64,000 nt of DNA from assembly GCF_022369455.1 (NCBI RefSeq), contig NZ_CP059599.1:958409-1022408 (forward strand), given 5' to 3'. Both the position numbers and the translations under genes were made by a program. How positions within the stretch are numbered: the first letter of the stretch is position 1; each line of letters starts with the position of its first letter. Shown piece by piece: positions 1-64,000 of the stretch. This DNA comes from Campylobacter sp. RM5004. GTDB lineage: Bacteria; Campylobacterota; Campylobacteria; Campylobacterales; Campylobacteraceae. The notes under the pieces were generated by a model. The model was not told where the DNA came from. It did not search any database and saw nothing but the letters and a program-made list of their open reading frames with translations.

Positions 1-2
1 AT

Positions 3-80
3 AATTATAAAGTTTATGTAAATACTGTTAAATATGGTCTTGTAGAAGATGAATTTATTTACGAGGTACATATACTTTGA
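3..80 (+). CDS. HP0268-family protein, C-terminal fragment (cut by window start)
   Basis: An open frame enters from the left edge and encodes 25 residues ending [11 protein letters not shown] before TGA at 78-80. From memory, the H. pylori HP0268 protein (a small basic protein described as a nuclease) ends in a very similar DFLYELHII, and in H. pylori HP0268 lies directly upstream of the miaB and acyltransferase genes, the same order as here. The stop overlaps the miaB TTG start by 2 bp, so the genes are translationally linked. Only the tail is visible, so the family call rests on this short match plus synteny. Confidence 0.6.
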
Positions 81-1372
81 GTAAAAAATTATATATAGAA
101 ACTCTTGGCTGTGCAATGAACGTTCGTGATAGCGAGCGTATGATTGCAGAGCTTACTACTAAAGAAGGTTATGAAGTTACTACGAATAAAGCTGAAGCTG
201 ATTTAATTTTAATAAACACTTGCAGTGTTCGTGAAAAGCCGGTTCATAAATTATTTAGCGAAGTAGGGGGCTTTTTAAAAGAGAAAAAAGAAGGTGCAAA
301 AATAGGCGTTTGTGGTTGCACGGCTTCGCATTTAGGTAGCGAAATATTTAAGCGTGCTCCACAAGTTGATTTTGTATTAGGTGCAAGAAATATTAGTCGT
401 ATAACAGAAGCTATTAAAACTCCTAAATTTATAAGTAATGATATAAATTATGATGAGAGCGATTATGCTTTTGCTGATTTTAGAAATAGTATTTATAAAA
501 GCTATGTAAATATTATGATAGGTTGTGATAAGCATTGTGCTTATTGTATAGTTCCACATACTAGAGGAGATGAGCTTAGTATTCCTAAAAATATTATTTT
601 AAATGAAGTAAAAAAAGCAGTAGATAATGGTGCTAAAGAAGTATTTTTGCTAGGTCAAAATGTAAATAATTATGGTAAAAGATTTTCAAGCAATCATTCT
701 AAAATGGATTTTTCAGACCTTTTAAATGAGATTAGCGAAGTTAGTGGTTTAGAAAGAATTAGATTTACTAGCCCACATCCATTGCATATGGATGATAAAT
801 TTTTAGATACTTTTGCAAATAATCCTAAAGTGTGTAAAAGTATGCATATGCCGCTTCAAAGTGGAAGCACAACAATACTTAAAGCAATGAAGCGTGGATA
901 TACTAGAGAATGGTTTTTAAATAGAGCATTAAGATTAAGAGAATTAGTTCCAAATGCTAGTATTTCAACAGATATTATCGTAGCATTTCCAGGTGAGAGT
1001 GATGAAGATTTTGAACTTACACTTGATATGATGAGACAGGTTAGGTTTGAGCAAATATTTTCTTTTAAATATTCAAAAAGACCATTAACACCAGCTGCAA
1101 CTATGCCAAATCAAGTGCCAGTTGATATTGCAAGTGCAAGGCTTACTAGATTACAAAGTTTATATAATGAAATTTTAGATGAGATTAGTGCTGCTCAACT
1201 TAATAAAACTTATAAAGTTTATTTTGAAGAATTAAGAGAAAATCAAACAATAGCAGGAAGAAGCGATAATAATTTCTTAGTAGTTGTAAATGGTAGTGAA
1301 GAATTGTTAGGAAAAATGGTCGATGTAAAAATCACCAAAACTTCTAGGACAACCCTTTATGGCGAAATTTAA
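77..1372 (+). CDS. miaB: tRNA-2-methylthio-N6-dimethylallyladenosine synthase MiaB
   Basis: Radical SAM methylthiotransferase that adds a methylthio group to i6A37 of tRNAs reading U-starting codons. The 431 aa protein has the UPF0004 N-terminal domain with cluster cysteines at about C12, C49 and C81 (LGCAMN, NTCSVRE, CGCTAS), the radical SAM motif CxxxCxxC at C150/C154/C157 ([16 protein letters not shown]), and a C-terminal TRAM region ending [14 protein letters not shown]. Length is normal for the family. It starts with TTG at 77 behind a GAGG sequence about 10 bp upstream. It overlaps the downstream acyltransferase by 14 bp, as in the Helicobacter/Campylobacter miaB operon. Confidence 0.95.
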
Positions 1373-1994
1373 AATTAAGCTTTTGGCTTTTTTTGTATAT
1401 TTAGTTTTAAATTTAATTTATTTTACTTGTAAGAAAAAATTTTATGGTGAAAAAACCTTGCCAAAAGAGCCTTGTGTAGTGCTTTTTTGGCATGGAAAAC
1501 TTACTATGATGGCATTTATCTTTGCTTATATTAAAAAAAATGGCTATACAAAAACTCCTTATGTATTAATTAGCAAACATAAAGATGGAGAGCTAATTTC
1601 TAGTGTTATGGAGTTTTTTGGCATTAAATCCGTTCGTGGAAGCACTTATGATTCAGCCTTAGAAGCCTTAAGGCAAATTAAAATCTTATTAAAAGAAGGT
1701 CATGATGTATTTATAACCCCAGATGGCCCTAGAGGACCTTATCATAGTATTTCGGTAGGCTCTTATAAAATAGCTAGCAAATATAACATTCCTACCATTA
1801 TTTTTGATAATGCTGCAAGTAGGGTTTATAGAGCTAAGAGTTGGGATAAAATGATATTAGCAAAGCCATTTTCAACCATAGCTTATATTATTTCAAAACC
1901 TATTAATTTAAGCGTTGAAAATCCTGAAGATGAATTAAGTAAAAATTTTGCTATATTAGAAGAAAAATTACAGCAAGAAGGATATTATGTTTAG
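1359..1994 (+). CDS. Lysophospholipid acyltransferase family protein (DUF374)
   Basis: A 211 aa membrane-associated acyltransferase of the LPLAT/DUF374 type, expected to transfer acyl chains to a lipid substrate at the inner membrane; the substrate is not known. After one N-terminal hydrophobic segment (about residues 7-24) come FWHGKL (H45, in place of the usual HX4D-type site), SKHKDGELI (72-80), VRGST (92-96) and TPDGPRGP (120-127), the typical DUF374 block order. It overlaps miaB at its start and the next gene at its end by 8 bp, so it belongs to the same operon. An A8 run lies inside the gene near 1532 but the frame is intact. Confidence 0.85.
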
Positions 1995-2958
1995 CATTAG
2001 AAAATATCTATCAAGTGTATTTATAAATGTAGTTTTAAAAGATAAAGCCTTTGTGATTGAATCGTATTCGGTTAAGAAGGAAAAAATCATAAAAACTCAG
2101 CAAAGAACTTTCAGTGATGAAGAAAAGCAAAAAGCATTAAAACATATAAAAGATTTAATTGATAATCATTATTTTACTTATGTGTCTTTATTATTTACTA
2201 GTATTGGACAAGGAATGATTCCTACTATAAATAAAAATGAACTACAAAGATACGGAGTAGATGATAGTGCTATAACTTTAAAAACTTTTGATAATTCATT
2301 TTTATATGCTTCAAAAGTTGAGCTTGAAAATTCAAATGTAATTATTGATAATTTACATGTTGATTTAATATTTTCTCCATTTGTAATATTGAGTAAATTG
2401 ATAAAAGATAAAAGAGCCGATGGTTTTGTTTATGAAGGAATAAATTTATTTGTTTTAAAATACAATGAATTTATAACTTTAATGATTTATGAAAATAATA
2501 AGTTTAAGTTTGGAAGTTATTTTGAACTTAAGATAAATAAAGAAAATGAAGAAGAAGAAAATATTGAGCTAGAAGAAGAATTAGAAATAGAAAATGATGA
2601 TGATGCTTTAGAAGAGCTTGATTTTGATGAGCTTGATAATATAAAGCTTGATGATGATTTTAATTTAGATGAGAATTTGAATACGGAAGTTAATGATGAA
2701 AGTTTAAATACTTTTAGTCTTGATATGCAGATATTTGAATACATAAATAGCGCTATTAAAGAGTTTTATGACAATGAAGTTTATGAGAGCGATTTTATAA
2801 ATAATATTATTATGTTTGAGCATGAGAAAAGCTCAAAAGCTATGCATTCATATATAGAAAGTGAATTATTGTTAAAACCTATTGTTTATAAGATAGATGT
2901 ATTTAAAGAAATGCTTAAATTAAGTTGCTTAGATTTAGGAGTGAAAATTGACTTATAG
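1987..2958 (+). CDS. Unrecognised acidic protein, possible PilM/GspL-like component
   Basis: 323 aa with no signal peptide or membrane segment. Residues 1-165 look like a cytoplasmic alpha/beta domain with long runs of alternating hydrophobics. Residues about 176-238 are an extremely acidic low-complexity linker (many Glu, then Asp-Glu-Leu repeats), followed by about 80 residues of folded tail. The two following genes look like PilN and PilO, so position suggests an ATPase-fold PilM-like partner at the base of a type IV pilus/type II secretion or DNA-uptake machine. I do not see the classical PilM motifs, so this role is inferred from context only. Overlaps both neighbours, so it is co-translated. 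Confidence 0.5.
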   Translation: MFSIRKYLSSVFINVVLKDKAFVIESYSVKKEKIIKTQQRTFSDEEKQKALKHIKDLIDNHYFTYVSLLFTSIGQGMIPTINKNELQRYGVDDSAITLKTFDNSFLYASKVELENSNVIIDNLHVDLIFSPFVILSKLIKDKRADGFVYEGINLFVLKYNEFITLMIYENNKFKFGSYFELKINKENEEEENIELEEELEIENDDDALEELDFDELDNIKLDDDFNLDENLNTEVNDESLNTFSLDMQIFEYINSAIKEFYDNEVYESDFINNIIMFEHEKSSKAMHSYIESELLLKPIVYKIDVFKEMLKLSCLDLGVKIDL

Positions 2959-3469
2959 TTTTAAAAAAGCCGAATTAAAACCTATATTAAATAAATTTAA
3001 CAAATTATGTTTTTATTTTTTAATATTCATAATTGTTGTTATTTTATTTTTTGCTGTTTATATAAAAATAAAGCAAGGCTTAGCATATAATGAAGCTGAA
3101 GAAGCTAGAATTAATAGTGAAAAAACAATAGAATTAATGCTAAAGCATAAAAATGAACTAGCTTTAAATAAAGAATATATAGCTTTAGTTGATGATATAA
3201 GTGCTTCAAATATTAATCTTAAAAAAAGTATAAAAAATCTATTTGATTTAGTTCCTGATAGCATTGTTTTAAATGAAGTTTTGATGGAGCAAAAAAGTTT
3301 ATTAATTAAGGGAATTACACCTACTAAAGAAATTTATAATAATCTTTTGCAAACTCCATTACAAAGTATTTTTGAAACTACAAAAACAAATTTTATTCAA
3401 CTAAAATCAGGTTGGTATAATTTTGTAAGCATAAATACTATTGAAAATTCAGAGGGTTTTAATGAATAA
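2948..3469 (+). CDS. PilN-like inner-membrane protein (putative transformation/T2SS platform)
   Basis: 173 aa: short cytoplasmic tail, one transmembrane helix at about residues 21-43, a Glu/Lys-rich coiled-coil segment to about 95, and a C-terminal domain containing VPDSIVLNEVLMEQ and LLIKGITPTKEIYNNLLQ. That phrase order (polar-Pro start, strand, then iLxG-tpt-ifnllq) is typical of PilN and the GspL C-terminus. Starts at TTG 2948 behind AGGAG, overlapping the upstream gene by 11 bp. Together with the next gene it would form a PilN/PilO-type heterodimer. C. jejuni uses a related apparatus for natural transformation; assignment here is by architecture, not by recognised identity. Confidence 0.5.
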   Translation: MTYSFKKAELKPILNKFNKLCFYFLIFIIVVILFFAVYIKIKQGLAYNEAEEARINSEKTIELMLKHKNELALNKEYIALVDDISASNINLKKSIKNLFDLVPDSIVLNEVLMEQKSLLIKGITPTKEIYNNLLQTPLQSIFETTKTNFIQLKSGWYNFVSINTIENSEGFNE

Positions 3470-3980
3470 AGATAATAGCACAAATAAAATTGATATAGTA
3501 AAATTATTATTATGGCTTAGTGTATTTTTAATAGCTATTTTTAGCCTTAGTGCTTTATTAATAATTCCTAGTGTAAATAAATTAAAAATCGCAAATGAAG
3601 TTCTAAGCTCTTCTAATTCTAAACTAAGCCAAAATAAGGGCAAATTAGATAATATAGATAGACAATTAAATGAATATTTAGCAGAAAATAAAACTAATTT
3701 AGACAAAATTCATAATGATTTTGATATTGAGAAATTTAAAAATCATTGCAAAACTTTCTTTGATGATGTAAAGCTTGATAAAAATGTAGATTTTAATGAA
3801 GAATATGTAAGTTATCAATTATTTGTAAGCACAAAGATTACAAGTCCAGCGATTTTTTATAATTTCATAGATTCATTAGAAAACTATCCTAATATTTTAA
3901 GAGTTCATTTTCCTATAATTTTAAAATCTGAAAAAGATTTGATAAAAGCTCAATTTAATTTACAAGTTTATAAAAGATAA
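3462..3980 (+). CDS. PilO-like inner-membrane protein (putative transformation/T2SS platform)
   Basis: 172 aa from ATG 3462, chosen because AGAGGG lies 6-11 bp upstream; a longer TTG reading from 3441 has no such site. One transmembrane helix at about residues 12-35, then a coiled coil (about 38-85) and a small C-terminal domain with YVSYQLFVSTKITSPAIFYN, which fits the PilO/GspM ferredoxin-like fold. The start overlaps the end of the PilN-like gene by 8 bp. The gene closes the operon: its stop codon sits in the stem of a terminator hairpin. The function is inferred from topology and gene order. Confidence 0.5.
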   Translation: MNKDNSTNKIDIVKLLLWLSVFLIAIFSLSALLIIPSVNKLKIANEVLSSSNSKLSQNKGKLDNIDRQLNEYLAENKTNLDKIHNDFDIEKFKNHCKTFFDDVKLDKNVDFNEEYVSYQLFVSTKITSPAIFYNFIDSLENYPNILRVHFPIILKSEKDLIKAQFNLQVYKR

Positions 3981-3999
3981 GCCCAAATAAATGGGCTTA
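3978..3999. terminator. Bidirectional intrinsic terminator between the PilO-like gene and sodB
   Basis: Perfect 8 bp stem TAAGCCCA / TGGGCTTA (3978-3985 and 3992-3999) with a 6 nt loop, followed by an AT-rich stretch on both sides. It lies exactly between two convergent genes and begins within the stop codon of the plus-strand gene, so it can serve both. Confidence 0.75.
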
Positions 4000-4002
4000 A
4001 TA

Positions 4003-4635
4003 TTATTTATGAAGTTCGTTAGCGTAGAATTTAACTGAATTAAAACCTTCTTTTAAAGCCCATTCATAAGCTTTGCTTACGAAATCCCAGTTAATATGCT
4101 TATAAAACTCTTCTAAATAAGCTGCTCTTGCGTTTCTGTGGTCAATATAATAAGCGTGCTCCCAAACATCAACTACTAACAATGGAACTTTATTTTCTGT
4201 AATAGGAGTTTGAGCATTGCTAGTTTTAACTAATTCTAATTTTTTAGTATCAAGATTTAGCACAAGCCAAAACCAACCACTACCAAATAAAGCAGTAGCA
4301 CCTTTAACAAACTCATCTTTAAAATTACTACAGGTATTAAAGTTTTCTTCAATAGCTTTTTGTAATTCTTCGCTCATTTTGCTTTCTACTGGGCTAATGC
4401 AATCAAAATAAAAATCATGATTATATACTTGAGCAGCATTGTTAAAAATACCATCTTTAGAACTTAGAATAATTTCAACTAAATCTTTTTTCTCATAATC
4501 AGTTCCTGCGATTAGATTATTTAGATTATTTACATAAGTTTGATGGTGTTTGCCATAGTGAAAATTAAAAGTTTCTTCACTCAAAAATCCAGAAAATGCA
4601 TTTGTTGCATAATTTAATGTTCTTAGTTTAAACAT
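4003..4635 (-). CDS. sodB: Superoxide dismutase [Fe]
   Basis: Cytosolic enzyme that dismutates superoxide to hydrogen peroxide and oxygen. The 210 aa sequence keeps all four metal ligands at the family positions: H26 (NFHYGKHHQTYVNNLN), H73 (YNHDFYFDC), D156 and H160 (DVWEHAYYIDHRNAR). Q69 in the second-sphere position supports the iron form rather than manganese. ATG at 4635 has AAGGAG just upstream. Monocistronic and convergent with the PilO-like gene. The motif NHDFYFDC departs from the usual NHTFYWNC; this is a tolerated variation, not loss of a ligand. Confidence 0.95.
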   Translation of the reverse strand: MFKLRTLNYATNAFSGFLSEETFNFHYGKHHQTYVNNLNNLIAGTDYEKKDLVEIILSSKDGIFNNAAQVYNHDFYFDCISPVESKMSEELQKAIEENFNTCSNFKDEFVKGATALFGSGWFWLVLNLDTKKLELVKTSNAQTPITENKVPLLVVDVWEHAYYIDHRNARAAYLEEFYKHINWDFVSKAYEWALKEGFNSVKFYANELHK

Positions 4636-4680
4636 TTCTATCTCCTTAAATTAATTTGCATAGATAATATAACATAAAAA

Positions 4681-4693
4681 GATAATATTTATC
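4681..4693. promoter_or_regulatory. Small inverted repeat upstream of sodB (possible operator)
   Basis: GATAA-TAT-TTATC lies about 45 bp upstream of the sodB start. The arms resemble half-sites of iron-type operators (Fur boxes contain GATAAT arrays), and sodB is often iron- or peroxide-responsive, but 5 bp arms in AT-rich DNA are weak evidence. Confidence 0.25.
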
Positions 4694-4707
4694 CTATTTT
4701 ATTTTCA

Positions 4708-4726
4708 AATTCCTATTTCAAATTCT
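4708..4726 (+). repeat. Dispersed 19 bp repeat unit, forward orientation
   Basis: AATTCCTATTTCAAATTCT, the consensus form of the dispersed family in this window. Single unit between the divergent sodB and DUF4198 genes; this is one of the few copies not at the 3' end of a gene. Confidence 0.8.
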
Positions 4727-4836
4727 TTTACTTTTTTATATTTAATAGTAAATATTAAAATTACAATCATTTTAAGCTAAAATTTATTTAGAATTTCTAT
4801 AATAATCACTATCAAATTAAAATTAAAGGATACACT

Positions 4837-5550
4837 ATGAAATTAAGTAAAATCGCATTCGCAAGTTTATTTGTTGCAAGCACAGCATTTGCTCATCAAT
4901 TTTTTCCTATGAAAACAGATAATGGCTATAAAGTAGGCTTTTGGGCTGATGATCACTGGGGTCAATATCAAAGCGATAGAGTATTTGGAATTAGTGCTTA
5001 TGATGCAAATGGCAAGAGATTAAAAGCTGGATATGATTATTTAAATAATAAGATTTTTATAGAAGGAAATCCATCAGTTGCTACTATGAATTATGATTTT
5101 GGTTATTATACTTTTACAAAAGATGGCAAGCATTATGCTTTTGCTAGAAATGAAATCACAGATATTACTGGAGCAAACGAAGTAACCCAAACTAGAAAAA
5201 TTTATAAACTAGGTAAAAGTATTTATGAATGGAATGAAGCTTCTAGTAAAGCTCTTGGCTTAAAATTTGAAATTGTTCCTTTAGAAAATCCACTAGTAAA
5301 AAAGGTTGGAGATAAACTAAAAGTTTTAGTTTTACTTGATGGCAAACCTGTTAGTGGTGTAGAATTTGAAGATCAAAATGATGATATTGATGGTGTAGTA
5401 ACTGATAAAAATGGTCAAGCTACATTAACTCTTACAAAACCACAAGATGGACTTCAAATAATTGCAGCAGGAATTAAAATACCATATAACCTTGATAGAT
5501 ACGGCGATACATTACAACTTACTGCAACTCTTAGCTTTAAATCTAAGTAA
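4837..5550 (+). CDS. DUF4198 domain-containing periplasmic protein
   Basis: 237 aa with a clear signal peptide (MKLSKIAFASLFVASTAFA, cleavage before H20 Q21). The mature part is rich in aromatic and acidic residues and ends in an Ig-like/transthyretin-like domain (GKPVSGVEFEDQNDDIDGVVTDKNGQATLTL), the arrangement of DUF4198 proteins. Some members act with nickel or cobalt transporters as periplasmic metal-handling components, and the new N-terminus HQFFP could bind metal, but no transporter gene is adjacent. ATG has AAAGGA 7 bp upstream. It is followed by a long hairpin and then the thioredoxin-like gene, so the two may share a transcript. Confidence 0.75.
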   Translation: MKLSKIAFASLFVASTAFAHQFFPMKTDNGYKVGFWADDHWGQYQSDRVFGISAYDANGKRLKAGYDYLNNKIFIEGNPSVATMNYDFGYYTFTKDGKHYAFARNEITDITGANEVTQTRKIYKLGKSIYEWNEASSKALGLKFEIVPLENPLVKKVGDKLKVLVLLDGKPVSGVEFEDQNDDIDGVVTDKNGQATLTLTKPQDGLQIIAAGIKIPYNLDRYGDTLQLTATLSFKSK

Positions 5551-5572
5551 TTTATAAAGTTAGTTAAACCTT

Positions 5573-5607
5573 TTGCCTTAAAATAGATTAAAAATATTTT
5601 AAGGCAA
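5573..5607 (+). promoter_or_regulatory. 13 bp perfect hairpin running into the ribosome binding site
   Basis: TTGCCTTAAAATA (5573-5585) pairs perfectly with TATTTTAAGGCAA (5595-5607) around a 9 nt loop. The 3' arm runs into the AAGGA Shine-Dalgarno (5606-5610) of the gene starting at 5611. No T-run follows, so it is not a standard terminator; it may occlude translation or protect an upstream transcript end. Confidence 0.6.
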
Positions 5608-5610
5608 GGA

Positions 5611-6090
5611 ATGAAACTAAAAATTTTATTAATTATTTTAATACTTTCATCTCTTTTATTTGTATATAAGGATATTATAAATAATCATAAAGAAGTTAAT
5701 ACTTTTGAACTATCTTATATAGATTTAGATATGATTAAGGACTTAAAGGCTTATACTTTAGTTAATTTTTGTAGCAGTAATAATTCTATATGCAATAAAT
5801 TTCAACCTACTTTAAAAATTTTATTTAATGAATTAAGTGGGAATGATATTAAAATTTTTAATATTAATATCTTTGAAAATACAGAATTATTGAATAATTT
5901 TCCTATTAATTTAATACCTATTCAATTCTTTTTTACAAAAGATGGTAAAAGCTACAAGCCTAGCGAGGCTTTAGGTTTAGATTTTCAAAATACTATTATG
6001 AATGAGAAGGAATTTTACTATCACATAGGCGTTTTAAGCAAAGAAGAGATAATAAAAATCCTTAATGAAATGCAATTAAATCAACTCTAA
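5611..6090 (+). CDS. Thioredoxin-fold protein with an altered active site, membrane-anchored or exported
   Basis: 159 aa: N-terminal hydrophobic segment (about 3-18) acting as anchor or signal, then a thioredoxin-like domain. Visible are the central strand and active-site region YTLVNFCSSNNSICNKFQPTLK, a middle strand KIFNINIFEN, and the cis-proline loop NLIPIQFFFTKDGK (P103). Where the family has CxxC this protein has NSIC: only the second cysteine (C61) is kept, and an extra cysteine sits at C54. It may be a monothiol, chaperone-like or inactive member, or use C54-C61. Its 3' end overlaps the convergent gntK by 15 bp. Confidence 0.6.
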   Translation: MKLKILLIILILSSLLFVYKDIINNHKEVNTFELSYIDLDMIKDLKAYTLVNFCSSNNSICNKFQPTLKILFNELSGNDIKIFNINIFENTELLNNFPINLIPIQFFFTKDGKSYKPSEALGLDFQNTIMNEKEFYYHIGVLSKEEIIKILNEMQLNQL

Positions 6091-6579
6091 TTGATTTAAT
6101 GCATTTTCTACAATATCACCTATCGGAGCATCTATACTTATATTTATAACAAGCTCTTCATCTTTAGGAAATTCTAGCGTTGCAAATTGTGAATCAATCA
6201 TATTTTCTTTCATATAATGACCACTTCTTTTACTCATTCTTTGCATGATTAAATCTTTATCACCATATAAATGTATAAAAATGATTTTGCCTGATTTTCT
6301 TATTTCATCTCTATACTTTTTCTTAAGAGCTGAGCATGCAATAACACATGAGCGTTCTCTTCTTGAAATTGAGAAAAACACATCAGAAATTCTTTCAAGC
6401 CAAGGCTTTCTATCTTCATCATTTAAAGGTGTTCCGCTTTGCATTTTTTCTATATTTGCTCTTGGGTGTAAATCATCTCCATCTATAAAACTAGCTCCTA
6501 AATTATTAGCAAGCATAGCTCCTACCGTGCTTTTACCGCAGCCACAAACACCCATTACTACAATGTTATAATGTTTCAT
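6076..6579 (-). CDS. gntK: Gluconokinase
   Basis: Phosphorylates gluconate to 6-phosphogluconate. 167 aa with the P-loop GVCGCGKST at residues 10-18, DGDDLHPRANIEKMQSGTPLNDEDRKPWL after it (typical of GntK), a CSALKKKYRD motif and a C-terminal SGHYMKENMIDSQFATLE region. Normal length. Divergent from the gluconate permease with a 78 bp shared intergenic region carrying a 9 bp inverted repeat, so both are probably co-regulated. No 6-phosphogluconate dehydratase or aldolase is present in the window. Gluconate use is uncommon in C. jejuni, which suggests a different Campylobacter species. Confidence 0.92.
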   Translation of the reverse strand: MKHYNIVVMGVCGCGKSTVGAMLANNLGASFIDGDDLHPRANIEKMQSGTPLNDEDRKPWLERISDVFFSISRRERSCVIACSALKKKYRDEIRKSGKIIFIHLYGDKDLIMQRMSKRSGHYMKENMIDSQFATLEFPKDEELVINISIDAPIGDIVENALNQLELI

Positions 6580-6590
6580 TTTAATCCTTT

Positions 6591-6614
6591 GTTAAAAATC
6601 TTGCTATTTTTAAC
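6591..6614. promoter_or_regulatory. Inverted repeat in the gntK/gntT divergent promoter region (candidate operator)
   Basis: GTTAAAAAT (6591-6599) and ATTTTTAAC (6606-6614) form a perfect 9 bp inverted repeat with a 6 bp spacer. It is centred about 23 bp upstream of the gntK start and 55 bp upstream of the gntT start, the position expected for a shared regulator site. No regulator gene is adjacent. Confidence 0.45.
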
Positions 6615-6657
6615 TTATTTTTCTTAATATTACATAAATTTCTAAAAAGGAGAAGTT

Positions 6658-8025
6658 ATGGAGCTTAGTGCCTCTTATTTATTATGTGTCGCTGCTATTG
6701 CAGTTGTTTTATTATTATTTATGATTATGAAGCTTAAAATTCATGCTTTTATATCATTAATAATCGTAAGTTTTTTAACTGCTCTTGCAGCTAATACTCC
6801 ACTAGATAAGATTTTAGGAGTAATGTTAGGTGGTTTTGGTTCAACTTTAGCAAGTGTTGCTTTATTAGTTGGTGTTGGTGCAATGATAGGCAAAATATTA
6901 GAAGTATCAGGTGGAGCTCAAGTTTTAGCAGATACTTTGATTGAATATTTTGGCATAAATAAAGCTCCTTTTGCTTTAGGTTTAGCGTCATTAATATTTG
7001 CATTTCCTATATTTTTTGATGCTGGTCTTATTGTAATGCTACCTGTTATTTTAAGTGTTGCTCATAAGCTAAAAGGCTCAATTTTAACCTATGCACTTCC
7101 TTCTGTTGGTGCGTTTTCTGTAATGCACGTATTTTTACCACCACACCCTGGACCTGTTGCTGCGGCTGCAACTATTGATGCGAATATTGGTTGGGTATTA
7201 ATATTAGGTCTTGTAATAGGTTTGCCTACATGGTATTTTAGTTCTTATTTATTTGGACTTTATTCAGGTAAGAAAATGTATTTTAAAGCACCTGACTTAT
7301 TTGAAGATGAAAAAATTGAAATTAAGAAAAAGCCTAAGTTCTTAACCGTTTTAATGATTTTATTAACTCCTGTTGTTTTAATTTTCATTAGTGCAATAAT
7401 CTCATCTATGCAAAAACTTGAAGTGCTTTCAAAAAGCAGCGTTTTATTTAATTCTTTAAATCTTTTAGGACAAACTCCTATTGCTTTAATGATTACATTA
7501 ATAATTTGTATTATTACATTTTATAATACTTTAGGTGCAAAAAATATTGAAAAATACTGCGAAAAATCACTTCCTGCAATTTGCTCTGTTGTTTTAGTTA
7601 CAGGAGCAGGTGGAATGTTTGGTGGGGTTTTAAGAGCTAGCGGTATAGGCGATGCTTTAGCTGGAACTTTAGCTAATTTAGGTGTTCCGGTAATTTTAGC
7701 AGGATTTATAATAGCTGCTGCAATTAGAATAGCTCAAGGCTCAGCAACCGTTGCACTAACAACTGCAGCAGGTTTAATGGCACCTGTAATTGCTTCTTAT
7801 ACAGGCTTAGAAGAATTTGATAAAGTTGCAATTGTTTTAGCTATTGCTTGCGGTAGTGTAGTTTGCTCTCACTTTAATGATTCAGGTTTTTGGCTTGTTA
7901 AAGGATTGTTTGGACTTGACGAAAAAACAACTCTTAAAACATGGACAATGCTAGAAACTTTAATCGGAGTTATAGGTTTTATCTTTATTCTAATTATTCT
8001 AGCTATTTATAAATTTATTTTCTAA
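6658..8025 (+). CDS. gntT: Gluconate:H+ symporter, GntP family
   Basis: 455 aa, almost entirely hydrophobic with roughly 12-14 transmembrane segments, expected to import gluconate across the inner membrane. Family signatures seen are ALLVGVGAMIGKILEVSGGAQVLADTL-type text near residues 68-95, FFDAGLIVMLPV, HVFLPPHPGPVAAA and GSATVALTTAAGLMAPV. Length matches GntP/GntT. ATG 6658 has AAGGAGA 5-11 bp upstream. Paired with divergent gntK it forms a minimal gluconate uptake and activation module. The stop codon is 5 bp from a dispersed repeat hairpin that may terminate the transcript. Specific substrate within the GntP family (gluconate versus other sugar acids) is inferred from gntK. Confidence 0.9.
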   Translation: MELSASYLLCVAAIAVVLLLFMIMKLKIHAFISLIIVSFLTALAANTPLDKILGVMLGGFGSTLASVALLVGVGAMIGKILEVSGGAQVLADTLIEYFGINKAPFALGLASLIFAFPIFFDAGLIVMLPVILSVAHKLKGSILTYALPSVGAFSVMHVFLPPHPGPVAAAATIDANIGWVLILGLVIGLPTWYFSSYLFGLYSGKKMYFKAPDLFEDEKIEIKKKPKFLTVLMILLTPVVLIFISAIISSMQKLEVLSKSSVLFNSLNLLGQTPIALMITLIICIITFYNTLGAKNIEKYCEKSLPAICSVVLVTGAGGMFGGVLRASGIGDALAGTLANLGVPVILAGFIIAAAIRIAQGSATVALTTAAGLMAPVIASYTGLEEFDKVAIVLAIACGSVVCSHFNDSGFWLVKGLFGLDEKTTLKTWTMLETLIGVIGFIFILIILAIYKFIF

Positions 8026-8030
8026 TTTCA

Positions 8031-8061
8031 AATTCCTATTTCAAATTCTTTTTGAAATAGG
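8031..8061 (+). terminator. Dispersed repeat pair forming a hairpin 3' of gntT
   Basis: A forward repeat unit (8031-8049) is followed at once by a partial reverse unit. CCTATTTCAAA (8035-8045) pairs perfectly with TTTGAAATAGG (8051-8061) around a 5 nt loop, and a T-rich stretch follows. It begins 5 bp after the gntT stop codon, so a terminator role is likely. Confidence 0.65.
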
Positions 8062-8104
8062 GATATTTTATTCTTTTTTATATTATTTCTTAAAATTTTC
8101 TTAT

Positions 8105-8111
8105 GGGGGGG
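8105..8111 (+). repeat. G7 homopolymer tract upstream of the molybdoenzyme gene
   Basis: Seven consecutive G in a very AT-rich intergenic region, about 118 bp before the start codon at 8229. It is the longest G or C run I found in the window. Campylobacter poly-G tracts commonly vary in length and drive phase variation; here the tract lies outside any recognised gene. Confidence 0.6.
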
Positions 8112-8174
8112 AGTAAGCCCTGTAAAATAGATAAATTTTAATTATTCTATTAATTAAATTTAAGCAAAATTATT

Positions 8175-8180
8175 TATAAT
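8175..8180 (+). promoter_or_regulatory. Candidate -10 box for the torA-like operon
   Basis: TATAAT in the context TATTTATAATATC, 48 bp upstream of the start codon, which leaves a leader of about 40 nt. A 15 bp direct repeat (TTAATTAAATTTAAG) flanks it at 8150-8164 and 8206-8220; the second copy contains part of the AAGGAG ribosome binding site. Campylobacter sigma70 promoters lack a conserved -35, so the call rests on the -10 alone. Confidence 0.4.
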
Positions 8181-8228
8181 ATCTATTAACTTAAAAAATT
8201 AAGTTTTAATTAAATTTAAGGAGAAAAT

Positions 8229-10718
8229 ATGGAAAAGTTATCTCGTAGAAGCTTTTTAAAAGGTGCAGCAGGAGTAGCCGCAAGCGCTTCAAGCCTTGGT
8301 GCTGTTGATTTTGTTGGTTTTGATGCAATGCCAAAAACAGATAAAAGTTTAATAAGTGCTTCACACTTCGGAGCTTATCATCCAGTTATTAGAAGTGAAA
8401 AAGCAGAAGGTTTTGAGGCTTTTAAAGGTGATGTTAAACCTACAAGCTTAATGAATGGGGTAATTCATAGAGTATATGCTCAAGATAGAATAAAAAATCC
8501 AAGTGTTAGAAAAAGTGTTTTAGAAAAAGGCTTCGCAAAAGCTCCTAAAAACTTAAGAGGTAAAGAAGAATTTGTAGAGATTAGCTGGGAAAAAGCTTAC
8601 GAATTAGTAGCTAATGAATTAAAAAGAGTTTATAAAGAATACGGAAGTAATGCAATATATGGCGGCTCTTACGGATGGTTTTGTGTAGGTAGTGTAAATA
8701 ACCCACAAAGCTTACTTGGAAGAATGCTAAATATCGCAGGAGGTTGCACTACTAGAACTCTTACTTATTCAACCCACTGCATTCGTGCAATTACTCCTTA
8801 TATTAGTGGGGTTGATGAATCAAGTGCTAAACAAACTTCATGGGATAATGTTTTAGAACATTCAAAAGTTATTGTTTTATGGTCTAACGATATGATTAAT
8901 ACTAATCAAATTGCTTGGGGTGTTCCATTACATGAATCATACGAATATTTAGAAAAATTACAAGCTTTAGTAAAAGCAAATAAAATTAAAGTTATAAATA
9001 TTGACCCAGTTTATAATGATACAGCTAGATACCTTGGGGCTGAGCAAGTATTTATAAATCCTACAACTGACGTTGCAATGGTTGAAGCAATGTGCTATCA
9101 CTTAATTAAAAATAATCTTCATGATGAAAAATTCCTTAAAAAATACACAGTAGGATTTGCAAAATTAAAAGAAAGATTATTTGATGAAAAAAACCCTAAA
9201 ACTCCTGAATTAGCAGAAAAAATCACAGGAGTAAGTGCTGCTAAGATTAAAGAATTAGCTGAATTAATGGCAAAAAATAGAACAATGATTATGGCTGGTT
9301 GGGGTTTCCAAAGAGCTCATCACGGAGAGCAAACTCATTGGGCTATGATTACTCTAGCATCAGTTTTAGGACAAATTGGACTTGATGGTGGTGGATATGG
9401 CTTTAGCTATCATTATTCAGATGGTGGGGTTCCAACTCCAGGTGCAGTTACAGGAAATGCAAATAGTGGAAATATTGAAGACAAGGCGAATAATTTTAGT
9501 GGTTTCCCTGGACTTGCAGGAATTAGCACAAAGACTTCAGTAAAAGGTGAGTGGAGTGATAGAGAAAACGAAGTAATTCCTGTTTCAAGAATTGTAGATA
9601 TGCTTGAAAATCCTAATAAAGAATATATATTTGATGGAAAAGTAAAAACATTCCCATTAATTAAATCAATTTATTGGGCGGGCGGAAATCCTATGCATCA
9701 TCACCAAGATAGAAACAGACAGCTTAAAGCATTTGCTAAGGTTGATAGCTTTATCGTTCAAGATTGTTTTTGGACTGCTAGTGCAAGACATGCTGATTTA
9801 GTTTTACCTGCTACAACTGAAATTGAAAGAAACGATATTACAAAAGCACACACAAATAAATATATTTTCGCAATGAAAGAGTGTGTAAAACCTATGTATA
9901 ATTCAAAAAATGATTATGATATTTTCTGCGGAATTATTAAGCATTTTGGCGAAGAAAAATATCAAGCATTTACAGAAGGTAGGAGCGCTGATGAATGGAT
10001 TAAGTATTTTTACGAGCAATCAAGAACCAAAGCAGCTGCAAGTGGCTTAAATATGCCAAGTTTTGAAGAATTTTGGAAAGTTGGCTATGTAGAATTTAAA
10101 GCTCCTGAAGAAGCAAAAAATTTCGTAAAAATGAAAGATTTTAGAGATGACCCTATTACAAATCGTTTAGGAACTCCAAGTGGTAAGATCGAGATATTCT
10201 CTAAAAAAATAGAAAAATATAATTTAGATGATTGTCAAGGTTTAGTTCAATTCTATGAACCAGCAGAGTATTTAGGCAATGCTAAAAAATATAAATTAAA
10301 TATGGTTACACCACATCCAAAATATCGCTTACACTCACAACTTAACAATACAATAGTAAGAGATTTTGAAGAAGTTGATGGTAAAGAAGCTTTATGGATG
10401 AATCCAGTTGATGCAAAAGCTCGTGGTATTAAAAATGGCGATATTGTTAGAATTTATAATGATAGGGGCGAGATTTTAGGTGGTGTTTTAGTAACTCCTT
10501 ATGTTAAACCTGGTGTAATTAGAATGCAAGAAGGCTCATGGTATAACCCTGATAAAAAAGGCTTATGCTTACACGGAGATGTGAATGTGCTTATAGCTGA
10601 TATTCCTAGCTCTAAGCTTGCATGCGGTAACCAAGCTACTGCTTTAGTAGAAGTTGAAAAATATACTAAAGATATACCAGCATTAGATTTATTTAGACAA
10701 CCAAAATTTAAAGCATAA
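8229..10718 (+). CDS. TorA/BisC-like molybdopterin oxidoreductase (TMAO/DMSO reductase type)
   Basis: 829 aa periplasmic reductase binding bis-MGD molybdenum. A Tat signal SRRSFLKGAAG lies at residues 5-15. GGSYGWFCVGSVNNPQSLLGR and the TYST motif (about 179-182) match the DMSO/TMAO reductase subfamily, in which a serine binds Mo; there is no N-terminal 4Fe-4S cysteine motif, also typical of this group. A C-terminal molybdopterin-binding domain starts near LNMVTPHPKYRLHSQLNNT. In C. jejuni the homologous pair Cj0264c-Cj0265c supports TMAO and DMSO respiration, and a c-type cytochrome follows here too. The promoter region carries a G7 tract. Confidence 0.88.
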   Translation: MEKLSRRSFLKGAAGVAASASSLGAVDFVGFDAMPKTDKSLISASHFGAYHPVIRSEKAEGFEAFKGDVKPTSLMNGVIHRVYAQDRIKNPSVRKSVLEKGFAKAPKNLRGKEEFVEISWEKAYELVANELKRVYKEYGSNAIYGGSYGWFCVGSVNNPQSLLGRMLNIAGGCTTRTLTYSTHCIRAITPYISGVDESSAKQTSWDNVLEHSKVIVLWSNDMINTNQIAWGVPLHESYEYLEKLQALVKANKIKVINIDPVYNDTARYLGAEQVFINPTTDVAMVEAMCYHLIKNNLHDEKFLKKYTVGFAKLKERLFDEKNPKTPELAEKITGVSAAKIKELAELMAKNRTMIMAGWGFQRAHHGEQTHWAMITLASVLGQIGLDGGGYGFSYHYSDGGVPTPGAVTGNANSGNIEDKANNFSGFPGLAGISTKTSVKGEWSDRENEVIPVSRIVDMLENPNKEYIFDGKVKTFPLIKSIYWAGGNPMHHHQDRNRQLKAFAKVDSFIVQDCFWTASARHADLVLPATTEIERNDITKAHTNKYIFAMKECVKPMYNSKNDYDIFCGIIKHFGEEKYQAFTEGRSADEWIKYFYEQSRTKAAASGLNMPSFEEFWKVGYVEFKAPEEAKNFVKMKDFRDDPITNRLGTPSGKIEIFSKKIEKYNLDDCQGLVQFYEPAEYLGNAKKYKLNMVTPHPKYRLHSQLNNTIVRDFEEVDGKEALWMNPVDAKARGIKNGDIVRIYNDRGEILGGVLVTPYVKPGVIRMQEGSWYNPDKKGLCLHGDVNVLIADIPSSKLACGNQATALVEVEKYTKDIPALDLFRQPKFKA

Positions 10719-10723
10719 TTTAA

Positions 10724-10755
10724 ACTCACTGCTTTTTAGCAGTGAGTAATTTTTA
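10724..10755 (+). terminator. Hairpin between the molybdoenzyme and its cytochrome
   Basis: ACTCACTGC (10724-10732) pairs perfectly with GCAGTGAGT (10739-10747) over a 6 nt T-rich loop, followed by AATTTTT. It looks like an intrinsic terminator but lies inside what should be one operon, so it probably attenuates transcription or stabilises the upstream mRNA, giving less cytochrome than reductase. Confidence 0.7.
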
Positions 10756-10767
10756 TAAAGGAAATGA

Positions 10768-11313
10768 ATGAAAAAATTAATAATTATGAGTTTAGTTGCA
10801 AGCTCGCTTTTAGCAAATACTTATGTAATGCAAAACTCATCAATAAGTCAAAAAAATAAAGAAATAGGAACAATAATCATCGGAACAAAAGTTGATATTG
10901 TTAAAAAAGATAATAAAAATAGTGAAATAAAGCTTAAAGGCTATCGTCCTAAAGGTGGAAAAATTATTTATGATACCTTAGGAGTTTTATCATCTAGCGT
11001 AAATCTTAATGATGCAAAAGTTGCTAAGGTTTTAGGAGTAGAAACTGACGAATACGAAAACGAGTGGGAAGTAGTAGAATTAATTGCAAGTATTGATAAT
11101 GCTAATTTAGGTGAAAAAGATGTGATAAATGAAGGTAAAGAGCTTTTTGAAGAACGCTGTGGCACCTGCCATGCCCTGCATCCTTATGATGAATTTAGCA
11201 AAAACGTATGGCCAAGCACAATAAAATCAATGCAAGATAATGCAAGTTTAGATGAAAATGAATATTATCAAATGGTAAAATACTTACAAAGAGTTGCTCC
11301 TGGCGATGAATAA
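10768..11313 (+). CDS. Monohaem c-type cytochrome, electron donor to the molybdoenzyme
   Basis: 181 aa exported protein (signal about residues 1-16, MKKLIIMSLVASSLLA). The N-terminal 100 residues resemble the SH3-like/haem-less domain of short TorC-type subunits. The C-terminal cytochrome c domain has a single CGTCH motif at 131-135 and a probable Met ligand near M155. It would pass electrons to the reductase encoded upstream. The order and size match Cj0265c of C. jejuni. AAAGGAA precedes the ATG. A hairpin separates it from the reductase gene, and a dispersed repeat begins 7 bp after its stop. Confidence 0.85.
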   Translation: MKKLIIMSLVASSLLANTYVMQNSSISQKNKEIGTIIIGTKVDIVKKDNKNSEIKLKGYRPKGGKIIYDTLGVLSSSVNLNDAKVAKVLGVETDEYENEWEVVELIASIDNANLGEKDVINEGKELFEERCGTCHALHPYDEFSKNVWPSTIKSMQDNASLDENEYYQMVKYLQRVAPGDE

Positions 11314-11320
11314 AAATTAA

Positions 11321-11370
11321 GGAATTTGAAATAGGAATTAGTTTGAAAACTAAATTCCGAATTCAAATTC
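11321..11370. repeat. Dispersed repeat pair (reverse then forward unit) forming a long hairpin
   Basis: GGAATTTGAAATAGGAATT (11321-11339) is followed by an inverted, diverged unit at 11351-11370 (core AATTCCGAATTCAAATTC). The two arms plus AGTTT/AAACT next to the loop can form a stem of more than 20 bp with a few mismatches. It starts 7 bp after the cytochrome stop codon and may act as its terminator. Confidence 0.75.
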
Positions 11371-11404
11371 TTTTTGATTTTTTATAAAAAATACACAAAA
11401 TAAA

Positions 11405-11424
11405 AAGAATTTAAAATAGGAAAT
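11405..11424 (-). repeat. Degenerate dispersed repeat unit
   Basis: AAGAATTTAAAATAGGAAAT, a reverse-orientation unit with two substitutions, just upstream of the MFS gene promoter. With the copy at 12615 it brackets the MFS gene. Confidence 0.55.
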
Positions 11425-11443
11425 ATAAATTACAAAGAGCTAT

Positions 11444-11449
11444 TATAAT
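11444..11449 (+). promoter_or_regulatory. -10 box placed so the MFS mRNA may be leaderless
   Basis: TATAAT ends 6 bp before the ATG at 11456, so transcription would begin at or next to the A of the start codon. No Shine-Dalgarno sequence is present upstream of that ATG. Confidence 0.4.
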
Positions 11450-11455
11450 TAAGCT

Positions 11456-12616
11456 ATGCAAAGTAATTTTAAGTTTATGTTAATTATCGTATCTTTAGGC
11501 TCATTTTTAAGCACTTTAGCAATGAATCAAATCCTACCTTTGTTACCTTTTATAATGCAAGAATACGGAGTTAGCAAAGACAAAATTAGTCTTTATAGTG
11601 GCTTAGCCTACGCAGGTAGCACACTTATGATGGCACTATTTGCACCTATTTGGGGAATATTAGCTGATAAATATGGTCGCAAAAAAATGCTACTTCGTGC
11701 AAGTCTTGGAATGGGATTATGTTTATTAGTTAGTGTATTTTTAAAAACAGCAGAATCATTTATAATCTTAAGATTTATAATGGGCTTTTTCTCAGGCTTT
11801 AATTCAGCTTGCATAGCCTTAATAGCAGTTAGTGCTCCTAAAGATGAAGTTAATTATTCTTTAGCAAAACTAAGCTCATCTCAAATTACAGGCTCACTGC
11901 TTGGACCTTTGTTTGGTGGGGTTTTAATGCACTTTTTTGATTTTAGAGTGCAGTTTGCAATATCTGGATTTTTATTAATTAGCATATTTTTACTTATATT
12001 ATTTTTTGTAAAAGAAGAATTTAGCCCTATTAAAAAAGAAGAAAAAATAAGCCTTGATCGTAATTTATATTTTTTCGTAATTATTTTATGTATAGCTTCA
12101 TTTTTGGTTCAATATTCTCAAACTTTCATAGGTCCAATAATCGGACTTTTTGTATCAAATTTGGTTGAAAATAAAGAACTTGCAACTGGATTTTGCTTTA
12201 GCCTTGCAGGAATTGCAAGTGCAATATTTGCTCCAAGGCTTTCAAAATTAGCAAAAATCTATGGAGAAATCAATCTTATTTTAATAAGTGTTTTTTGCTT
12301 ATTAATTTGCTTAATTTTACATTATTTTACTTGTAATAATTATATTTTATTTTGTATTACTCGCTTTATTACAGGCATTAGTTTTTGCTCAATTATGCCT
12401 AGTATCTATTCACTAATTCGCAAAAATATCCCAAAGCAAATTAATTCAAGAATATTTGGAATTAATCAAAGTTTTTTTGGAATAGGAGCTTTTTTAGGGA
12501 GCTTAAGCGGTGGATATTTTTATAATATTTATGAAGCAAAAGTCTTTTTTATCTGCTCGGCTTTTATGTTTGCATGCTTACTTTTAATATATTTTTACAA
12601 AAAAACTAAAAGCTAA
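11456..12616 (+). CDS. MFS transporter (DHA1-like drug/metabolite exporter)
   Basis: 386 aa with about 12 transmembrane helices. The first loop has the MFS motif-A text GILADKYGRKKMLLR (about residues 69-83), and helix 4-5 has ILRFIMGFFSGFNSACIALI, typical of MdtG-like DHA1 exporters. A second motif-A-like signature lies after helix 8. The substrate is unknown. The ATG has no ribosome binding site, and a -10 box ends 6 bp upstream, suggesting leaderless translation. It stands alone between dispersed repeat units; the downstream copy overlaps the stop codon. It may be an acquired or mobile single-gene module. Confidence 0.85.
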   Translation: MQSNFKFMLIIVSLGSFLSTLAMNQILPLLPFIMQEYGVSKDKISLYSGLAYAGSTLMMALFAPIWGILADKYGRKKMLLRASLGMGLCLLVSVFLKTAESFIILRFIMGFFSGFNSACIALIAVSAPKDEVNYSLAKLSSSQITGSLLGPLFGGVLMHFFDFRVQFAISGFLLISIFLLILFFVKEEFSPIKKEEKISLDRNLYFFVIILCIASFLVQYSQTFIGPIIGLFVSNLVENKELATGFCFSLAGIASAIFAPRLSKLAKIYGEINLILISVFCLLICLILHYFTCNNYILFCITRFITGISFCSIMPSIYSLIRKNIPKQINSRIFGINQSFFGIGAFLGSLSGGYFYNIYEAKVFFICSAFMFACLLLIYFYKKTKS

Positions 12617-12633
12617 TTCCTAATTCAAATTCT
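12615..12633 (+). repeat. Dispersed repeat unit overlapping the MFS stop codon
   Basis: AATTCCTAATTCAAATTCT; its first two bases are the last two of the TAA stop of the MFS gene (12614-12616). Confidence 0.8.
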
Positions 12634-12691
12634 TACCAAATAATTATTTAATAATGCTAAAGTTTTAGCCATTAATTTATTAGGATTTGCA

Positions 12692-13738
12692 TTGAAAAAG
12701 ATTATATTTTTATTAATTAGTGCTTTTGTTTTTTCAAAGGAATTAAGTGATGAAAAGGTGTTTAAACTAGCAGAAACAATAAGCGGAAGAAATGTTGAAT
12801 GCAATGGACATGATTATTTTGTAATTTTAGATAATTATGTAAATGATTTAAACAAAGCTTACAATGATAAAAATCTTGAACCTATAAAAGATTATGATAA
12901 ATATTATGAATATTTTAAATACTGGGCTTATCAGAGTTTAGGGAATAAAAGACTTTTTGATGAGTTTAATGAAGAAGCGAATAATTTTTGTAAATTGCAT
13001 AAAGAGCATTTCATAAAATTATCAAAAACAAATTATGAAAAATCATGCGAAAACTTCATTCAAAGATTTGGAATGAGAGCATTTGGTTCAATAAATAAAT
13101 TTATAAAACTAGATGATATTTATACAGAATTTTTAAAAATTGATAATGCTGAAGATAGTATCGCTTATCTTAACGAAATTAGCCCTAATTATTATCAATT
13201 AGACTTTTTATTAAAACTAGCATTGCTTGATAAAAAAGATATGAAAATAATTGAGTTTTTAACAAAAAATAATACTAATATAAATTCAGGCTATGAGAGT
13301 GCTATTTTTTATGCGCTTGATTATTACGAAGCTTTAGAATATTTATTGGTAAATAATGCGAATGTAAATTATTTGAATGGTTTTGGAAAAAGTGCGATTT
13401 TTTATGCAGTAGAAATAAGCGATATTAAAACCATAAAATTATTAATCAAATATGGAGCAAATCTTAATTTACAGCAAATTGAAAGCGAAGAAGAGTTAAA
13501 AACTAATCTTCCTTATTATATTTCTTTTTGCTCGTATATTCATCCATCAAAAACCTTAGTAATTCATGCAGCATCTTTGGCTGATTTAAAAACCCTAAAA
13601 TTATTAATTGAAAATAATGCAGATTATAAAGTTAGCGATAATTTTGGTTTAAATGCTCTTGATTACGCAATTATTTACGATAATAAAGAAAATATAAAAT
13701 ATTTAAAAGAACTAGGATTAAAGGAGAAAGAAGAATGA
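12692..13738 (+). CDS. Exported ankyrin-repeat protein
   Basis: 348 aa with a short signal peptide (MKKIIFLLISAFVFSKELS). Residues about 20-150 are not recognised and contain several Cys and Trp/Tyr residues. Residues about 155-345 form degenerate ankyrin repeats, for example SAIFYALDYYEALEYLLVNNANVNYLNGFGKSAIFYAVEISD and TLVIHAASLADLKTLKLLIENNAD. It probably acts through protein-protein contact in the periplasm; the partner is unknown. TTG start at 12692 with AGGA about 7 bp upstream. It overlaps the SDR gene by 4 bp (ATGA), so it appears to head the long plus-strand operon ending at queC. Confidence 0.75.
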   Translation: MKKIIFLLISAFVFSKELSDEKVFKLAETISGRNVECNGHDYFVILDNYVNDLNKAYNDKNLEPIKDYDKYYEYFKYWAYQSLGNKRLFDEFNEEANNFCKLHKEHFIKLSKTNYEKSCENFIQRFGMRAFGSINKFIKLDDIYTEFLKIDNAEDSIAYLNEISPNYYQLDFLLKLALLDKKDMKIIEFLTKNNTNINSGYESAIFYALDYYEALEYLLVNNANVNYLNGFGKSAIFYAVEISDIKTIKLLIKYGANLNLQQIESEEELKTNLPYYISFCSYIHPSKTLVIHAASLADLKTLKLLIENNADYKVSDNFGLNALDYAIIYDNKENIKYLKELGLKEKEE

Positions 13739-14484
13739 AAACAGCTTTTGTAACTGGTGCAAGTAGTGGCTTTGGTAAGGCATGTGCTATAAAACTTTTA
13801 GAAAATAATTATAAAGTAGTTGTTCTTGCAAGACGCAAAGAAAAATTAGTTGAATTAGAAAAAACTTATAAAGATAATGTTTGCGTTATCGCTTGTGATG
13901 TAAGAGATTATAAAGCTATTAAAAAAGCTGTTGATAATTTGCCTGATGATTTTAAAACAATAGATGTTTTAATTAACTCAGCAGGACTAGCACTTGGTCT
14001 TGGAGAATTTCATAATTTAAGTATAGAAGATATGGAAACTATGGTAGATACTAATATTAAAGGTCTTTTATATATAACTCATGAGATTTTACCTAGAATG
14101 CTTGAAAACGGCGGACATATATTTAATTTTGGTTCAGTTGCTGCTAATAACCCTTATTTTGGTGGGAATGTTTATGCAGGAACTAAGGCTTTCGTAGGAC
14201 AATTTTCTCACGCATTAAGAAATGATGTAAGAAAAAATAATATAAAAATTACTGATATTGCACCAGGTTTATGCAAAACTGAATTTAGCGAAGTTCGTTT
14301 TAAAGGCGATAAGATTGCAGCAGATAAGGTTTATGAAAATACAAAATACTTAAGCGCTGATGATATAGCCGATACTATTATGAGTATAATTAATCTAAAA
14401 GATCATGTAAATATAAATAGAATAGAACTAATGCCTGTTACTCAAACTTGGGCTGGATTTTATATACAAAAGGATAAAGAATGA
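13735..14484 (+). CDS. Short-chain dehydrogenase/reductase, YdfG-like
   Basis: 249 aa NAD(P)-dependent oxidoreductase of the classical SDR family. Nucleotide motif TGASSGFG at 7-14, NSAG at about 81-84, and the catalytic set S134, Y147, K151 ([22 protein letters not shown]). Closest in style to YdfG/serine or 3-hydroxy acid dehydrogenases, but the substrate cannot be told from sequence. Starts on ATG overlapping the stop of the ankyrin gene by 4 bp and overlaps murA by 4 bp, so it is translationally coupled on both sides. Confidence 0.88.
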
Positions 14485-15734
14485 AATATTTAAAAATACA
14501 AGGCAATGCAAAACTTAGTGGAAGTGTAGAGATTAGCGGAGCTAAAAACGCTGCTTTACCGCTACTTGCTGCTGCTTTGCTTATTAAAGGAAAATGCACT
14601 TTAACAAATCTTCCTTTAGTATCAGATATTAAAACAATGTTAAGATTACTTGAGAATTTAGGTGCAACTTATGAATTAAATAATCATAGCGTTACAATTG
14701 ATTCAAGCAATGTTTTTAATACTAAAGCTCTTTATGATATTGTTCGCAAAATGCGTGCAAGTATTTTAGTGCTTGGACCATTGCTTAGTAGATTTAATAC
14801 TTGCGAAGTATCACTTCCAGGTGGTTGTGCGATAGGTCAGCGTCCGATTGATTTGCATTTAAGTGCTTTAGAAAAAATGGGAGCTAAGATTGAATTAGTT
14901 GATGGCTATGTTAAAGCTAGTGGAAAATTAGTTGGGGCAAAAATACATTTTGATAAAATCTCAGTAGGAGCTACCGAAAATACAATTTTAGCTGCAGTTT
15001 ATGCAAAAGGTAAAACCACTATTATAAATGCAGCTTGTGAGCCTGAAATAGTTAATTTATGCGATTTTTTAACAAAAGCTGGCGTAGAAATTAAAGGAAT
15101 AGGAACAAATACTTTAGAAATTAATGGAGTTGATAGTTTAAAGAGCGATTTTACTTGCGAAATTATTCCTGATAGAATAGAAGCAGGAACCTATCTTTGT
15201 GCAGGTGCAATCACAAAATCAAATATAGAAGTTAAAAATATAATTCCTGAGCATTTAGGTGCATTACTTGCTAAATTTGATGAAATGGGTATTAAATACG
15301 AAAGCTTAAATAATTCTATAAAAATATTTTCATCAGATTATAAAGCAGCAAATATTCAAACTTCTGAATATCCAGGCTTTCCAACTGATATGCAAGCACA
15401 ATTTATGGCACTTTGTCTTAAAGCAAAAGAAGAAAGCATTATTGATGAAAGATTATTTGAAAATCGCTTTATGCATGTAAGCGAGCTAAATCGTATGGGA
15501 GCAAACATTAAGCTAAATGGACATATCGCTAATGTGAAAAACTCTAATTTACAAGGCACACATGTAATGGCAACTGATTTAAGAGCTAGTTCAGCACTAA
15601 TTCTAGCAGCACTTGCAGCAGAAGGTATAACTTATATTCACAGAATCTATCACTTAGAGCGTGGATATGAGAATTTATGCGAAAAGCTTAGCAAATTAGG
15701 TGCAGATATTACCGAGTTAAAGGAAGAAGAATGA
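14481..15734 (+). CDS. murA: UDP-N-acetylglucosamine 1-carboxyvinyltransferase
   Basis: Transfers enolpyruvate from PEP to UDP-GlcNAc, the first committed step of peptidoglycan precursor synthesis in the cytosol. 417 aa with the two-domain EPSP-synthase fold. The catalytic cysteine is C116 in [15 protein letters not shown] (the fosfomycin target, Cys form), K22 is in the substrate-binding SGAKNAALP, and [17 protein letters not shown] is near the C-terminus. Normal length. Coupled by 4 bp overlaps to the SDR gene and to moeA. Confidence 0.97.
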
Positions 15735-16897
15735 AAATTCAAGATGCCTTAAATAATATAGAATTAATTAAAGAAATAAACAATACCGAAATAATAAATT
15801 TATTTGAAGCAAAAGGAAGAGTTTTAGCAAATGATTTTTATGCTAAATGCAATGCTCCTTTATTTACAAACTCAGCAATGGATGGTTATGCTTTAAAATC
15901 AAGTGAGTTTAACAAAGGTCTTAAGGTTATAAAAACTATTTTTGCAGGCGATATGAGTGAATGCGAAATTAAAAGTGGCGAATGCGTTAAGATTATGACA
16001 GGAGCAAAGTTACCAAAAGGTGCTGATAGTGTTTTGATGGTTGAAAAATCAATCATTAAAGATGATTTAATGTATGCTACAAGCGATAGTTTAAGAGTAG
16101 GCGAAGCTATAAGATATGAAGGCGAAGAATACAAAGTAGGTGATTTAATCATTAAAAAAGGTGTAATTACTGATGAAATCATAATGATGTTAGCTAGCAA
16201 CGGAGTTTTTAATATTGAAGTATTAAAAGAAATTAAAGTAGGAATTTATGCAAGTGGCTTAGAAATCATTGAGCCATATTCAAAAGGGTTTGGAGTATAT
16301 AATTCTAATGCTTATGGTATTTTTTCAGCATTTAAAGATTTTTCAAAGCCAACTTATTTGGGTATTTTAAAAGATGAATATGAGTATGTTAAAAATGCTT
16401 TAATAGGTGCTTTTGATAATTTTGATTTAGTAGTAAGCATTGGAGCTGCAAGTGTAGGTGATGCTGATTTTATCAAAAAGGCTTTAAACGAATTAGGCTT
16501 TACTCCTATTTTTACAAAGGTAAAAATGAAGCCTGCAGGCCCTGTTAGCTTATATCATAAGGATAATAAATATATTTTAGTTTTACCAGGTAATCCTATG
16601 AGTGCTTATATAGGAGCTTTAATTTATGCTAGAAAAATTATTTATAAAATGCTTGGAATTTCATTTAGGAATTTATCTTACGAATGTCCTATTTCACAAG
16701 ATTTAAGCATTAAAAATGCTAAAGAAAACATTGTAATAGGTAATATTATTGATGATTGTTTTGTGCCTTTTAATAACGCAAAGCTTAGCAGTGGTCAAAT
16801 TAGTCCGCTAAGTAAATGCACTCATTATATAATTTGCGATATTGATTGTGATATAAAACAAGGTGAAAAAGTAAGAGTTTATGAACAAAGCATTTAG
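15731..16897 (+). CDS. moeA: Molybdopterin molybdenumtransferase MoeA
   Basis: Inserts molybdenum into adenylated molybdopterin; it would supply the cofactor for enzymes such as the torA-like reductase in this window. 388 aa with [10 protein letters not shown] near residue 48-57, [19 protein letters not shown] near 86-104, the MoCF-like domain with [16 protein letters not shown], and KPAGPVSLY...[13 protein letters not shown]. All typical MoeA blocks are present. Overlaps murA by 4 bp and flgA by 17 bp. Confidence 0.94.
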
Positions 16898-17492
16898 CCT
16901 ATTTATACTAAGCCTTAGCTTGTTTGCAAATAATATAAGCGAAGATTTGATAAAACATTGGAAAAAACAAGATAGTTTTTTAGAAGTTACTAGCCTTAGT
17001 TTTAAACCTGAACTTAATAATAATTGTAAAATAATTAGCTACCCAGCTCTTAGTAAGCAAGGCTTTTTTAAAGTAAATTGCGGCGAAGAAACTAAGCAAA
17101 TTTCTTTTAAATTACAAGCTTTAAGTAAGGTTTATATACTTAAAAAGAATGTTTTAAAAGATGAGCTTATAAGCATTCTTGATTTAAAAAGTGAAAAGAT
17201 TGATTTTTCTAAAGTTCCTTTTAATGCTTTAAGGGATTTAAATCAAGAAATTAGATTTAAAACCAAAGCAAATGCAGGAAGCATTGTAAAGTATTCAATG
17301 CTTATGCCAAATTATTTAATCAATAAAGATGATAATGTTGTGGGGATTTTAGATGATGGGGATTTGAGTGTTTTTATTGACTTAATAGCTTTACAAAGTG
17401 GTGTAAAAGGTCAAAAAATACGCCTTAAAAATACTCAAGGACATAATCTAACAGGCGAAATAATAAATGAAAAACAGGTTTTAATAAAATGA
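16881..17492 (+). CDS. flgA: Flagellar P-ring assembly chaperone FlgA
   Basis: Periplasmic chaperone for assembly of the flagellar P-ring around the rod. 203 aa with a signal peptide (about 1-16, [16 protein letters not shown]) and a C-terminal SAF-type domain: VYILKKNVLKDELISILDLKSEKIDF, then GSIVKYSMLMPNYLINKDDNVVGI and LIALQSGVKGQKIRLKNTQGHNLTGEI, which are typical FlgA blocks. It overlaps moeA by 17 bp and ubiX by 4 bp, the same flgA-ubiX-coaD-tmk order as in C. jejuni. Confidence 0.88.
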   Translation: MNKAFSLFILSLSLFANNISEDLIKHWKKQDSFLEVTSLSFKPELNNNCKIISYPALSKQGFFKVNCGEETKQISFKLQALSKVYILKKNVLKDELISILDLKSEKIDFSKVPFNALRDLNQEIRFKTKANAGSIVKYSMLMPNYLINKDDNVVGILDDGDLSVFIDLIALQSGVKGQKIRLKNTQGHNLTGEIINEKQVLIK

Positions 17493-18031
17493 GATTTTTA
17501 GTAGCAATCAATGGAGCTAGTGGGGTTAATCTTGCTTTAAAATTAGCAAAAGTTTTAAGCAAAGAAAATGAAGTATATTTAATCCTTAGTAAAGGTGCTT
17601 TAAAAGTTTTAAAAGAAGAAAACAATAAAAAATTAAAAAAATATATAAAAAATACAAATATTACTCTTTTAAAAAACGATGATTTAGCTGCTTCTGTTTC
17701 AAGTGGAAGCTTTAAGCTTGATGCGGCTTTTTATTATGCAAGTAGCGATTTTTTAGCAAAGGCTAGTTATGGCTTTAGCGATACTTTAATATTAAGAAGT
17801 CTTGCAGTAAATCTTAAAGAAAATAGAAAAATAATAATAGCACCAAGAGAAATGCCACTTAATGAAATAATGCTTAAAAATATTTTAAAATTAAATAAAT
17901 TAGGCTGTATAATAGCCCCTGCAATTTATGCTAAATATTCAAAGAGTTCTTTTAAAGAATTTGTAATAGGAAAATGGTGTGACTTGCTTGGTGTTGAATA
18001 TAAAAAATTTAAAAGATGGAAGAGCGAATGA
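17489..18031 (+). CDS. ubiX: UbiX-family flavin prenyltransferase
   Basis: Expected to make prenylated FMN, the cofactor of UbiD-type decarboxylases. 180 aa Rossmann-like flavoprotein with NGASGV at residues 8-13, SVSSGSF near 69-75, and the block IIIAPREMPLNEIMLKNILKLNKLGCIIAPAIYAKY. Slightly short of the usual 185-200 aa, and the middle region is more divergent than in enterobacterial UbiX. ATGA overlaps join it to flgA and to coaD. Confidence 0.85.
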   Translation: MRFLVAINGASGVNLALKLAKVLSKENEVYLILSKGALKVLKEENNKKLKKYIKNTNITLLKNDDLAASVSSGSFKLDAAFYYASSDFLAKASYGFSDTLILRSLAVNLKENRKIIIAPREMPLNEIMLKNILKLNKLGCIIAPAIYAKYSKSSFKEFVIGKWCDLLGVEYKKFKRWKSE

Positions 18032-18489
18032 AAAAAGCAATTTATCCAGGGACTTTTGATCCTATCACTAACGGACATTTAGACGTAATTACAAGAGCAC
18101 TTAAGATAGTTGATAAATTAGTAATTGCAGTTGCTAAAAATGATAAAAAACAACCTAGCTATGATTTAGAAACTAGATTAAATTTAGTAAGAAGTGCTAC
18201 AAAAAATTTAAATGTAGAAGTAATAGGCTTTGATAATTTATTAGTTGATTTTGCAAAAGAGCAAAAGATTTTTACGATAGTAAGAGGACTTAGAGCGGTT
18301 AGTGATTTTGAATACGAATTACAAATGCACTATGCAAACGCTGAATTAAACGAAGAAATAGATACTATTTATCTAATGCCAAGTCTTAAAAATGCTTTCA
18401 TATCAAGCTCAATTGTAAGAAGTATAAAAGCTCATGGTGGAGATATTTCAAAGCTAGTTCCTGCAAGTATTTTAAAGGATTTAAAATGA
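18028..18489 (+). CDS. coaD: Phosphopantetheine adenylyltransferase
   Basis: Adenylates 4'-phosphopantetheine to dephospho-CoA, the penultimate step of coenzyme A synthesis. 153 aa from ATG 18028, chosen over an upstream in-frame ATG at 18016 because the protein then begins MKKAIYPGTFDPITNGHLD like all CoaD proteins, with GGAAGAG just upstream. The nucleotidyltransferase motif TFDPITNGH and the ISSSIVRSIKAHGGDISKLVP region are present. ATGA overlap with ubiX and overlap with tmk. Confidence 0.95.
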   Translation: MKKAIYPGTFDPITNGHLDVITRALKIVDKLVIAVAKNDKKQPSYDLETRLNLVRSATKNLNVEVIGFDNLLVDFAKEQKIFTIVRGLRAVSDFEYELQMHYANAELNEEIDTIYLMPSLKNAFISSSIVRSIKAHGGDISKLVPASILKDLK

Positions 18490-19070
18490 ATTATTACGCA
18501 TTTGAAGGAATTGATACTTTAGGTAAAAGCACTCAAATTGAGCTATTAAAATCTTTGCCAAATTCCTATTTTAAATTCCAGCCAATTTTTGTAAAAGAGC
18601 CAGGCGAAACTAAGCTAGGAATAAAATTAAGAGAATTGATATTAAACGAAAAAATGAGCAAAAGAGCTAGAATGTTTTTATTTTTAGCAGATAGAGCTGA
18701 GTTATTTTCTACGATTGATTTTAAAAAAGAATTTATAATAGCTGATAGAAGTTTAATATCGCATTTAGCTTATGAAGTTGATAGTGATTATAAACAATTG
18801 CTAGATTTTAATCTATTTGCAACTAATAATATTTTGCCAAATCATATAATATTTTTTAAAGGCGATAAAGATTTATTAAAAGATAGATTAGCAAATAAAT
18901 CTCTTGATATGATAGAGCAAAAAGGCATAGAATACTTTTTAAAAGTTCAAGAAAATTATGAAAAAATAATAAAAGCTTTAAATATTAATGTTTTAAATAT
19001 AGATGCAAGATTAAGTATAGAAGAAATAAATAAGATTATTAAGGAGTATATAAATGATACATGCAATTAA
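18486..19070 (+). CDS. tmk: Thymidylate kinase
   Basis: Phosphorylates dTMP to dTDP. 194 aa with P-loop EGIDTLGKSTQ at residues 6-16, the KEPGETKLG region that corresponds to the dTMP-binding DRX/EPG part, FLFLADRAELF and the IADRSLISHLAYE motif. Residues 24-31 (PNSYFKFQ) are encoded by a near copy of the dispersed 19 bp repeat (18561-18579). Compared with the C. jejuni sequence as I remember it, about five extra residues are present between LLK and IF..EPG at this place, so the repeat may be an in-frame insertion. Overlaps coaD by 4 bp and hisS by 17 bp. Confidence 0.92.
   Translation: MNYYAFEGIDTLGKSTQIELLKSLPNSYFKFQPIFVKEPGETKLGIKLRELILNEKMSKRARMFLFLADRAELFSTIDFKKEFIIADRSLISHLAYEVDSDYKQLLDFNLFATNNILPNHIIFFKGDKDLLKDRLANKSLDMIEQKGIEYFLKVQENYEKIIKALNINVLNIDARLSIEEINKIIKEYINDTCN
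18561..18579 (+). repeat. Near copy of the dispersed repeat inside tmk
   Basis: AATTCCTATTTTAAATTCC differs from the 19 bp consensus at two positions and is read in frame as part of NSYFKFQ. Confidence 0.5.
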
Positions 19071-20298
19071 AGGAATGAATGATTTATTAGATGAAGATGC
19101 GTTAATTTATGAAAAGATTATAAAAACTAGCGAAGAAGTAGCAAAAACTTATGGTTATAGCTATATTGAAGTGCCGCATTTAGAAGTTACTCCTTTATTT
19201 AAAAGGAGCGTAGGAGAAAGTAGCGATATTGTAGGCAAAGAAATGTATGAGTTCTTAGATAAAGGTGGAGATAGCGTATGTCTTAGACCTGAAGGAACTG
19301 CTGGGGTTGTAAGAGCTTTTATTGAGCGTAAAATGGATAAAGCTGGAGTTGTTAAAAGATGGTTTTATCATGGTTCAATGTTTCGCTATGAAAAACCACA
19401 ACGTGGAAGATATAGAGAATTTCATCAATTTGGCTTAGAATGTTTTAATATAGCAAGTGTTTATGAAGATGCTAGTGTTATTATGATACTTGCTAGGATT
19501 TTTGAAAAGCTTGATATTGCTTATACTCTTAAAATTAATTCTTTAGGCTCGCCTGAATGCTTACAAAATTATAGAGCAGCACTTAGAGATTATTTAACAA
19601 AGGTTGAATCAAATTCCGATTTTAAATTCTGCGAAGATTGTGCAAAAAGAAGGCTTACGAATGTAATTAGAGTGCTAGATTGTAAAAACGATAATTGTTC
19701 AAAACATTTAGTTAATGCACCTAAATTAAGTGAGTTTTTAGATGATGAGAGTAGGGCTGATTTTGCTAAATTACAAGAAATTTTAAAAGATAATGGAATT
19801 AGTTTTGTAATTGATGAAAGATTAGTTCGTGGGCTTGATTATTATTCAAAAACAGCTTTTGAGTTTGAAAGTAGCGAAATAGGTGCAAAGGCAGCAATAG
19901 CAGGCGGTGGAAGATATGATTATTTGGTTGAGTATTTAGGTGGAGCCAAGAGTTACGGAGTAGGTTTTGCTATGGGTGTTGAGCGTGTAATGGATATTTT
20001 AAAAAGCAAAAAAACAGAGCAAAAACCACAAAATACTTATTTTTGTGTGCTTGATACAGAATTATTAGAACTTGCTTATAAATTAGTTGATGATCTACGC
20101 AAAGCAGGTAAAATAATAAACCTAAGCTATGATGCAAAAAAACTAATAAAACACTTAAATACAGCTGATAAACAAAATTATAAATATTTTATAGCAATCG
20201 GTAGCGATGAAGCTAGTAAAAATGAAGTGTTTTTTAAAGACTTAGAAAGTGGCGAACAAAAAAGCATAAAATATGAAGTTTTAAAGGAAATTTTATGA
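19054..20298 (+). CDS. hisS: Histidine--tRNA ligase
   Basis: Class II aminoacyl-tRNA synthetase charging tRNA-His. 414 aa starting MIHAIKGMNDLL (the family GxxD motif), with motif 2 FRYEKPQRGRYREFHQFGLECF near residues 111-132, the histidine-binding motif LVRGLDYYSKTAFEF and GGGRYDYLVEYLGG motif 3 region, then a C-terminal anticodon-binding domain. Residues around VESNSDFKFCEDC include six encoded by another near copy of the dispersed repeat (19612-19630), in a variable loop before the CEDC..R motif. Overlaps tmk by 17 bp and speA by 4 bp. Confidence 0.96.
   Translation: MIHAIKGMNDLLDEDALIYEKIIKTSEEVAKTYGYSYIEVPHLEVTPLFKRSVGESSDIVGKEMYEFLDKGGDSVCLRPEGTAGVVRAFIERKMDKAGVVKRWFYHGSMFRYEKPQRGRYREFHQFGLECFNIASVYEDASVIMILARIFEKLDIAYTLKINSLGSPECLQNYRAALRDYLTKVESNSDFKFCEDCAKRRLTNVIRVLDCKNDNCSKHLVNAPKLSEFLDDESRADFAKLQEILKDNGISFVIDERLVRGLDYYSKTAFEFESSEIGAKAAIAGGGRYDYLVEYLGGAKSYGVGFAMGVERVMDILKSKKTEQKPQNTYFCVLDTELLELAYKLVDDLRKAGKIINLSYDAKKLIKHLNTADKQNYKYFIAIGSDEASKNEVFFKDLESGEQKSIKYEVLKEIL
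19612..19630 (+). repeat. Near copy of the dispersed repeat inside hisS
   Basis: AATTCCGATTTTAAATTCT differs from the consensus at two positions and is read in frame as NSDFKF. Confidence 0.45.
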
Positions 20299-22115
20299 AC
20301 GATTATGGCATAGATATTTGGGGAGATGATAATTTTATTATAAAAAATGGAAAGGTTTGTTTAAAATACGGAAGTGAGCCTGCTATTATTGATATAGTAA
20401 ACACTCTTTTAGATGATGGTTATAAAGGTCCTATAATTTTAAGATTTAATCATTTAATCAAAAAACAAATAGAACAAATTTATACAAATTTTAATAACGC
20501 TATAAAAGAATTTGATTATCGTGGGAGCTTTAATGCTGTTTATCCATTAAAAGTAAATCAATTCCCAGGCTTTGTAAAAAGTCTTGTAAAGCTTGGAAAA
20601 AATCTAAATTACGGTCTTGAAGCTGGAAGTAAAGGTGAATTACTTCTTGCTATGGCTTATAATAATGAAGGCGCTCCAATTACCGTTAATGGCTTTAAAG
20701 ATAAAGAATTAATTACTATGGGTTTTATCGCTGCTGAAATGGGGCATAATATAACTTTAACTATTGAAGGTATTAATGAGCTTGAAGTAATTATTAAAAC
20801 AGCAAAAGAGCGTTTTGGGATAAAACCAAAAATAGGGCTTAGAGTAAGGCTTCACTCTTTAGGAAGTGGCACTTGGGCTAAAAGTGGTGGAATTAATTCT
20901 AAGTTTGGATTAACTTCAACTGAATTAATTGAAGCAGTAGGATTATTAAAAGAAAATGATTTGCTAGATTGCTTTACCATGATACATTTTCATATAGGCT
21001 CACAAATAAATGATATTCATCCACTTAAAAAAGCTCTAAGCGAAGCAGGAAATATCTATTTTGAATTACGCAAAATGGGTGCAAATAATCTTGAAAATAT
21101 TGATATAGGTGGTGGTTTAGCTATTGAATATTCTCAATTTCAAAAAACTTCACAAAGAAACTATACTTTAAGCGAATATGCAAACGATATTGTATTTATC
21201 CTAAAAACTCTAGCAGCACAAAAGCAAGAAATAGAGCCTAATATTTACATAGAAAGTGGTCGTTTTGTAAGTGGCTCTCATGCTGTTTTAGTTGCTCCTG
21301 TGCTTGAGCTTTTTTCTCAAGAATACTCAGAAAGCAAAATGCAACTAAAAGAAAAAAATCCACAATTAATAGATGAATTATGCGATTTGTATAAAAACAT
21401 AAAACCTAGCAACGCAGTAGAATATATGCACGATAGTTATGATCATTTAGATAGTATTTTAACTTTATTTGACTTGGGTTATGTAGATTTACAAGATCGC
21501 TCAAATGCTGAAATCTTAGTTCATTTAATAGGCAAAAAAGCTGTTTCTATGCTTAGTCCAAAACACTTATTAAGAACTCAAAAAGAAGTTCAAGAAAGAT
21601 ATTTAGTGAATTTTTCAATTTTTCAAAGCTTGCCTGATTTTTGGGGCTTAGGACAAGAATTCCCTGTAATGCCACTTGATAGATTAAACACTCCGCCTAC
21701 AAGATCAGCTAGTATTTGGGATATTACTTGTGATAGTGATGGCGAGATTTCTTATGATGCTAATAAAAGACCATTATTTTTACACGATGTTGATGTTGAG
21801 CAAGAAGATTATTTCTTAGGATTTTTCTTAGTTGGAGCTTATCAAGAAGTTTTAGGAATGAAACATAACTTATTTACTCATCCAACACAAGTAAGCATTG
21901 ATATAGATGAAAAAGGTTATGAGATTGAAAGCATTATTGAAAGTCAATCAATTAGAGATATTTTAGAAGATTTAGATTATGATATTCGTGAAATTGATGA
22001 AAAAATTCAAGATAAAATCAATTCTTCAGAATTGATAAACGAAAAGACTAAAAAGCATATTTTAGGAGAGCTTTTTATATTTATGCACGATAATGGATAT
22101 TTAAAGAAAATTTAA
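20295..22115 (+). CDS. speA: Biosynthetic arginine decarboxylase
   Basis: PLP enzyme converting arginine to agmatine for polyamine synthesis. 606 aa of the fold III (alanine racemase-like) type. The PLP lysine is K86 in YPLKVNQ. GLEAGSKGELL, MIHFHIGSQIND, the glycine loop IDIGGGLAIEY and YIESGRFVSGSHAVLVAPV follow, and DITCDSDGEI with the active-site Cys/Asp lies near residue 475. Length matches SpeA. Coupled to hisS by a 4 bp overlap. In C. jejuni cysE follows speA; here the next gene is aspB directly. Confidence 0.95.
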   Translation: MNDYGIDIWGDDNFIIKNGKVCLKYGSEPAIIDIVNTLLDDGYKGPIILRFNHLIKKQIEQIYTNFNNAIKEFDYRGSFNAVYPLKVNQFPGFVKSLVKLGKNLNYGLEAGSKGELLLAMAYNNEGAPITVNGFKDKELITMGFIAAEMGHNITLTIEGINELEVIIKTAKERFGIKPKIGLRVRLHSLGSGTWAKSGGINSKFGLTSTELIEAVGLLKENDLLDCFTMIHFHIGSQINDIHPLKKALSEAGNIYFELRKMGANNLENIDIGGGLAIEYSQFQKTSQRNYTLSEYANDIVFILKTLAAQKQEIEPNIYIESGRFVSGSHAVLVAPVLELFSQEYSESKMQLKEKNPQLIDELCDLYKNIKPSNAVEYMHDSYDHLDSILTLFDLGYVDLQDRSNAEILVHLIGKKAVSMLSPKHLLRTQKEVQERYLVNFSIFQSLPDFWGLGQEFPVMPLDRLNTPPTRSASIWDITCDSDGEISYDANKRPLFLHDVDVEQEDYFLGFFLVGAYQEVLGMKHNLFTHPTQVSIDIDEKGYEIESIIESQSIRDILEDLDYDIREIDEKIQDKINSSELINEKTKKHILGELFIFMHDNGYLKKI

Positions 22116-22126
22116 AAGGAGAGAGA

Positions 22127-23293
22127 ATGCAATTTTCACAAAAAATTAAAGGTTTGGAAGAATCAATAACTTTAGCAATCACAGCTAAAGCAAAATTACT
22201 TAAAGAACAAGGCGTTAAGGTTATTAGTTTTAGTGCAGGAGAGCCTGATTTTGATACTCCACAAATAGTAAAAAATGCAGCAATTAAAGCTATCAATGAT
22301 GGTTGTGGTAAATACACTCCTGTTGCAGGAACTACTGAAGTTTTAAAAGCAATTTGCACCAAGCTTAAAAGAGATCATAATTTAGATTATGAAATAAGCG
22401 AAGTTATAGCAAATGTCGGAGCAAAGCATAGTTTATTTAATGCCATTCAAGCTCTTGTTTGTGATGGCGATGAAGTAATAATTCCAGCTCCATACTGGGT
22501 AACTTATCCTGAGCAAGTTAAGTATTCTGGCGGAGTTCCTGTAATCATAACTCCAAAAAATAATTTCAAATTAAGTGTTGAAGAACTAAAAGCAGCTATT
22601 ACACCTAAGACAAAAATATTAATTTTAAACAACCCTAGCAATCCTACCGGTGCTTTATATACTAAAGATGAATTAATGGCTTTAGCAAAAGTTTTAGAAG
22701 GCACAAATATTGTAGTATTAGCTGATGAAATGTATGAAAAATTAGTTTATGATGGAGAATTTGTAGCTTTTGCAAGTTTAAGTGAAGATGCACTAAATCG
22801 CACCGTTACTATTAATGGACTTAGCAAGTGTGCTGCTATGCCAGGCTATCGTTTTGGTTATAGTGCAAGTAAAAATAAAGAATTAAATAAACTTATGAAA
22901 AATCTTCAAGGACAATGCACGAGTAATATTTGCAGTATTACTCAAGCAGCTGCAATTCCTGCTTTAGTAGGAGAAATTGATAGTGATATTGCTATGATGA
23001 AAGAAGAATTTAAGAAAAGAAGAGATAAAGCTTGTGAAATGATAAGCGATATTAAAGGGCTTAAATTACTTTCAAAACCTAGTGGAGCATTTTATTTATT
23101 CATAGATTGCTCTAGCATTAATCCTGATGATGTTGAGTTTTGTGCTAAGCTTTTAGATGAGAAAAAAGTAGCTTGTGTTCCTGGAAGTGGTTTTGGTATG
23201 AAGGGTTATTTTAGAATATCTTATGCAACTTCAATGGAAAATATTATAGCAGGTATAGAAAAAATAGCTGAGTTTGTTAAGGAATATAAGTGA
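22127..23293 (+). CDS. aspB: Aspartate aminotransferase (class I PLP aminotransferase)
   Basis: Transfers the amino group between aspartate and 2-oxoglutarate. 388 aa with FSAGEPDFDTP near 35-45, GKYTPVAG, NNPSNPTG at 168-175, LADEMYEKLVYDG, the PLP lysine K234 in INGLSKCAAMPGYRFGY and the C-terminal FRISYATS with the substrate-binding arginine. Typical of subgroup 1-gamma AspB enzymes. AAAGGAGAG precedes the ATG; overlaps queC by 4 bp. Other amino acid or prephenate specificity cannot be excluded. Confidence 0.93.
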   Translation: MQFSQKIKGLEESITLAITAKAKLLKEQGVKVISFSAGEPDFDTPQIVKNAAIKAINDGCGKYTPVAGTTEVLKAICTKLKRDHNLDYEISEVIANVGAKHSLFNAIQALVCDGDEVIIPAPYWVTYPEQVKYSGGVPVIITPKNNFKLSVEELKAAITPKTKILILNNPSNPTGALYTKDELMALAKVLEGTNIVVLADEMYEKLVYDGEFVAFASLSEDALNRTVTINGLSKCAAMPGYRFGYSASKNKELNKLMKNLQGQCTSNICSITQAAAIPALVGEIDSDIAMMKEEFKKRRDKACEMISDIKGLKLLSKPSGAFYLFIDCSSINPDDVEFCAKLLDEKKVACVPGSGFGMKGYFRISYATSMENIIAGIEKIAEFVKEYK

Positions 23294-23961
23294 GTAAAAT
23301 TGCTATAAGTATTTTAAGTGGTGGGCTTGATAGTTGTGTAAGCACAGCTTGTGCTATTCGTGATGGTTATAAGGTTATTGCAATTCACTTTAATTATCAT
23401 CAAAGAACAGAACAAAGAGAACTAAAAGCATTTAATGATATTTGTGATTTTTATAAAATACAAAAAATGGCAATTGATATGGATTTTTTTAAACAAATCG
23501 GCGGCTCAAGCCTAACAGATATTAGTTTAGAAGTTCCAAAAGGCACTTTAGGAGAAAACGGAAAAGTGCCTAATACTTATGTGCCGTTTAGAAATGGTAT
23601 TTTTTATAGTATTGCAGCAGCAATTGCACAAAGATTTAATGCAAGTGCTATATATACAGGCTTAGTTAGCGAAGATTCTAGCAATTATCCTGACACTACT
23701 TTAGATTTTGTAGAAAAAACTGCAGCATTTATTAAAGAAGGAAGTGGAGAAAATATAAAAATCATTACTCCACTAATTAAACTTAAAAAATCTGAAATCG
23801 TAAAACTTGGAATGAGTTTAAAAGCACCTTTAGAGCTTAGCTATAGTTGTTATGATAGCAATGAATTAGCTTGTGGTAAATGCGAATCTTGTCAATTAAG
23901 ATTAAAAGGTTTTAGCGAAGCAGGATTTAAAGATTTAATAAAATACGAAAATAATTCCTAA
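23290..23961 (+). CDS. queC: 7-cyano-7-deazaguanine synthase
   Basis: Makes preQ0 from CDG, ATP and ammonia on the way to queuosine in tRNA. 223 aa with the PP-loop SGGLDS at 10-15, NTYVPFRNGIFYSIAAAIAQ, the SEDSSNYPDTT region and a zinc site made of C187, C195, C198 and C201 (SCYDSNELACGKCESC). GTG start inside the aspB stop overlap. The last residues NNS and the stop codon are encoded by a dispersed repeat unit, so the 3' end has been shaped by the repeat. It is the last gene of the long plus-strand run starting at 12692. Confidence 0.95.
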   Translation: MSKIAISILSGGLDSCVSTACAIRDGYKVIAIHFNYHQRTEQRELKAFNDICDFYKIQKMAIDMDFFKQIGGSSLTDISLEVPKGTLGENGKVPNTYVPFRNGIFYSIAAAIAQRFNASAIYTGLVSEDSSNYPDTTLDFVEKTAAFIKEGSGENIKIITPLIKLKKSEIVKLGMSLKAPLELSYSCYDSNELACGKCESCQLRLKGFSEAGFKDLIKYENNS

Positions 23962-23971
23962 TTCAAATTCT
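23953..23971 (+). repeat. Dispersed repeat unit containing the queC stop codon
   Basis: AATTCCTAATTCAAATTCT; the TAA at 23959-23961 within the unit is the queC stop. Confidence 0.8.
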
Positions 23972-23982
23972 TTAAATTATAT

Positions 23983-24000
23983 ATAGCTTGTTTAAGCTAT
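23983..24000 (+). terminator. Small hairpin downstream of queC
   Basis: ATAGCTT (23983-23989) pairs with AAGCTAT (23994-24000) over a 4 nt loop, followed by TTAGGTTTATT. The stem is short and AT-rich, so terminator activity is only possible. Confidence 0.35.
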
Positions 24001-24060
24001 TTAGGTTTATTATATTTGTTTGCTATTGTAATTTTGTATAGTTTTAGATAATAAACCTAA
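24001..24060. repeat. 13 bp perfect inverted repeat in the queC/hinT convergent gap
   Basis: TTAGGTTTATTAT (24001-24013) is exactly complementary to ATAATAAACCTAA (24048-24060), enclosing 34 bp. The right arm runs into the next dispersed-repeat hairpin, giving a compound structure between two convergent genes. Confidence 0.65.
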
Positions 24061-24097
24061 TTCAAATTCTTTTTTTGAATTAGGAATTGGAATTAGG
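24056..24097. repeat. Dispersed repeat hairpin with a partial third unit, 3' of hinT
   Basis: CCTAATTCAAA (24056-24066) pairs perfectly with TTTGAATTAGG (24074-24084) over a T-rich 7 nt loop; an extra partial unit GGAATTAGGAAATT follows to about 24097, 4 bp from the hinT stop codon. The T run in the loop and AT-rich flanks fit a terminator for either convergent gene. Confidence 0.7.
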
Positions 24098-24100
24098 AAA

Positions 24101-24463
24101 TTAAAATAAAGCTTCTTTATTTTCTTCTACTTTAGGTATGAATAATTTAAGCCCACCTAACATATGAAAATGTAAATGAAATACTTCTTGTCCTGCATCA
24201 GCTCCAACATTTGTAAGTAGTTTGTAACCACTCTTATCAAGGCCTAGTAATTTTGCAACTTCATGAATAAAATCAGTCATTTTAGCCATAGTAGCACCAT
24301 CAACTTCTTGAAAACTTGTAAATCTTTTTTTAGGAATAATCAAAATATGAACAGGAGCTTTTGGGTCAATATCGTGAAAAGCTAAAAATTCATCATTTTC
24401 TAATACTTTACTTGAAGGAAGCTCTCCGATAACAATTCTTTCAAAAACATTTAAATCACTCAT
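24101..24463 (-). CDS. HIT family protein (HinT-like nucleotide phosphoramidase)
   Basis: 120 aa histidine-triad hydrolase acting on nucleoside phosphoramidates or AMP-lysine type substrates. Catalytic motif HLHFHMLGG at about 96-104 (H96, H98, H100) with the DIDPKAPVHILIIPKKRF strand upstream, both typical of HinT. Divergent from pheS, convergent with queC. Its 3' end adjoins a dispersed repeat cluster. Confidence 0.92.
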   Translation of the reverse strand: MSDLNVFERIVIGELPSSKVLENDEFLAFHDIDPKAPVHILIIPKKRFTSFQEVDGATMAKMTDFIHEVAKLLGLDKSGYKLLTNVGADAGQEVFHLHFHMLGGLKLFIPKVEENKEALF

Positions 24464-24546
24464 TTTCTTTCCTTTTTTAATAATTTTAATCGTTTATTTA
24501 TGTAATTTACACTAAAATTGTAAAAAATCAACAAAAAGGCTAACTC

Positions 24547-25539
24547 TTGGAAGATATTTTAAAAAGTTTAAATAATTGTTCTTCGCTTGAAGAATTAGAG
24601 CAAATTAAGGTGCAAATTCTTGGTAAAAAAGGATATTTAACAAGTGAATTTGCTAAGTTAAAAGACTTAGAAGGCGATGAAAAGAAACAAAGAGCAGAAA
24701 TTTTAAATAAGCTAAGAGATGAATTTAATGATAATTTTGCTCAAAAACAAAAGGTTTTAAAAGATGAGTTTATAAAAGCAAAAGCAAAAAAAGATGCTTT
24801 TAACTTTGCTTATTTTGATGAAAAATCAAGTTCAGGGGCACTTCATCCTGTAATGAGCACAATGGATAAAATCATTGATTATTTTGTAAGACAAAATTTT
24901 AGCTTAGAAGAAGGTCCATTAATTGAAGATGATTTTCATAATTTTGAGGCTTTAAATTTACCTAAATCTCACCCTGCAAGAGATATGCAAGATACTTTTT
25001 ATTTCATTGATAAAATGCTACTTAGAACACAAACAAGTCCAGTTCAAATAAGAACAATGCAAAAACAAAATCCACCTATTAGAATGATTGCACCTGGTGC
25101 TGTGTTTAGAAGAGATTTTGATATGACTCATACACCGATGTTTCATCAAATTGAAATGCTTGTAGTAGAAGAGGGTGATAAAATATCTTTTGCTAACTTA
25201 AAATATGTATTAGAAGAGTTTTTAAGATATATGTTTGGTGATGTTAAAGTTAGATTTCGTCCTAGCTTTTTTCCATTTACTGAACCTAGTGCTGAAGTTG
25301 ATATTTCTTGTGTATTTTGTGGCGGTTGTGGTTGCAGAGTATGTAAAAAAACAGGCTTTATAGAAGTTATGGGTTGTGGAATGGTGCATCCTAATGTATT
25401 TAAAAATGTAGGTTATAAAAATGTTAGTGGATATGCCTTTGGTTTAGGTGTTGAAAGATTTGCTATGTTACTTCATAAAATTCCTGATTTAAGGTCGTTA
25501 TTTGAAGGAGATTTAAGATTATTGGAGCAATTTAAATGA
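24547..25539 (+). CDS. pheS: Phenylalanine--tRNA ligase alpha subunit
   Basis: Catalytic subunit of the (alpha-beta)2 enzyme charging tRNA-Phe. 330 aa with an N-terminal coiled coil (about 1-85), then the class II core: [31 protein letters not shown], motif 2 [25 protein letters not shown], and motif 3 [11 protein letters not shown] cysteine-rich insertion [16 protein letters not shown], common in this group, precedes [10 protein letters not shown]. Starts with TTG at 24547 behind AAGG. Overlaps pheT by 4 bp. Confidence 0.97.
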
Positions 25540-27842
25540 TTATTAGTAAAAATTGGTTGAATGAATTTATAGATTTAAAAAATATAAGTACAGATGAATT
25601 AGTAACAACTTTAAATAGTATAGGATTAGAAGTAGATGGCGTTCATACTCTAATAGCTCCTGCTAAAGTAGTAGTAGCAAAAGTTTTAAGCAAAGAAAAA
25701 CACCCAGATGCTGAGAAATTAAGCGTATGCCAAGTAGATGTTGGTAATGAGACTTTACAAATAGTTTGTGGCGCTAAAAATGTGGAAGCAGGACAATTTG
25801 TAGCAGTTAGTTTAGAAGGTGCTAAAATAGGTGAAATTACTATTAAAAAAGCCAAATTACGTGGAGTTGAGAGTAATGGTATGATATGCTCATCAACCGA
25901 GCTTGGTTTTGCAAAAATCAATGATGGAATAATGGTTTTAGATGATAGTATAGGAGAGCTTGTTTTAGGAAAAGAACTTCGTGAATATTCTTTATTTAAT
26001 GATGAATTAATTGAAATTGAACTTACTCCTAATCGTGGGGATTGCCTTAGTATAAATGGAGTTGCTAGGGATTTAAGTGCTGCATTAGACATCAATCTAA
26101 AAGAAAGAAAAGCTTTTAAAGATATTGATAATGCAGAAGGCATTAGAAGAATTTTAAATGTTCATTTTAGCGATGGAATAGATGGTAATGTAAGTATAAA
26201 AGCCATTGAATTATTAGAAGATATTGAAAATTCTTTAAAAGTAAAATTAAGATTAGCAAGCATTGAAGAGCTTAAATCAAATTCTATTGAAAATTTATTA
26301 TCATATTCAACCCATGCAAGCGGTGTATTATTTAATGCTTTTGATTTAAACAAAATATGTGATGAATGCGAACAAATTAGCCTTGATGTTAAAACAAAAG
26401 AAAATAAAGAATTTGCAATTAGATTTAAAGACAAAGAATTAGCTGTTTTAGGAATTACTCAAAATGAAGAATTTAAAATCAGCAATGAAAGTAAGAAGAT
26501 ATTAATAGTAGCTAATTATGTAAATCCAAACATTATAGCAAATACTCACAAAAACTATAAAAATACTGATATTTATAGAAGCTTTAGGGGTAGTGAGCCT
26601 GAGCTAAATATTGGAATTGATTATTTATTTAATCTTTTACAGCTTGATAAAAATATTAAAATTTATGGAAGCTCATGCCAAAACACTCCAACCAAAGAAA
26701 AGCTTTCAATAAGTTGCAATATTTTAGAATTAGAAAAAATGATAGGTCAAACTTGTGAGAAAAACGATGTTGTAAAAATATTAAAAAGATTAGGCTTTGA
26801 GCTAAGTATTGCAGAAGATAATATATATCTTAAAATTCCTTTTTATAGACACGATATAAGCAATTCGGCAGATATTTGCGAAGAAATTGTAAGAATGATA
26901 GGAATTGATAATATAGAGCCAAAACCTTTAGAATTTTATGAATCAAATAGAACAAATAAAACTTATTTAAATTATCAAAAATCTTTAGAGCTTAGAAAAA
27001 GAGCTTTAATGAGTGGATATTTTGAAAGCGTTGGTTATGTATTTGATAGTAAAGAATTCTTAGAAAAATTAGGATTAAAATATATTAAAAATGAAATTAT
27101 AAATCCTATTACAAGTGATATGAATACTTTAAGAAGTTCTATTATGGCTACTTTATTAAAGCAAGCTCAATTTAACTTTAATAACTCAAGAAAATCAGTT
27201 AAATTATTTGAAATCGGCAGCACTTTTGATGAAGCAGGTAATGAGAGTAAAAAAATTGCTTTTATTAGTTCAGGTTTAAATGAAAGCTCAAATATTAAAA
27301 ATCATGCAAAAGCAAAAAATATTGATTTCTTTACATTTTTAAGTGAATTAAAGACAATTTTAAAAGAATTTGAATTAAGAACTAGCGATTTTCATTTATT
27401 TAGTGAATTTGAAAGAGCTGATATTTATAAAAATGGAGTAAAAATCGGAGTAGTTGGAAGACTTGATTTACATTTAGAAAATGAATTAGAACTACCTATT
27501 ACTTATTTGTGTGAAATTGATTTTAATGCTTTAGTTTATGATTTCATTCAAGCAAAATCTTATTCTAAATTCCAAGGAACAACAAGAGATTTAAGCATAT
27601 TAGTACCTAAAAACTATGATTATTCAATTATTAAAAACTTAATTAATAATCTAAATATTAAAAATCTAAAAGAGTTTAAAATCATAGATTTATATCAAGA
27701 TGAAAGCTTAAAAGATTTTGAAAGTTTAAGTATTAATTTTAGTTTTGTAGATGATGAAAAAGTATTAAAAAATGATGATGTAAATAATGAAATTAGTCAA
27801 ATAATCAGCGAATTAGAAAAAATAGGATTAAAGTTAAGATGA
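25536..27842 (+). CDS. pheT: Phenylalanine--tRNA ligase beta subunit
   Basis: 768 aa partner of PheS. N-terminal OB-fold tRNA-binding domain ([28 protein letters not shown], about 50-77), B3/B4 and B5 domains ([21 protein letters not shown]; later [21 protein letters not shown]), a catalytic-like core and a C-terminal anticodon-binding FDX-ACB domain starting near [22 protein letters not shown]. Length is normal for Campylobacter. Overlaps pheS and aroA by 4 bp each, so the three are co-translated. Confidence 0.97.
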
Positions 27843-29119
27843 AAATTCCAACAATAAAAAAAGAATTTAATATAGTTTTAGAAAATATAGCAGCCGATAA
27901 ATCAATATCACATAGAGCTGCTTTGTTTTCTTTACTAACTAACGGCGAGTGTAGGGTGGTTAATTATTTATATGCGCAAGATTGCTTGCATACTTTAGAA
28001 GTAATAAAGCAATTAGGTGCAAAAGTTCAAATTAAAGAAGATGAATTAATAATAACTCCGCCTGAAGAATTAATTTCTCCTAATGTAGTTCTTGATTGCG
28101 GTAACTCAGGAACTTTAATGAGATTACTTATAGGTTTTTTAGCTAGCTCTAAAGGTTTTTTTGTTTTAAGCGGAGATGAATATTTAAATAAAAGACCTAT
28201 GAAAAGAGTTAGTGCTATATTAAATGATTTAGGTGCAAATATTTACGGAAGAGATGAAGCAAATTACGCACCTTTGGCAATTGCAGGCAAAAATATAAAG
28301 TACTTTAAATACCATAATTATTTAAAATCAGCTCAGGTAAAAACTGCTTTAATTTTAGCTGGATTGTTAAGTAATGGTTGTGAAGTTAGCGAAGATGAAT
28401 TAAGTAGAGATCATTCTGAAAATCTATTAAAACTAATGAATGCACCTATAAAAGTAGAAAATAATGTAGTTAGGGTTGAGCCAATGGTTCAAAAATTAAA
28501 GCCATACTCAATAAAAGTGCCAAACGATCCTTCTTCAGCATTTTTCTTTGCAGTTTTATGTGCTATTAGCAAAAACTCTACATTGAAATTAAAAAATGTA
28601 TTGTTAAATAAAACTAGAATTGAAGCTTTTGTTGTTTTAGAAAAAATGGGAGCTAATATTAAATATGAAATTAAAGAAAATAATTATGAATGTATAGGGG
28701 ATATTACAATCAAAAGCTCTGAGCTTAGAGCAGTGGAAGTAAGCGAAAATATTTCTTGGCTAATTGATGAAATACCAGCACTTTCAATAGCATTTTTATA
28801 CGCTAATGGAAAATCTATTGTAAAAAATGCAAAAGAATTAAGAGTAAAAGAAAGCGACAGAATAAAAGCAGTGCTTGAAAATTATAAACTTTTAGGCGTT
28901 GAATACGAAGAATTTGAAGACGGATTTAGCGTTATTGGAAAAAGCGTTAAAGGAAACAATTTTAATTTAAAAAGCTTTGCGGATCATAGAATTGCTATGA
29001 GCTTTTCTTTACTAGCAAAAGATTATGAAATTAATATAGATGATACGAAATGTGTAGATGCGTCTTTTACTAATTTTTATGATATTTTAAATAATTTCGG
29101 TATTAATAATGAAAATTGA
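27839..29119 (+). CDS. aroA: 3-phosphoshikimate 1-carboxyvinyltransferase
   Basis: Joins PEP and shikimate-3-phosphate to EPSP in aromatic amino acid synthesis. 426 aa with ADKSISHRAALFSLLTNG (K20, S21, R25 region), CGNSGTLMRLLIGFLA, the RPMKRV loop, LKSAQVKTALILAGL, DPSSAFFFAVLCA, and the C-terminal ELRVKESDRI and DHRIAMSFSLLA. All EPSP synthase motifs are present. Sits between pheT (4 bp overlap) and ispH (11 bp overlap), as in C. jejuni. Confidence 0.97.
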   Translation: MKIPTIKKEFNIVLENIAADKSISHRAALFSLLTNGECRVVNYLYAQDCLHTLEVIKQLGAKVQIKEDELIITPPEELISPNVVLDCGNSGTLMRLLIGFLASSKGFFVLSGDEYLNKRPMKRVSAILNDLGANIYGRDEANYAPLAIAGKNIKYFKYHNYLKSAQVKTALILAGLLSNGCEVSEDELSRDHSENLLKLMNAPIKVENNVVRVEPMVQKLKPYSIKVPNDPSSAFFFAVLCAISKNSTLKLKNVLLNKTRIEAFVVLEKMGANIKYEIKENNYECIGDITIKSSELRAVEVSENISWLIDEIPALSIAFLYANGKSIVKNAKELRVKESDRIKAVLENYKLLGVEYEEFEDGFSVIGKSVKGNNFNLKSFADHRIAMSFSLLAKDYEINIDDTKCVDASFTNFYDILNNFGINNEN

Positions 29120-29936
29120 ATTAGCTAAAAGTTATGGATTTTGTTTTGGTGTAAAAAGAGCTATCAAACAAGCAGAAAAAACAAAAGATGCTGCAACAAT
29201 TGGGCCATTAATTCACAATAATGATGAAATAACAAGATTAAAGAACGATTTTAATGTTAATACCTTAAATGATATTAGCGAATTAGGAAATGAAAAAAAA
29301 GCAATAATTAGAACACATGGAATTACCAAACAAGATTTAGATAATTTAAAAACAAGTGGCAGAGAAATTATTGATGCAACTTGTCCTTTTGTTAAAAAAC
29401 CACAAGAAATAGTTGAAAAAATGAGTAGTGAAGGGTATGAAATAGTAATTTTTGGAGATAGTAATCATCCTGAAGTAAAAAGTGTTAGAAGTTACGCAAC
29501 TACTAATAATTATGTGGTTTTAGATGAAAACGAATTAAACGAAGTAAAATTTAAAAATAAAGTAGCTTTGGTTAGTCAAACAACAAAAAAAGTAGAAAAA
29601 TTTATGCAAATTGCAAATTATTTGATGTTAAAAGTAAAAGAAGTAAGAGTTTTTAATACAATTTGCGATGCAACCTTTAAAAACCAAGAAGCAATTAAGT
29701 CGCTTGCTATGAAAAGTGATGTAATGATTATAGTAGGTGGGAAAAATAGTTCTAATACAAAACAATTATTTTTAATTGCAAAAGAACATTGTAAAGATAG
29801 CTACTTAATTGAAAATGAAAATGAATTAGATTATAGATGGTTTAATAATAAAAAACTATGTGGAGTAAGTGCTGGAGCTAGTACGCCTGATTGGATTATT
29901 GAAAAAGTAGTAAAAAAAATTGAAAATTTTTCATAG
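29109..29936 (+). CDS. ispH: 4-hydroxy-3-methylbut-2-enyl diphosphate reductase
   Basis: Iron-sulfur enzyme making IPP and DMAPP in the last step of the MEP pathway. 275 aa with three cluster cysteines C12 (GFCFGVKRAI), C92 (DATCPFVKKPQ) and C186 (NTICDATFKNQEA), H70 in IRTHG, and GVSAGASTPDWIIE near the C-terminus. Also known as LytB. Start codon overlaps aroA by 11 bp. It ends about 85 bp before rpsA, which seems to have its own promoter. Confidence 0.97.
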   Translation: MKIELAKSYGFCFGVKRAIKQAEKTKDAATIGPLIHNNDEITRLKNDFNVNTLNDISELGNEKKAIIRTHGITKQDLDNLKTSGREIIDATCPFVKKPQEIVEKMSSEGYEIVIFGDSNHPEVKSVRSYATTNNYVVLDENELNEVKFKNKVALVSQTTKKVEKFMQIANYLMLKVKEVRVFNTICDATFKNQEAIKSLAMKSDVMIIVGGKNSSNTKQLFLIAKEHCKDSYLIENENELDYRWFNNKKLCGVSAGASTPDWIIEKVVKKIENFS

Positions 29937-29959
29937 ATATTTATTACTTGTAAGTTAAA

Positions 29960-29982
29960 TAGTGATAAAATAGGGCATAATC
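29960..29982 (+). promoter_or_regulatory. Candidate promoter region for rpsA
   Basis: GTGATAAAATAGGGCATAATC between ispH and rpsA holds two overlapping -10-like boxes (GATAAAAT and CATAAT) 40-60 bp before the rpsA start. This fits a strong ribosomal gene promoter, though no -35 is expected in this group. Confidence 0.35.
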
Positions 29983-30021
29983 ATTTCTTAATTTGATTAA
30001 TTTTATTACAAAAGGACCAAA

Positions 30022-31677
30022 ATGGCTAAGTTAAATGGAGCTCATAACAATTTAGAAGATTTAGAAAACATTGATTTCGCGACAATGTTAGATGAGTTTG
30101 AAAGCGAAAAAAACCCTGAAAATATTGCAATTATTGAAGGTAAAATCATTAAAATTGAAGGTGATGAAGTTTTTGTTGATATTCAAGACAAATCAGAAGG
30201 CGTTTTAAATATAGCAGAAATAACAAAAGATGACAAATTATTATTCAATATAGATGACACTATTAAAGTTACTATCGTTGGTAGTAGCAATGGTCGTAGA
30301 ATTTTATCTTACAAAAAAGCACTTAGAAAAGAAAAAGTTGTTGAATTTATAAAAAATTATAATGAAGATAATAATGAAATTTTTGATGTTAAAGTAATAG
30401 GTAAAAACCGTGGTGGTTTTGTAGCAGTAGATGCTAATGAGGTAGAATTCTTTTTACCAAAATCTCAATGCTCACATAAAGAATTAAATACTTTAATGAA
30501 CAAGAAAATTAAAGTTAAAATTTTAAAAATTGATGAAGAAACACAAAGCATTGTAGTTTCTAAGAAAAAAGCGAACGATGAAGAACGCAAAAAAAGAAAA
30601 GAACTAATTACAAATATAGTAAATGACACTGAATTAAAAGAAGGTGTTGTAAGAAAACTTACAAGTTATGGTATGTTTGTTGATATCGGTGGCGTTGATG
30701 GATTAGTGCATTATAGTGAAATCTCTTATAAAGGGCCAGTTAATCCTAGCACTCTTTATAAAGAAGGTGATAAAGTAGTTGTAAAAATTGTTGGTTATGA
30801 TGAAGAGAAAAAACACATATCATTATCAATCAAAGCAGCTCTTAGTGATCCATGGGATGAAATTAAAGACAGTTTAGAAATAGGTGATGTTTTAAAAGTA
30901 GTTGTTTCTAACATTGAAAATTATGGTGCTTTTGTAGATTTAGGAAATGATATAGAAGGATTTTTACATATTAGTGAAATTTCATGGGATAAAAATGTTA
31001 AAAATCCAAGAGATTATTTAAAAGAAGGTCAAGAAATTGATGTTGAAGTAATTGAAATAGATTGTGAAAAACGCCGCTTAAGAGTATCTTTAAAAAGCTT
31101 ATTACCAAAGCCATTTGATGGTTTTAGTGAGAAGTTTAAAGTTGGAGATATAGTAGAAGGTGAAATCAGCACAATTACTAATTTTGGTGCATTTGTAAAA
31201 ATTGATAATGTTGAAGGTTTATTATTAAATGATGATATTTCTTGGACAGAAAATGAAACTTGCAAAAAAGTTTACAAAGTTGGTGATAAAATTAAAGTAA
31301 AAATAAGAAAAATAGATTCAGAAAATCAAAAAATATCTTTAAGCGTTAAACACCTAGAAGAAAGTCCTAGTGCATTATTTGCAAAAGATCACAAACTAGG
31401 TGATATTATTAAAGGTGTAGTAAGTGATATTAAAGATTTCGGAGTTTTTGTTAAGGTAAATGATAAAGTAGAAGCTTTAATTAAAAATGAAGATTTAGGA
31501 GAAACTAAACCTAATATTGGAGATGAAATTGAAGGAGCTTTAATATTTACAAGAAATGGAAAAATCCGTCTAAGTGTGAAAAAATTAAACATCATCAAAA
31601 CTCGCGAAGATTTAGAGAAATTTAATTCTGATGATAAAATAACAATTGGAGATATTATTAAAGACCAATTACAATAA
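30022..31677 (+). CDS. rpsA: 30S ribosomal protein S1
   Basis: 551 aa mRNA-binding ribosomal protein. Six S1 (OB-fold) repeats can be counted, starting near residues 36, 117, 207, 292, 374 and 459; repeats 3 to 6 carry the S1 signature in forms such as TSYGMFVDIGGVDGLVHYSEIS, ENYGAFVDLG, TNFGAFVKID and KDFGVFVKVN. Repeats 1 and 2 are the divergent ribosome-binding type. Length fits epsilon-type S1. AAAGGACC precedes the ATG. Followed after 2 bp by a small membrane protein gene. Confidence 0.96.
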   Translation: MAKLNGAHNNLEDLENIDFATMLDEFESEKNPENIAIIEGKIIKIEGDEVFVDIQDKSEGVLNIAEITKDDKLLFNIDDTIKVTIVGSSNGRRILSYKKALRKEKVVEFIKNYNEDNNEIFDVKVIGKNRGGFVAVDANEVEFFLPKSQCSHKELNTLMNKKIKVKILKIDEETQSIVVSKKKANDEERKKRKELITNIVNDTELKEGVVRKLTSYGMFVDIGGVDGLVHYSEISYKGPVNPSTLYKEGDKVVVKIVGYDEEKKHISLSIKAALSDPWDEIKDSLEIGDVLKVVVSNIENYGAFVDLGNDIEGFLHISEISWDKNVKNPRDYLKEGQEIDVEVIEIDCEKRRLRVSLKSLLPKPFDGFSEKFKVGDIVEGEISTITNFGAFVKIDNVEGLLLNDDISWTENETCKKVYKVGDKIKVKIRKIDSENQKISLSVKHLEESPSALFAKDHKLGDIIKGVVSDIKDFGVFVKVNDKVEALIKNEDLGETKPNIGDEIEGALIFTRNGKIRLSVKKLNIIKTREDLEKFNSDDKITIGDIIKDQLQ

Positions 31678-31679
31678 TA

Positions 31680-32162
31680 ATGAAAAGTAATTTACTTTAT
31701 TTAATATTCGGTATTATCTCAAGTATTTTGATAATATCACTTATTTTAGTATTGAAATCTGTAAATCCAAAAGATATACAGATTTCTAAAATTATAGATG
31801 AAAAAGTAGAGAGTATTAAAAAGGTTATTGCTAATAATGATTGGTATTTGAAATTAGCAAATACTAATTCAAATGATTTTTTTCCTATATCTAATGAGCT
31901 TTATATTCATTTTGAATTGCAAGATACAGGAAATTTAAGTAAAAAGAAATTTTTTAAGTTAAATATTGATAAAAGTGACACATATTCAATGTTTTGTGTT
32001 AAGCAAACAATATCTAATTTAAACCTTAAATATTTTTTAATTAATAATAAAAAATATTCACAAATAGTGATTGATACAAATAACATTTCTTTGCTACATT
32101 ACTTAGTAGATAGCTTAAAAAGTTATAATATCAATTCTAATTTTGAAGAAATTTGGATTTAA
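31680..32162 (+). CDS. Membrane-anchored hypothetical protein downstream of rpsA
   Basis: 160 aa with one N-terminal transmembrane helix (about 5-26, [21 protein letters not shown]) and a small extracytoplasmic alpha/beta domain of about 130 residues. No recognised motif. A small membrane protein gene also follows rpsA in C. jejuni (Cj0892c), and position and topology agree, though I cannot confirm identity by sequence. Starts 2 bp after the rpsA stop and ends 19 bp before efp. Confidence 0.7.
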
Positions 32163-32181
32163 TTTAATAAAAGGAAATAAA

Positions 32182-32751
32182 ATGGCATCATATTCAATGG
32201 GTGATTTAAAAAAAGGCTTAAAAATTGAAATAGAAGGTATTCCATATAAAATTGTTGAATACCAACACGTAAAACCTGGTAAAGGTCCTGCTTTTGTAAG
32301 AATAAAAATCAAGTCTTTTGTAAATGGTAAGGTTTTAGAAAAAACATTCCACGCAGGCGATAAGTGTGAATCTCCAAATCTTATAGAAAAAGAAATGCAA
32401 TATCTTTATGATGATGGTGAATTCTGCCAATTTATGGATACTGAAACTTACGAGCAAGTTGCGATCAGTGAAGAAGATGTAGGTGAAAGTAGAAAATGGA
32501 TGATTGATGGAATGAATGTTAGTGTATTATTCCACAACGGAAAAGCTATAGGTGTTGAAGTTCCACAAGTTGTTGAGTTAAAAATCGTTGAAACTCAGCC
32601 AAACTTTAAAGGTGACACTCAAGGCTCAAATAAAAAACCTGCAACTTTAGAAAGTGGAGCAGTAGTTCAAATACCATTCCATGTTTTAGAAGGTGAAGTA
32701 ATTAGAGTAGATACTCAAAGAGGCGAGTATATAGAAAGAGCTAACAAGTAA
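32182..32751 (+). CDS. efp: Elongation factor P
   Basis: Relieves ribosome stalling at polyproline stretches. 189 aa from ATG 32182 (AAGGAAA upstream; an in-frame ATG at 32143 would add residues not found in EF-P). Three-domain EF-P: KOW-like N-domain with the loop [10 protein letters not shown] whose lysine (about K34) is the usual modification site, then two OB domains with [14 protein letters not shown] and [25 protein letters not shown]. The epmA/epmB modification genes are not in the window. Confidence 0.96.
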
Positions 32752-32752
32752 T

Positions 32753-33079
32753 ATGAATGATAAAGCAAAGCGTGTTAAATATTTAAGAGCACTTGAAAAA
32801 GTTGCTCACCGCTTTGTTTTAGCTCTAAAAAAAGAAAATTTTTCTCAAGAATTATTTAAATTAAGCATAGAGCAAAATATAAAATTAATCAATAAATGCG
32901 AACCTACTTATCTTGATTCTTCTTATTCTAAAGAGCTTGAAAATTTTGTAAATTTATGTTGTTTTTCTGAATTAAGTAAGGAAGAATTAATTAATAAGTA
33001 TAACAATTTAGAAAAAATTAAAAAACAAAATCAATATAAAAAAATCAAACATAAAAATCAAATATATAGTGATTATTAA
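32753..33079 (+). CDS. Hypothetical basic helical protein
   Basis: 108 aa, Lys-rich, predicted mostly helical, no membrane segment or signal. No recognised family. It begins 1 bp after the efp stop with only a weak ribosome binding site, and overlaps the longest reading of the next gene; it probably belongs to the efp to hotdog-protein transcript. Function unknown. Confidence 0.65.
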   Translation: MNDKAKRVKYLRALEKVAHRFVLALKKENFSQELFKLSIEQNIKLINKCEPTYLDSSYSKELENFVNLCCFSELSKEELINKYNNLEKIKKQNQYKKIKHKNQIYSDY

Positions 33080-33089
33080 AGGTAATAAA

Positions 33090-33353
33090 ATGGATGAATT
33101 TGATAAATTATTTGAAACAACCCCTGAAGAAAAATTAATTGATGTATTACAAAATGCACCAAGAGGTGCAGTTCATAATAGCGTTGTAAATTATTGCAAA
33201 GAAATTGTAGCTTTAAGAATATTATTAGAAAAAAACAATATTGATAGCTATCAAATAGAAAAATTTATGTTTGAAAACGATGCATTATTAGAAGATAAGG
33301 CAAATGATGTTTATATAGAGTTTTGTGCAAAAATTTTAGGACATGAAGGCTAA
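33090..33353 (+). CDS. Small acidic hypothetical protein upstream of cmoB
   Basis: 87 aa from ATG 33090, chosen because AAAGG lies 10-14 bp upstream and the peptide MDEFDKLFETTPEEKLIDVL looks like a natural start. Soluble, helical, acidic at the N-terminus, with one cysteine in NYCKEIVALRILLEKNNID. Not recognised. Its stop codon is 1 bp before the chosen cmoB start, so the two are probably co-translated. Confidence 0.7.
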   Translation: MDEFDKLFETTPEEKLIDVLQNAPRGAVHNSVVNYCKEIVALRILLEKNNIDSYQIEKFMFENDALLEDKANDVYIEFCAKILGHEG

Positions 33354-33354
33354 A

Positions 33355-34140
33355 ATGAAATTAAATTTTGGTGATATTGTTGAAATTGTTGATGGTAGTT
33401 TAAATAATGAAGAAATATTGCAAAAAGCAATATCTTTAAAGCCTTGGAGAAAAGGACCTTTTAAGATTAATGATTTACTCATAGATAGCGAATGGAGAAG
33501 TAATGTAAAATTTAATCTTTTAAAAGATCATTTAGGCTGTATTGAAAATAAAGTAGTAGCAGACATAGGATGTAATAATGGATATTATATGTTTAGAATG
33601 CTTGACTTTAAACCTACAAAAATCGTTGGCTTTGATCCTAGTAAAAGATGTTATGAACAATTTCAATTTTTAAATTCTTTATTTAAAACAAACATAGATT
33701 TTGAACTTTTAGGTGTGGCTGATGTTCCCAATTATAAACATAAATTTGATGTAATATTTTGCTTAGGTGTAATTTATCACAGAAGTGATCCAGTTCAAAT
33801 GTTAAAACAAATCAAACAAAGTTTAAATAAAGATGGAGTAGTGTTTCTTGATACTATATATATTGAAAACGAGCAACCTTTTGCACTTGTTCCTGATACA
33901 AGTTATGCAAAAATGTCTAATGTGTATTTTATACCGACAATAAGTGCTTTAAAAAACTGGTGTAAAAAAGCTAATTTCAAAGATTTTGAAGTTTTAACAA
34001 CTTGCAAAACAACGATTGAAGAACAAAGAAAAACCGAATGGATAGATGGGTTTAGTCTAGAAGACTTTTTAGCTGATGATGATTTTACCAAAGAAGGTTA
34101 TCCTGCACCAAAAAGAGTTTATGTAAAATTAAAGGTTTGA
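33355..34140 (+). CDS. cmoB: tRNA U34 carboxymethyltransferase CmoB
   Basis: Uses carboxy-SAM to convert 5-hydroxyuridine-34 to cmo5U in tRNA. 261 aa from ATG 33355 (GAAGG at good spacing; an upstream in-frame ATG at 33343 is less well placed). Visible are KPWRKGPFKINDLLIDSEWRSNVKF (typical CmoB N-part), the SAM-binding motif VVADIGCNNGYYMFRML, the GFDPSKRCYEQFQF segment and FCLGVIYHRSDPVQMLKQI. Shorter at the N-terminus than the E. coli enzyme (about 320 aa), as is usual here. cmoA is not in the window. Confidence 0.9.
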   Translation: MKLNFGDIVEIVDGSLNNEEILQKAISLKPWRKGPFKINDLLIDSEWRSNVKFNLLKDHLGCIENKVVADIGCNNGYYMFRMLDFKPTKIVGFDPSKRCYEQFQFLNSLFKTNIDFELLGVADVPNYKHKFDVIFCLGVIYHRSDPVQMLKQIKQSLNKDGVVFLDTIYIENEQPFALVPDTSYAKMSNVYFIPTISALKNWCKKANFKDFEVLTTCKTTIEEQRKTEWIDGFSLEDFLADDDFTKEGYPAPKRVYVKLKV

Positions 34141-34141
34141 T

Positions 34142-34612
34142 ATGGCAGAAGAAAAAGTAGAAACAACAGAAGGTGAAGTAAAAACAAATATTGAAGCTTG
34201 TCCTTCTATTAACAATGAATTAAGCGGATATATAACAGAAATAGAAGAAAATAGGGCTGTTCTACAATTAAAAATAACTTCTGAGCTTATATGCGATAGC
34301 GAAGGTCTAGCACATAATGGTTTTATTTATTCATCTGCTGCTTATGTAGCGCAAGCTGCAATTAATAAGAAAAATACTTGTGTAATTGGCTCAAGGACAA
34401 GTTTTTATGCTCCAGCAAAAGTTGGAGATGTTTTAACTTATGAAGCAAATGCTAAATTTGATAATAGTAAAAAAAGAGAAGTAGTTGTAAAAGCCTATAT
34501 AAGAGATGTTTGTGTTTTAGAAGCTGTTTTTCATGTAATAGTAACAGAAGAGCATATTTTAAAAATGCAAAAAAGCGAATTGGCAAAATATCAAAGCAAA
34601 AAGCAAGATTAA
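34142..34612 (+). CDS. Hotdog-fold thioesterase-like protein (possible Cj0977 homologue)
   Basis: 156 aa: about 35 variable N-terminal residues, then a single hotdog domain with HNGFIYSSAAYVAQAAIN (central helix), GSRTSFYAPAKVGDVLTYEA and REVVVKAYIRDVCVLEAVFHVIV. The usual catalytic Asp/Glu of thioesterases at the helix start is not obvious. In C. jejuni a hotdog protein reported as FliA-dependent and linked to virulence (Cj0977) follows the cmoB homologue; the same order here supports orthology. No clear sigma28 promoter is visible within the end of cmoB. Last gene of the plus-strand run; a strong terminator overlaps its end. Confidence 0.7.
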   Translation: MAEEKVETTEGEVKTNIEACPSINNELSGYITEIEENRAVLQLKITSELICDSEGLAHNGFIYSSAAYVAQAAINKKNTCVIGSRTSFYAPAKVGDVLTYEANAKFDNSKKREVVVKAYIRDVCVLEAVFHVIVTEEHILKMQKSELAKYQSKKQD

Positions 34613-34636
34613 TAAGTTAGCTTAATGGCTAACTTA
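34613..34636 (+). terminator. Intrinsic terminator after the hotdog gene
   Basis: Perfect 9 bp stem TAAGTTAGC / GCTAACTTA (34613-34621, 34628-34636) with a 6 nt loop, followed by GAATTTATTATT. It starts next to the stop codon at 34610-34612. Confidence 0.7.
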
Positions 34637-34660
34637 GAATTTATTATTAAAATTATAATT

Positions 34661-34693
34661 AGTATTGAAAACTATAATTTTCACATTTTAACT
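34661..34693 (+). other. difH: Candidate dif site (difH type) for XerH
   Basis: The 33 bp stretch begins AGT and ends ACT and contains the imperfect palindrome TGAAAACTATAATTTTCA (34666-34683), which resembles the core of epsilon-type dif sites as I remember them. It lies in the long non-coding gap 450 bp upstream of xerH, the common arrangement for single-recombinase Xer systems. A partial match AGTATTGAAAAC recurs at 35055-35066 but lacks the second arm. Confidence 0.65.
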
Positions 34694-35143
34694 TTTTTAC
34701 TCTTTTAATAGGTTTGATCCAAGAAAAAGATGTATTATTTGTGCTCTTTATTGTTTTTTAGTTTAAATAATTTAAATTGATTTATAGATTGATTTATTAG
34801 TATTCTATTTTATTATGAATGCAATTAAATTACAAATAGATATTTTTTAATTTTCAAATATTTTATTTTCAAATATATTTGCTCAAAATAATTTAATAAA
34901 TATTCATTAGAATTGCAGTATTTTTAAAATTATGTATTAAAAATACGAAAATTAGTATAAATCATATTTTTATCATATTATTTTATGTATAATTATATGT
35001 AAAATAATCATATTAAAATACTTATAATTTTCAAATTATTTTATGATTTAAAAAAGTATTGAAAACAATAAAAATTTTTAATAATCTTAATCTAAGTATA
35101 TTATCATTATAAAATCTTAAAATAAATACTTTAAAGGACATAT
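34694..35143. other. Very AT-rich non-coding region upstream of xerH
   Basis: About 450 bp with long A/T runs and no open frame with a credible start, no RNA gene and no dispersed repeat unit. It holds one dif-like half site (35055-35066) and presumably the xerH promoter. Together with the dif candidate it makes the longest non-coding stretch of the window. Confidence 0.6.
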
Positions 35144-36202
35144 ATGAAACACCCGCTTGATTGTGAAGATAATTTTTCTAATTCATTATTGTTTTGGATT
35201 GCAAGGTATTTAAAACATAAATTAAATTCCTTATCTAATAAACTTTTAGAAAAAGCTGAAGAATTAAGAGAAATTAATATTGCATTAAATACCTTACATA
35301 ATATTGAAGAATTAGATGAGCTAGCTAAAAAAGCAAGGAATATTGGAATGATAGGAATAAATACATACTTTAACCCTATTAAAAAGTTTTATGAGCAAAT
35401 CATTCATTATAAGCCCTACTCTTTAAAACAAATTGATGAAGAACTAGTAATTGAAATTTTATCAACTATTACTGCAGGTTTAAGTGATGCAAGTAAAAAA
35501 AATTACAAAATAGCTATTGTTAATTTCTTTAAATACCTAAGCTCACAAAACAAAGACGAAGAAGGAAGCCATTATTATGAAATTGAGCTTAAAAACTGGT
35601 CTGGACTAAACTCAAGCTCGGGAACTAAACTTCCTGAATACATGAGTGAAGAACAAATGAAATTATTCTTAAGCACTTTAAATGATTTTCAATACAAAAG
35701 CAATAGCGATAGAAACAAACTTGCAATTAAAATAATATTATTTACAGGTGTTCGTGTGAATGAGGTTTTAAGGCTTAGACTAAAAGATATTAGCTATGAA
35801 AATGATTTGATTAGCCTTAGGATTCATGCTAAAGGTAATAAATATAGAGTTGTTTTGCTTAATGTAAATTCAATAAAAGAGCATTTAGAATATTTCAAGC
35901 AAATTGCTAGTCCTGATGATTATTTATTCACAAACAAGCAAGGCAAACCGCTAACTCAAGCATATATTTCAAGACTAATTGAAAATGTTTTAATGCAAGC
36001 AGGCATTAGAAAAGAAAAAAATGGAGCTCATATGCTAAGGCATAGCTTTGCTACCCTACTTTATAAAAAAGAAAAAGATTTGCTATTAGTTCAAGAAGCT
36101 TTGGGACACGCATCGTTAAATACTTCTAGGATTTATACACACTTTGATAATGATAAACTCAAATTAGCTGCAAAAATAGCAAATAATTTAAAAAACGACT
36201 AA
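35144..36202 (+). CDS. xerH: Tyrosine recombinase XerH
   Basis: Resolves chromosome dimers at dif, acting alone rather than as XerC/XerD. 352 aa, longer than XerC/D because of an extended N-terminal domain (MKHPLDCEDNFSNSLLFWIA). Catalytic residues are in place: R204 (TGVRVNEVLR), K230 (IHAKGNKYRV), H296 and R299 (HMLRH), H322 (LGHASLNTS) and the nucleophile Y331 (RIYTHF). Strongly resembles C. jejuni XerH (Cj0863c) as remembered. AAAGGA precedes the ATG. The dif candidate is upstream and a dispersed repeat begins 4 bp after the stop. Confidence 0.94.
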   Translation: MKHPLDCEDNFSNSLLFWIARYLKHKLNSLSNKLLEKAEELREINIALNTLHNIEELDELAKKARNIGMIGINTYFNPIKKFYEQIIHYKPYSLKQIDEELVIEILSTITAGLSDASKKNYKIAIVNFFKYLSSQNKDEEGSHYYEIELKNWSGLNSSSGTKLPEYMSEEQMKLFLSTLNDFQYKSNSDRNKLAIKIILFTGVRVNEVLRLRLKDISYENDLISLRIHAKGNKYRVVLLNVNSIKEHLEYFKQIASPDDYLFTNKQGKPLTQAYISRLIENVLMQAGIRKEKNGAHMLRHSFATLLYKKEKDLLLVQEALGHASLNTSRIYTHFDNDKLKLAAKIANNLKND

Positions 36203-36206
36203 AGCA

Positions 36207-36257
36207 AATTCCTGTTTCAAATTCTCATAATTTTTAAAGGAATTTAAAAACGGAATT
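36207..36257. repeat. Dispersed repeat pair 3' of xerH
   Basis: AATTCCTGTTTCAAATTCT (36207-36225) and an inverted, diverged unit GAATTTAAAAACGGAATT (36240-36257) with a short spacer. Three mismatches make the stem weaker than at other loci. Starts 4 bp after the xerH stop. Confidence 0.7.
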
Positions 36258-36262
36258 TGGAT

Positions 36263-36343
36263 TTATTTTATCTTAAAAGGTTTTTGTATAGCCTTATTTG
36301 CTTTAAAAGCTTTAATTTCATTAGGCTTTAATGTTATAAATTA
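36263..36343 (-). pseudogene. Possible C-terminal gene remnant
   Basis: On the minus strand an open stretch ending in TAA (36263-36265) reads FITLKPNEIKAFKANKAIQK followed by PFKIK. The phrase looks like the natural tail of a protein, but an upstream stop cuts it and no start is present. It lies between two dispersed repeats. It may be the scar of a deleted gene or chance; I cannot name a family. Confidence 0.25.
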
Positions 36344-36348
36344 TTTAA

Positions 36349-36367
36349 AATTCCTATTTCAAATTCT
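36349..36367 (+). repeat. Dispersed repeat unit
   Basis: AATTCCTATTTCAAATTCT, exact consensus, 40 bp beyond the 3' end of the minus-strand gene at 36408. Confidence 0.8.
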
Positions 36368-36407
36368 TTTTAAAATCTGCTTTGGATTAGCTATATAACT
36401 TTCCTTA

Positions 36408-36989
36408 TTAAACTTTTCTTCTATAAGCTGTGATTGCGATTTTTGTAAAATCACCCTTTATATTATCATCATCTATTAGATTTGTAATGACTGCTTTATA
36501 AGTTTTATTCTCAGGTATAAAGTAAAATCCAAGATATCTTACCGCCATAAAAACTTTTTCATTTTTTATACTCATAGTTCTACGACTGCCTACATTTGTA
36601 TTTGCATTTGGCGTAGCGATTTTATCAAATACTAATATCTCATCACCATCTTTAGTAAGCTCATAAATTTTAATATCAAGTGCAAGTGGATAATAAGGAT
36701 TATCTCGTATATTGCTTTCTGTTTTTTGATCGTATAAATCAACTGAATAAAAATCCTTACCTACTTCACCATATTCAAAACGCAAAGGATAAAAAGCATA
36801 AAACCCTAAATGCTCTCCTATATCTTTTCTTTGTGGCTTAAAGATTATTTCAAATTTAGTGCCTTTTTTACTTAAATCAAATAAAGTATATATAGGAGTT
36901 TTTGGTGTTTTATCTTTATGAAATATATCAAATAATCCAGCAATTAATAACGAAACTAGAATAAGCAATAAGCAAGTCTTTTTAAACAT
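36408..36989 (-). CDS. Hypothetical exported or lipid-anchored-like protein
   Basis: 193 aa with an N-terminal hydrophobic segment (MFKKTCLLLILVSLLIAGLF) that could be a signal or anchor; the Cys at position 6 is not in a proper lipobox. The rest is a beta-rich extracytoplasmic domain with FEIIFKPQRKDIGEHLGFYA and RRTMSIKNEKVFMAVRYLGF. No recognised family. ATG at 36989 has AAGGAG upstream. It is bracketed by dispersed repeats at 36349 and 37013, and lies in the lineage-specific stretch next to xerH. Confidence 0.65.
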   Translation of the reverse strand: MFKKTCLLLILVSLLIAGLFDIFHKDKTPKTPIYTLFDLSKKGTKFEIIFKPQRKDIGEHLGFYAFYPLRFEYGEVGKDFYSVDLYDQKTESNIRDNPYYPLALDIKIYELTKDGDEILVFDKIATPNANTNVGSRRTMSIKNEKVFMAVRYLGFYFIPENKTYKAVITNLIDDDNIKGDFTKIAITAYRRKV

Positions 36990-37012
36990 TTAAACTCCTT
37001 TATATAAGCTCA

Positions 37013-37063
37013 AATTCCTATTTCAAATTCTCATGATTTTTCAAGGAATTTGAATTAGGAATT
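37013..37063. repeat. Dispersed repeat pair forming an 18 bp hairpin
   Basis: Forward unit AATTCCTATTTCAAATTCT (37013-37031) and reverse unit GAATTTGAATTAGGAATT (37046-37063) pair over 18 bp with one mismatch. It lies between two minus-strand genes, 25 bp past the stop of the upstream one. Confidence 0.8.
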
Positions 37064-37087
37064 AGAAGTTTTATACCCTACTTTCTT

Positions 37088-38071
37088 TTATTTATTATGT
37101 TTTTTATTTTCATTAATTTCATCAATCTCTGCTCTTATTCTTTTTCTTAATTCTTTTTCATTAGGACAAGAATTTTCTAAAACTTCTAATATTTCTAAAC
37201 TTGTTCCAGTAAAAGAACTAGAATAATTTTTTGTAGTTTTTACATAATCAATAATTTTTTGAAAATTATCGTATATTTCAAATATATCTTTTTTATAACA
37301 TATATCTTGTGGGATTATTGCTGGTTCAATCATTTTTCCGTCTTCATCACCTTGTAAATTTAAGTATATATCTTTAGCATGAAGCATAATCACTGTATTT
37401 ATATATAAAGCATAAAAAAATTCCTTTGACTTTTGCGAATCAAAGTATCTTTTATAAGCCATATCTAAATATTTATATACTTCATCATGTTTATTTGATT
37501 CTTCTTTTAAATAATATACAAATCTATCAGTGTCTAAATCTGTATATATTGAAACAAGCTTTAACATAGTTGCAAAGCGATTTTGATTTAGCTCAATATT
37601 ATCAAAATAATTTTTCCCATATGGTAAGCGTTCAATCATTGAATAAATCTCATTAAAAAATTCATCTTTATAAGTATTTGCAACATACTTAGCATACGAT
37701 AAATCATCACTTTTAAAAAACATATTTCTATTTAAAATCATCCACCATAAAATATCTTCTATGCTATCTTTTGGTAAAAGCTCTTTACCTTCTTTAAATT
37801 TATCATTCATTTGATTTATAAGAAATACCATTATAAAATTATCATAATTCAAATATGTATGCAATAATTCAATAACAATTCTATATTCCATCGCATTTAC
37901 AAATTTAGCAGAAGCTTCTGGGTTTTTACTATATTGTATGTCAAAAGTTTCTTTTTGAGTTTCGCTAACCATTGCATAAAAACTTCCTATAATAAGAAAA
38001 ATTATAGTAAAGATAAAAGCTATTACTTTTTTTAAAATGATTTTTAAATATTTTTTGTAATTTACTTGCAT
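37088..38071 (-). CDS. Hypothetical membrane-anchored protein
   Basis: 327 aa: Lys-rich cytoplasmic tip, one transmembrane helix at about residues 13-35 (VIAFIFTIIFLIIGSFYAMVS), then about 290 residues predicted mostly helical and outside the membrane, ending in a charged tail. Cysteines occur in IPQDICYKKD and ENSCPNEKE. No recognised family. It sits between dispersed repeat hairpins (37013 and 38143), and its upstream region is a 70 bp exact duplicate of the region upstream of the gene at 53431. Confidence 0.65.
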   Translation of the reverse strand: MQVNYKKYLKIILKKVIAFIFTIIFLIIGSFYAMVSETQKETFDIQYSKNPEASAKFVNAMEYRIVIELLHTYLNYDNFIMVFLINQMNDKFKEGKELLPKDSIEDILWWMILNRNMFFKSDDLSYAKYVANTYKDEFFNEIYSMIERLPYGKNYFDNIELNQNRFATMLKLVSIYTDLDTDRFVYYLKEESNKHDEVYKYLDMAYKRYFDSQKSKEFFYALYINTVIMLHAKDIYLNLQGDEDGKMIEPAIIPQDICYKKDIFEIYDNFQKIIDYVKTTKNYSSSFTGTSLEILEVLENSCPNEKELRKRIRAEIDEINENKKHNK

Positions 38072-38114
38072 ATTTAGCCTTAATAAATAAATAGTTTAAA
38101 TTATAATAATATAT

Positions 38115-38184
38115 AAAAATAATTATTAAAATTATTTAATCAAATTCCTATTTCAAATTCTAAGGATTTTGCAAGGAATTTGAA
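38115..38184. repeat. 70 bp exact duplicate of 54071-54140
   Basis: Bases 38115-38184 are identical to 54071-54140 and include an AT-rich promoter-like part plus most of a dispersed repeat pair. Both copies lie just upstream of a minus-strand gene for a single-span membrane protein. Confidence 0.85.
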
Positions 38185-38193
38185 ATAGGAATT
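38143..38193. repeat. Dispersed repeat pair forming a perfect 18 bp hairpin, 3' of mnmC
   Basis: AATTCCTATTTCAAATTC (38143-38160) pairs perfectly with GAATTTGAAATAGGAATT (38176-38193) around a 15 nt loop. Ends 5 bp from the mnmC stop codon. This is the cleanest full-length element in the window. Confidence 0.85.
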
Positions 38194-38198
38194 AGGAC

Positions 38199-39992
38199 TT
38201 ATTTTACTAAGCCCTTTTTTAAATCTCTTATTAAAAATCTAGCAGGATGAAGTGCGTGTTCGTATCTTTTAAACATTCCGCTAGGTGTATTATTAAAATA
38301 ACTAGTAATTAATCTAGCCGATGTTAAGGCACTTGCAAGTCCCCTTGAGCCATGAGCTGTGCTAACAAACACCCTACTTCTTGGAGCGTTAGTCTGAGGT
38401 TTGTGTTTATCAAACTGAAGAGCTTTATAAGTGCTTTTGTATTTATTCTCATTAAAATAAGCTCCTACGATAGGAAATCTATCCGATGAATAACTTCTAT
38501 AACCTACCCTATTTCCTATAATTAAATGAGAATAATCAGCTTTAAAAATCTCTTTAAAATTATTAATATTAACTTCATCATAAACACTACTAGCATCTGC
38601 GATAAGATTTCTATCATAAGTAGCACCTAATAACACAATGCCATCTTTAGCGCCTGTAATATAGGCTTTTGAGCTTATTGGGTGTTTGTATTTTACTTGA
38701 TTTTTTAGCCAAGTTGCTTGACCCCTTACTACTGATAAAGGAAGATTATTAAATATTTCTTTAGAATAAGCTCCTGTTGCAAAAATCACTGCATCAAAAG
38801 TCATTGTTTTGTTTTCAAAATCTAATTCTACTCTATCATAAAATTCTCTAAAGCCATTAAGCTTGTAGTTTAAAAATATCCTAGCATTTGATAAGGCAAA
38901 TATTTTAGGAACTAATTTACAAGGCTCTAGCGTTCCGCCGTCTTTTAAAAAAGCAAAATCAAAATGTAATTTAATTAAAGGATTATCCTTTTGCATTTTA
39001 AATCTATCTTGCAGTTCTTTTGTGTAAGCATGTTCTAAAACCCCTTCTAATTTGTAGCCTAATTTTTTGTATAGTTTTGAACTATGCCAGAACGAAAACT
39101 GGCTAAATTCTCCTAATAAACTTGAAGGATTTTGTATAAGAGCTGTTAATAAGCCGATTTTATTACCGCTGCCTTCGTTTGCTAAAGTATGGCTTTGCTC
39201 AAATACGCTTATAGTTTTACCTAATTTTGATAATTCATAAGCCAAAGTTGCACCAGCTATTCCACCACCTATTATTGCGATATTATTTACTTCTAGGTAA
39301 TTTTTATGAAAATAACCATCAAGCTCTTCTTTTTGAACTTTATTTTTTAATATTGCTAAAGTGCTTTCTCTTTTAATGCCTATTTCTATATTATTTATTT
39401 CAAAACCTAGTTCAATTAGAGCTTTTTTAAAATTAGAATTTGAACTATAACTTATTAATTTACCATTTGGTTTTAAAAGTTTTTTTACTTTTTCTAAAGT
39501 ATTGATTGAAAACATTTCTTGATTTTTACTAGGAGAAAATCCATCAGCATATACAACATCAGCTAAAAAATCCAAATCATCTAAAGCCACATCAACATCT
39601 TGAAAAACCAAATCAAGAGTAATTCCATCAAATTCAATTCTATAAATACCATTTTTACAAGGCGGATAGTCGTTTATGAAGCTTTTGTTTAGTTCTATAT
39701 TAAATTTTTTGCAAAAAAACTTAATATCTTCAATGCTTTGATAATGATTTTCTATTGCTACATAATTTAGTTTTATTCCTTGTTCTATTGCTTTTTTTGC
39801 ACTTAAAAAAAAGTTAAGCCCAAGACCAAAACCTAATTCTAATATAGTTAATTTATTATTTGCATTTAAAAAAGCATTCTCAACATAAATGCCATTTCTT
39901 TCTTTTAAAGGCTCTTTAATATTGTAATAAAAATCATCAAAATCTAAAGAAAAAATTTCATCGTTTTTTAGTACCCAATTAGCCTTTCTCAT
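38199..39992 (-). CDS. mnmC: Bifunctional tRNA mnm5s2U biosynthesis protein MnmC
   Basis: Completes the mnm5(s2)U34 modification in tRNA. 597 aa fusion: N-terminal SAM-dependent methyltransferase (MnmD part; ILELGFGLGLNFFLS at about 50-64, VVYADGFSPSKNQEMFSINTL) and C-terminal FAD oxidase (Rossmann motif IAIIGGGIAGATLAYELSK at about 237-255, VSTAHGSRGLASALTSARLI near the end). Shorter than the E. coli protein (about 670 aa) but with all domains. AGGAG precedes the ATG. Downstream end abuts a dispersed repeat hairpin; upstream is amiA. Confidence 0.93.
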   Translation of the reverse strand: MRKANWVLKNDEIFSLDFDDFYYNIKEPLKERNGIYVENAFLNANNKLTILELGFGLGLNFFLSAKKAIEQGIKLNYVAIENHYQSIEDIKFFCKKFNIELNKSFINDYPPCKNGIYRIEFDGITLDLVFQDVDVALDDLDFLADVVYADGFSPSKNQEMFSINTLEKVKKLLKPNGKLISYSSNSNFKKALIELGFEINNIEIGIKRESTLAILKNKVQKEELDGYFHKNYLEVNNIAIIGGGIAGATLAYELSKLGKTISVFEQSHTLANEGSGNKIGLLTALIQNPSSLLGEFSQFSFWHSSKLYKKLGYKLEGVLEHAYTKELQDRFKMQKDNPLIKLHFDFAFLKDGGTLEPCKLVPKIFALSNARIFLNYKLNGFREFYDRVELDFENKTMTFDAVIFATGAYSKEIFNNLPLSVVRGQATWLKNQVKYKHPISSKAYITGAKDGIVLLGATYDRNLIADASSVYDEVNINNFKEIFKADYSHLIIGNRVGYRSYSSDRFPIVGAYFNENKYKSTYKALQFDKHKPQTNAPRSRVFVSTAHGSRGLASALTSARLITSYFNNTPSGMFKRYEHALHPARFLIRDLKKGLVK

Positions 39993-40003
39993 ATAATTCT
40001 CCT

Positions 40004-41818
40004 TTATTTGTTCTTAATAAAATAATTTTCTATTCCATTAACAATACCATTTACTAAAAAATCTTGATATTTACTATCTGCTATATTTTTCCCTTCAATA
40101 GGATGAGAAATATAGCCTATCTCAATCAATACAGCAGGCATTAAAGCTCCAACTAACACCCAAAATGGTGCTTCTTTAACCCCGCCATCTTTTTTAAGAT
40201 AATTTTTAGGAATTGAACTTAAAATCCCGCCTTGTATATCAATGGCTAGTTTATTAGACGATATTATTTTTTCTCTATTTAAAAAGTTTAAAAATGTTTG
40301 CTTAGAAAAATAATTCATTTCTTCTATATCACTTTTGTTTTCAATAGCTGCAGCATTTTTGCTTCTTTCACTTCTTGCTGGTGAGAGAAAATATGTTTCT
40401 ATGCCGTAAATTTTATCTGTTTTTGACTTATCAGCAATTGAGTTTGCGTGTATGCTTATAAACAAATCACTCTTTTTATCATTTGCCATTTTTGTTCTGT
40501 CACGAAGACCTATATATATATCTTTATTTCTTGTTAAAAATACTTTATAGCCTTTATTTTTCAATGCTTTACTAAGCTTTAATGCTACCGATAAGGTAAT
40601 ATCTTTTTCATTTCTTCCAAAAGCATTTGCCCCTGTATCTTTCCCACCATGCCCTGCATCAATTGTAATTAATAAATTCGCTTTATTAAAACTCGCTTTA
40701 CTTGATTTTAATTCTTCAGTAGAAAAAACAACTTCATTATCATCAATATTAAAAAATAGCTTTTGCTGTGCTTTAGTATATAAAACTACTCTTGTTTTTT
40801 TAGGGTTAAATTGAAGAATACTAATAGAATAATTTTTAAAATCATAGTTTTTTCTACCACCTAACAACACTCCATCAAACTCAATTATTTGATTTGTTCC
40901 ATAGTTTATTGTTTTGATATTTTCTATTTCGTAGCTTATATTAAATTTAATACCATTATTTGTTTTTGTAACTTTACTTATGTTATTAGTGCCTTTTGTT
41001 TCTGCTTTTTCTTGATTTTTTTCTTCTATTTTTAATGAAGACTTGATTATTTCTTCAGTTTTTTTGCTTTGAATATTTGCTGGTTTTTCTTCTTTTTTTA
41101 CCGATGGTTTTTCTTCTTTTTTATTTACTATATTTTGTGTTTTTGATAAAACTTCTATATTAAATCCATTATCAATATTATATTTTATATCTATTTCATC
41201 TTTACTTCTAGCTACAATTCTAATTCTTTTCGGATTAAATTGCACTATACTTATTTCATAATTTTTATCAATAAAGGTTTCTTTTTTAGCATCTAAAATG
41301 CCATCAAATTCAAGGATTTTATTGTTTATTTCTTTGGTATTATAGGTGCTTAAAGATATTGATTTTTCATCAATATCACCTTTAATATTAAAATTAATTT
41401 TATTATCTTCTTTAATGATTTTTGTAATATAAAAATTATTATTAGTTTGAACTATCTTTTCGCTAACTTTTGCAGTATCGGTTGGCTTTTGTATAGGCTT
41501 TTTGGTATCGTTTGTCTTAAAACTTAGTTTTTTAGCATTAATCCCTAATTCTTCTAATTCTTTTTGATAAGTAGAAGAATCAAGTTTTAATATATTTGAA
41601 CTTAAAACTATTCTTTTTAAAACTTCTTTTTTAGTATCTAAATCGCCTGAAATTATACTTTTTATATAAATAGTTTTAAGTTTTTGATGAGTTGCTAATT
41701 GCTCTGTTTTGCTAGAAACTAGAAAATTCTTATCAAAATTTTTTAAATCTTCATCAAAGCTTCCAGCAAATAAAGCAATACTAAAAATTAGCAAAAAGAG
41801 TTTATTCATCTTCGCCAT
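40004..41818 (-). CDS. amiA: N-acetylmuramoyl-L-alanine amidase with two AMIN-like domains
   Basis: Periplasmic zinc amidase that cleaves the peptide from glycan in peptidoglycan for cell separation. 604 aa: signal peptide near the start (a second in-frame ATG at 41809 is an equally good start), then two similar targeting domains (about 122-220 and 278-375; both contain the block YEISIVQFNPKRIRIV / YSISILQFNPKKTRVV), a Lys/Glu-rich linker between them, and a C-terminal Amidase_3 domain with IDAGHGGKDTGA, NEKDITLSVAL, LFISIHANS and AVLIEIGYISHP. Overlaps the upstream nitronate monooxygenase gene by 17 bp. Confidence 0.92.
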   Translation of the reverse strand: MAKMNKLFLLIFSIALFAGSFDEDLKNFDKNFLVSSKTEQLATHQKLKTIYIKSIISGDLDTKKEVLKRIVLSSNILKLDSSTYQKELEELGINAKKLSFKTNDTKKPIQKPTDTAKVSEKIVQTNNNFYITKIIKEDNKINFNIKGDIDEKSISLSTYNTKEINNKILEFDGILDAKKETFIDKNYEISIVQFNPKRIRIVARSKDEIDIKYNIDNGFNIEVLSKTQNIVNKKEEKPSVKKEEKPANIQSKKTEEIIKSSLKIEEKNQEKAETKGTNNISKVTKTNNGIKFNISYEIENIKTINYGTNQIIEFDGVLLGGRKNYDFKNYSISILQFNPKKTRVVLYTKAQQKLFFNIDDNEVVFSTEELKSSKASFNKANLLITIDAGHGGKDTGANAFGRNEKDITLSVALKLSKALKNKGYKVFLTRNKDIYIGLRDRTKMANDKKSDLFISIHANSIADKSKTDKIYGIETYFLSPARSERSKNAAAIENKSDIEEMNYFSKQTFLNFLNREKIISSNKLAIDIQGGILSSIPKNYLKKDGGVKEAPFWVLVGALMPAVLIEIGYISHPIEGKNIADSKYQDFLVNGIVNGIENYFIKNK

Positions 41819-42902
41819 TAACTAATTTTTCAATTAACTCTTTAACACTAATTAATTCATTTAATCTATAACCATTAGCACCTGTAAAGAATAATCCGCT
41901 CTCAACTTTTCCACTATAAGCATCATAAAGTCTTTCAGCTATACAATAGCCTACCTTTTTAGCTCCCCTACCACGCTCACATGGTGCAACGCAGTTTGCT
42001 ACACAAGATATTTTTGGAGCTGTGCCTTCTTCTATCATTTTTTGAAGATTAGTTCTAATTCCACGAGCTGGATAACCTACTGGGCTTTTTAATAATTCAA
42101 TATCTTCTTTTTTAGCATTTAGCAATACTTGTTTAAACTCTAGTGCAGCATCACACTCATGAGTTCCTATAAAGCGAGTTCCCATTTGAACCCCATTAGC
42201 ACCTAAGCTAATTGCATGTAAAATATCATTCCTATTCCAAATTCCACCCGCTGCAATTAAAGGAATATTATTTCCCCATTCATCAAGCTCTGCTCTTACT
42301 TCAGGTATTAATCTATCTAATTGATAATTAGGGTCTAAGCATTGCTCGTAGGTAAAGCCTTGATGACCCCCGCTAAGTGGTCCTTCTAATACAACAGCAT
42401 CAGGTAATCTATCATATCTTTGAGTCCATCTTTTGCAAATTATCTTAAGTGCTTTTGCTGATGATACAATAGGAATTAGTGCAACTTCTGGAAAATCCTT
42501 TGTAAATTCAGGTAAATTTGTAGGAAGTCCTGCACCGCTAATAATCGCATTAAAGCCTACATTACAGGCATCTTTTACTATTCTTTCATACTCATTTGAA
42601 GCGTGCATTATATTGCAGCCCAGTGGTGCATCATTACAAATCTTTCTTGCATTAGTAATTACTGCTTTTAAACCTTTGCTTGAATAAAAGTTTTCACTTC
42701 CGTAAGGCTTTCCATTTAGCTCTTTATTTATATGAGCTCTATTTTCATAAAAACCTGTTCCAACTGAAGAAATAATTCCTAAAGCACCATTTAAACTAAC
42801 ATTACCAGCCAATCTATCCCAACTAATTCCAAGTCCCATTCCACCTTGAAATACAGGAACTTTTAAAGTAAAATTTCTTATTTTTAATTCTGGTAAGCTC
42901 AT
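41802..42902 (-). CDS. Nitronate monooxygenase family protein
   Basis: 366 aa FMN-dependent TIM-barrel enzyme of the 2-nitropropane dioxygenase/NMO family, oxidising nitronates or an unknown physiological substrate. Motifs: FQGGMGLGISWDRLAG near the start, GAGLPTNLPEF, VLEGPLSGGHQG, LIAAGGIWNRNDILHAISLGANGVQMGTRFIGTHEC, and a cysteine-rich segment CVANCVAPCERGRGAKKVGYC. Same position between amiA and tyrS as in C. jejuni. Overlaps amiA by 17 bp and lies 2 bp from tyrS. Confidence 0.88.
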   Translation of the reverse strand: MSLPELKIRNFTLKVPVFQGGMGLGISWDRLAGNVSLNGALGIISSVGTGFYENRAHINKELNGKPYGSENFYSSKGLKAVITNARKICNDAPLGCNIMHASNEYERIVKDACNVGFNAIISGAGLPTNLPEFTKDFPEVALIPIVSSAKALKIICKRWTQRYDRLPDAVVLEGPLSGGHQGFTYEQCLDPNYQLDRLIPEVRAELDEWGNNIPLIAAGGIWNRNDILHAISLGANGVQMGTRFIGTHECDAALEFKQVLLNAKKEDIELLKSPVGYPARGIRTNLQKMIEEGTAPKISCVANCVAPCERGRGAKKVGYCIAERLYDAYSGKVESGLFFTGANGYRLNELISVKELIEKLVNGEDE

Positions 42903-42904
42903 TT

Positions 42905-44110
42905 TTATCCTTTAATCATTACTTTTGCAAATTTTCTTTTTCCAACTTGAATAATAAATTCACCATTATTTAATTTTAATTGCTCATCACTAATCTTTTC
43001 GCCATTAACGCTAACTGAATTAGCTTTTATCGCTCTTCTTGCTTCACTTCCTGAACTTGCAAGATTAGTATCCTGCATTAATTTTACAATCCATTGCTCT
43101 TCATTAAAGCTAAACTCAGCAATATCACTTGGAAGTTCATTTTTGCTATGAATATTATCAAATTCTTCTTTAGCCTTAAGAGCTAATTCTTTACCCCAAA
43201 ATCTTTCAACAATTTCTAAAGCTAAATTTTCTTTAGCTATTTTTGGATGTAAAGAATTATTGTTAATGCTTTCAAATATTTCATTAATTTCTTTTGTAGT
43301 TTTAAAACTTAAATAATCATAATAATTTTTCATAAGCTCATCGCTAATACTAAGAACTTTTGCATACATAGTATTAGGTTCTTCGCTAACTCCTATATAA
43401 TTACCTAAGCTTTTACTCATCTTATTCACACCATCAAGCCCAACTAATAATGGCATCATTATAATACCTTGTTCTTTACCTGTATTATAAGTTCTTTGTA
43501 AAGTTCTTCCCATTAGTAGGTTGAATTTTTGATCAGTTCCACCCATTTCAATATCGCATTTTAATGCTACGCTATCATACCCTTGTAATAATGGATATAA
43601 AAATTCGCTAATAGATATAGGACTTTGTTCTTTAAATCTTTTTGTAAAATCATCACGCTCAAGCATTCTAGCTACATTAAAAGTTGAAGTTAATTCAACA
43701 ATACCAACTGCACCTAATTCATTTAACCAAGTTGAGTTAAATTTTAATTCAGTTTTATCTTTATCTAAAATCTTAAAAACTTGTTCTTCATAAGTTTTTG
43801 CATTTTTTAAAACTTCTTCTTTACTTAGTTGTTTTCTTGTTGCACTTTTGCCTGTTGGATCACCTATTTGAGCTGTAAAATCACCTATTAAAAATTGAAC
43901 AATAGCTCCATGATTTTGTAAAAATCTCATCTTGTTTAAAACCACACTATGACCTAAATGTAAATCAGGTGCTGTTGGATCAAACCCTGCTTTTACGTAA
44001 AAATGTTCGCCTTTTTCATAATAGTTTTTGATTAAATTTTTTATTTTTTCTAAATCTATAAATTCAGAAACTCCACGTTCTAAATCTTCATATATTTCAT
44101 TTAAATTCAT
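42905..44110 (-). CDS. tyrS: Tyrosine--tRNA ligase
   Basis: Class I synthetase charging tRNA-Tyr. 401 aa of the TyrRS-2-like type with the HIGH-type signature DPTAPDLHLGHSVV near residues 43-56, FLIGDFTAQIGDPTGKS, GTDQKFNLLMGR, KMSKSLGN (near 231-238) and a C-terminal S4 RNA-binding domain (ASSGSEARRAIKANSVSVNG). Normal length. Lies 10 bp downstream of spoT, inside the conserved pyrH-rpoZ-spoT-tyrS cluster. Confidence 0.97.
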   Translation of the reverse strand: MNLNEIYEDLERGVSEFIDLEKIKNLIKNYYEKGEHFYVKAGFDPTAPDLHLGHSVVLNKMRFLQNHGAIVQFLIGDFTAQIGDPTGKSATRKQLSKEEVLKNAKTYEEQVFKILDKDKTELKFNSTWLNELGAVGIVELTSTFNVARMLERDDFTKRFKEQSPISISEFLYPLLQGYDSVALKCDIEMGGTDQKFNLLMGRTLQRTYNTGKEQGIIMMPLLVGLDGVNKMSKSLGNYIGVSEEPNTMYAKVLSISDELMKNYYDYLSFKTTKEINEIFESINNNSLHPKIAKENLALEIVERFWGKELALKAKEEFDNIHSKNELPSDIAEFSFNEEQWIVKLMQDTNLASSGSEARRAIKANSVSVNGEKISDEQLKLNNGEFIIQVGKRKFAKVMIKG

Positions 44111-44120
44111 TTTCTATCCT

Positions 44121-46292
44121 TTATTCGCTATAAGCATCATTTAATGATACAAATTCGTAGATTTTACATTTTGATTTAATTTTTTCTTTTGCTATTTCAA
44201 TATTTTGATTATCAGGAACTTCAAAAATTATTTCAAAATATTCTAATAAACTATCGGTATTTTTAGAAATATTAATACTGCTTATATTAATTTGAAGTTT
44301 TAATAATTCTGATAATAAAGCTAATAATGTGCCTTTTTTGTTTTCTAGTGAAAAAATCATTTTGTAATTTTTAGGCGCATGTTTTGACCATTTTATAAGA
44401 ACCATTTCTGCCTTATTATCTTCCATTAATTTACTTGCTCTTTCACATAATTTATTATGTATAGTAACAGAATGATTATGCTTAAAAGCAATAATATCAT
44501 CTCCTCTTTTTGGATTACAGCAATAATCAAAATCTATATTATTGATTTTGTAATTTGAATAAACCACAAGATTTTCAATTCTTTGTTTTTTTAGATCATA
44601 GTTTTTTACAAGCCAAATTCTTTTTGCGTATTTTTTTAAACTATCAATTGCTTTGCTTAAAGTTATATTATCGCTTGCACATTTTTTAACAATTTTTGAT
44701 AATTTTTCATTATTAATCCAAGTATTAATTTTTTCTTCATCAGCACTAAAAATAGTTTGCAATAATCTTAAGCCTACTTTTTGATCTATACTTGAAATTC
44801 TTTGCTTACAATGTGATTTAATCATAGCCTTTGCTCTAGCTGTTACAACACTATCAAGCCACGAACATCTTGGCTTTGCATTATCATCAATTTCTATTCT
44901 TACAATATCTCCATTTTTAAGGCTTGTAAGTAATGGCGATCTAACTCTATTAATATAAGCATGGCTTGCTTTAAGACCAATTTGTGAATGAACTTCAAAA
45001 GCAAAATCAAGTGCAGTAGAGCCCCTAGGAAGTGTAAAAATCTCGCCTTTTGGTGAATATACTGCAATATCTTCTACATACAAACTATCTTTTGCGTATT
45101 CGTAAAATTCTAAATCATTGTCCTTTTCTTCTAAAGAATTATTTGTAGCAATATCGCTAACCCAATCAGCCTTAAAGTCTTCTTTGTCATTTTTGTATTT
45201 CCAGTGAGCTGCAATTCCTAATTCTGCAGTTTCGTGCATTTTATAAGTTCTAATTTGTGCTTCAATAATTGATTGGGCATCAAATAAAGTTGTATGAATT
45301 GTCTGATAGCCATTTTGTTTTGGTAATGCAATATAGTCTTTAAACCTTGAAGCAAGTGGGTTAAAATGAACATGTAAAAGTCCTAAAACAATATAACAAT
45401 CTTTTACATCTTTTACTAATATTCTAATACCTAATAAATCAAGAACTTCTTCAATACTAACGCCTTTTCTTTGCATTTTTAAATATATTGAATAAACATG
45501 CTTAATTCTTTTTTCTATTTTAAAATCTACATCTTCAATATATCCATTATCACGCATAAGATTTATGATTTTTTCTATAAAATCATTTAAGGTTAATTGT
45601 AATTGAACATTATTTGCTTTTAAATAATCAGCAATCTCCTTAAACTCAGTTGGCATTAAGTATTTAAAGCTTAAATCTTCTAAATAGTTTTTAATACTTG
45701 AAATCCCTAATCTATGAGCTATCGGAGCATAAACCATTAAGGTTTCTTCCGCAATTCTTTTTTGTTTTGCTTCTTTTAAAGCATCAAGAGTTAGCATATT
45801 GTGTAGTCTATCACATAATTTAACTAATAAAACTCTACTATCTTCAATGCTTACCATTAGCATATTTCTAAAAGTCATTGCTGATTTTCTAAGTTTTTCA
45901 TTAGATTCTGAGCTAGCTAGATTATCCCCACGAATTTCAACAATTTTAGTCATACCTTCAACCAAAATGCCAACCGAATGACCAAACATATTCATAAGTT
46001 CTTCTTGAGTGCATTCTGTATCTTCTACAACATCATGCAATAATGCAGCTAATATCATGCTTTCATCTTTTGAAAAGAAAGCTACAAAACAAGCCACTAA
46101 AATAGGATGAATAGAATAAGGTTCTCCACTCTTTCTAAATTGTCCTTCGTGAGATTTTATACAAAAATCTAAAGCCTTTTCAAGCATAGGAGTGCTTGAA
46201 AATAAAGAATATAATAATTCCTTAGCTTTATTTAAATCATTGCAGTATCTAACATCTTCTAATAATGTTTCAAAACTTAGAATATTTTTCAT
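44121..46292 (-). CDS. spoT: Bifunctional (p)ppGpp synthetase/hydrolase
   Basis: The single RelA/SpoT homologue expected in this group, making and degrading (p)ppGpp in the stringent response. 723 aa: HD hydrolase domain (HPILVACFVAFF and ALLHDVVEDTE, about 60-95), synthetase domain (DLLGIRILVKDVKDCYIVLGLLH and PKQNGYQTIHTTL), TGS domain (AVYSPKGEIFTLPRGSTALDFAFEVHSQIG) and a C-terminal ACT domain. Hydrolase and synthetase motifs both look complete, so both activities are likely. Immediately downstream of rpoZ. Confidence 0.96.
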   Translation of the reverse strand: MKNILSFETLLEDVRYCNDLNKAKELLYSLFSSTPMLEKALDFCIKSHEGQFRKSGEPYSIHPILVACFVAFFSKDESMILAALLHDVVEDTECTQEELMNMFGHSVGILVEGMTKIVEIRGDNLASSESNEKLRKSAMTFRNMLMVSIEDSRVLLVKLCDRLHNMLTLDALKEAKQKRIAEETLMVYAPIAHRLGISSIKNYLEDLSFKYLMPTEFKEIADYLKANNVQLQLTLNDFIEKIINLMRDNGYIEDVDFKIEKRIKHVYSIYLKMQRKGVSIEEVLDLLGIRILVKDVKDCYIVLGLLHVHFNPLASRFKDYIALPKQNGYQTIHTTLFDAQSIIEAQIRTYKMHETAELGIAAHWKYKNDKEDFKADWVSDIATNNSLEEKDNDLEFYEYAKDSLYVEDIAVYSPKGEIFTLPRGSTALDFAFEVHSQIGLKASHAYINRVRSPLLTSLKNGDIVRIEIDDNAKPRCSWLDSVVTARAKAMIKSHCKQRISSIDQKVGLRLLQTIFSADEEKINTWINNEKLSKIVKKCASDNITLSKAIDSLKKYAKRIWLVKNYDLKKQRIENLVVYSNYKINNIDFDYCCNPKRGDDIIAFKHNHSVTIHNKLCERASKLMEDNKAEMVLIKWSKHAPKNYKMIFSLENKKGTLLALLSELLKLQINISSINISKNTDSLLEYFEIIFEVPDNQNIEIAKEKIKSKCKIYEFVSLNDAYSE

Positions 46293-46296
46293 TGTA

Positions 46297-46509
46297 TTAT
46301 TCGTTAATTACACCATCAAAAATTATTTTTTCTTCTGCAACTTCTAACATTGCAATATCGCTAAACTTCATTTTACCTTTTTCTACTTTTACTAAAGGAG
46401 TTGCACCATCACTTAACTCTCTAGCTCTCTTTGCTACTATTAAAGATAAAATATATCTATCATTTCCTACTTTTTCTAATGCTTTTGCTGCTATTTGTTC
46501 TGTTCTCAT
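46297..46509 (-). CDS. rpoZ: DNA-directed RNA polymerase subunit omega
   Basis: 70 aa assembly subunit of RNA polymerase. Contains [35 protein letters not shown], the omega signature (RxxL...aaKRArqL). Lies between pyrH and spoT with short spacing; proximity to spoT is conserved in many bacteria and fits omega's role in ppGpp response. AAAGGAA precedes the ATG. Confidence 0.93.
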
Positions 46510-46525
46510 ATAAATTCCTTTAAAA

Positions 46526-47281
<756 letters not shown>

Positions 47282-47596
47282 TTAACGCTTAAACTCAAGC
47301 AAAAATTTTTCAATTTGATATCTATCTCTATATGCAGAACTCATTAAATGTATTAAACAATCTCCTAAATCAAGAACACTCCACTCATCAGCACACTCTT
47401 CATAATATACTTTGCTATTATGTTTTTTTATTAATTCTTTTATATCTTCTATTAAAGCAATAGATTGCTTACTTGATATCATAGTAGCTATTATTACTTC
47501 ATCTACAAAATATTCACTTCCTTTTAAGCTAATTAGCTCTACATTTTCAGCTTTTTTCTCATCTAAAAGCTTTATTATTTCTTCGTTTCTACTCAT
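47282..47596 (-). CDS. rsfS: Ribosome silencing factor RsfS
   Basis: 104 aa Iojap/DUF143 protein that binds L14 on the 50S subunit and blocks subunit joining. Contains the family text VIATMISSKQSIALIEDIKELIKKH, then YYEECADEWSVLDLGDCLIHLMS and YRDRYQIEKF (normally ExWvLlDygdvvVHiF and R.fY.LE). Its start overlaps the end of nadD by 4 bp, a common pairing. Confidence 0.92.
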   Translation of the reverse strand: MSRNEEIIKLLDEKKAENVELISLKGSEYFVDEVIIATMISSKQSIALIEDIKELIKKHNSKVYYEECADEWSVLDLGDCLIHLMSSAYRDRYQIEKFLLEFKR

Positions 47597-48132
47597 TTTT
47601 TTCCTTTGTAAAATTCTTTTACTTCATCTTTTATTTTTGGATTAACTTTTTCTAAAACTAAATTATTTCTTATAAAACTTGATGATATATCTTCGTTAAT
47701 ATCAAGCTTTAAATAATCATTAGGTATAAAAATATTATCCCTACTTGCTATTACAAAAACAACATTTTTTGATAATTCTTCATAATTATGCCATTTATGT
47801 AAAGTTTTTAAATGATCAGCTCCTATTATAAAATAAATTAAACTAGGATTTAGTAAATTTTTAAAATACATTACACTATCAAAGCTAGGAACCGGTCTAT
47901 TTTGTCTAACCTCATAATCACTTATTATTAATTTGTCACTTTTTGTAAAAATTTTTTCAAGCCATGAAATTCTTAACTCAGGACTTGCACTAAAATTTTC
48001 TTTAAACAAACTAATATAAGTAGGTAATATTATAAGCTTATCAATATCTAATGTATTTAACGCTACATTTACTACTTTTTCATGACCTAAATGCACAGGG
48101 TCAAAACTACCGCCAAAAATTGCTATTTTCAA
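47593..48132 (-). CDS. nadD: Nicotinate-nucleotide adenylyltransferase
   Basis: Makes nicotinic acid adenine dinucleotide in NAD synthesis. 179 aa with GGSFDPVHLGHEKVV at residues 8-22 (nucleotidyltransferase motif), IIGADHLKTLHKWHNYEEL, and a C-terminal IMSSSFIRN-type segment (here DISSSFIRNNL). Slightly short of the E. coli enzyme, usual in this group. Divergent from gapA across 58 bp. Coupled to rsfS. Confidence 0.93.
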   Translation of the reverse strand: MKIAIFGGSFDPVHLGHEKVVNVALNTLDIDKLIILPTYISLFKENFSASPELRISWLEKIFTKSDKLIISDYEVRQNRPVPSFDSVMYFKNLLNPSLIYFIIGADHLKTLHKWHNYEELSKNVVFVIASRDNIFIPNDYLKLDINEDISSSFIRNNLVLEKVNPKIKDEVKEFYKGKK

Positions 48133-48190
48133 AATCTCTTAACCTTTTTTTATTAGTATTATCTCAAATTTTTTAAATAAAGGGTTAAAA

Positions 48191-49192
48191 ATGGGAGTAA
48201 ATGTAGCGATAAATGGATTCGGAAGAATCGGAAGATGTCTTAGTAGAATAATTCTTAGCGAAAACAAGCTAAATTTGGTGGCAATTAACTGCTCGTGGGA
48301 TATGAAAAATATTAAATATCTTCTAAAATACGATAGTGTTCATGGGAATTTCAATCAAGAAATTGATAATGATGGAGAAGATGTATTAATAGTAGGAAAT
48401 AAAAGAATTCAAATAATTAGAAGTAGAGAGATTGAAAATATTGATTTTGCTAAATACGGAGCTAGTTTAGTTTTTGAATGCACGGGAGCTTTTTTAACAC
48501 AAGAAAAAACTAAAGCTTATTTGGATAATGGTATTAAAAAAGTAATCATGTCAGCACCACCAAAAGATAATACTCCTATGTTTGTAATGGATGTAAATCA
48601 TAATAATTATAAAGGTGAAGCAATTATTTCAAACGCAAGTTGCACCACAAACTGCCTTGCACCAATGGCAAAAGTTTTAGATGAAAATTTTGGTATTAAA
48701 AAAGCCTTAATGAATACAATTCACGCTTATACAGCAACTCAAGAGCTTTGCGATACAAAATGCCCTAAAGATATTAGAAGGGGTCGTGCAGCAGCACTAA
48801 ACTTAGTTCCTTCAAGCACAGGCGCAGCTAAATCAATAGGAAAAGTTATACCAAATCTTTTAGGTAAGGTTGATGGTCAAAGCGTAAGAACTAGCTTAGC
48901 AAATGTTTCAATGCTAGATTTAACACTATTATTAGATAAAAAAACTTCAAAAGAAGAAATAAACGAAACCTTTATAAAAGCTAGTAAAAATATGAGCGAA
49001 ATATTAGCAATTGATTATGATTGTTGCGTTTCAAGTGATTTTTGCACTAGCACTTATGGTTGTGTTTTTGTTCCTGATTTAACTCAAATAATTGATGAAG
49101 ATTTTGTAAAAGTTCTAGCTTGGTATGACAACGAATACGGATATTCGTATCAATTAAATAGACTAGCTCAACATATTAGCAAGGAGTTGTAA
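48191..49192 (+). CDS. gapA: Glyceraldehyde-3-phosphate dehydrogenase, type I
   Basis: 333 aa NAD(P)-dependent enzyme interconverting glyceraldehyde-3-phosphate and 1,3-bisphosphoglycerate. [12 protein letters not shown] at 4-15, catalytic Cys in [12 protein letters not shown] near 150-161, [24 protein letters not shown], and [10 protein letters not shown] near the C-terminus. In Campylobacter it serves mainly gluconeogenesis. Begins with AAAGGG upstream and is 1 bp from pgk; forms the gapA-pgk-tpiA operon. Confidence 0.97.
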
Positions 49193-49193
49193 A

Positions 49194-50387
49194 ATGCCTT
49201 TAATTTCCATAAAAGATGTTGATTTAACAAATAAATGTGTTTTTATTAGATGTGATTTTAATGTTCCTCAAGATGAATTCGGAAATATTAGTGATGATAG
49301 AAGAATAAAATCTGCTATTCCTACTATTAAATACTGCCTTGATAATGATGCTAGAGTAATTCTTGCAAGCCATTTAGGTCGTCCAAAAGAAGTAAGCGAT
49401 AAATATTCATTAAAACCTATTGCAAAAAGACTTTCAAAATTACTAGGAACTGAAGTAATTATGGCAAACGATGTAATAGGAGATGATGCTAAGGCTAAAG
49501 CTAGTGAATTAAAGCAAGGTGAAGTTTTATTGCTTGAAAATCTAAGATTTATTAAAGGCGAAACAAAAAATGATGAAGAACTAGCTAAAAGCTTGGCTTC
49601 AATGTGTGATGTATATTGCAATGATGCTTTTGGGGTTTGTCATAGAGCGCATTCAAGCGTTGAAGCAATTACTAGATTTGCTAAAGAAATTTGTGCTGGA
49701 TTTTTACTACAAAAAGAATTTAATTTCGCTCAAGATTTATTAAAATCACCTGCTAGACCATTCGTAGCTGTTGTTGGCGGTAGTAAGGTTAGCGGAAAAT
49801 TACAAGCTTTACACAACCTACTTCCTAAGGTAGATAAAATTATCATAGGTGGTGGAATGGCATTTACTTTTCTTAAAGCAAATGGCTTAAATGTAGGCAA
49901 TTCTATCGTAGAAGATGATTTAATTGAAGACGCTAAACAAATTATGCAAACAGCAAAAGAACTTGGAGTTAAGCTATATTTACCTGTTGATGTGCTTGCA
50001 GCTCAAAGCTTTTCAAATGATAGTGTTGTTAAAAAAGTTAGCGTTCAAGAAATACCAAATGGCTGGATGGGGCTTGACATTGGACCTGCTAGTTCAATAT
50101 TATTTAAAGAGATTTTAAGTGATGCTCAAACTATATGGTGGAATGGACCTATGGGAGTTTTTGAGTTTGATAAATTTTCTAAAGGTAGCTTTAAAATGAG
50201 CCACTATATAAGCGATTCTTACGCAACTAGCGTTGCTGGTGGTGGAGATACTGCCGATGTTATAAATCGTGCAGGAGATGCTGATGATTTTAGCTTTATT
50301 TCTACTGGCGGTGGAGCTAGCTTAGAACTAATTGAGGGTAAAGAATTACCTGCTATAAAACCACTTATATTGAAGGAAGAATATTAA
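49194..50387 (+). CDS. pgk: Phosphoglycerate kinase
   Basis: 397 aa two-domain kinase. N-domain [15 protein letters not shown] (about 18-32) and [11 protein letters not shown], hinge [17 protein letters not shown]-domain nucleotide site [31 protein letters not shown] and [43 protein letters not shown]. Complete and normal in length. Overlaps tpiA by 1 bp. Confidence 0.97.
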
Positions 50388-51073
50388 TGATTATTGCTGC
50401 AAATTTTAAATGTAATCACACTAGAAAAGGCTTTGCTGAATATGCAAAAAAGCTTAATGCTTATCTTAGATTTAGCGACTTTTCAAACCTAGAAGTTATA
50501 GTTGCTCCGAGCGCAACTTCATTTATTGATAGTGAGTTTAGCTTCATTCAAGCTGCACAAAATATATACCCAGCTTATAATGGAGCATTTACAGGAGAAA
50601 TAGGATTATCTCACTTGCAAGAATTTGGGATAAAAACTATTATTTTAGGTCATTGTGAAAGAAGAAATTTGGGCGAAAATGATGAATTTTTGGCACAAAA
50701 ATTTGATTTTTGTGCTGAAAATGATTTAAGAGTAATTTATTGCATAGGAGAAGATTTTGCTACTTATGAAAAAAACAAAAGCATAGAGTTTTTAGAAAAG
50801 CAACTTAATGCAATTGATTTAAAATACAATAAATTAATTCTAGCTTATGAGCCAATTTATAGTATCGGCAAAAGCGCTGCAAAATTAGAAGATATTGAAA
50901 AAATTATGCAATATCTAAAAAGCAAAACAAAACAACCTATTTTATATGGTGGTAGTGTTAATTCTAGCAATATTGCTGAGATTAATAGGCTTTGTGATGG
51001 TGTTTTGGTTGGTGGGGCTAGTCTTAATGTAGATGGCTTTATAGATTTAATCAATGCTGCTGTAAGGGGCTAA
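50387..51073 (+). CDS. tpiA: Triosephosphate isomerase
   Basis: 228 aa, short compared with the usual 250 aa, as in other Campylobacter and Helicobacter enzymes. N-terminal NFKCN with the substrate lysine (K8), catalytic His in ILGHCERR (C replaces the usual S), catalytic Glu in LAYEPIYSIGKS, and the phosphate loop YGGSVNSSN / DGVLVGGASL. Third gene of the gapA-pgk-tpiA operon. In C. jejuni fabI follows; here a racemase-family gene follows after 1 bp. Confidence 0.95.
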   Translation: MIIAANFKCNHTRKGFAEYAKKLNAYLRFSDFSNLEVIVAPSATSFIDSEFSFIQAAQNIYPAYNGAFTGEIGLSHLQEFGIKTIILGHCERRNLGENDEFLAQKFDFCAENDLRVIYCIGEDFATYEKNKSIEFLEKQLNAIDLKYNKLILAYEPIYSIGKSAAKLEDIEKIMQYLKSKTKQPILYGGSVNSSNIAEINRLCDGVLVGGASLNVDGFIDLINAAVRG

Positions 51074-51074
51074 T

Positions 51075-51755
51075 TTGATAGGTTTAATCGGTGGGATGAG
51101 TTATGCTAGTACTATAACTTATTATAAATTAATAAATGAGTTTAGCCAAACTCATCATAATTCTTTATCTCGTGCAAAGATTTTAATATCAAGCGTAGAT
51201 TTTGATGAGATTGAAAAATATCAACATAATAATGAGTGGCAAAAAGCTGCAAGTTTATTAAACGAAGAAGCAAAAAGATTAGAAAAAGCTGGTGCAAATA
51301 TAATCGCACTTTGCACAAATACTATGCATAAAGTTGCAAATGAATTGCAAAAAGATTTAAAGGCAAAATTCATCCATATAGCCCATTCAAGCCTTGATGA
51401 GCTAAACCTTAATAATATAAAAGATGTTTTATTGCTAGGCACTAAATACACTATGCAAGAAGACTTTTATAAAAATGAGCTAAAGGGCTTGAATGTTATC
51501 ACTCCAAATAATGATGATATGAATACGATAAATGATATTATTTTTAATGAACTTTGCAAAGATTTGATAATGCAAAGTAGCAAAGAAAAGTTTATAAATA
51601 TCGTAAATAAACATAAAGTTCAAGGAGTTTTACTAGCCTGCACTGAGATTTCACTACTAATTAACGAAAGTGATTTTGATAATTTAAGGGTATTTGATAC
51701 AACTTACATTCATGCTAAAGATATTTTTAATCAAAGCTTAAAGAATTTGAATTAG
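51075..51755 (+). CDS. Aspartate/glutamate racemase family protein
   Basis: 226 aa cofactor-independent racemase-type protein with IGLIGGMSYASTITYYKLINE at the start, the first catalytic cysteine in IALCTNTMHKVA and the second in VLLACTEISLLI, the paired Cys layout of the YgeA/aspartate racemase family. Substrate is not certain. TTG start behind AAGGGG, 1 bp after tpiA, so it may be co-transcribed with the glycolytic genes. The last codons (AAG AAT TTG AAT TAG) lie in a dispersed repeat unit that supplies the stop, and a hairpin follows. Confidence 0.85.
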   Translation: MIGLIGGMSYASTITYYKLINEFSQTHHNSLSRAKILISSVDFDEIEKYQHNNEWQKAASLLNEEAKRLEKAGANIIALCTNTMHKVANELQKDLKAKFIHIAHSSLDELNLNNIKDVLLLGTKYTMQEDFYKNELKGLNVITPNNDDMNTINDIIFNELCKDLIMQSSKEKFINIVNKHKVQGVLLACTEISLLINESDFDNLRVFDTTYIHAKDIFNQSLKNLN

Positions 51756-51760
51756 GAATT
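51742..51760 (-). repeat. Dispersed repeat unit containing the racemase stop codon
   Basis: AGAATTTGAATTAGGAATT, reverse orientation; TAG at 51753-51755 is the stop of the racemase gene. Confidence 0.8.
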
Positions 51761-51778
51761 AGCTTTAGGCTAATTCTT
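51756..51778 (+). terminator. Terminator built on the repeat unit
   Basis: GAATTAGC (51756-51763) pairs perfectly with GCTAATTC (51769-51776) over a 5 nt loop, followed by TTATTAAAT. The left arm is part of the dispersed repeat unit, and the structure starts at the base after the stop codon. Confidence 0.65.
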
Positions 51779-51796
51779 ATTAAATCTATATTTCAA

Positions 51797-52231
51797 TTAA
51801 TATTTGCACTTATAAAATACTTTTTGTTTTATCGCTTGATTATTGTTATTATATCCTTGATAATACTCATCTTTAGAATATTCAAAAAACTCAAGATAAA
51901 AATCTATATGCTTATTTTGTGCTTTTATGTTTTTCATCATACTGCAAATTTCATTGCTTGTAGCTTTATCTACATTATTATAAATATCTAAATAAATATT
52001 ATTAAAAGCCAAATCTATAAAATATAAGCTTTATTATCACAATCTTCTTTAGATTTGCAATAATTATTTTCAACAAGAATTTCTTGTATTTTATCAATAG
52101 ATAAACTAACAGTATCTATAATCTCACTATCAGCTTTGCCATAACTTAAAAAAACTAAAAAACCAACAACAAAAAAGATTAAAAAAAATCATTATATATA
52201 ATACAGTTTTAAATAATTTAAGTATTTTCAT
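51797..52231 (-). pseudogene. Membrane-anchored hypothetical protein broken by two frameshifts
   Basis: From ATG 52231 (AAAGG upstream) the frame reads MKILKLFKTVLYIMIFF and then fails at a T8 run (52181-52188 on the plus strand). With T7 the next frame continues a transmembrane helix and YGKADSEIIDTVSLSIDKI through CKSKEDCDNKAYI to a stop near 52014. One extra base there would join the third frame, DLAFNNIYLDIYNNVDKATS, to the end KVFYKCKY at 51797. Restored, it is a single-span protein of about 145 aa. Not recognised. The T8 run could instead be phase-variable, but the second break argues for decay (or sequencing error). The final 71 codons remain open from an internal ATG at 52012. Confidence 0.65.
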
Positions 52232-52250
52232 TAAACCATACCTTTAACTA

Positions 52251-52697
52251 TTAATCAAACCAATTATAACGCTTGATATTGTGGTTTTGCAAAATTTCAA
52301 TGAAACTATTAAGCTCATCTTGAGAAAACAATTCTTGATTTATATGTAAAGGTAATTTAAATTTTTTAAATTTTAACATCAAAGAACACATAACACCACA
52401 ATTAGGCAAATAAGATTTAAACTCATTATAATAAAATTTTTGCATAAAAAATGCTCGCCTAATTGCAAAATAATCTTTATAACAAACAATAAATTTAATA
52501 TCAAACAAGTAAAAAAATCCATAAAAAGTAAAAAATATTAAAAATATACCAACGATTTTTGCAAGAATACTTTCTAAAAGTATAGAGCCAATGCCAAATA
52601 ATAGCATTGTTAAATGCACAATAATAGCAAGTGTGTAATAAATAAAAAGCGATTTTTTTCTAGTCATTATAAATATAGCTTCGTTATCATTCTTCAT
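52251..52697 (-). CDS. Small membrane protein with two TM helices, possible PH-like domain
   Basis: 148 aa. Two hydrophobic helices at about 17-40 and 46-68, then a soluble region beginning IKFIVCYKDYFAIRRAFFMQKFYYNEFKSY, which resembles bacterial PH-domain proteins (a strand pair after two helices). Two cysteines in LPNCGVMCSLM. Family not certain. An alternative start at M11 is possible. It lies in a minus-strand run of lineage-specific membrane proteins between the racemase gene and uvrB. Confidence 0.6.
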   Translation of the reverse strand: MKNDNEAIFIMTRKKSLFIYYTLAIIVHLTMLLFGIGSILLESILAKIVGIFLIFFTFYGFFYLFDIKFIVCYKDYFAIRRAFFMQKFYYNEFKSYLPNCGVMCSLMLKFKKFKLPLHINQELFSQDELNSFIEILQNHNIKRYNWFD

Positions 52698-52727
52698 TTT
52701 CGCTCCTTATTTATATTAATTTTAAAA

Positions 52728-52746
52728 AGAATTTGAAATAGGAATT
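52728..52746 (-). repeat. Dispersed repeat unit, 3' of the gene at 52756
   Basis: AGAATTTGAAATAGGAATT, exact reverse complement of the consensus, 9 bp past the stop of the minus-strand gene. Confidence 0.8.
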
Positions 52747-52755
52747 AACTATCTT

Positions 52756-53385
52756 TTATAATCTAAATCTACCTTTAGAACTTATTGCTTTATATCTATT
52801 TTCAATATAACCACAACTATCTATAAAAAACTCTTCACTAATTTCTTTAAAATCATTATTTTCATCAAAGTAATAATACTTCACAAACAATCTTTCAGAT
52901 TCAAAAACAAATGAAGTTTCATCATAAAAATATTTATCATTTTTTATTACTAGCTCATTATTAAAATTATTTATTTTTGAAGTTTTTAATAAGTCTTTGT
53001 TAAATTCTTTTATTTCTTTTATTTCATCTATGTTTTTATAATTTTGAACTTTTTCTAATTTTTCTACATTTGCATGACGATTAAAATAATCTTTTATAGC
53101 GAGTTTTTGTCGTTCTAGGTATTCAATTCTACACTTATAGCCGAATTTATTATAATCTATTTTATAAGTTTTATCGGTATTAAAATCATAATAGCTTAAA
53201 TTATTCTCACTTAGGTCTGCTTCAATTCTATATAATTTTGATTTAAGCTCATTAAATTCTTTTAATGGGTCGGTGTTATTACTTATAAAATAAGTTAATG
53301 CAAAATAACACAAAGCAAGTATTAAACATAATAAACCTATAACAAATATCAGTGTTTTTATTAATTTAACTATTCTAAAAAACAT
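52756..53385 (-). CDS. Single-span membrane protein, paralogue A of a tandem pair
   Basis: 209 aa: one N-terminal transmembrane helix (about 10-33), then an extracytoplasmic domain of about 170 residues. It clearly resembles the adjacent gene at 53431; shared blocks are YYDFNTDKTYKIDYNKFGYKC, YKNIDEIKEIKEFNKDLLKTS, LFVKYYYFDENND and the tail IDSCGYIENR (two conserved Cys). No named family recognised. The conserved Cys pair suggests a disulfide in the periplasm. It is C-terminally about 10 residues longer than its paralogue. Confidence 0.7.
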   Translation of the reverse strand: MFFRIVKLIKTLIFVIGLLCLILALCYFALTYFISNNTDPLKEFNELKSKLYRIEADLSENNLSYYDFNTDKTYKIDYNKFGYKCRIEYLERQKLAIKDYFNRHANVEKLEKVQNYKNIDEIKEIKEFNKDLLKTSKINNFNNELVIKNDKYFYDETSFVFESERLFVKYYYFDENNDFKEISEEFFIDSCGYIENRYKAISSKGRFRL

Positions 53386-53430
53386 TTAAAATCCTAATAA
53401 TTATTAATTACTTTCAAATTATCTCTTTTA

Positions 53431-54033
53431 TTACATACGCTCAATATAACCACAATCATCTATTAAAAACTCATAATTTTCTTCAAGTAAATTATTATTA
53501 AAATCAAAGTAATAATATTTTACAAATAATTTTCCATCTTTAAAAATAAAAGAATTTTTATCATAAAAATGCTCAAAGCCATCAATTGTTAGCTCATAAT
53601 TAAATTCATATATTTGTGAAGTTTTTAATAAATCTTTGCTAAATTTTTTTATTTCTTTTATTTCATCTATACTTTTATAATTATTGATTTTTTCTAAATG
53701 CGTTTGTAGGTATCTCACAAAAAAATTTTGAATAGCGTATTTTTGTTTTTGCAACTCATCAATAATGCAACCATATCCAAGTTCATTGTAATTTACCTTA
53801 TATGTTCTGCTGTCACCAAAATCATAATATGGTTTATATCCTTGCTTTAATAAAATTTCTTCAACTTTTTTTAATTCCTTTGTTACTTTAACAAAATCAC
53901 TATGATCGTAAGGTTGAAAAAAATTATATATCGCCATAGAAACAATACCAATCATTAAAATTATTAATGCAAAAAGAAGTACAAACAAATAATATAATGA
54001 TTTTCTTATAAACTCTATCAGCTTAGAATACAT
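53431..54033 (-). CDS. Single-span membrane protein, paralogue B of a tandem pair
   Basis: 200 aa, same layout as its downstream neighbour at 52756: TM helix at about 12-36, then blocks YYDFGDSRTYKVNYNELGYGC, YKSIDEIKEIKKFSKDLLKTS, LFVKYYYFDFNNN and IDDCGYIERM. The C-terminal halves are the most alike. Function unknown. Its upstream region is a 70 bp exact duplicate of that in front of the gene at 37088, so the two may share expression signals. Confidence 0.7.
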   Translation of the reverse strand: MYSKLIEFIRKSLYYLFVLLFALIILMIGIVSMAIYNFFQPYDHSDFVKVTKELKKVEEILLKQGYKPYYDFGDSRTYKVNYNELGYGCIIDELQKQKYAIQNFFVRYLQTHLEKINNYKSIDEIKEIKKFSKDLLKTSQIYEFNYELTIDGFEHFYDKNSFIFKDGKLFVKYYYFDFNNNLLEENYEFLIDDCGYIERM

Positions 54034-54070
54034 TTATCGCTCCGTTTATTTAAATTGCAATAATATATCT

Positions 54071-54140
54071 AAAAATAATTATTAAAATTATTTAATCAAA
54101 TTCCTATTTCAAATTCTAAGGATTTTGCAAGGAATTTGAA
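54071..54140. repeat. 70 bp exact duplicate of 38115-38184
   Basis: Second copy of the duplicated segment: AT-rich promoter-like sequence plus most of a dispersed repeat pair. Divergence starts at the base after 54140, inside the last repeat unit. Confidence 0.85.
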
Positions 54141-54149
54141 TTAGGAATT
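54099..54149. repeat. Dispersed repeat pair overlapping the stop codon of the gene at 54141
   Basis: AATTCCTATTTCAAATTC (54099-54116) and GAATTTGAATTAGGAATT (54132-54149) pair with one mismatch around a 15 nt loop. The reverse unit encodes the last residues (ANS) and the stop of the minus-strand gene. Confidence 0.8.
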
Positions 54150-54881
54150 TGCTTTGTAAAAAATCTCTTCAATTCTTTTATTTTTATAAACTAAAGTTAT
54201 GAAAATTGTCTTGCCAAACACTACATTTTTATAACAAATATTAGCGTTTTTATAACATCTTGGCATTTTAAATTCTTTAAAATATTCATAAACTTCATAA
54301 GGGCTTTTATCCTTTATATTTTCATTAAGAGTTTTAATTAAGTTAATATCATCTACCAATAAATAATCATCAAAATTAATCTTTTTAGCTTTTATAATCT
54401 GCATTACAAGTTCATTTGGCTGTTTTAAAAAATAATCATAATATTTATAAGCACAAAATACCAATAATAAAGCCAAAGCAAATGCTTGATTTTTAACTAC
54501 ATTCTTACTAAAAAGCTTATAAATTATGAAAAACAAAACCGCATAAATAAGATCTAAAATAAAATCATTTTTTACATAAAGATTAAACAAAGCATTAGCT
54601 AAAGCAATAAACATTACATAAAATGATAAATACTTTAAAACACTATAAAATCTATCTGTTAAATATATTTCAAAGTTTTTTAATCTTTTAGAAATTATAT
54701 AATAAAGCATAAAACATAGGCTTGAAATTATAAAATAAATTATGAAATCTAATTGATTATTAAAGCTTAGTGGATTTATATAAACTAAATAAAACAAAGC
54801 TAAAGCTACAAAAAAGCAAAACCAAGCTAGATAAAAAAGCATATTTTTAATTAAGAAAATAAAATCATTTTTAAAAGCCAT
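54141..54881 (-). CDS. Polytopic membrane protein, paralogue A of a second tandem pair
   Basis: 246 aa. Five hydrophobic helices (about 10-33, 40-60, 82-100, 106-124, 131-148), then a soluble domain of about 95 residues containing KQPNELVMQIIKAKKINFDDYLLVDDI and CYKNVVFGKTIFITLVYKNKRIEEI. It is related to the next gene at 54899; the first 80 bp of both genes differ at only four positions. No known family. Its stop codon and last residues come from a dispersed repeat. Confidence 0.7.
   Translation of the reverse strand: MAFKNDFIFLIKNMLFYLAWFCFFVALALFYLVYINPLSFNNQLDFIIYFIISSLCFMLYYIISKRLKNFEIYLTDRFYSVLKYLSFYVMFIALANALFNLYVKNDFILDLIYAVLFFIIYKLFSKNVVKNQAFALALLLVFCAYKYYDYFLKQPNELVMQIIKAKKINFDDYLLVDDINLIKTLNENIKDKSPYEVYEYFKEFKMPRCYKNANICYKNVVFGKTIFITLVYKNKRIEEIFYKANS
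54802..54881 (-). repeat. 80 bp near-identical 5' coding segment shared with 55581-55660
   Basis: The first 80 bp of the two paralogous genes match at 76 of 80 positions, while the rest of the genes is far more diverged. This suggests recent gene conversion or selection on the 5' end. Confidence 0.8.
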
Positions 54882-54898
54882 TACTATATCCTTCTAGC

Positions 54899-55660
54899 TT
54901 ATACCCTATTGTGTTTTGCTAAATTTTTAGATAATTTATGTATTATGATATTAATAACTTTATCGTTTTCAAGTACAAAATAAATATAAATTACTTCACC
55001 TAAAATCATTTTATAGCAATAAAAATAATCTGGCTCTTTCGTATCTAAATCATATTGCTTTAAAATTTCTTTTATTTCACTATAACTTTTGCCTTTGATT
55101 TGATTATTTATATCATCATAGATACTACTATCATTTACAAAATAACCATTTTCGTATTTTCTAGGTTCTAACTTAGCTTGTAAAATCTTTGTTATAAAAG
55201 CATTTGGTTGTTTTATATAATCATTATAATACCAATAAGCACAAAATATAGCAAAAAATAAAATAAAATATATTTTAAAATAAATCTTATAGTTCTTACA
55301 AACTCTAATAAGATATAAATATACAATGCCAGAAATTATTACATATACAATATTAGCAGTAATTTGAACATTTTTATAAGCAATATCATTATAAAGACAC
55401 ATAACATATATAATTTTCATAAAATACAAGCAAGATATGTAAAACATAATATTTTTTAAAATTAAATAAAATTTATCTTTAAAGATTATTTGATTTTTTA
55501 CATCATTTTTAGTTGTAAAAAGATATGCTCTATAAAAAATAAAAGTACAAAACCAATAGATAATATCACCTAGATAGAAAAAAGCTACAAAAAAGCAAAA
55601 CCAAGCTGTATAAAAAAGTATATTTTTAATTAAAAAAATAAAATCATTTTTAAAAGCCAT
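54899..55660 (-). CDS. Polytopic membrane protein, paralogue B of a second tandem pair
   Basis: 253 aa, same start MAFKNDFIFLIKN as its downstream neighbour, several hydrophobic helices up to about residue 150, then a soluble tail with KQPNAFITKILQAKLEPRKYENGYFVNDS and CYKMILGEVIYIYFVLENDKVINIII. The arrangement mirrors paralogue A, with the KQPN phrase following the last helix in both. Function unknown. Flanked upstream by the single repeat unit that sits next to the uvrB stop. Confidence 0.7.
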   Translation of the reverse strand: MAFKNDFIFLIKNILFYTAWFCFFVAFFYLGDIIYWFCTFIFYRAYLFTTKNDVKNQIIFKDKFYLILKNIMFYISCLYFMKIIYVMCLYNDIAYKNVQITANIVYVIISGIVYLYLIRVCKNYKIYFKIYFILFFAIFCAYWYYNDYIKQPNAFITKILQAKLEPRKYENGYFVNDSSIYDDINNQIKGKSYSEIKEILKQYDLDTKEPDYFYCYKMILGEVIYIYFVLENDKVINIIIHKLSKNLAKHNRV

Positions 55661-55691
55661 TTCATTCCTTTATACCCTATCCCAAAAGCCT

Positions 55692-55710
55692 AATTCCTAT
55701 TTCAAATTCT
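55692..55710 (+). repeat. Dispersed repeat unit abutting the uvrB stop codon
   Basis: AATTCCTATTTCAAATTCT, exact consensus, ending 1 bp from the uvrB stop codon (55712-55714). Confidence 0.8.
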
Positions 55711-55711
55711 T

Positions 55712-57673
55712 TTATATTTTTTGTAGTTTTTTTATCTCATCTCTATAAAATGCCGCTTGTTCAAAATCAAGCTCTTTTGCTGCAAGGTGCATTTTTTCTC
55801 TTAATTCTTTTACTAATTTTGCTCGCTCATTTGCTGGCATTTTTTCTATCTTGCTCTTTTTAAGAGTTTCATCAGTTTGTTTTAATGTATGCTCTAATTT
55901 TCGCTCAACACTTCTTGGAATAATTCCATGCTCTTTATTATAAGCTTGTTGAAGACTTCTTCGCTCACTTGTAATATCAATTGCTTCTTGCATTGATTTT
56001 GTGATTTTTTTAGCATATAAAATCACTCTACCATTGACATTTCTTGCTGCTCTTCCCATTGTTTGAATTAAACTAGTAGTTGAGCGTAAAAAGCCTTCCT
56101 TATCAGCATCTAAAATAGCTATAAGACTAACTTCAGGTAAATCAAGTCCTTCACGAAGCAAGTTAATACCTATTAAAACATCGTAATCGCCATTTCTAAG
56201 ACCAATTATTAATTCATTTCGTTCAATCGCATCTATATCTGAGTGCATATATTTGCACTTTATTCCTAATTCTGTGTAGTATCTTTGCAGCTCTTCTGCC
56301 ATTTTTTTAGTTAGTGTTGTAATTAACACACGCTCATTTCTTGCGATTACCTTTTTAATCTCATCGTATAAATGCTCTATTTGGTTTTCACTATCAACTA
56401 TACTAATCTCAGGATCAAGCAGTCCCGTTGGACGCATAATCTGCTGATATACACATTCGCCACTAAGCTCTAGCTCTAATTCAGCCGGAGTTGCACTAAC
56501 AAATAAAAAAAAGCAATCTTTATTAATAAATTCATCAAATTGCAATGGGCGATTATCCAAAGCACTTGGCAAACGAAAGCCATAATCAACCAAAACTTCC
56601 TTTCTAGCCCTATCTCCTGCATACATTCCCCTAAATTGTGGCAAACTAACATGGCTTTCATCTACAATTACTAAAAACGGCTTTTGTTTAATCTTAAAAT
56701 AATCAAATAAAGTATAAGGAGTCTCCCCTGCATTAAGCCCACTTAAATGCCTTGAATAGTTTTCTATTCCTTTAGTCATTCCGGTAGTTTCTAGCATTTC
56801 TAAATCAAATTCCACTCTTTGCTCAAGCCTTTGAGCTTCAAGTAATTTGCCTTGCTTTTTGAAATATTCAAGCCTTTCATCAAGCTCATTTTTTATATCT
56901 ATACAAGCTTTTTCAAGCGTAGGTTTTGCAACGATGAATTGATTTGCAGCATAAAGAACGAAATTATTAAAATCTTTGATTTTTTTATTATCAAATGTAT
57001 TAAAGCTATAGATTTTTTCTAATTCATCATCAAAAAACTCAAGTCTTATGGCATCATCTTCATAATAAGCTGGATAAATATCTATTATTTCTCCATTTAC
57101 ACGGAAATTTCCCCTATCAAAAAACGCATCATTTCTACTATATCCCATAGCTACTAGATGAAGTAATAATTCTTTTTGTTTATAGCATTTACCTACTTCA
57201 AAAAACTCTACCATTCCTATATATTCAGCAGGATTTCCTAAACCATAGTTTGCACTTACACTTGCAATGCAAACACAATCATCATAAGCTAAAAGCGAAG
57301 CAGTTGAACTTAGGCGAAGTCTTTCCAAATCGCTATTAACTGCACTATCTTTTTCTATAAATGTATCGGTTCTTGGAATATAAGCTTCAGGCTGATAATA
57401 ATCATAATAACTTATGAAATACTCCACATGATTTTTAGCAAAAAAGCCCTTAAATTCGCTATATAATTGAGCGCAAAGTGATTTATTATGGCTCATTATT
57501 AGTGTTGGCATTTTAAGTTCATTTATAACATTTGCCATAGTAAAGGTTTTACCTGAGCCAGTAACTCCTAAAAGAGTTTGATATTTATTACCATTCTTTA
57601 TACCTTTTACAATTTTTTCTATTGCTTGTTTTTGATCTGGTGATGGTGTGTAATTACTTGTTAGTTCTAACAT
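55712..57673 (-). CDS. uvrB: Excinuclease ABC subunit B
   Basis: Damage-verifying helicase-like subunit of nucleotide excision repair. 653 aa from ATG 57673 (AGGA upstream; a TTG reading from 57691 would add six residues with no support). Walker [11 protein letters not shown] near 36-45, the beta-hairpin region [24 protein letters not shown] Walker [14 protein letters not shown] and QTMGRAARN, and a C-terminal UVR domain ([20 protein letters not shown]) that binds UvrC. Complete. Divergent from the small coiled-coil gene at 57761, as uvrB is from Cj0681 in C. jejuni. Confidence 0.97.
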
Positions 57674-57760
57674 TTTTATCCTAAAAAACAATTTTTTCTT
57701 ATTATATTAACTATAAATAATTAAAATCATAGCTTTAAAATTTTACTAAGGATAAACAAA

Positions 57761-57991
57761 ATGAGCGATAACATAACAAACACATTAAGCCAAAAAATAG
57801 TTGAATTAATGGAAAAATATAAATACCTTGTTAGTGAAAATGAAAGACTTATGAATGAACTAACACAAGCAAAAGCAAAATGTGAAGCACAGGCTTATGA
57901 AATAAGCAAATTAGAAGAAGAATTATTGAATAAGAATCTAATAGAAGAAGAAACATTAAGATCAATCGAGCAACTACTTGGAAACAACTAA
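57761..57991 (+). CDS. Small coiled-coil protein
   Basis: 76 aa, almost entirely a predicted coiled coil (NTLSQKIVELMEKYKYLVSENERLMNELTQAKAKCEAQ). No membrane segment. Length and heptads recall ZapB-type or other cell-division coiled-coil proteins, but no specific family can be assigned. The gene lies in the place of C. jejuni Cj0681, between uvrB and the pseudopilin cluster. Overlaps the next gene by 14 bp. Confidence 0.7.
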   Translation: MSDNITNTLSQKIVELMEKYKYLVSENERLMNELTQAKAKCEAQAYEISKLEEELLNKNLIEEETLRSIEQLLGNN

Positions 57992-58292
57992 GTTTACGAT
58001 AACCCTAGGAGCTAGGGGTTATAATTTCAATGTTCCGACTAAGGATTTTTTAGCTTATTTAAATGATGATATTAAGAAAATTAATCCTAGTAATGGCAAT
58101 ATTGAAATTCCACAATTTATTAATTTATACCTTAAAAAGTGTTACTCACACTTTCAATTAATGCAAGAATTTGAGAAATTAGAAGAAGAAAATATAAAGC
58201 TTAAAGCAGGTTTAAAAAAGCAACAAGAAGAACTATTAAATATACTTAATATTCTTAACAATAAGGGAAAAGCAGATGAAGAAAGCCTTTAG
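57978..58292 (+). CDS. Small protein with C-terminal coiled coil
   Basis: 104 aa from TTG 57978, overlapping the upstream coiled-coil gene by 14 bp. N-terminal part TITLGARGYNFNVPTKDFLAYLNDDIKKI looks like a short beta-alpha unit, loosely reminiscent of ZapA; residues 62-100 form a coiled coil. With the preceding gene it makes a coupled pair of helical partners. Function unknown. It also overlaps the first pseudopilin gene by 17 bp. Confidence 0.65.
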   Translation: METTKFTITLGARGYNFNVPTKDFLAYLNDDIKKINPSNGNIEIPQFINLYLKKCYSHFQLMQEFEKLEEENIKLKAGLKKQQEELLNILNILNNKGKADEESL

Positions 58293-58776
58293 TATGATAG
58301 AAATGATTTTTGCAATTGCAGTTATAGGAATATTATCAGCGATTGCAATACCTAAAATGATGGCAAACAAACAAACCGCTCAAATAGTTAAACTAAAAGA
58401 ACAAGTTGAAGCAATTAGAAAAGGAATAGAAGCTTACGCTGGTAATCAATATCTTGAAACAGGCAAAAAAACTTACCCGAATACACTTTGTGATAAGGCG
58501 AATTTAGACTGGGCTGGAAAATGCAATTTTGCAAGTGGTAATTTATTTGGCAATGTAGCAAGTGCTGTTAAAAGTGGGAAAGGCGAAAGCTGGAATGGTT
58601 GGTCTAAAAATACTGGGGAAGTTTTTATATACTATCCAAATCCTAAAAAAACAAATATTGGCTATATATTTCAATACTATAAAGGTGAATTTAATTGCTT
58701 AAAAAGTTATAGTCATTTTGGTGGTAAAGTTTTACCTTGCAGTGATTTAAACGAAGAAGCTAAAAGCGAGTATTAA
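58276..58776 (+). CDS. Type II/IV pseudopilin-like protein 1
   Basis: 166 aa with a type III (prepilin) signal: MKKA then FSMIEMIFAIAVIGILSAIAIP; cleavage after A4 would leave Phe at +1 and the conserved Glu at +5. The alanine at -1 in place of glycine is usual in Campylobacter. The C-terminal domain has four cysteines (TLCDKANLDWAGKC, FNCLKSY, VLPCSD), probably disulfide-bonded. First of three pilin-like genes in a row ahead of priA, candidates for the DNA-uptake pseudopilus. Confidence 0.8.
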   Translation: MKKAFSMIEMIFAIAVIGILSAIAIPKMMANKQTAQIVKLKEQVEAIRKGIEAYAGNQYLETGKKTYPNTLCDKANLDWAGKCNFASGNLFGNVASAVKSGKGESWNGWSKNTGEVFIYYPNPKKTNIGYIFQYYKGEFNCLKSYSHFGGKVLPCSDLNEEAKSEY

Positions 58777-58789
58777 AAAGGAATAAAGC

Positions 58790-59248
58790 ATGAAAAAAGC
58801 TATGAGTATGATAGAAATTATTTTCGTAATCGTAATTATAGGAACTTTAGCAGGAGTTGCAATACCGAAATTATTCGCTGGTCGTGATGATGCTTATGCT
58901 TTAAAACTAAAAGAACAACACGCTTTAATTATCACTAATTTAGAGCAATATTCTCAAAGTATGCTTTATGAAACAGGTTCAAAAAAATTCCCTAAAAATA
59001 TATATTTTGGAAATAAGACTGGGGTAGTTACGGATAGTGAAAATTTGGTGTTTAATAAATTAGCAGAATGCAATTCTTCTAAATCAAATGCGCCTTGTTG
59101 GACTTCAGTAAATAATGGCACTGGAGAAAACACTATAACATTTCATTTTAATAATAAAAAGAGCATAAGTTTTGCATATTCACAAACTAATAAAAGTTTA
59201 ATTTGTAATAATATTAGTGAGTGTAATAAATTAAAAATAGGAAAATAA
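58790..59248 (+). CDS. Type II/IV pseudopilin-like protein 2
   Basis: 152 aa with prepilin signal MKKA / MSMIEIIFVIVIIGTLAGVAIP (Glu at +5 after cleavage) and a helical spine up to about residue 50. The globular head carries three or four cysteines (AECNSSKSNAPCW, ICNNISECNK). AAAAGGAA precedes the ATG. Clearly the same family as its two neighbours in the signal and spine but different in the head, as expected for major and minor pseudopilins. Confidence 0.8.
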   Translation: MKKAMSMIEIIFVIVIIGTLAGVAIPKLFAGRDDAYALKLKEQHALIITNLEQYSQSMLYETGSKKFPKNIYFGNKTGVVTDSENLVFNKLAECNSSKSNAPCWTSVNNGTGENTITFHFNNKKSISFAYSQTNKSLICNNISECNKLKIGK

Positions 59249-59249
59249 A

Positions 59250-59858
59250 GTGAAAAAAGCTTTTACTATGATTGAATTAATATTTGCCATTGTAATAATA
59301 GGAGTATTATCAGCAGTTGCTTTACCTAAATTCTTTGATTTAAGATTTAAAACTGAATTAACAAGCCTAAAAACAGGAATTGATACAATTAATTCTAAAG
59401 CTAATAATCAATTGCTTAAAAATATAATCATAGGTCAAAACGAAAGCTATAACGATTTTGAAAAAAAAGCAGCAGATGCTAGTAAAATTTTTACAAATTT
59501 ATTTAAAGATGGTTTAGATAGAGGAGATGAGGATAAGGGTTGGTTTTTTCTTGGTTTAAAAGAAAAAACTAGCACCACAATTATACCTTGGTATATATTA
59601 GATGGAAGTACACCTAGTGCTACTTATGACCCTGAATTAGATTACGGAAACTATCTAACAAGCGTTAGTGATAGAGCTCAAGATGGAATTTATTTAATCT
59701 ATAAGTATTCTGTTAATAGCAATATTTATTTCAATTTAATTTACAAAAGCTTAACTGGTAAATTCGAATGCGCAAAAGCAACTTGCAATGGTTGTAACAA
59801 AAGTAGAATTGATTCAATTAATAATCTAATACCTTGCTTTGAACCCGCAACAATATAA
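59250..59858 (+). CDS. Type II/IV pseudopilin-like protein 3
   Basis: 202 aa, the largest of the three, with prepilin signal MKKA / FTMIELIFAIVIIGVLSAVALP (Glu at +5). GTG start 1 bp after the previous stop. The head includes GWFFLGLKEKTST and a C-terminal cysteine-rich part FECAKATCNGCNKSR...IPCFEP. The stop codon overlaps the priA start by one base, so pilin and helicase genes are co-translated, as in the C. jejuni uvrB-priA region. Confidence 0.8.
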   Translation: MKKAFTMIELIFAIVIIGVLSAVALPKFFDLRFKTELTSLKTGIDTINSKANNQLLKNIIIGQNESYNDFEKKAADASKIFTNLFKDGLDRGDEDKGWFFLGLKEKTSTTIIPWYILDGSTPSATYDPELDYGNYLTSVSDRAQDGIYLIYKYSVNSNIYFNLIYKSLTGKFECAKATCNGCNKSRIDSINNLIPCFEPATI

Positions 59859-61708
59859 TGTATTTTTATAAAGTAGCTATCCTAGGTCATAATTTAGAAG
59901 AATTAACCTACGAAAGCTCTTTAGAAATAAAATTATTCACTAAAGTTGAAGTTGAACTTAGTAAAAAAATAGTTCAAGCAGTTATAATTTCTAAATGTGA
60001 AAAACCTGAATTTAAAACAAAAGAAATTATTAAAATATACGATGATAGCCTAAGCCCTACTCAAATTGAATTAGCTAATTTTATGAGTAGATACTATGCT
60101 GCTAATATTTCATTATGTCTTGATAGCTTTGTTTTTAGTAAAAATTTAGAAAAAAATACAACTAAAATTTGTAGCGAAATTAACATAGAGCTAAACGAAA
60201 AACAAGAACAATGCTTAAAGAGTATTCAAGAAAATAAAATGAATTTAATTTTTGGAGATACAGGCAGTGGAAAAACCGAAATATACGCAAAATTAATAGA
60301 TGAATGTATAAAAAGTGGCAAACAAGCTTTGTTTTTAATGCCTGAGATTAGCCTAACTCCGCAAATGCAAAAAAGAATGAAAGTATATTTTAAAGATTCA
60401 TTCATAACTTGGCATAGCAAGATAACTAAGGCAAAAAAACAAAAAGATTTAATAGAATTTGAATTAGGAAATAAGCCTTTAGTAATCGGAGCAAGATCAG
60501 CACTTTTTTTACCATTTACTAATCTAGGCTTAATTATTGTAGATGAAGAACACGATAATTCATATAAATCTTCAAAATATCCTTGTTATAACGCTAGAGA
60601 TTTAGCCATTTATCTTGCTAGTATTTCAAATGCTAAAATAGTCTTAGGTTCTGCAACACCAAGTCTTCAAAGTTTTTTTAATACTAATATTAATAAGTTT
60701 AGACTGAAAGGAACTTATTTTAAAAGCGAAAAAGAAATTCTTTTTGATAGCGATAATGAAATAATAAGTCCATATTTACTAGATTTATTAGAAGAAAATT
60801 TAGAGAAAAAAGAACAAAGTATGATTTTCTTACCAGTTCGTGGAAATTATAGGCAAGTAGTTTGCAAAGAATGCAATACAAGAAAAATTTGCCCTAATTG
60901 TTCTGTTCCTATGAGCTTACACAATAAAACTTATAAGTGCCATTATTGTGGTAAAAAAGAATATTTAAAAAACACTTGCGAAAATTGTGGTAGCACGATG
61001 CTTGAGAGTAAAATAATAGGTACAGCACAATTATGCGAAAATCTTAAAATCGCCCTACCTAGTGCAAGAATAGCTAAATTAGATAGCGATGAGCTAAGCT
61101 CAAACACAAAATTAAAAGAAATCTTAGAAGAATTTGAATTAGGAAATATAGATATTTTAGTAGGAACTCAACTCATCTCAAAAGGACATGATTATAAAAA
61201 TGTTACATTTTGTGCGATTTTAGGTCTTGATGAGTATTTATTCTATCCTGATTTTAAAGCTCGTGAAAATACACTTGCACTTGCTATTCAAGTAGCAGGT
61301 CGTGCAGGAAGAAGCAAAAAAGCAAAAGTTTTAATCAATACTCAAAATAAAGATTTTTTTGAAAAATATCTAACAAATTATGATGAGTTCTTAGAAGATG
61401 AGAAATTATATAGAAATAATTATCCACCATTTAAAAGATTATTAAGGCTAATAATATCATCAACAAATGAAATGGAAGCTTCTAATTTGTGTGATGAACT
61501 AGCAAACCATCTAAAAAATAGTAAAGAAAATTACGATGATTACGAAATTATTGGCTATGGAAAATGTGCCATTGAAAAGATTGATAAAAAATACAGATAT
61601 TATGTATTGATTAGATCAAGTAAGAAAATTTTGTTAAGTAAATTAGCAAGCCATTATAAAAAGTTACAAAAAGTAACAATAGATATTGACCCTATTCATT
61701 TTTCGTAA
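59858..61708 (+). CDS. priA: Primosomal replication restart helicase PriA
   Basis: 3'-5' helicase that restarts stalled replication forks. 616 aa, shorter at the N-terminus than the E. coli protein (732 aa). Walker A FGDTGSGKTEIY near 130-141, DEEH box, LGSATPS, zinc-binding region CKECNTRKICPNC...CHYCGKK...CENCGS (four CxxC-type pairs), VGTQLISKGHDYKNV and QVAGRAGR. The 19-mer AGAATTTGAATTAGGAAAT occurs twice (60454-60472 and 61129-61147), each in frame as FELGN, and differs from the dispersed repeat by one base. Confidence 0.95.
   Translation: MYFYKVAILGHNLEELTYESSLEIKLFTKVEVELSKKIVQAVIISKCEKPEFKTKEIIKIYDDSLSPTQIELANFMSRYYAANISLCLDSFVFSKNLEKNTTKICSEINIELNEKQEQCLKSIQENKMNLIFGDTGSGKTEIYAKLIDECIKSGKQALFLMPEISLTPQMQKRMKVYFKDSFITWHSKITKAKKQKDLIEFELGNKPLVIGARSALFLPFTNLGLIIVDEEHDNSYKSSKYPCYNARDLAIYLASISNAKIVLGSATPSLQSFFNTNINKFRLKGTYFKSEKEILFDSDNEIISPYLLDLLEENLEKKEQSMIFLPVRGNYRQVVCKECNTRKICPNCSVPMSLHNKTYKCHYCGKKEYLKNTCENCGSTMLESKIIGTAQLCENLKIALPSARIAKLDSDELSSNTKLKEILEEFELGNIDILVGTQLISKGHDYKNVTFCAILGLDEYLFYPDFKARENTLALAIQVAGRAGRSKKAKVLINTQNKDFFEKYLTNYDEFLEDEKLYRNNYPPFKRLLRLIISSTNEMEASNLCDELANHLKNSKENYDDYEIIGYGKCAIEKIDKKYRYYVLIRSSKKILLSKLASHYKKLQKVTIDIDPIHFS
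60454..60472 (-). repeat. Near copy of the dispersed repeat inside priA (first)
   Basis: AGAATTTGAATTAGGAAAT, one mismatch to the reverse unit; encodes EFELGN. Same 19-mer as at 61129. Confidence 0.45.
61129..61147 (-). repeat. Near copy of the dispersed repeat inside priA (second)
   Basis: AGAATTTGAATTAGGAAAT, identical to the copy at 60454; encodes EFELGN ahead of IDILVGTQ. Confidence 0.45.
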
Positions 61709-61768
61709 AATTATACTAATTCATTATTTAAATAACCTACAATTTTTAAAAATTTTAAAGGAGTTAAC

Positions 61769-64000
61769 ATGGCATTTTTAGATGAATATCAAAAATTAGT
61801 TGATGAGCGTGCGGCTTTAAATGTCCCTGCACTAGCGTTAAATGTAGAGCAAACTAAGAAATTATGTGAGTTATTAGAAAATAACGATAGCAATAGTGAA
61901 AAATTAAAAGATTTATTAGCTAATCGTGTTGGTGTTGGTGTTGATGATTCGGCATTAATTAAGTGTGATTTTTTAGAAAAAATCTTATTTGATAAAAGCA
62001 AATGCACCTGTATATCAAAAGCTGAAGCAATTTCAATGCTAAGCACAATGCTAGGTGGATACAATGTAAGAGTATTGTTAAAAGCATTAGAAAATAATGA
62101 AATCACTGAGCTTGCCGCAAATGCTTTAGAAGATATTATTTTCGTTCATGATGGTTTTGATAAAGTTGCTGAATTACATAAAAATGGTAATAAATACGCT
62201 ACAAAAGTTCTTACAAGCTGGGCAAATGCTGAATGGTTTATCAAAAGAGCTGAAGTTGCAAAGCAAATTGAATGCGTTTGCTTTAAGGTAAATGGCGAAA
62301 CAAATACCGATGATTTAAGCCCTGCTAGTGAAGCATTTACAAGAAGTGATATTCCTTTACACGCTCAAGCAATGCTTGTAAGAAGACAAGAAGGAAGTAT
62401 TGAAAAAATCGCAGAACTTAAAAAAGCAGGAGTTGAAGTTGCTTATGTAGGTGATGTTGTAGGAACTGGCTCAAGCCGTAAATCAGCAATAAATTCAGTT
62501 CAATGGCACTTAGGTAAAGATATAAAAGGAGTTCCAAATAAACGCACAGGTGGTGTTATTTTAGGTCAAACTATTGCTCCAATTTTCTTTAATACTGCCC
62601 AAGATAGTGGAGCTTTACCTATTGTTTGTGATGTAACAAGCCTTGAAATGGATGATAAATTTATAATAGATATTGAAAAAGGCGAAATAAGAAAAGAAGG
62701 AAAGGTAATTTCTACTTTTGAACTTACACCTAATACACTTTTAGATGAGGTTCGTGCAGGTGGTAGAATCCCGCTAATTGTAGGTCGTGGATTATGCGCT
62801 AAAGCTAGAGAGGTTCTAGGAATGCCAAAAGAAGAAATATTTAAAAAACCAGCTCAACCTGAAGTTAAAGTTAAAGGCTATACCTTAGCTCAAAAAATGT
62901 TAGGTCGTGCTTACGGCTTAGATGGAGTTGTTCCTGGAATGTATATTGAGCCAAAAACAACTACCGTTGGCTCACAAGATACAACAGGACCAATGACAAG
63001 AGATGAGATAAAAGAGCTTGCAAGCTTAGGATTTAATGCTGATTTTGTTATGCAAAGCTTCTGCCATACTGCAGCTTATCCAAAATCAAGCGATGTAAAT
63101 ACTCATCAAACTCTACCTGGTTTTATGAGTTCAAGAGGTGGAGTATCGCTTAAGCCTGGCGATGGTGTTATTCATAGCTGGTTAAATCGCTTTGCTATGC
63201 CTGATGAGGTTGGAACAGGTGCTGATTCACATACAAGATTTCCAATAGGTATAAGCTTTCCTGCAGGCTCAGGTTTAGTAGCGTTTGCTGCTGTTACAGG
63301 GGCTATGCCACTTAACGTGCCTGAGAGCATTTTAGTTCGCTTTAAAGGTGAATTACAACCTGGAATTACTCTTAGAGATTTAGTAAATCTAATCCCTTAT
63401 GTAGCGATTAAAGAAGGTTATTTAACGGTTGAGAAAAAAGGCAAAAAGAATATTTTTGCAGGTAAAATCTTAGAAATTGAAGGACTTGAAAATCTAAAAG
63501 TAGAACAAGCATTTGAATTAAGCGATGCAAGTGCTGAAAGAAGTGCGGCAGCTTGTTGTGTTAATCTTAGTAAAGAAAGCATTGCTGAATACTTAAAATC
63601 AAATATAAGCTTAATTGACGCAATGGTTGAAGCAGGTTATAATGATAAAAATACGCTTTTAAGAAGAAAAGCAAGAATGCAAGAATGGCTTAACAACCCT
63701 ACTTTATTAAGAGCTGATAAAGATGCAGAGTATGAGCATATCTTTGAAATAGACTTAAATCAAGTAAAAGAGCCTATTTTAGCATGCCCTAATGATCCTG
63801 ACGATGTTGCAACTTTAAGCGAAGTTTTAGCTGATAGCAATCGCCCTAAGAATATTGATGAGATATTTATAGGTTCTTGTATGACAAATATAGGACATTA
63901 TAGAGCTTTAGGTGAGATTATAAAAGGTAAAGGTATGCTTAAAACTCGCCTTTGGATAGCACCTCCAACAAAAATGGATAAAGCTCAACTAACAAATGAA
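61769..64000 (+). CDS. acnB: Aconitate hydratase B, N-terminal 744 residues (cut by window end)
   Basis: Iron-sulfur enzyme of the citric acid cycle isomerising citrate and isocitrate. The frame from ATG 61769 (AAAGGAG upstream) stays open to the last base. It begins with the AcnB-specific HEAT-like domain ([17 protein letters not shown]...), then the swivel domain ([22 protein letters not shown]-like [15 protein letters not shown]) and the catalytic domains (TTQGPMT-type [40 protein letters not shown]). The first cluster cysteine is in [14 protein letters not shown] near residue 708; the other two should lie beyond the window. C. jejuni also relies on a single AcnB. Confidence 0.97.

Follow-up and report, generated by a model that had tools for sequence, protein, structure and literature searches.

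An 18-20 bp motif strongly expanded in Campylobacter sp. RM5004 is probably a DNA uptake sequence (DUS/USS-like) of a Campylobacter-related genus, with gene-end hairpins that coincide with cassette borders. Two bacterial families, Neisseriaceae and Pasteurellaceae, are known to take up DNA sequence-specifically by means of such genomic signals, and USS represents a genome-wide self-recognition motif that occurs in both orientations, inside genes and paired at gene ends. The window analyzed here, a stretch of 64,000 nucleotides (958409-1022408 on a 1.91 Mb chromosome assembled as one contig, G000), contains repeat units that are copies of the motif WAATTCCTAWTTYAAATTCY. An uptake sequence fits because the motif has built up by substitution in housekeeping genes, forms inverted pairs at gene ends, shows no orientation bias and is found in a single genus. 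A more specific version, to which we give slightly less than an even chance, holds that this is a Campylobacterota uptake system independent of those in Neisseriaceae and Pasteurellaceae, with a 20-bp RAATTY-containing self-signal that expanded in one species and gene-end hairpins that act as cassette-trading borders. The expanded motif resides mainly at gene 3' ends, either solitary or in hairpin-forming inverted pairs likely acting as terminators, and under the proposed mechanism competent cells would preferentially import DNA that bears it. Imported DNA would replace or add chromosomal segments, thereby spreading and homogenizing the motif, and lineage-specific cassettes ending at gene-end hairpins would be traded between congeneric species and re-inserted at other gene ends. 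If correct, this would tie an uptake signal to gene-end hairpins and traded cassettes in a way that is open to testing, and would bear on what limits or permits gene exchange among Campylobacter relatives; the origin and spread of the signal could be traced directly, as sister species would be at different stages of motif gain.

The motif is over-represented throughout the genome and restricted to a small genus. Its conserved stretch spans 18-20 bp with sharp edges. The ~1.9 Mb genome contains 529 copies with at most one mismatch, a frequency of ~1 per 3.6 kb, compared to 0 for a reversed control motif, and 12-mers of the motif are ~100- to 220-fold above the expectation of a Markov model for this genome. 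Over-representation of this kind is a property of DUS and USS. The window carries 17 copies at up to one mismatch and 23 at up to two (0 and 0.3 in shuffled sequence) and thus has the average motif density of the genome. Copies are balanced in orientation on both replichores, and a replication-oriented motif (chi- or KOPS-like) was rejected on these grounds. Among congeners, each represented by one genome per species, the motif is sparse or degenerate in G003 (51 copies) and G001 (29 copies) and absent in G002 (one match). Of 60 genomes examined, those outside this same small genus contain at most one match each, which is the chance level. No convincing motif match was found in plasmids. Two viral contigs (L092 and L093) contain a single exact copy each of a 19-bp form of the motif, probably by chance or because they derive from a phage whose host is related. 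In intergenic regions of this genome, two further short tandem repeats, CCACTCCAACCACTCC and ACCCAAGTAACCC, are over-represented as well, for example at L032:6290-6330.

Motif copies are concentrated at gene ends and frequently form hairpins. Placement was assessed in 464 kb, consisting of the window and twenty 20-kb stretches, some of which were picked for having motif matches, with gene calls taken as simple ORF picks. Of 28 convergent gaps (of at least 30 bp) in this sample, 26 contain the motif, as do 63 of 113 co-directional gaps but only 5 of 34 divergent ones. A preliminary description of the window had noted that the units enclose lineage-specific genes; given these proportions, they are not special to such modules. 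About 85% of copies are intergenic and most lie directly 3' of stop codons in either orientation, with gene ends preferred and promoter gaps mostly free of the motif. Two forms can be distinguished, a solitary motif of 18-20 bp and a 51-bp inverted pair with a 15-bp spacer (P51). The 464 kb contain ~25 inverted pairs with a spacer of exactly 15 bp, and P51 hairpins fold with z-scores of -5.7 to -7.0 relative to shuffled sequences, i.e. ~6-7 standard deviations better. Gene-end inverted pairs forming hairpins are likewise known from DUS and USS. Judged by sequence, P51 hairpins likely act as terminators; no known RNA family was found in the window. A further 72 intergenic copies are strictly solitary. 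A terminator-only reading was rejected on account of the many solitary copies and of those located mid-gene.

The window lies at the replication terminus, with the GC skew turning at ~36 kb. All repeat units listed in the preliminary description could be located, each within 1-2 bases of the position given there (11407, 12615, 36207/36240, 36349, 37013/37046, 38143/38176, 51743, 52729, 54099/54132 and 55692, with the two units of a P51 separated by a slash). The units and associated genes are as follows.

11322-11424, unstranded: three motif copies between gene 10768-11313 and the MFS gene; the gap is intact in G003, which is motif-free there.
12615-12632, plus strand: motif with 1 mismatch, at an inversion breakpoint relative to G003 (homology breaks off at 12605 and is found again from 12634).
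23953-24101, unstranded: motif copies at a synteny breakpoint relative to G003 (homology breaks off at 23945 and is found again from 24098).
35144-36202, plus strand: xerH-like tyrosine recombinase at the terminus, with 57-62% identity to many Campylobacter homologues.
36207-36257, unstranded: P51 with a degenerate second arm, 4 bp after the xerH stop codon.
36349-36366, plus strand: solitary 18-bp motif, exact.
36408-36989, minus strand: cassette gene B, 193 aa, with an N-terminal hydrophobic segment; recently transferred.
37013-37063, unstranded: P51 downstream of gene C; RNA hairpin of -21.3 kcal/mol, z -6.3.
37088-38071, minus strand: cassette gene C, 327 aa.
38143-38193, unstranded: P51 with perfect arms, downstream of gene 38199-39992.
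51743-51760, minus strand: motif overlapping the stop codon of 51075-51755; G003 synteny ends at 51728.
52729-52746, minus strand: solitary motif between modules.
52756-54033, minus strand: module of two tandem paralogues (52756-53385 and 53431-54033), with a relative at G003:875571-876857.
54099-54149, unstranded: P51 with the stop codon of 54141-54881 inside its second arm.
54141-54881, minus strand: module gene.
55692-55709, plus strand: solitary motif downstream of uvrB.

Several module genes have been transferred recently between species. Median identity at four-fold sites of core genes, used as the baseline, is 0.57 to G001, 0.52 to G002 and 0.62 to G003. Module genes reach 0.88-1.00 to relatives, far above these core medians, which identifies them as recent inter-species transfers. 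Gene B shows a four-fold identity of 0.93 to G002 and 0.90 to both G001 and G003. Gene C is at 0.92 to G003, where positions 37100-38135 match G003:1191914-1192953 with 94% DNA identity. The corresponding values to G003 are 0.97 for 52756-53385, 0.93 for 53431-54033 and 0.88 for 54141-54881. Relatives of the module genes sit at other loci in the genomes of related species. The MFS gene (11456-12616), listed among the modules in the preliminary description, does not belong to this set, with a four-fold identity to G003 of only 0.42 and an intact gap at 11313-11455. No Pfam or NCBIfam family was found for the cassette genes, and the AlphaFold model of gene B is poor (mean pLDDT 50).

Cassette borders coincide with hairpins in the best case. 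Cassette A (L039:5745-6770) aligns to G001, G002 and G003 from position 5585 onwards, and homology stops at 6833/6834 or 6888, except in the single G003 copy, where it stops at 6816. Hairpins are located at L039:5587-5637 and 6836-6886, so that the homology edges fall within 2 bp of them in the best case. In other modules, for example gene B, homology stops on one side at the end of the gene itself and not at the motif. The G003 copy of 54141-54881 lies between two blocks that in this genome are 346 bp apart (L039:17440-17786). The gap between them holds five motif copies, and the site is empty here and filled in G003. This site fits the pattern of the minimal mobile elements (MMEs) of Neisseria, cassettes of whole genes that pass between related bacteria where transformation occurs (PMC3898611). 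The cassettes described here are likewise whole genes exchanged between related species; MMEs, however, are found between fixed conserved genes, whereas here the loci differ and homology can stop at a hairpin. With one genome per species, the cassettes otherwise differ between species at non-equivalent loci. In G001, members of the lineage-specific cassette families A and B follow one another in alternation, separated by hairpins (L079, C1:167500-175000), and in G002 tandem copies of family A are separated by hairpins (L080, C1:856500-863500). Within the window, a 101-bp block at 38095-38193, comprising the upstream part of gene C and a P51, recurs at 54049-54149 with 95% identity.

Synteny breakpoints fall on motif-containing gaps. 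In a comparison of 114 kb of G000 with its nearest species G003, 18 gaps with the motif are broken and 2 intact, while 0 motif-free gaps are broken and 19 intact, an almost complete coincidence of breakpoints and motif gaps. When co-directional gaps alone are considered, 11 gaps with the motif are not intact and 2 are, compared to 1 and 12 without it. This contrast is partly confounded because the motif-free co-directional gaps are mostly shorter and probably inside operons. Compared to G003, the segment 12634-36203 is inverted, one endpoint lying at the motif at 12615 and the other at the motif after xerH; given that one end lies beside xerH at the terminus, the segment has changed replichore. 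Breakpoints without a nearby motif are also found in G003, and G002, which is motif-free and carries the same cassettes, is at least as reshuffled relative to the window genome. The motif thus marks sites of breakage here, while a causal role would be more than the comparison supports. The proposal that the repeats may explain the reshuffled synteny is supported insofar as breaks fall on motif gaps, but not by the motif-free breakpoints in G003 or the reshuffling of G002. Similarly, several modules are exchangeable as had been suggested, in that they were transferred recently, to different loci and with edges that can lie within 2 bp of a hairpin; that the borders cause the exchange does not follow from their location, because nearly all operon ends carry the motif, and breaks at such positions are tolerated in any case.

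The units could alternatively, in line with the preliminary description, be borders used directly by recombination, with cassettes made up of a gene and its 3' hairpin joining, leaving or moving by homologous or site-specific recombination between hairpins in an integron-like manner. The distribution of broken and intact gaps between G000 and G003, the match of cassette A edges to hairpins and the tandem cassette arrays in G001 with hairpins between them all agree with this mechanism, as does the block at 54049-54149, which is possibly the leftover of a lost neighbour cassette. We nonetheless consider it unlikely. The breakpoint association is confounded by operon ends, G003 has motif-free breakpoints, and G002 holds the same cassettes with a decayed P51-related hairpin only. 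In addition, the mechanism leaves unexplained the copies inside genes that arose by substitution. Arrays of genes with a 3' palindrome do resemble integron cassettes, and one array adjoins xerH. However, no attC-type core was seen on reading the P51 sequences, the nearby recombinase matches Campylobacter XerH, a conserved terminus recombinase whose named relatives are nearly all from Campylobacter, and the motif is found genome-wide and inside genes.

Copies inside genes arose by substitution. In 366 ORFs of at least 150 aa with trimmed ends, 13 copies are present at up to one mismatch and 27 at up to two. Shuffling codon order yields expectations of 0.00 and 0.38, respectively, and synonymous shuffling with the protein sequence held fixed yields 0.83 and 5.3. 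Host genes include priA (twice), tmk, pnp, gmk and an ftsK-like gene, with mid-gene copies in either orientation. Three of these copies are located in the window.

18561-18578, plus strand: motif in tmk, 1 mismatch; ungapped relative to G003, alignment ambiguous relative to G001, G002 and one solved homologue.
60455-60472, minus strand: motif with 2 mismatches within priA; the G003 sequence is identical, G001 and G002 have no copy, and the alignment to a distant PriA is ungapped.
61130-61147, minus strand: second motif with 2 mismatches within priA; the G003 sequence is identical, G001 and G002 have no copy, and the alignment to a distant PriA is ungapped.

The observation that the conserved operons contain no units in their intergenic gaps is mostly trivial, as these gaps are very short; inside genes, as in tmk and priA, the operons do carry copies. 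All six testable in-gene copies with up to one mismatch align to G003 without a gap in the G003 sequence, and several in-gene copies are shared with G003 but differ from the motif by 5-8 mismatches in G001. The sites in Gmk and Pnp and both sites in PriA are locally ungapped relative to distant solved homologues. Because of these ungapped alignments, we conclude that the in-gene copies came about by substitution and not by insertion. Coding enrichment by copies that are not inserted elements is shared with DUS and USS. The bases flanking the in-gene copies are Y in 26 of 27 and W in 27 of 27 cases, compared to fractions of 0.75 and 0.92 in the synonymous-shuffle control, given which they lend weak support. 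A similar origin by substitution is indicated for the P51 arms, as P51 relatives with a conserved loop are present in all four species while both arms are a near-perfect motif only in this genome.

The mid-gene copies also bear on whether the motif could be a structural DNA signal, such as a terminator hairpin or the site of an abundant DNA-binding protein, that is kept by selection and has no role in uptake or exchange. Its position directly after stop codons and the strong hairpins formed by pairs would be expected of such a signal. The strictly solitary intergenic copies are, however, unable to form a hairpin, copies in housekeeping genes are located mid-gene in either orientation, and the motif is absent from the other genera tested, making this explanation quite improbable. 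Amplification in this lineage of a MITE/REP-like miniature transposable or palindromic repeat is very improbable: although the lineage-specific burst, the inverted-pair structure and a few extended repeat units in long convergent gaps, with the motif at their borders, are reminiscent of such elements, the in-gene copies, for which a transposable repeat was rejected, are ungapped in relatives instead of facing the empty sites left by insertions (intergenic sites are mostly rearranged), P51-related hairpins that differ by arm substitutions are already present in sister species, and most copies are without repeated flanks, many being single 18-mers. A transposable repeat hence does not explain the motif. 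Up to a third of intergenic copies belong to longer repeats, most of which are paralogous genes or tandem units, and duplication therefore adds to the copy count.

The proposed uptake sequence resembles known systems in distribution but not in sequence. Neisserial DUS occur singly or as inverted repeats in terminators (PMC3898611), occupy permissive places in the core genome linked with recombination (PMC2397512) and form dialects that differ between related species (PMC3630211). The motif shares with them the presence of hundreds to thousands of copies, alone or inverted in gene-end terminators (putative ones here), in-gene copies with reading-frame limits, related species that differ in copy number or dialect, and a rearranged chromosome (PMC3898611, PMC2397512, PMC3630211). 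In contrast to DUS, it is AT-rich and unrelated in sequence, measures 18-20 bp instead of 12, has fewer copies and a strong intergenic bias, and belongs to a different phylum; its recognition by a pilin is putative. As in the USS of Pasteurellaceae, for which an uptake preference has been described (PMC7811141), copies are found genome-wide in both orientations, in genes and in gene-end pairs, but the sequence is unrelated. Closer in phylogeny, Campylobacter jejuni, a member of the same bacterial family, is naturally competent and is reported to take up only DNA methylated at RAATTY (CtsM; PMC10046745). The motif contains AAATTC, an RAATTY site, and MethyltransfD12 genes were found in all four species. 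RAATTY is, however, a short common site and not an over-represented 20-mer, and the shared AATT may be due to chance in AT-rich DNA. No uptake sequence described for Campylobacter or its relatives was found in the open literature, which is not proof of absence.

Several properties count against an uptake sequence. The motif is longer than DUS (12 bp) and the 9-bp core of USS, as well as rarer, and instead of the core of 9-12 bp that is typical of DUS and USS, though not required by the mechanism, its entire 18-20 bp are conserved. The intergenic bias is also stronger than we would expect of an uptake sequence. In view of its length, and because we infer preferential uptake, we term the motif uptake-sequence-like and not a proven member of this class.

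Of the putative competence machinery, the analysis covered ComEC, which is present in all four species, and three pseudopilins (58276-59858, plus strand) beside priA. As the motif is sparse or absent in G001-G003 even though all four species have ComEC, recognition would be confined to one lineage. In C. jejuni, the priA-adjacent position occupied here by the pseudopilins holds the competence gene cj0683 (PMC10046745). The pseudopilins are candidate uptake pilins, their fast divergence being what might be expected of a changing receptor. The pseudopilin operon and a small ORF, together at 57978-59858 upstream of priA, diverge much faster between species than their neighbours, with pseudopilins at 42-50% amino acid identity to G003 compared to 94% for UvrB and 83% for PriA.
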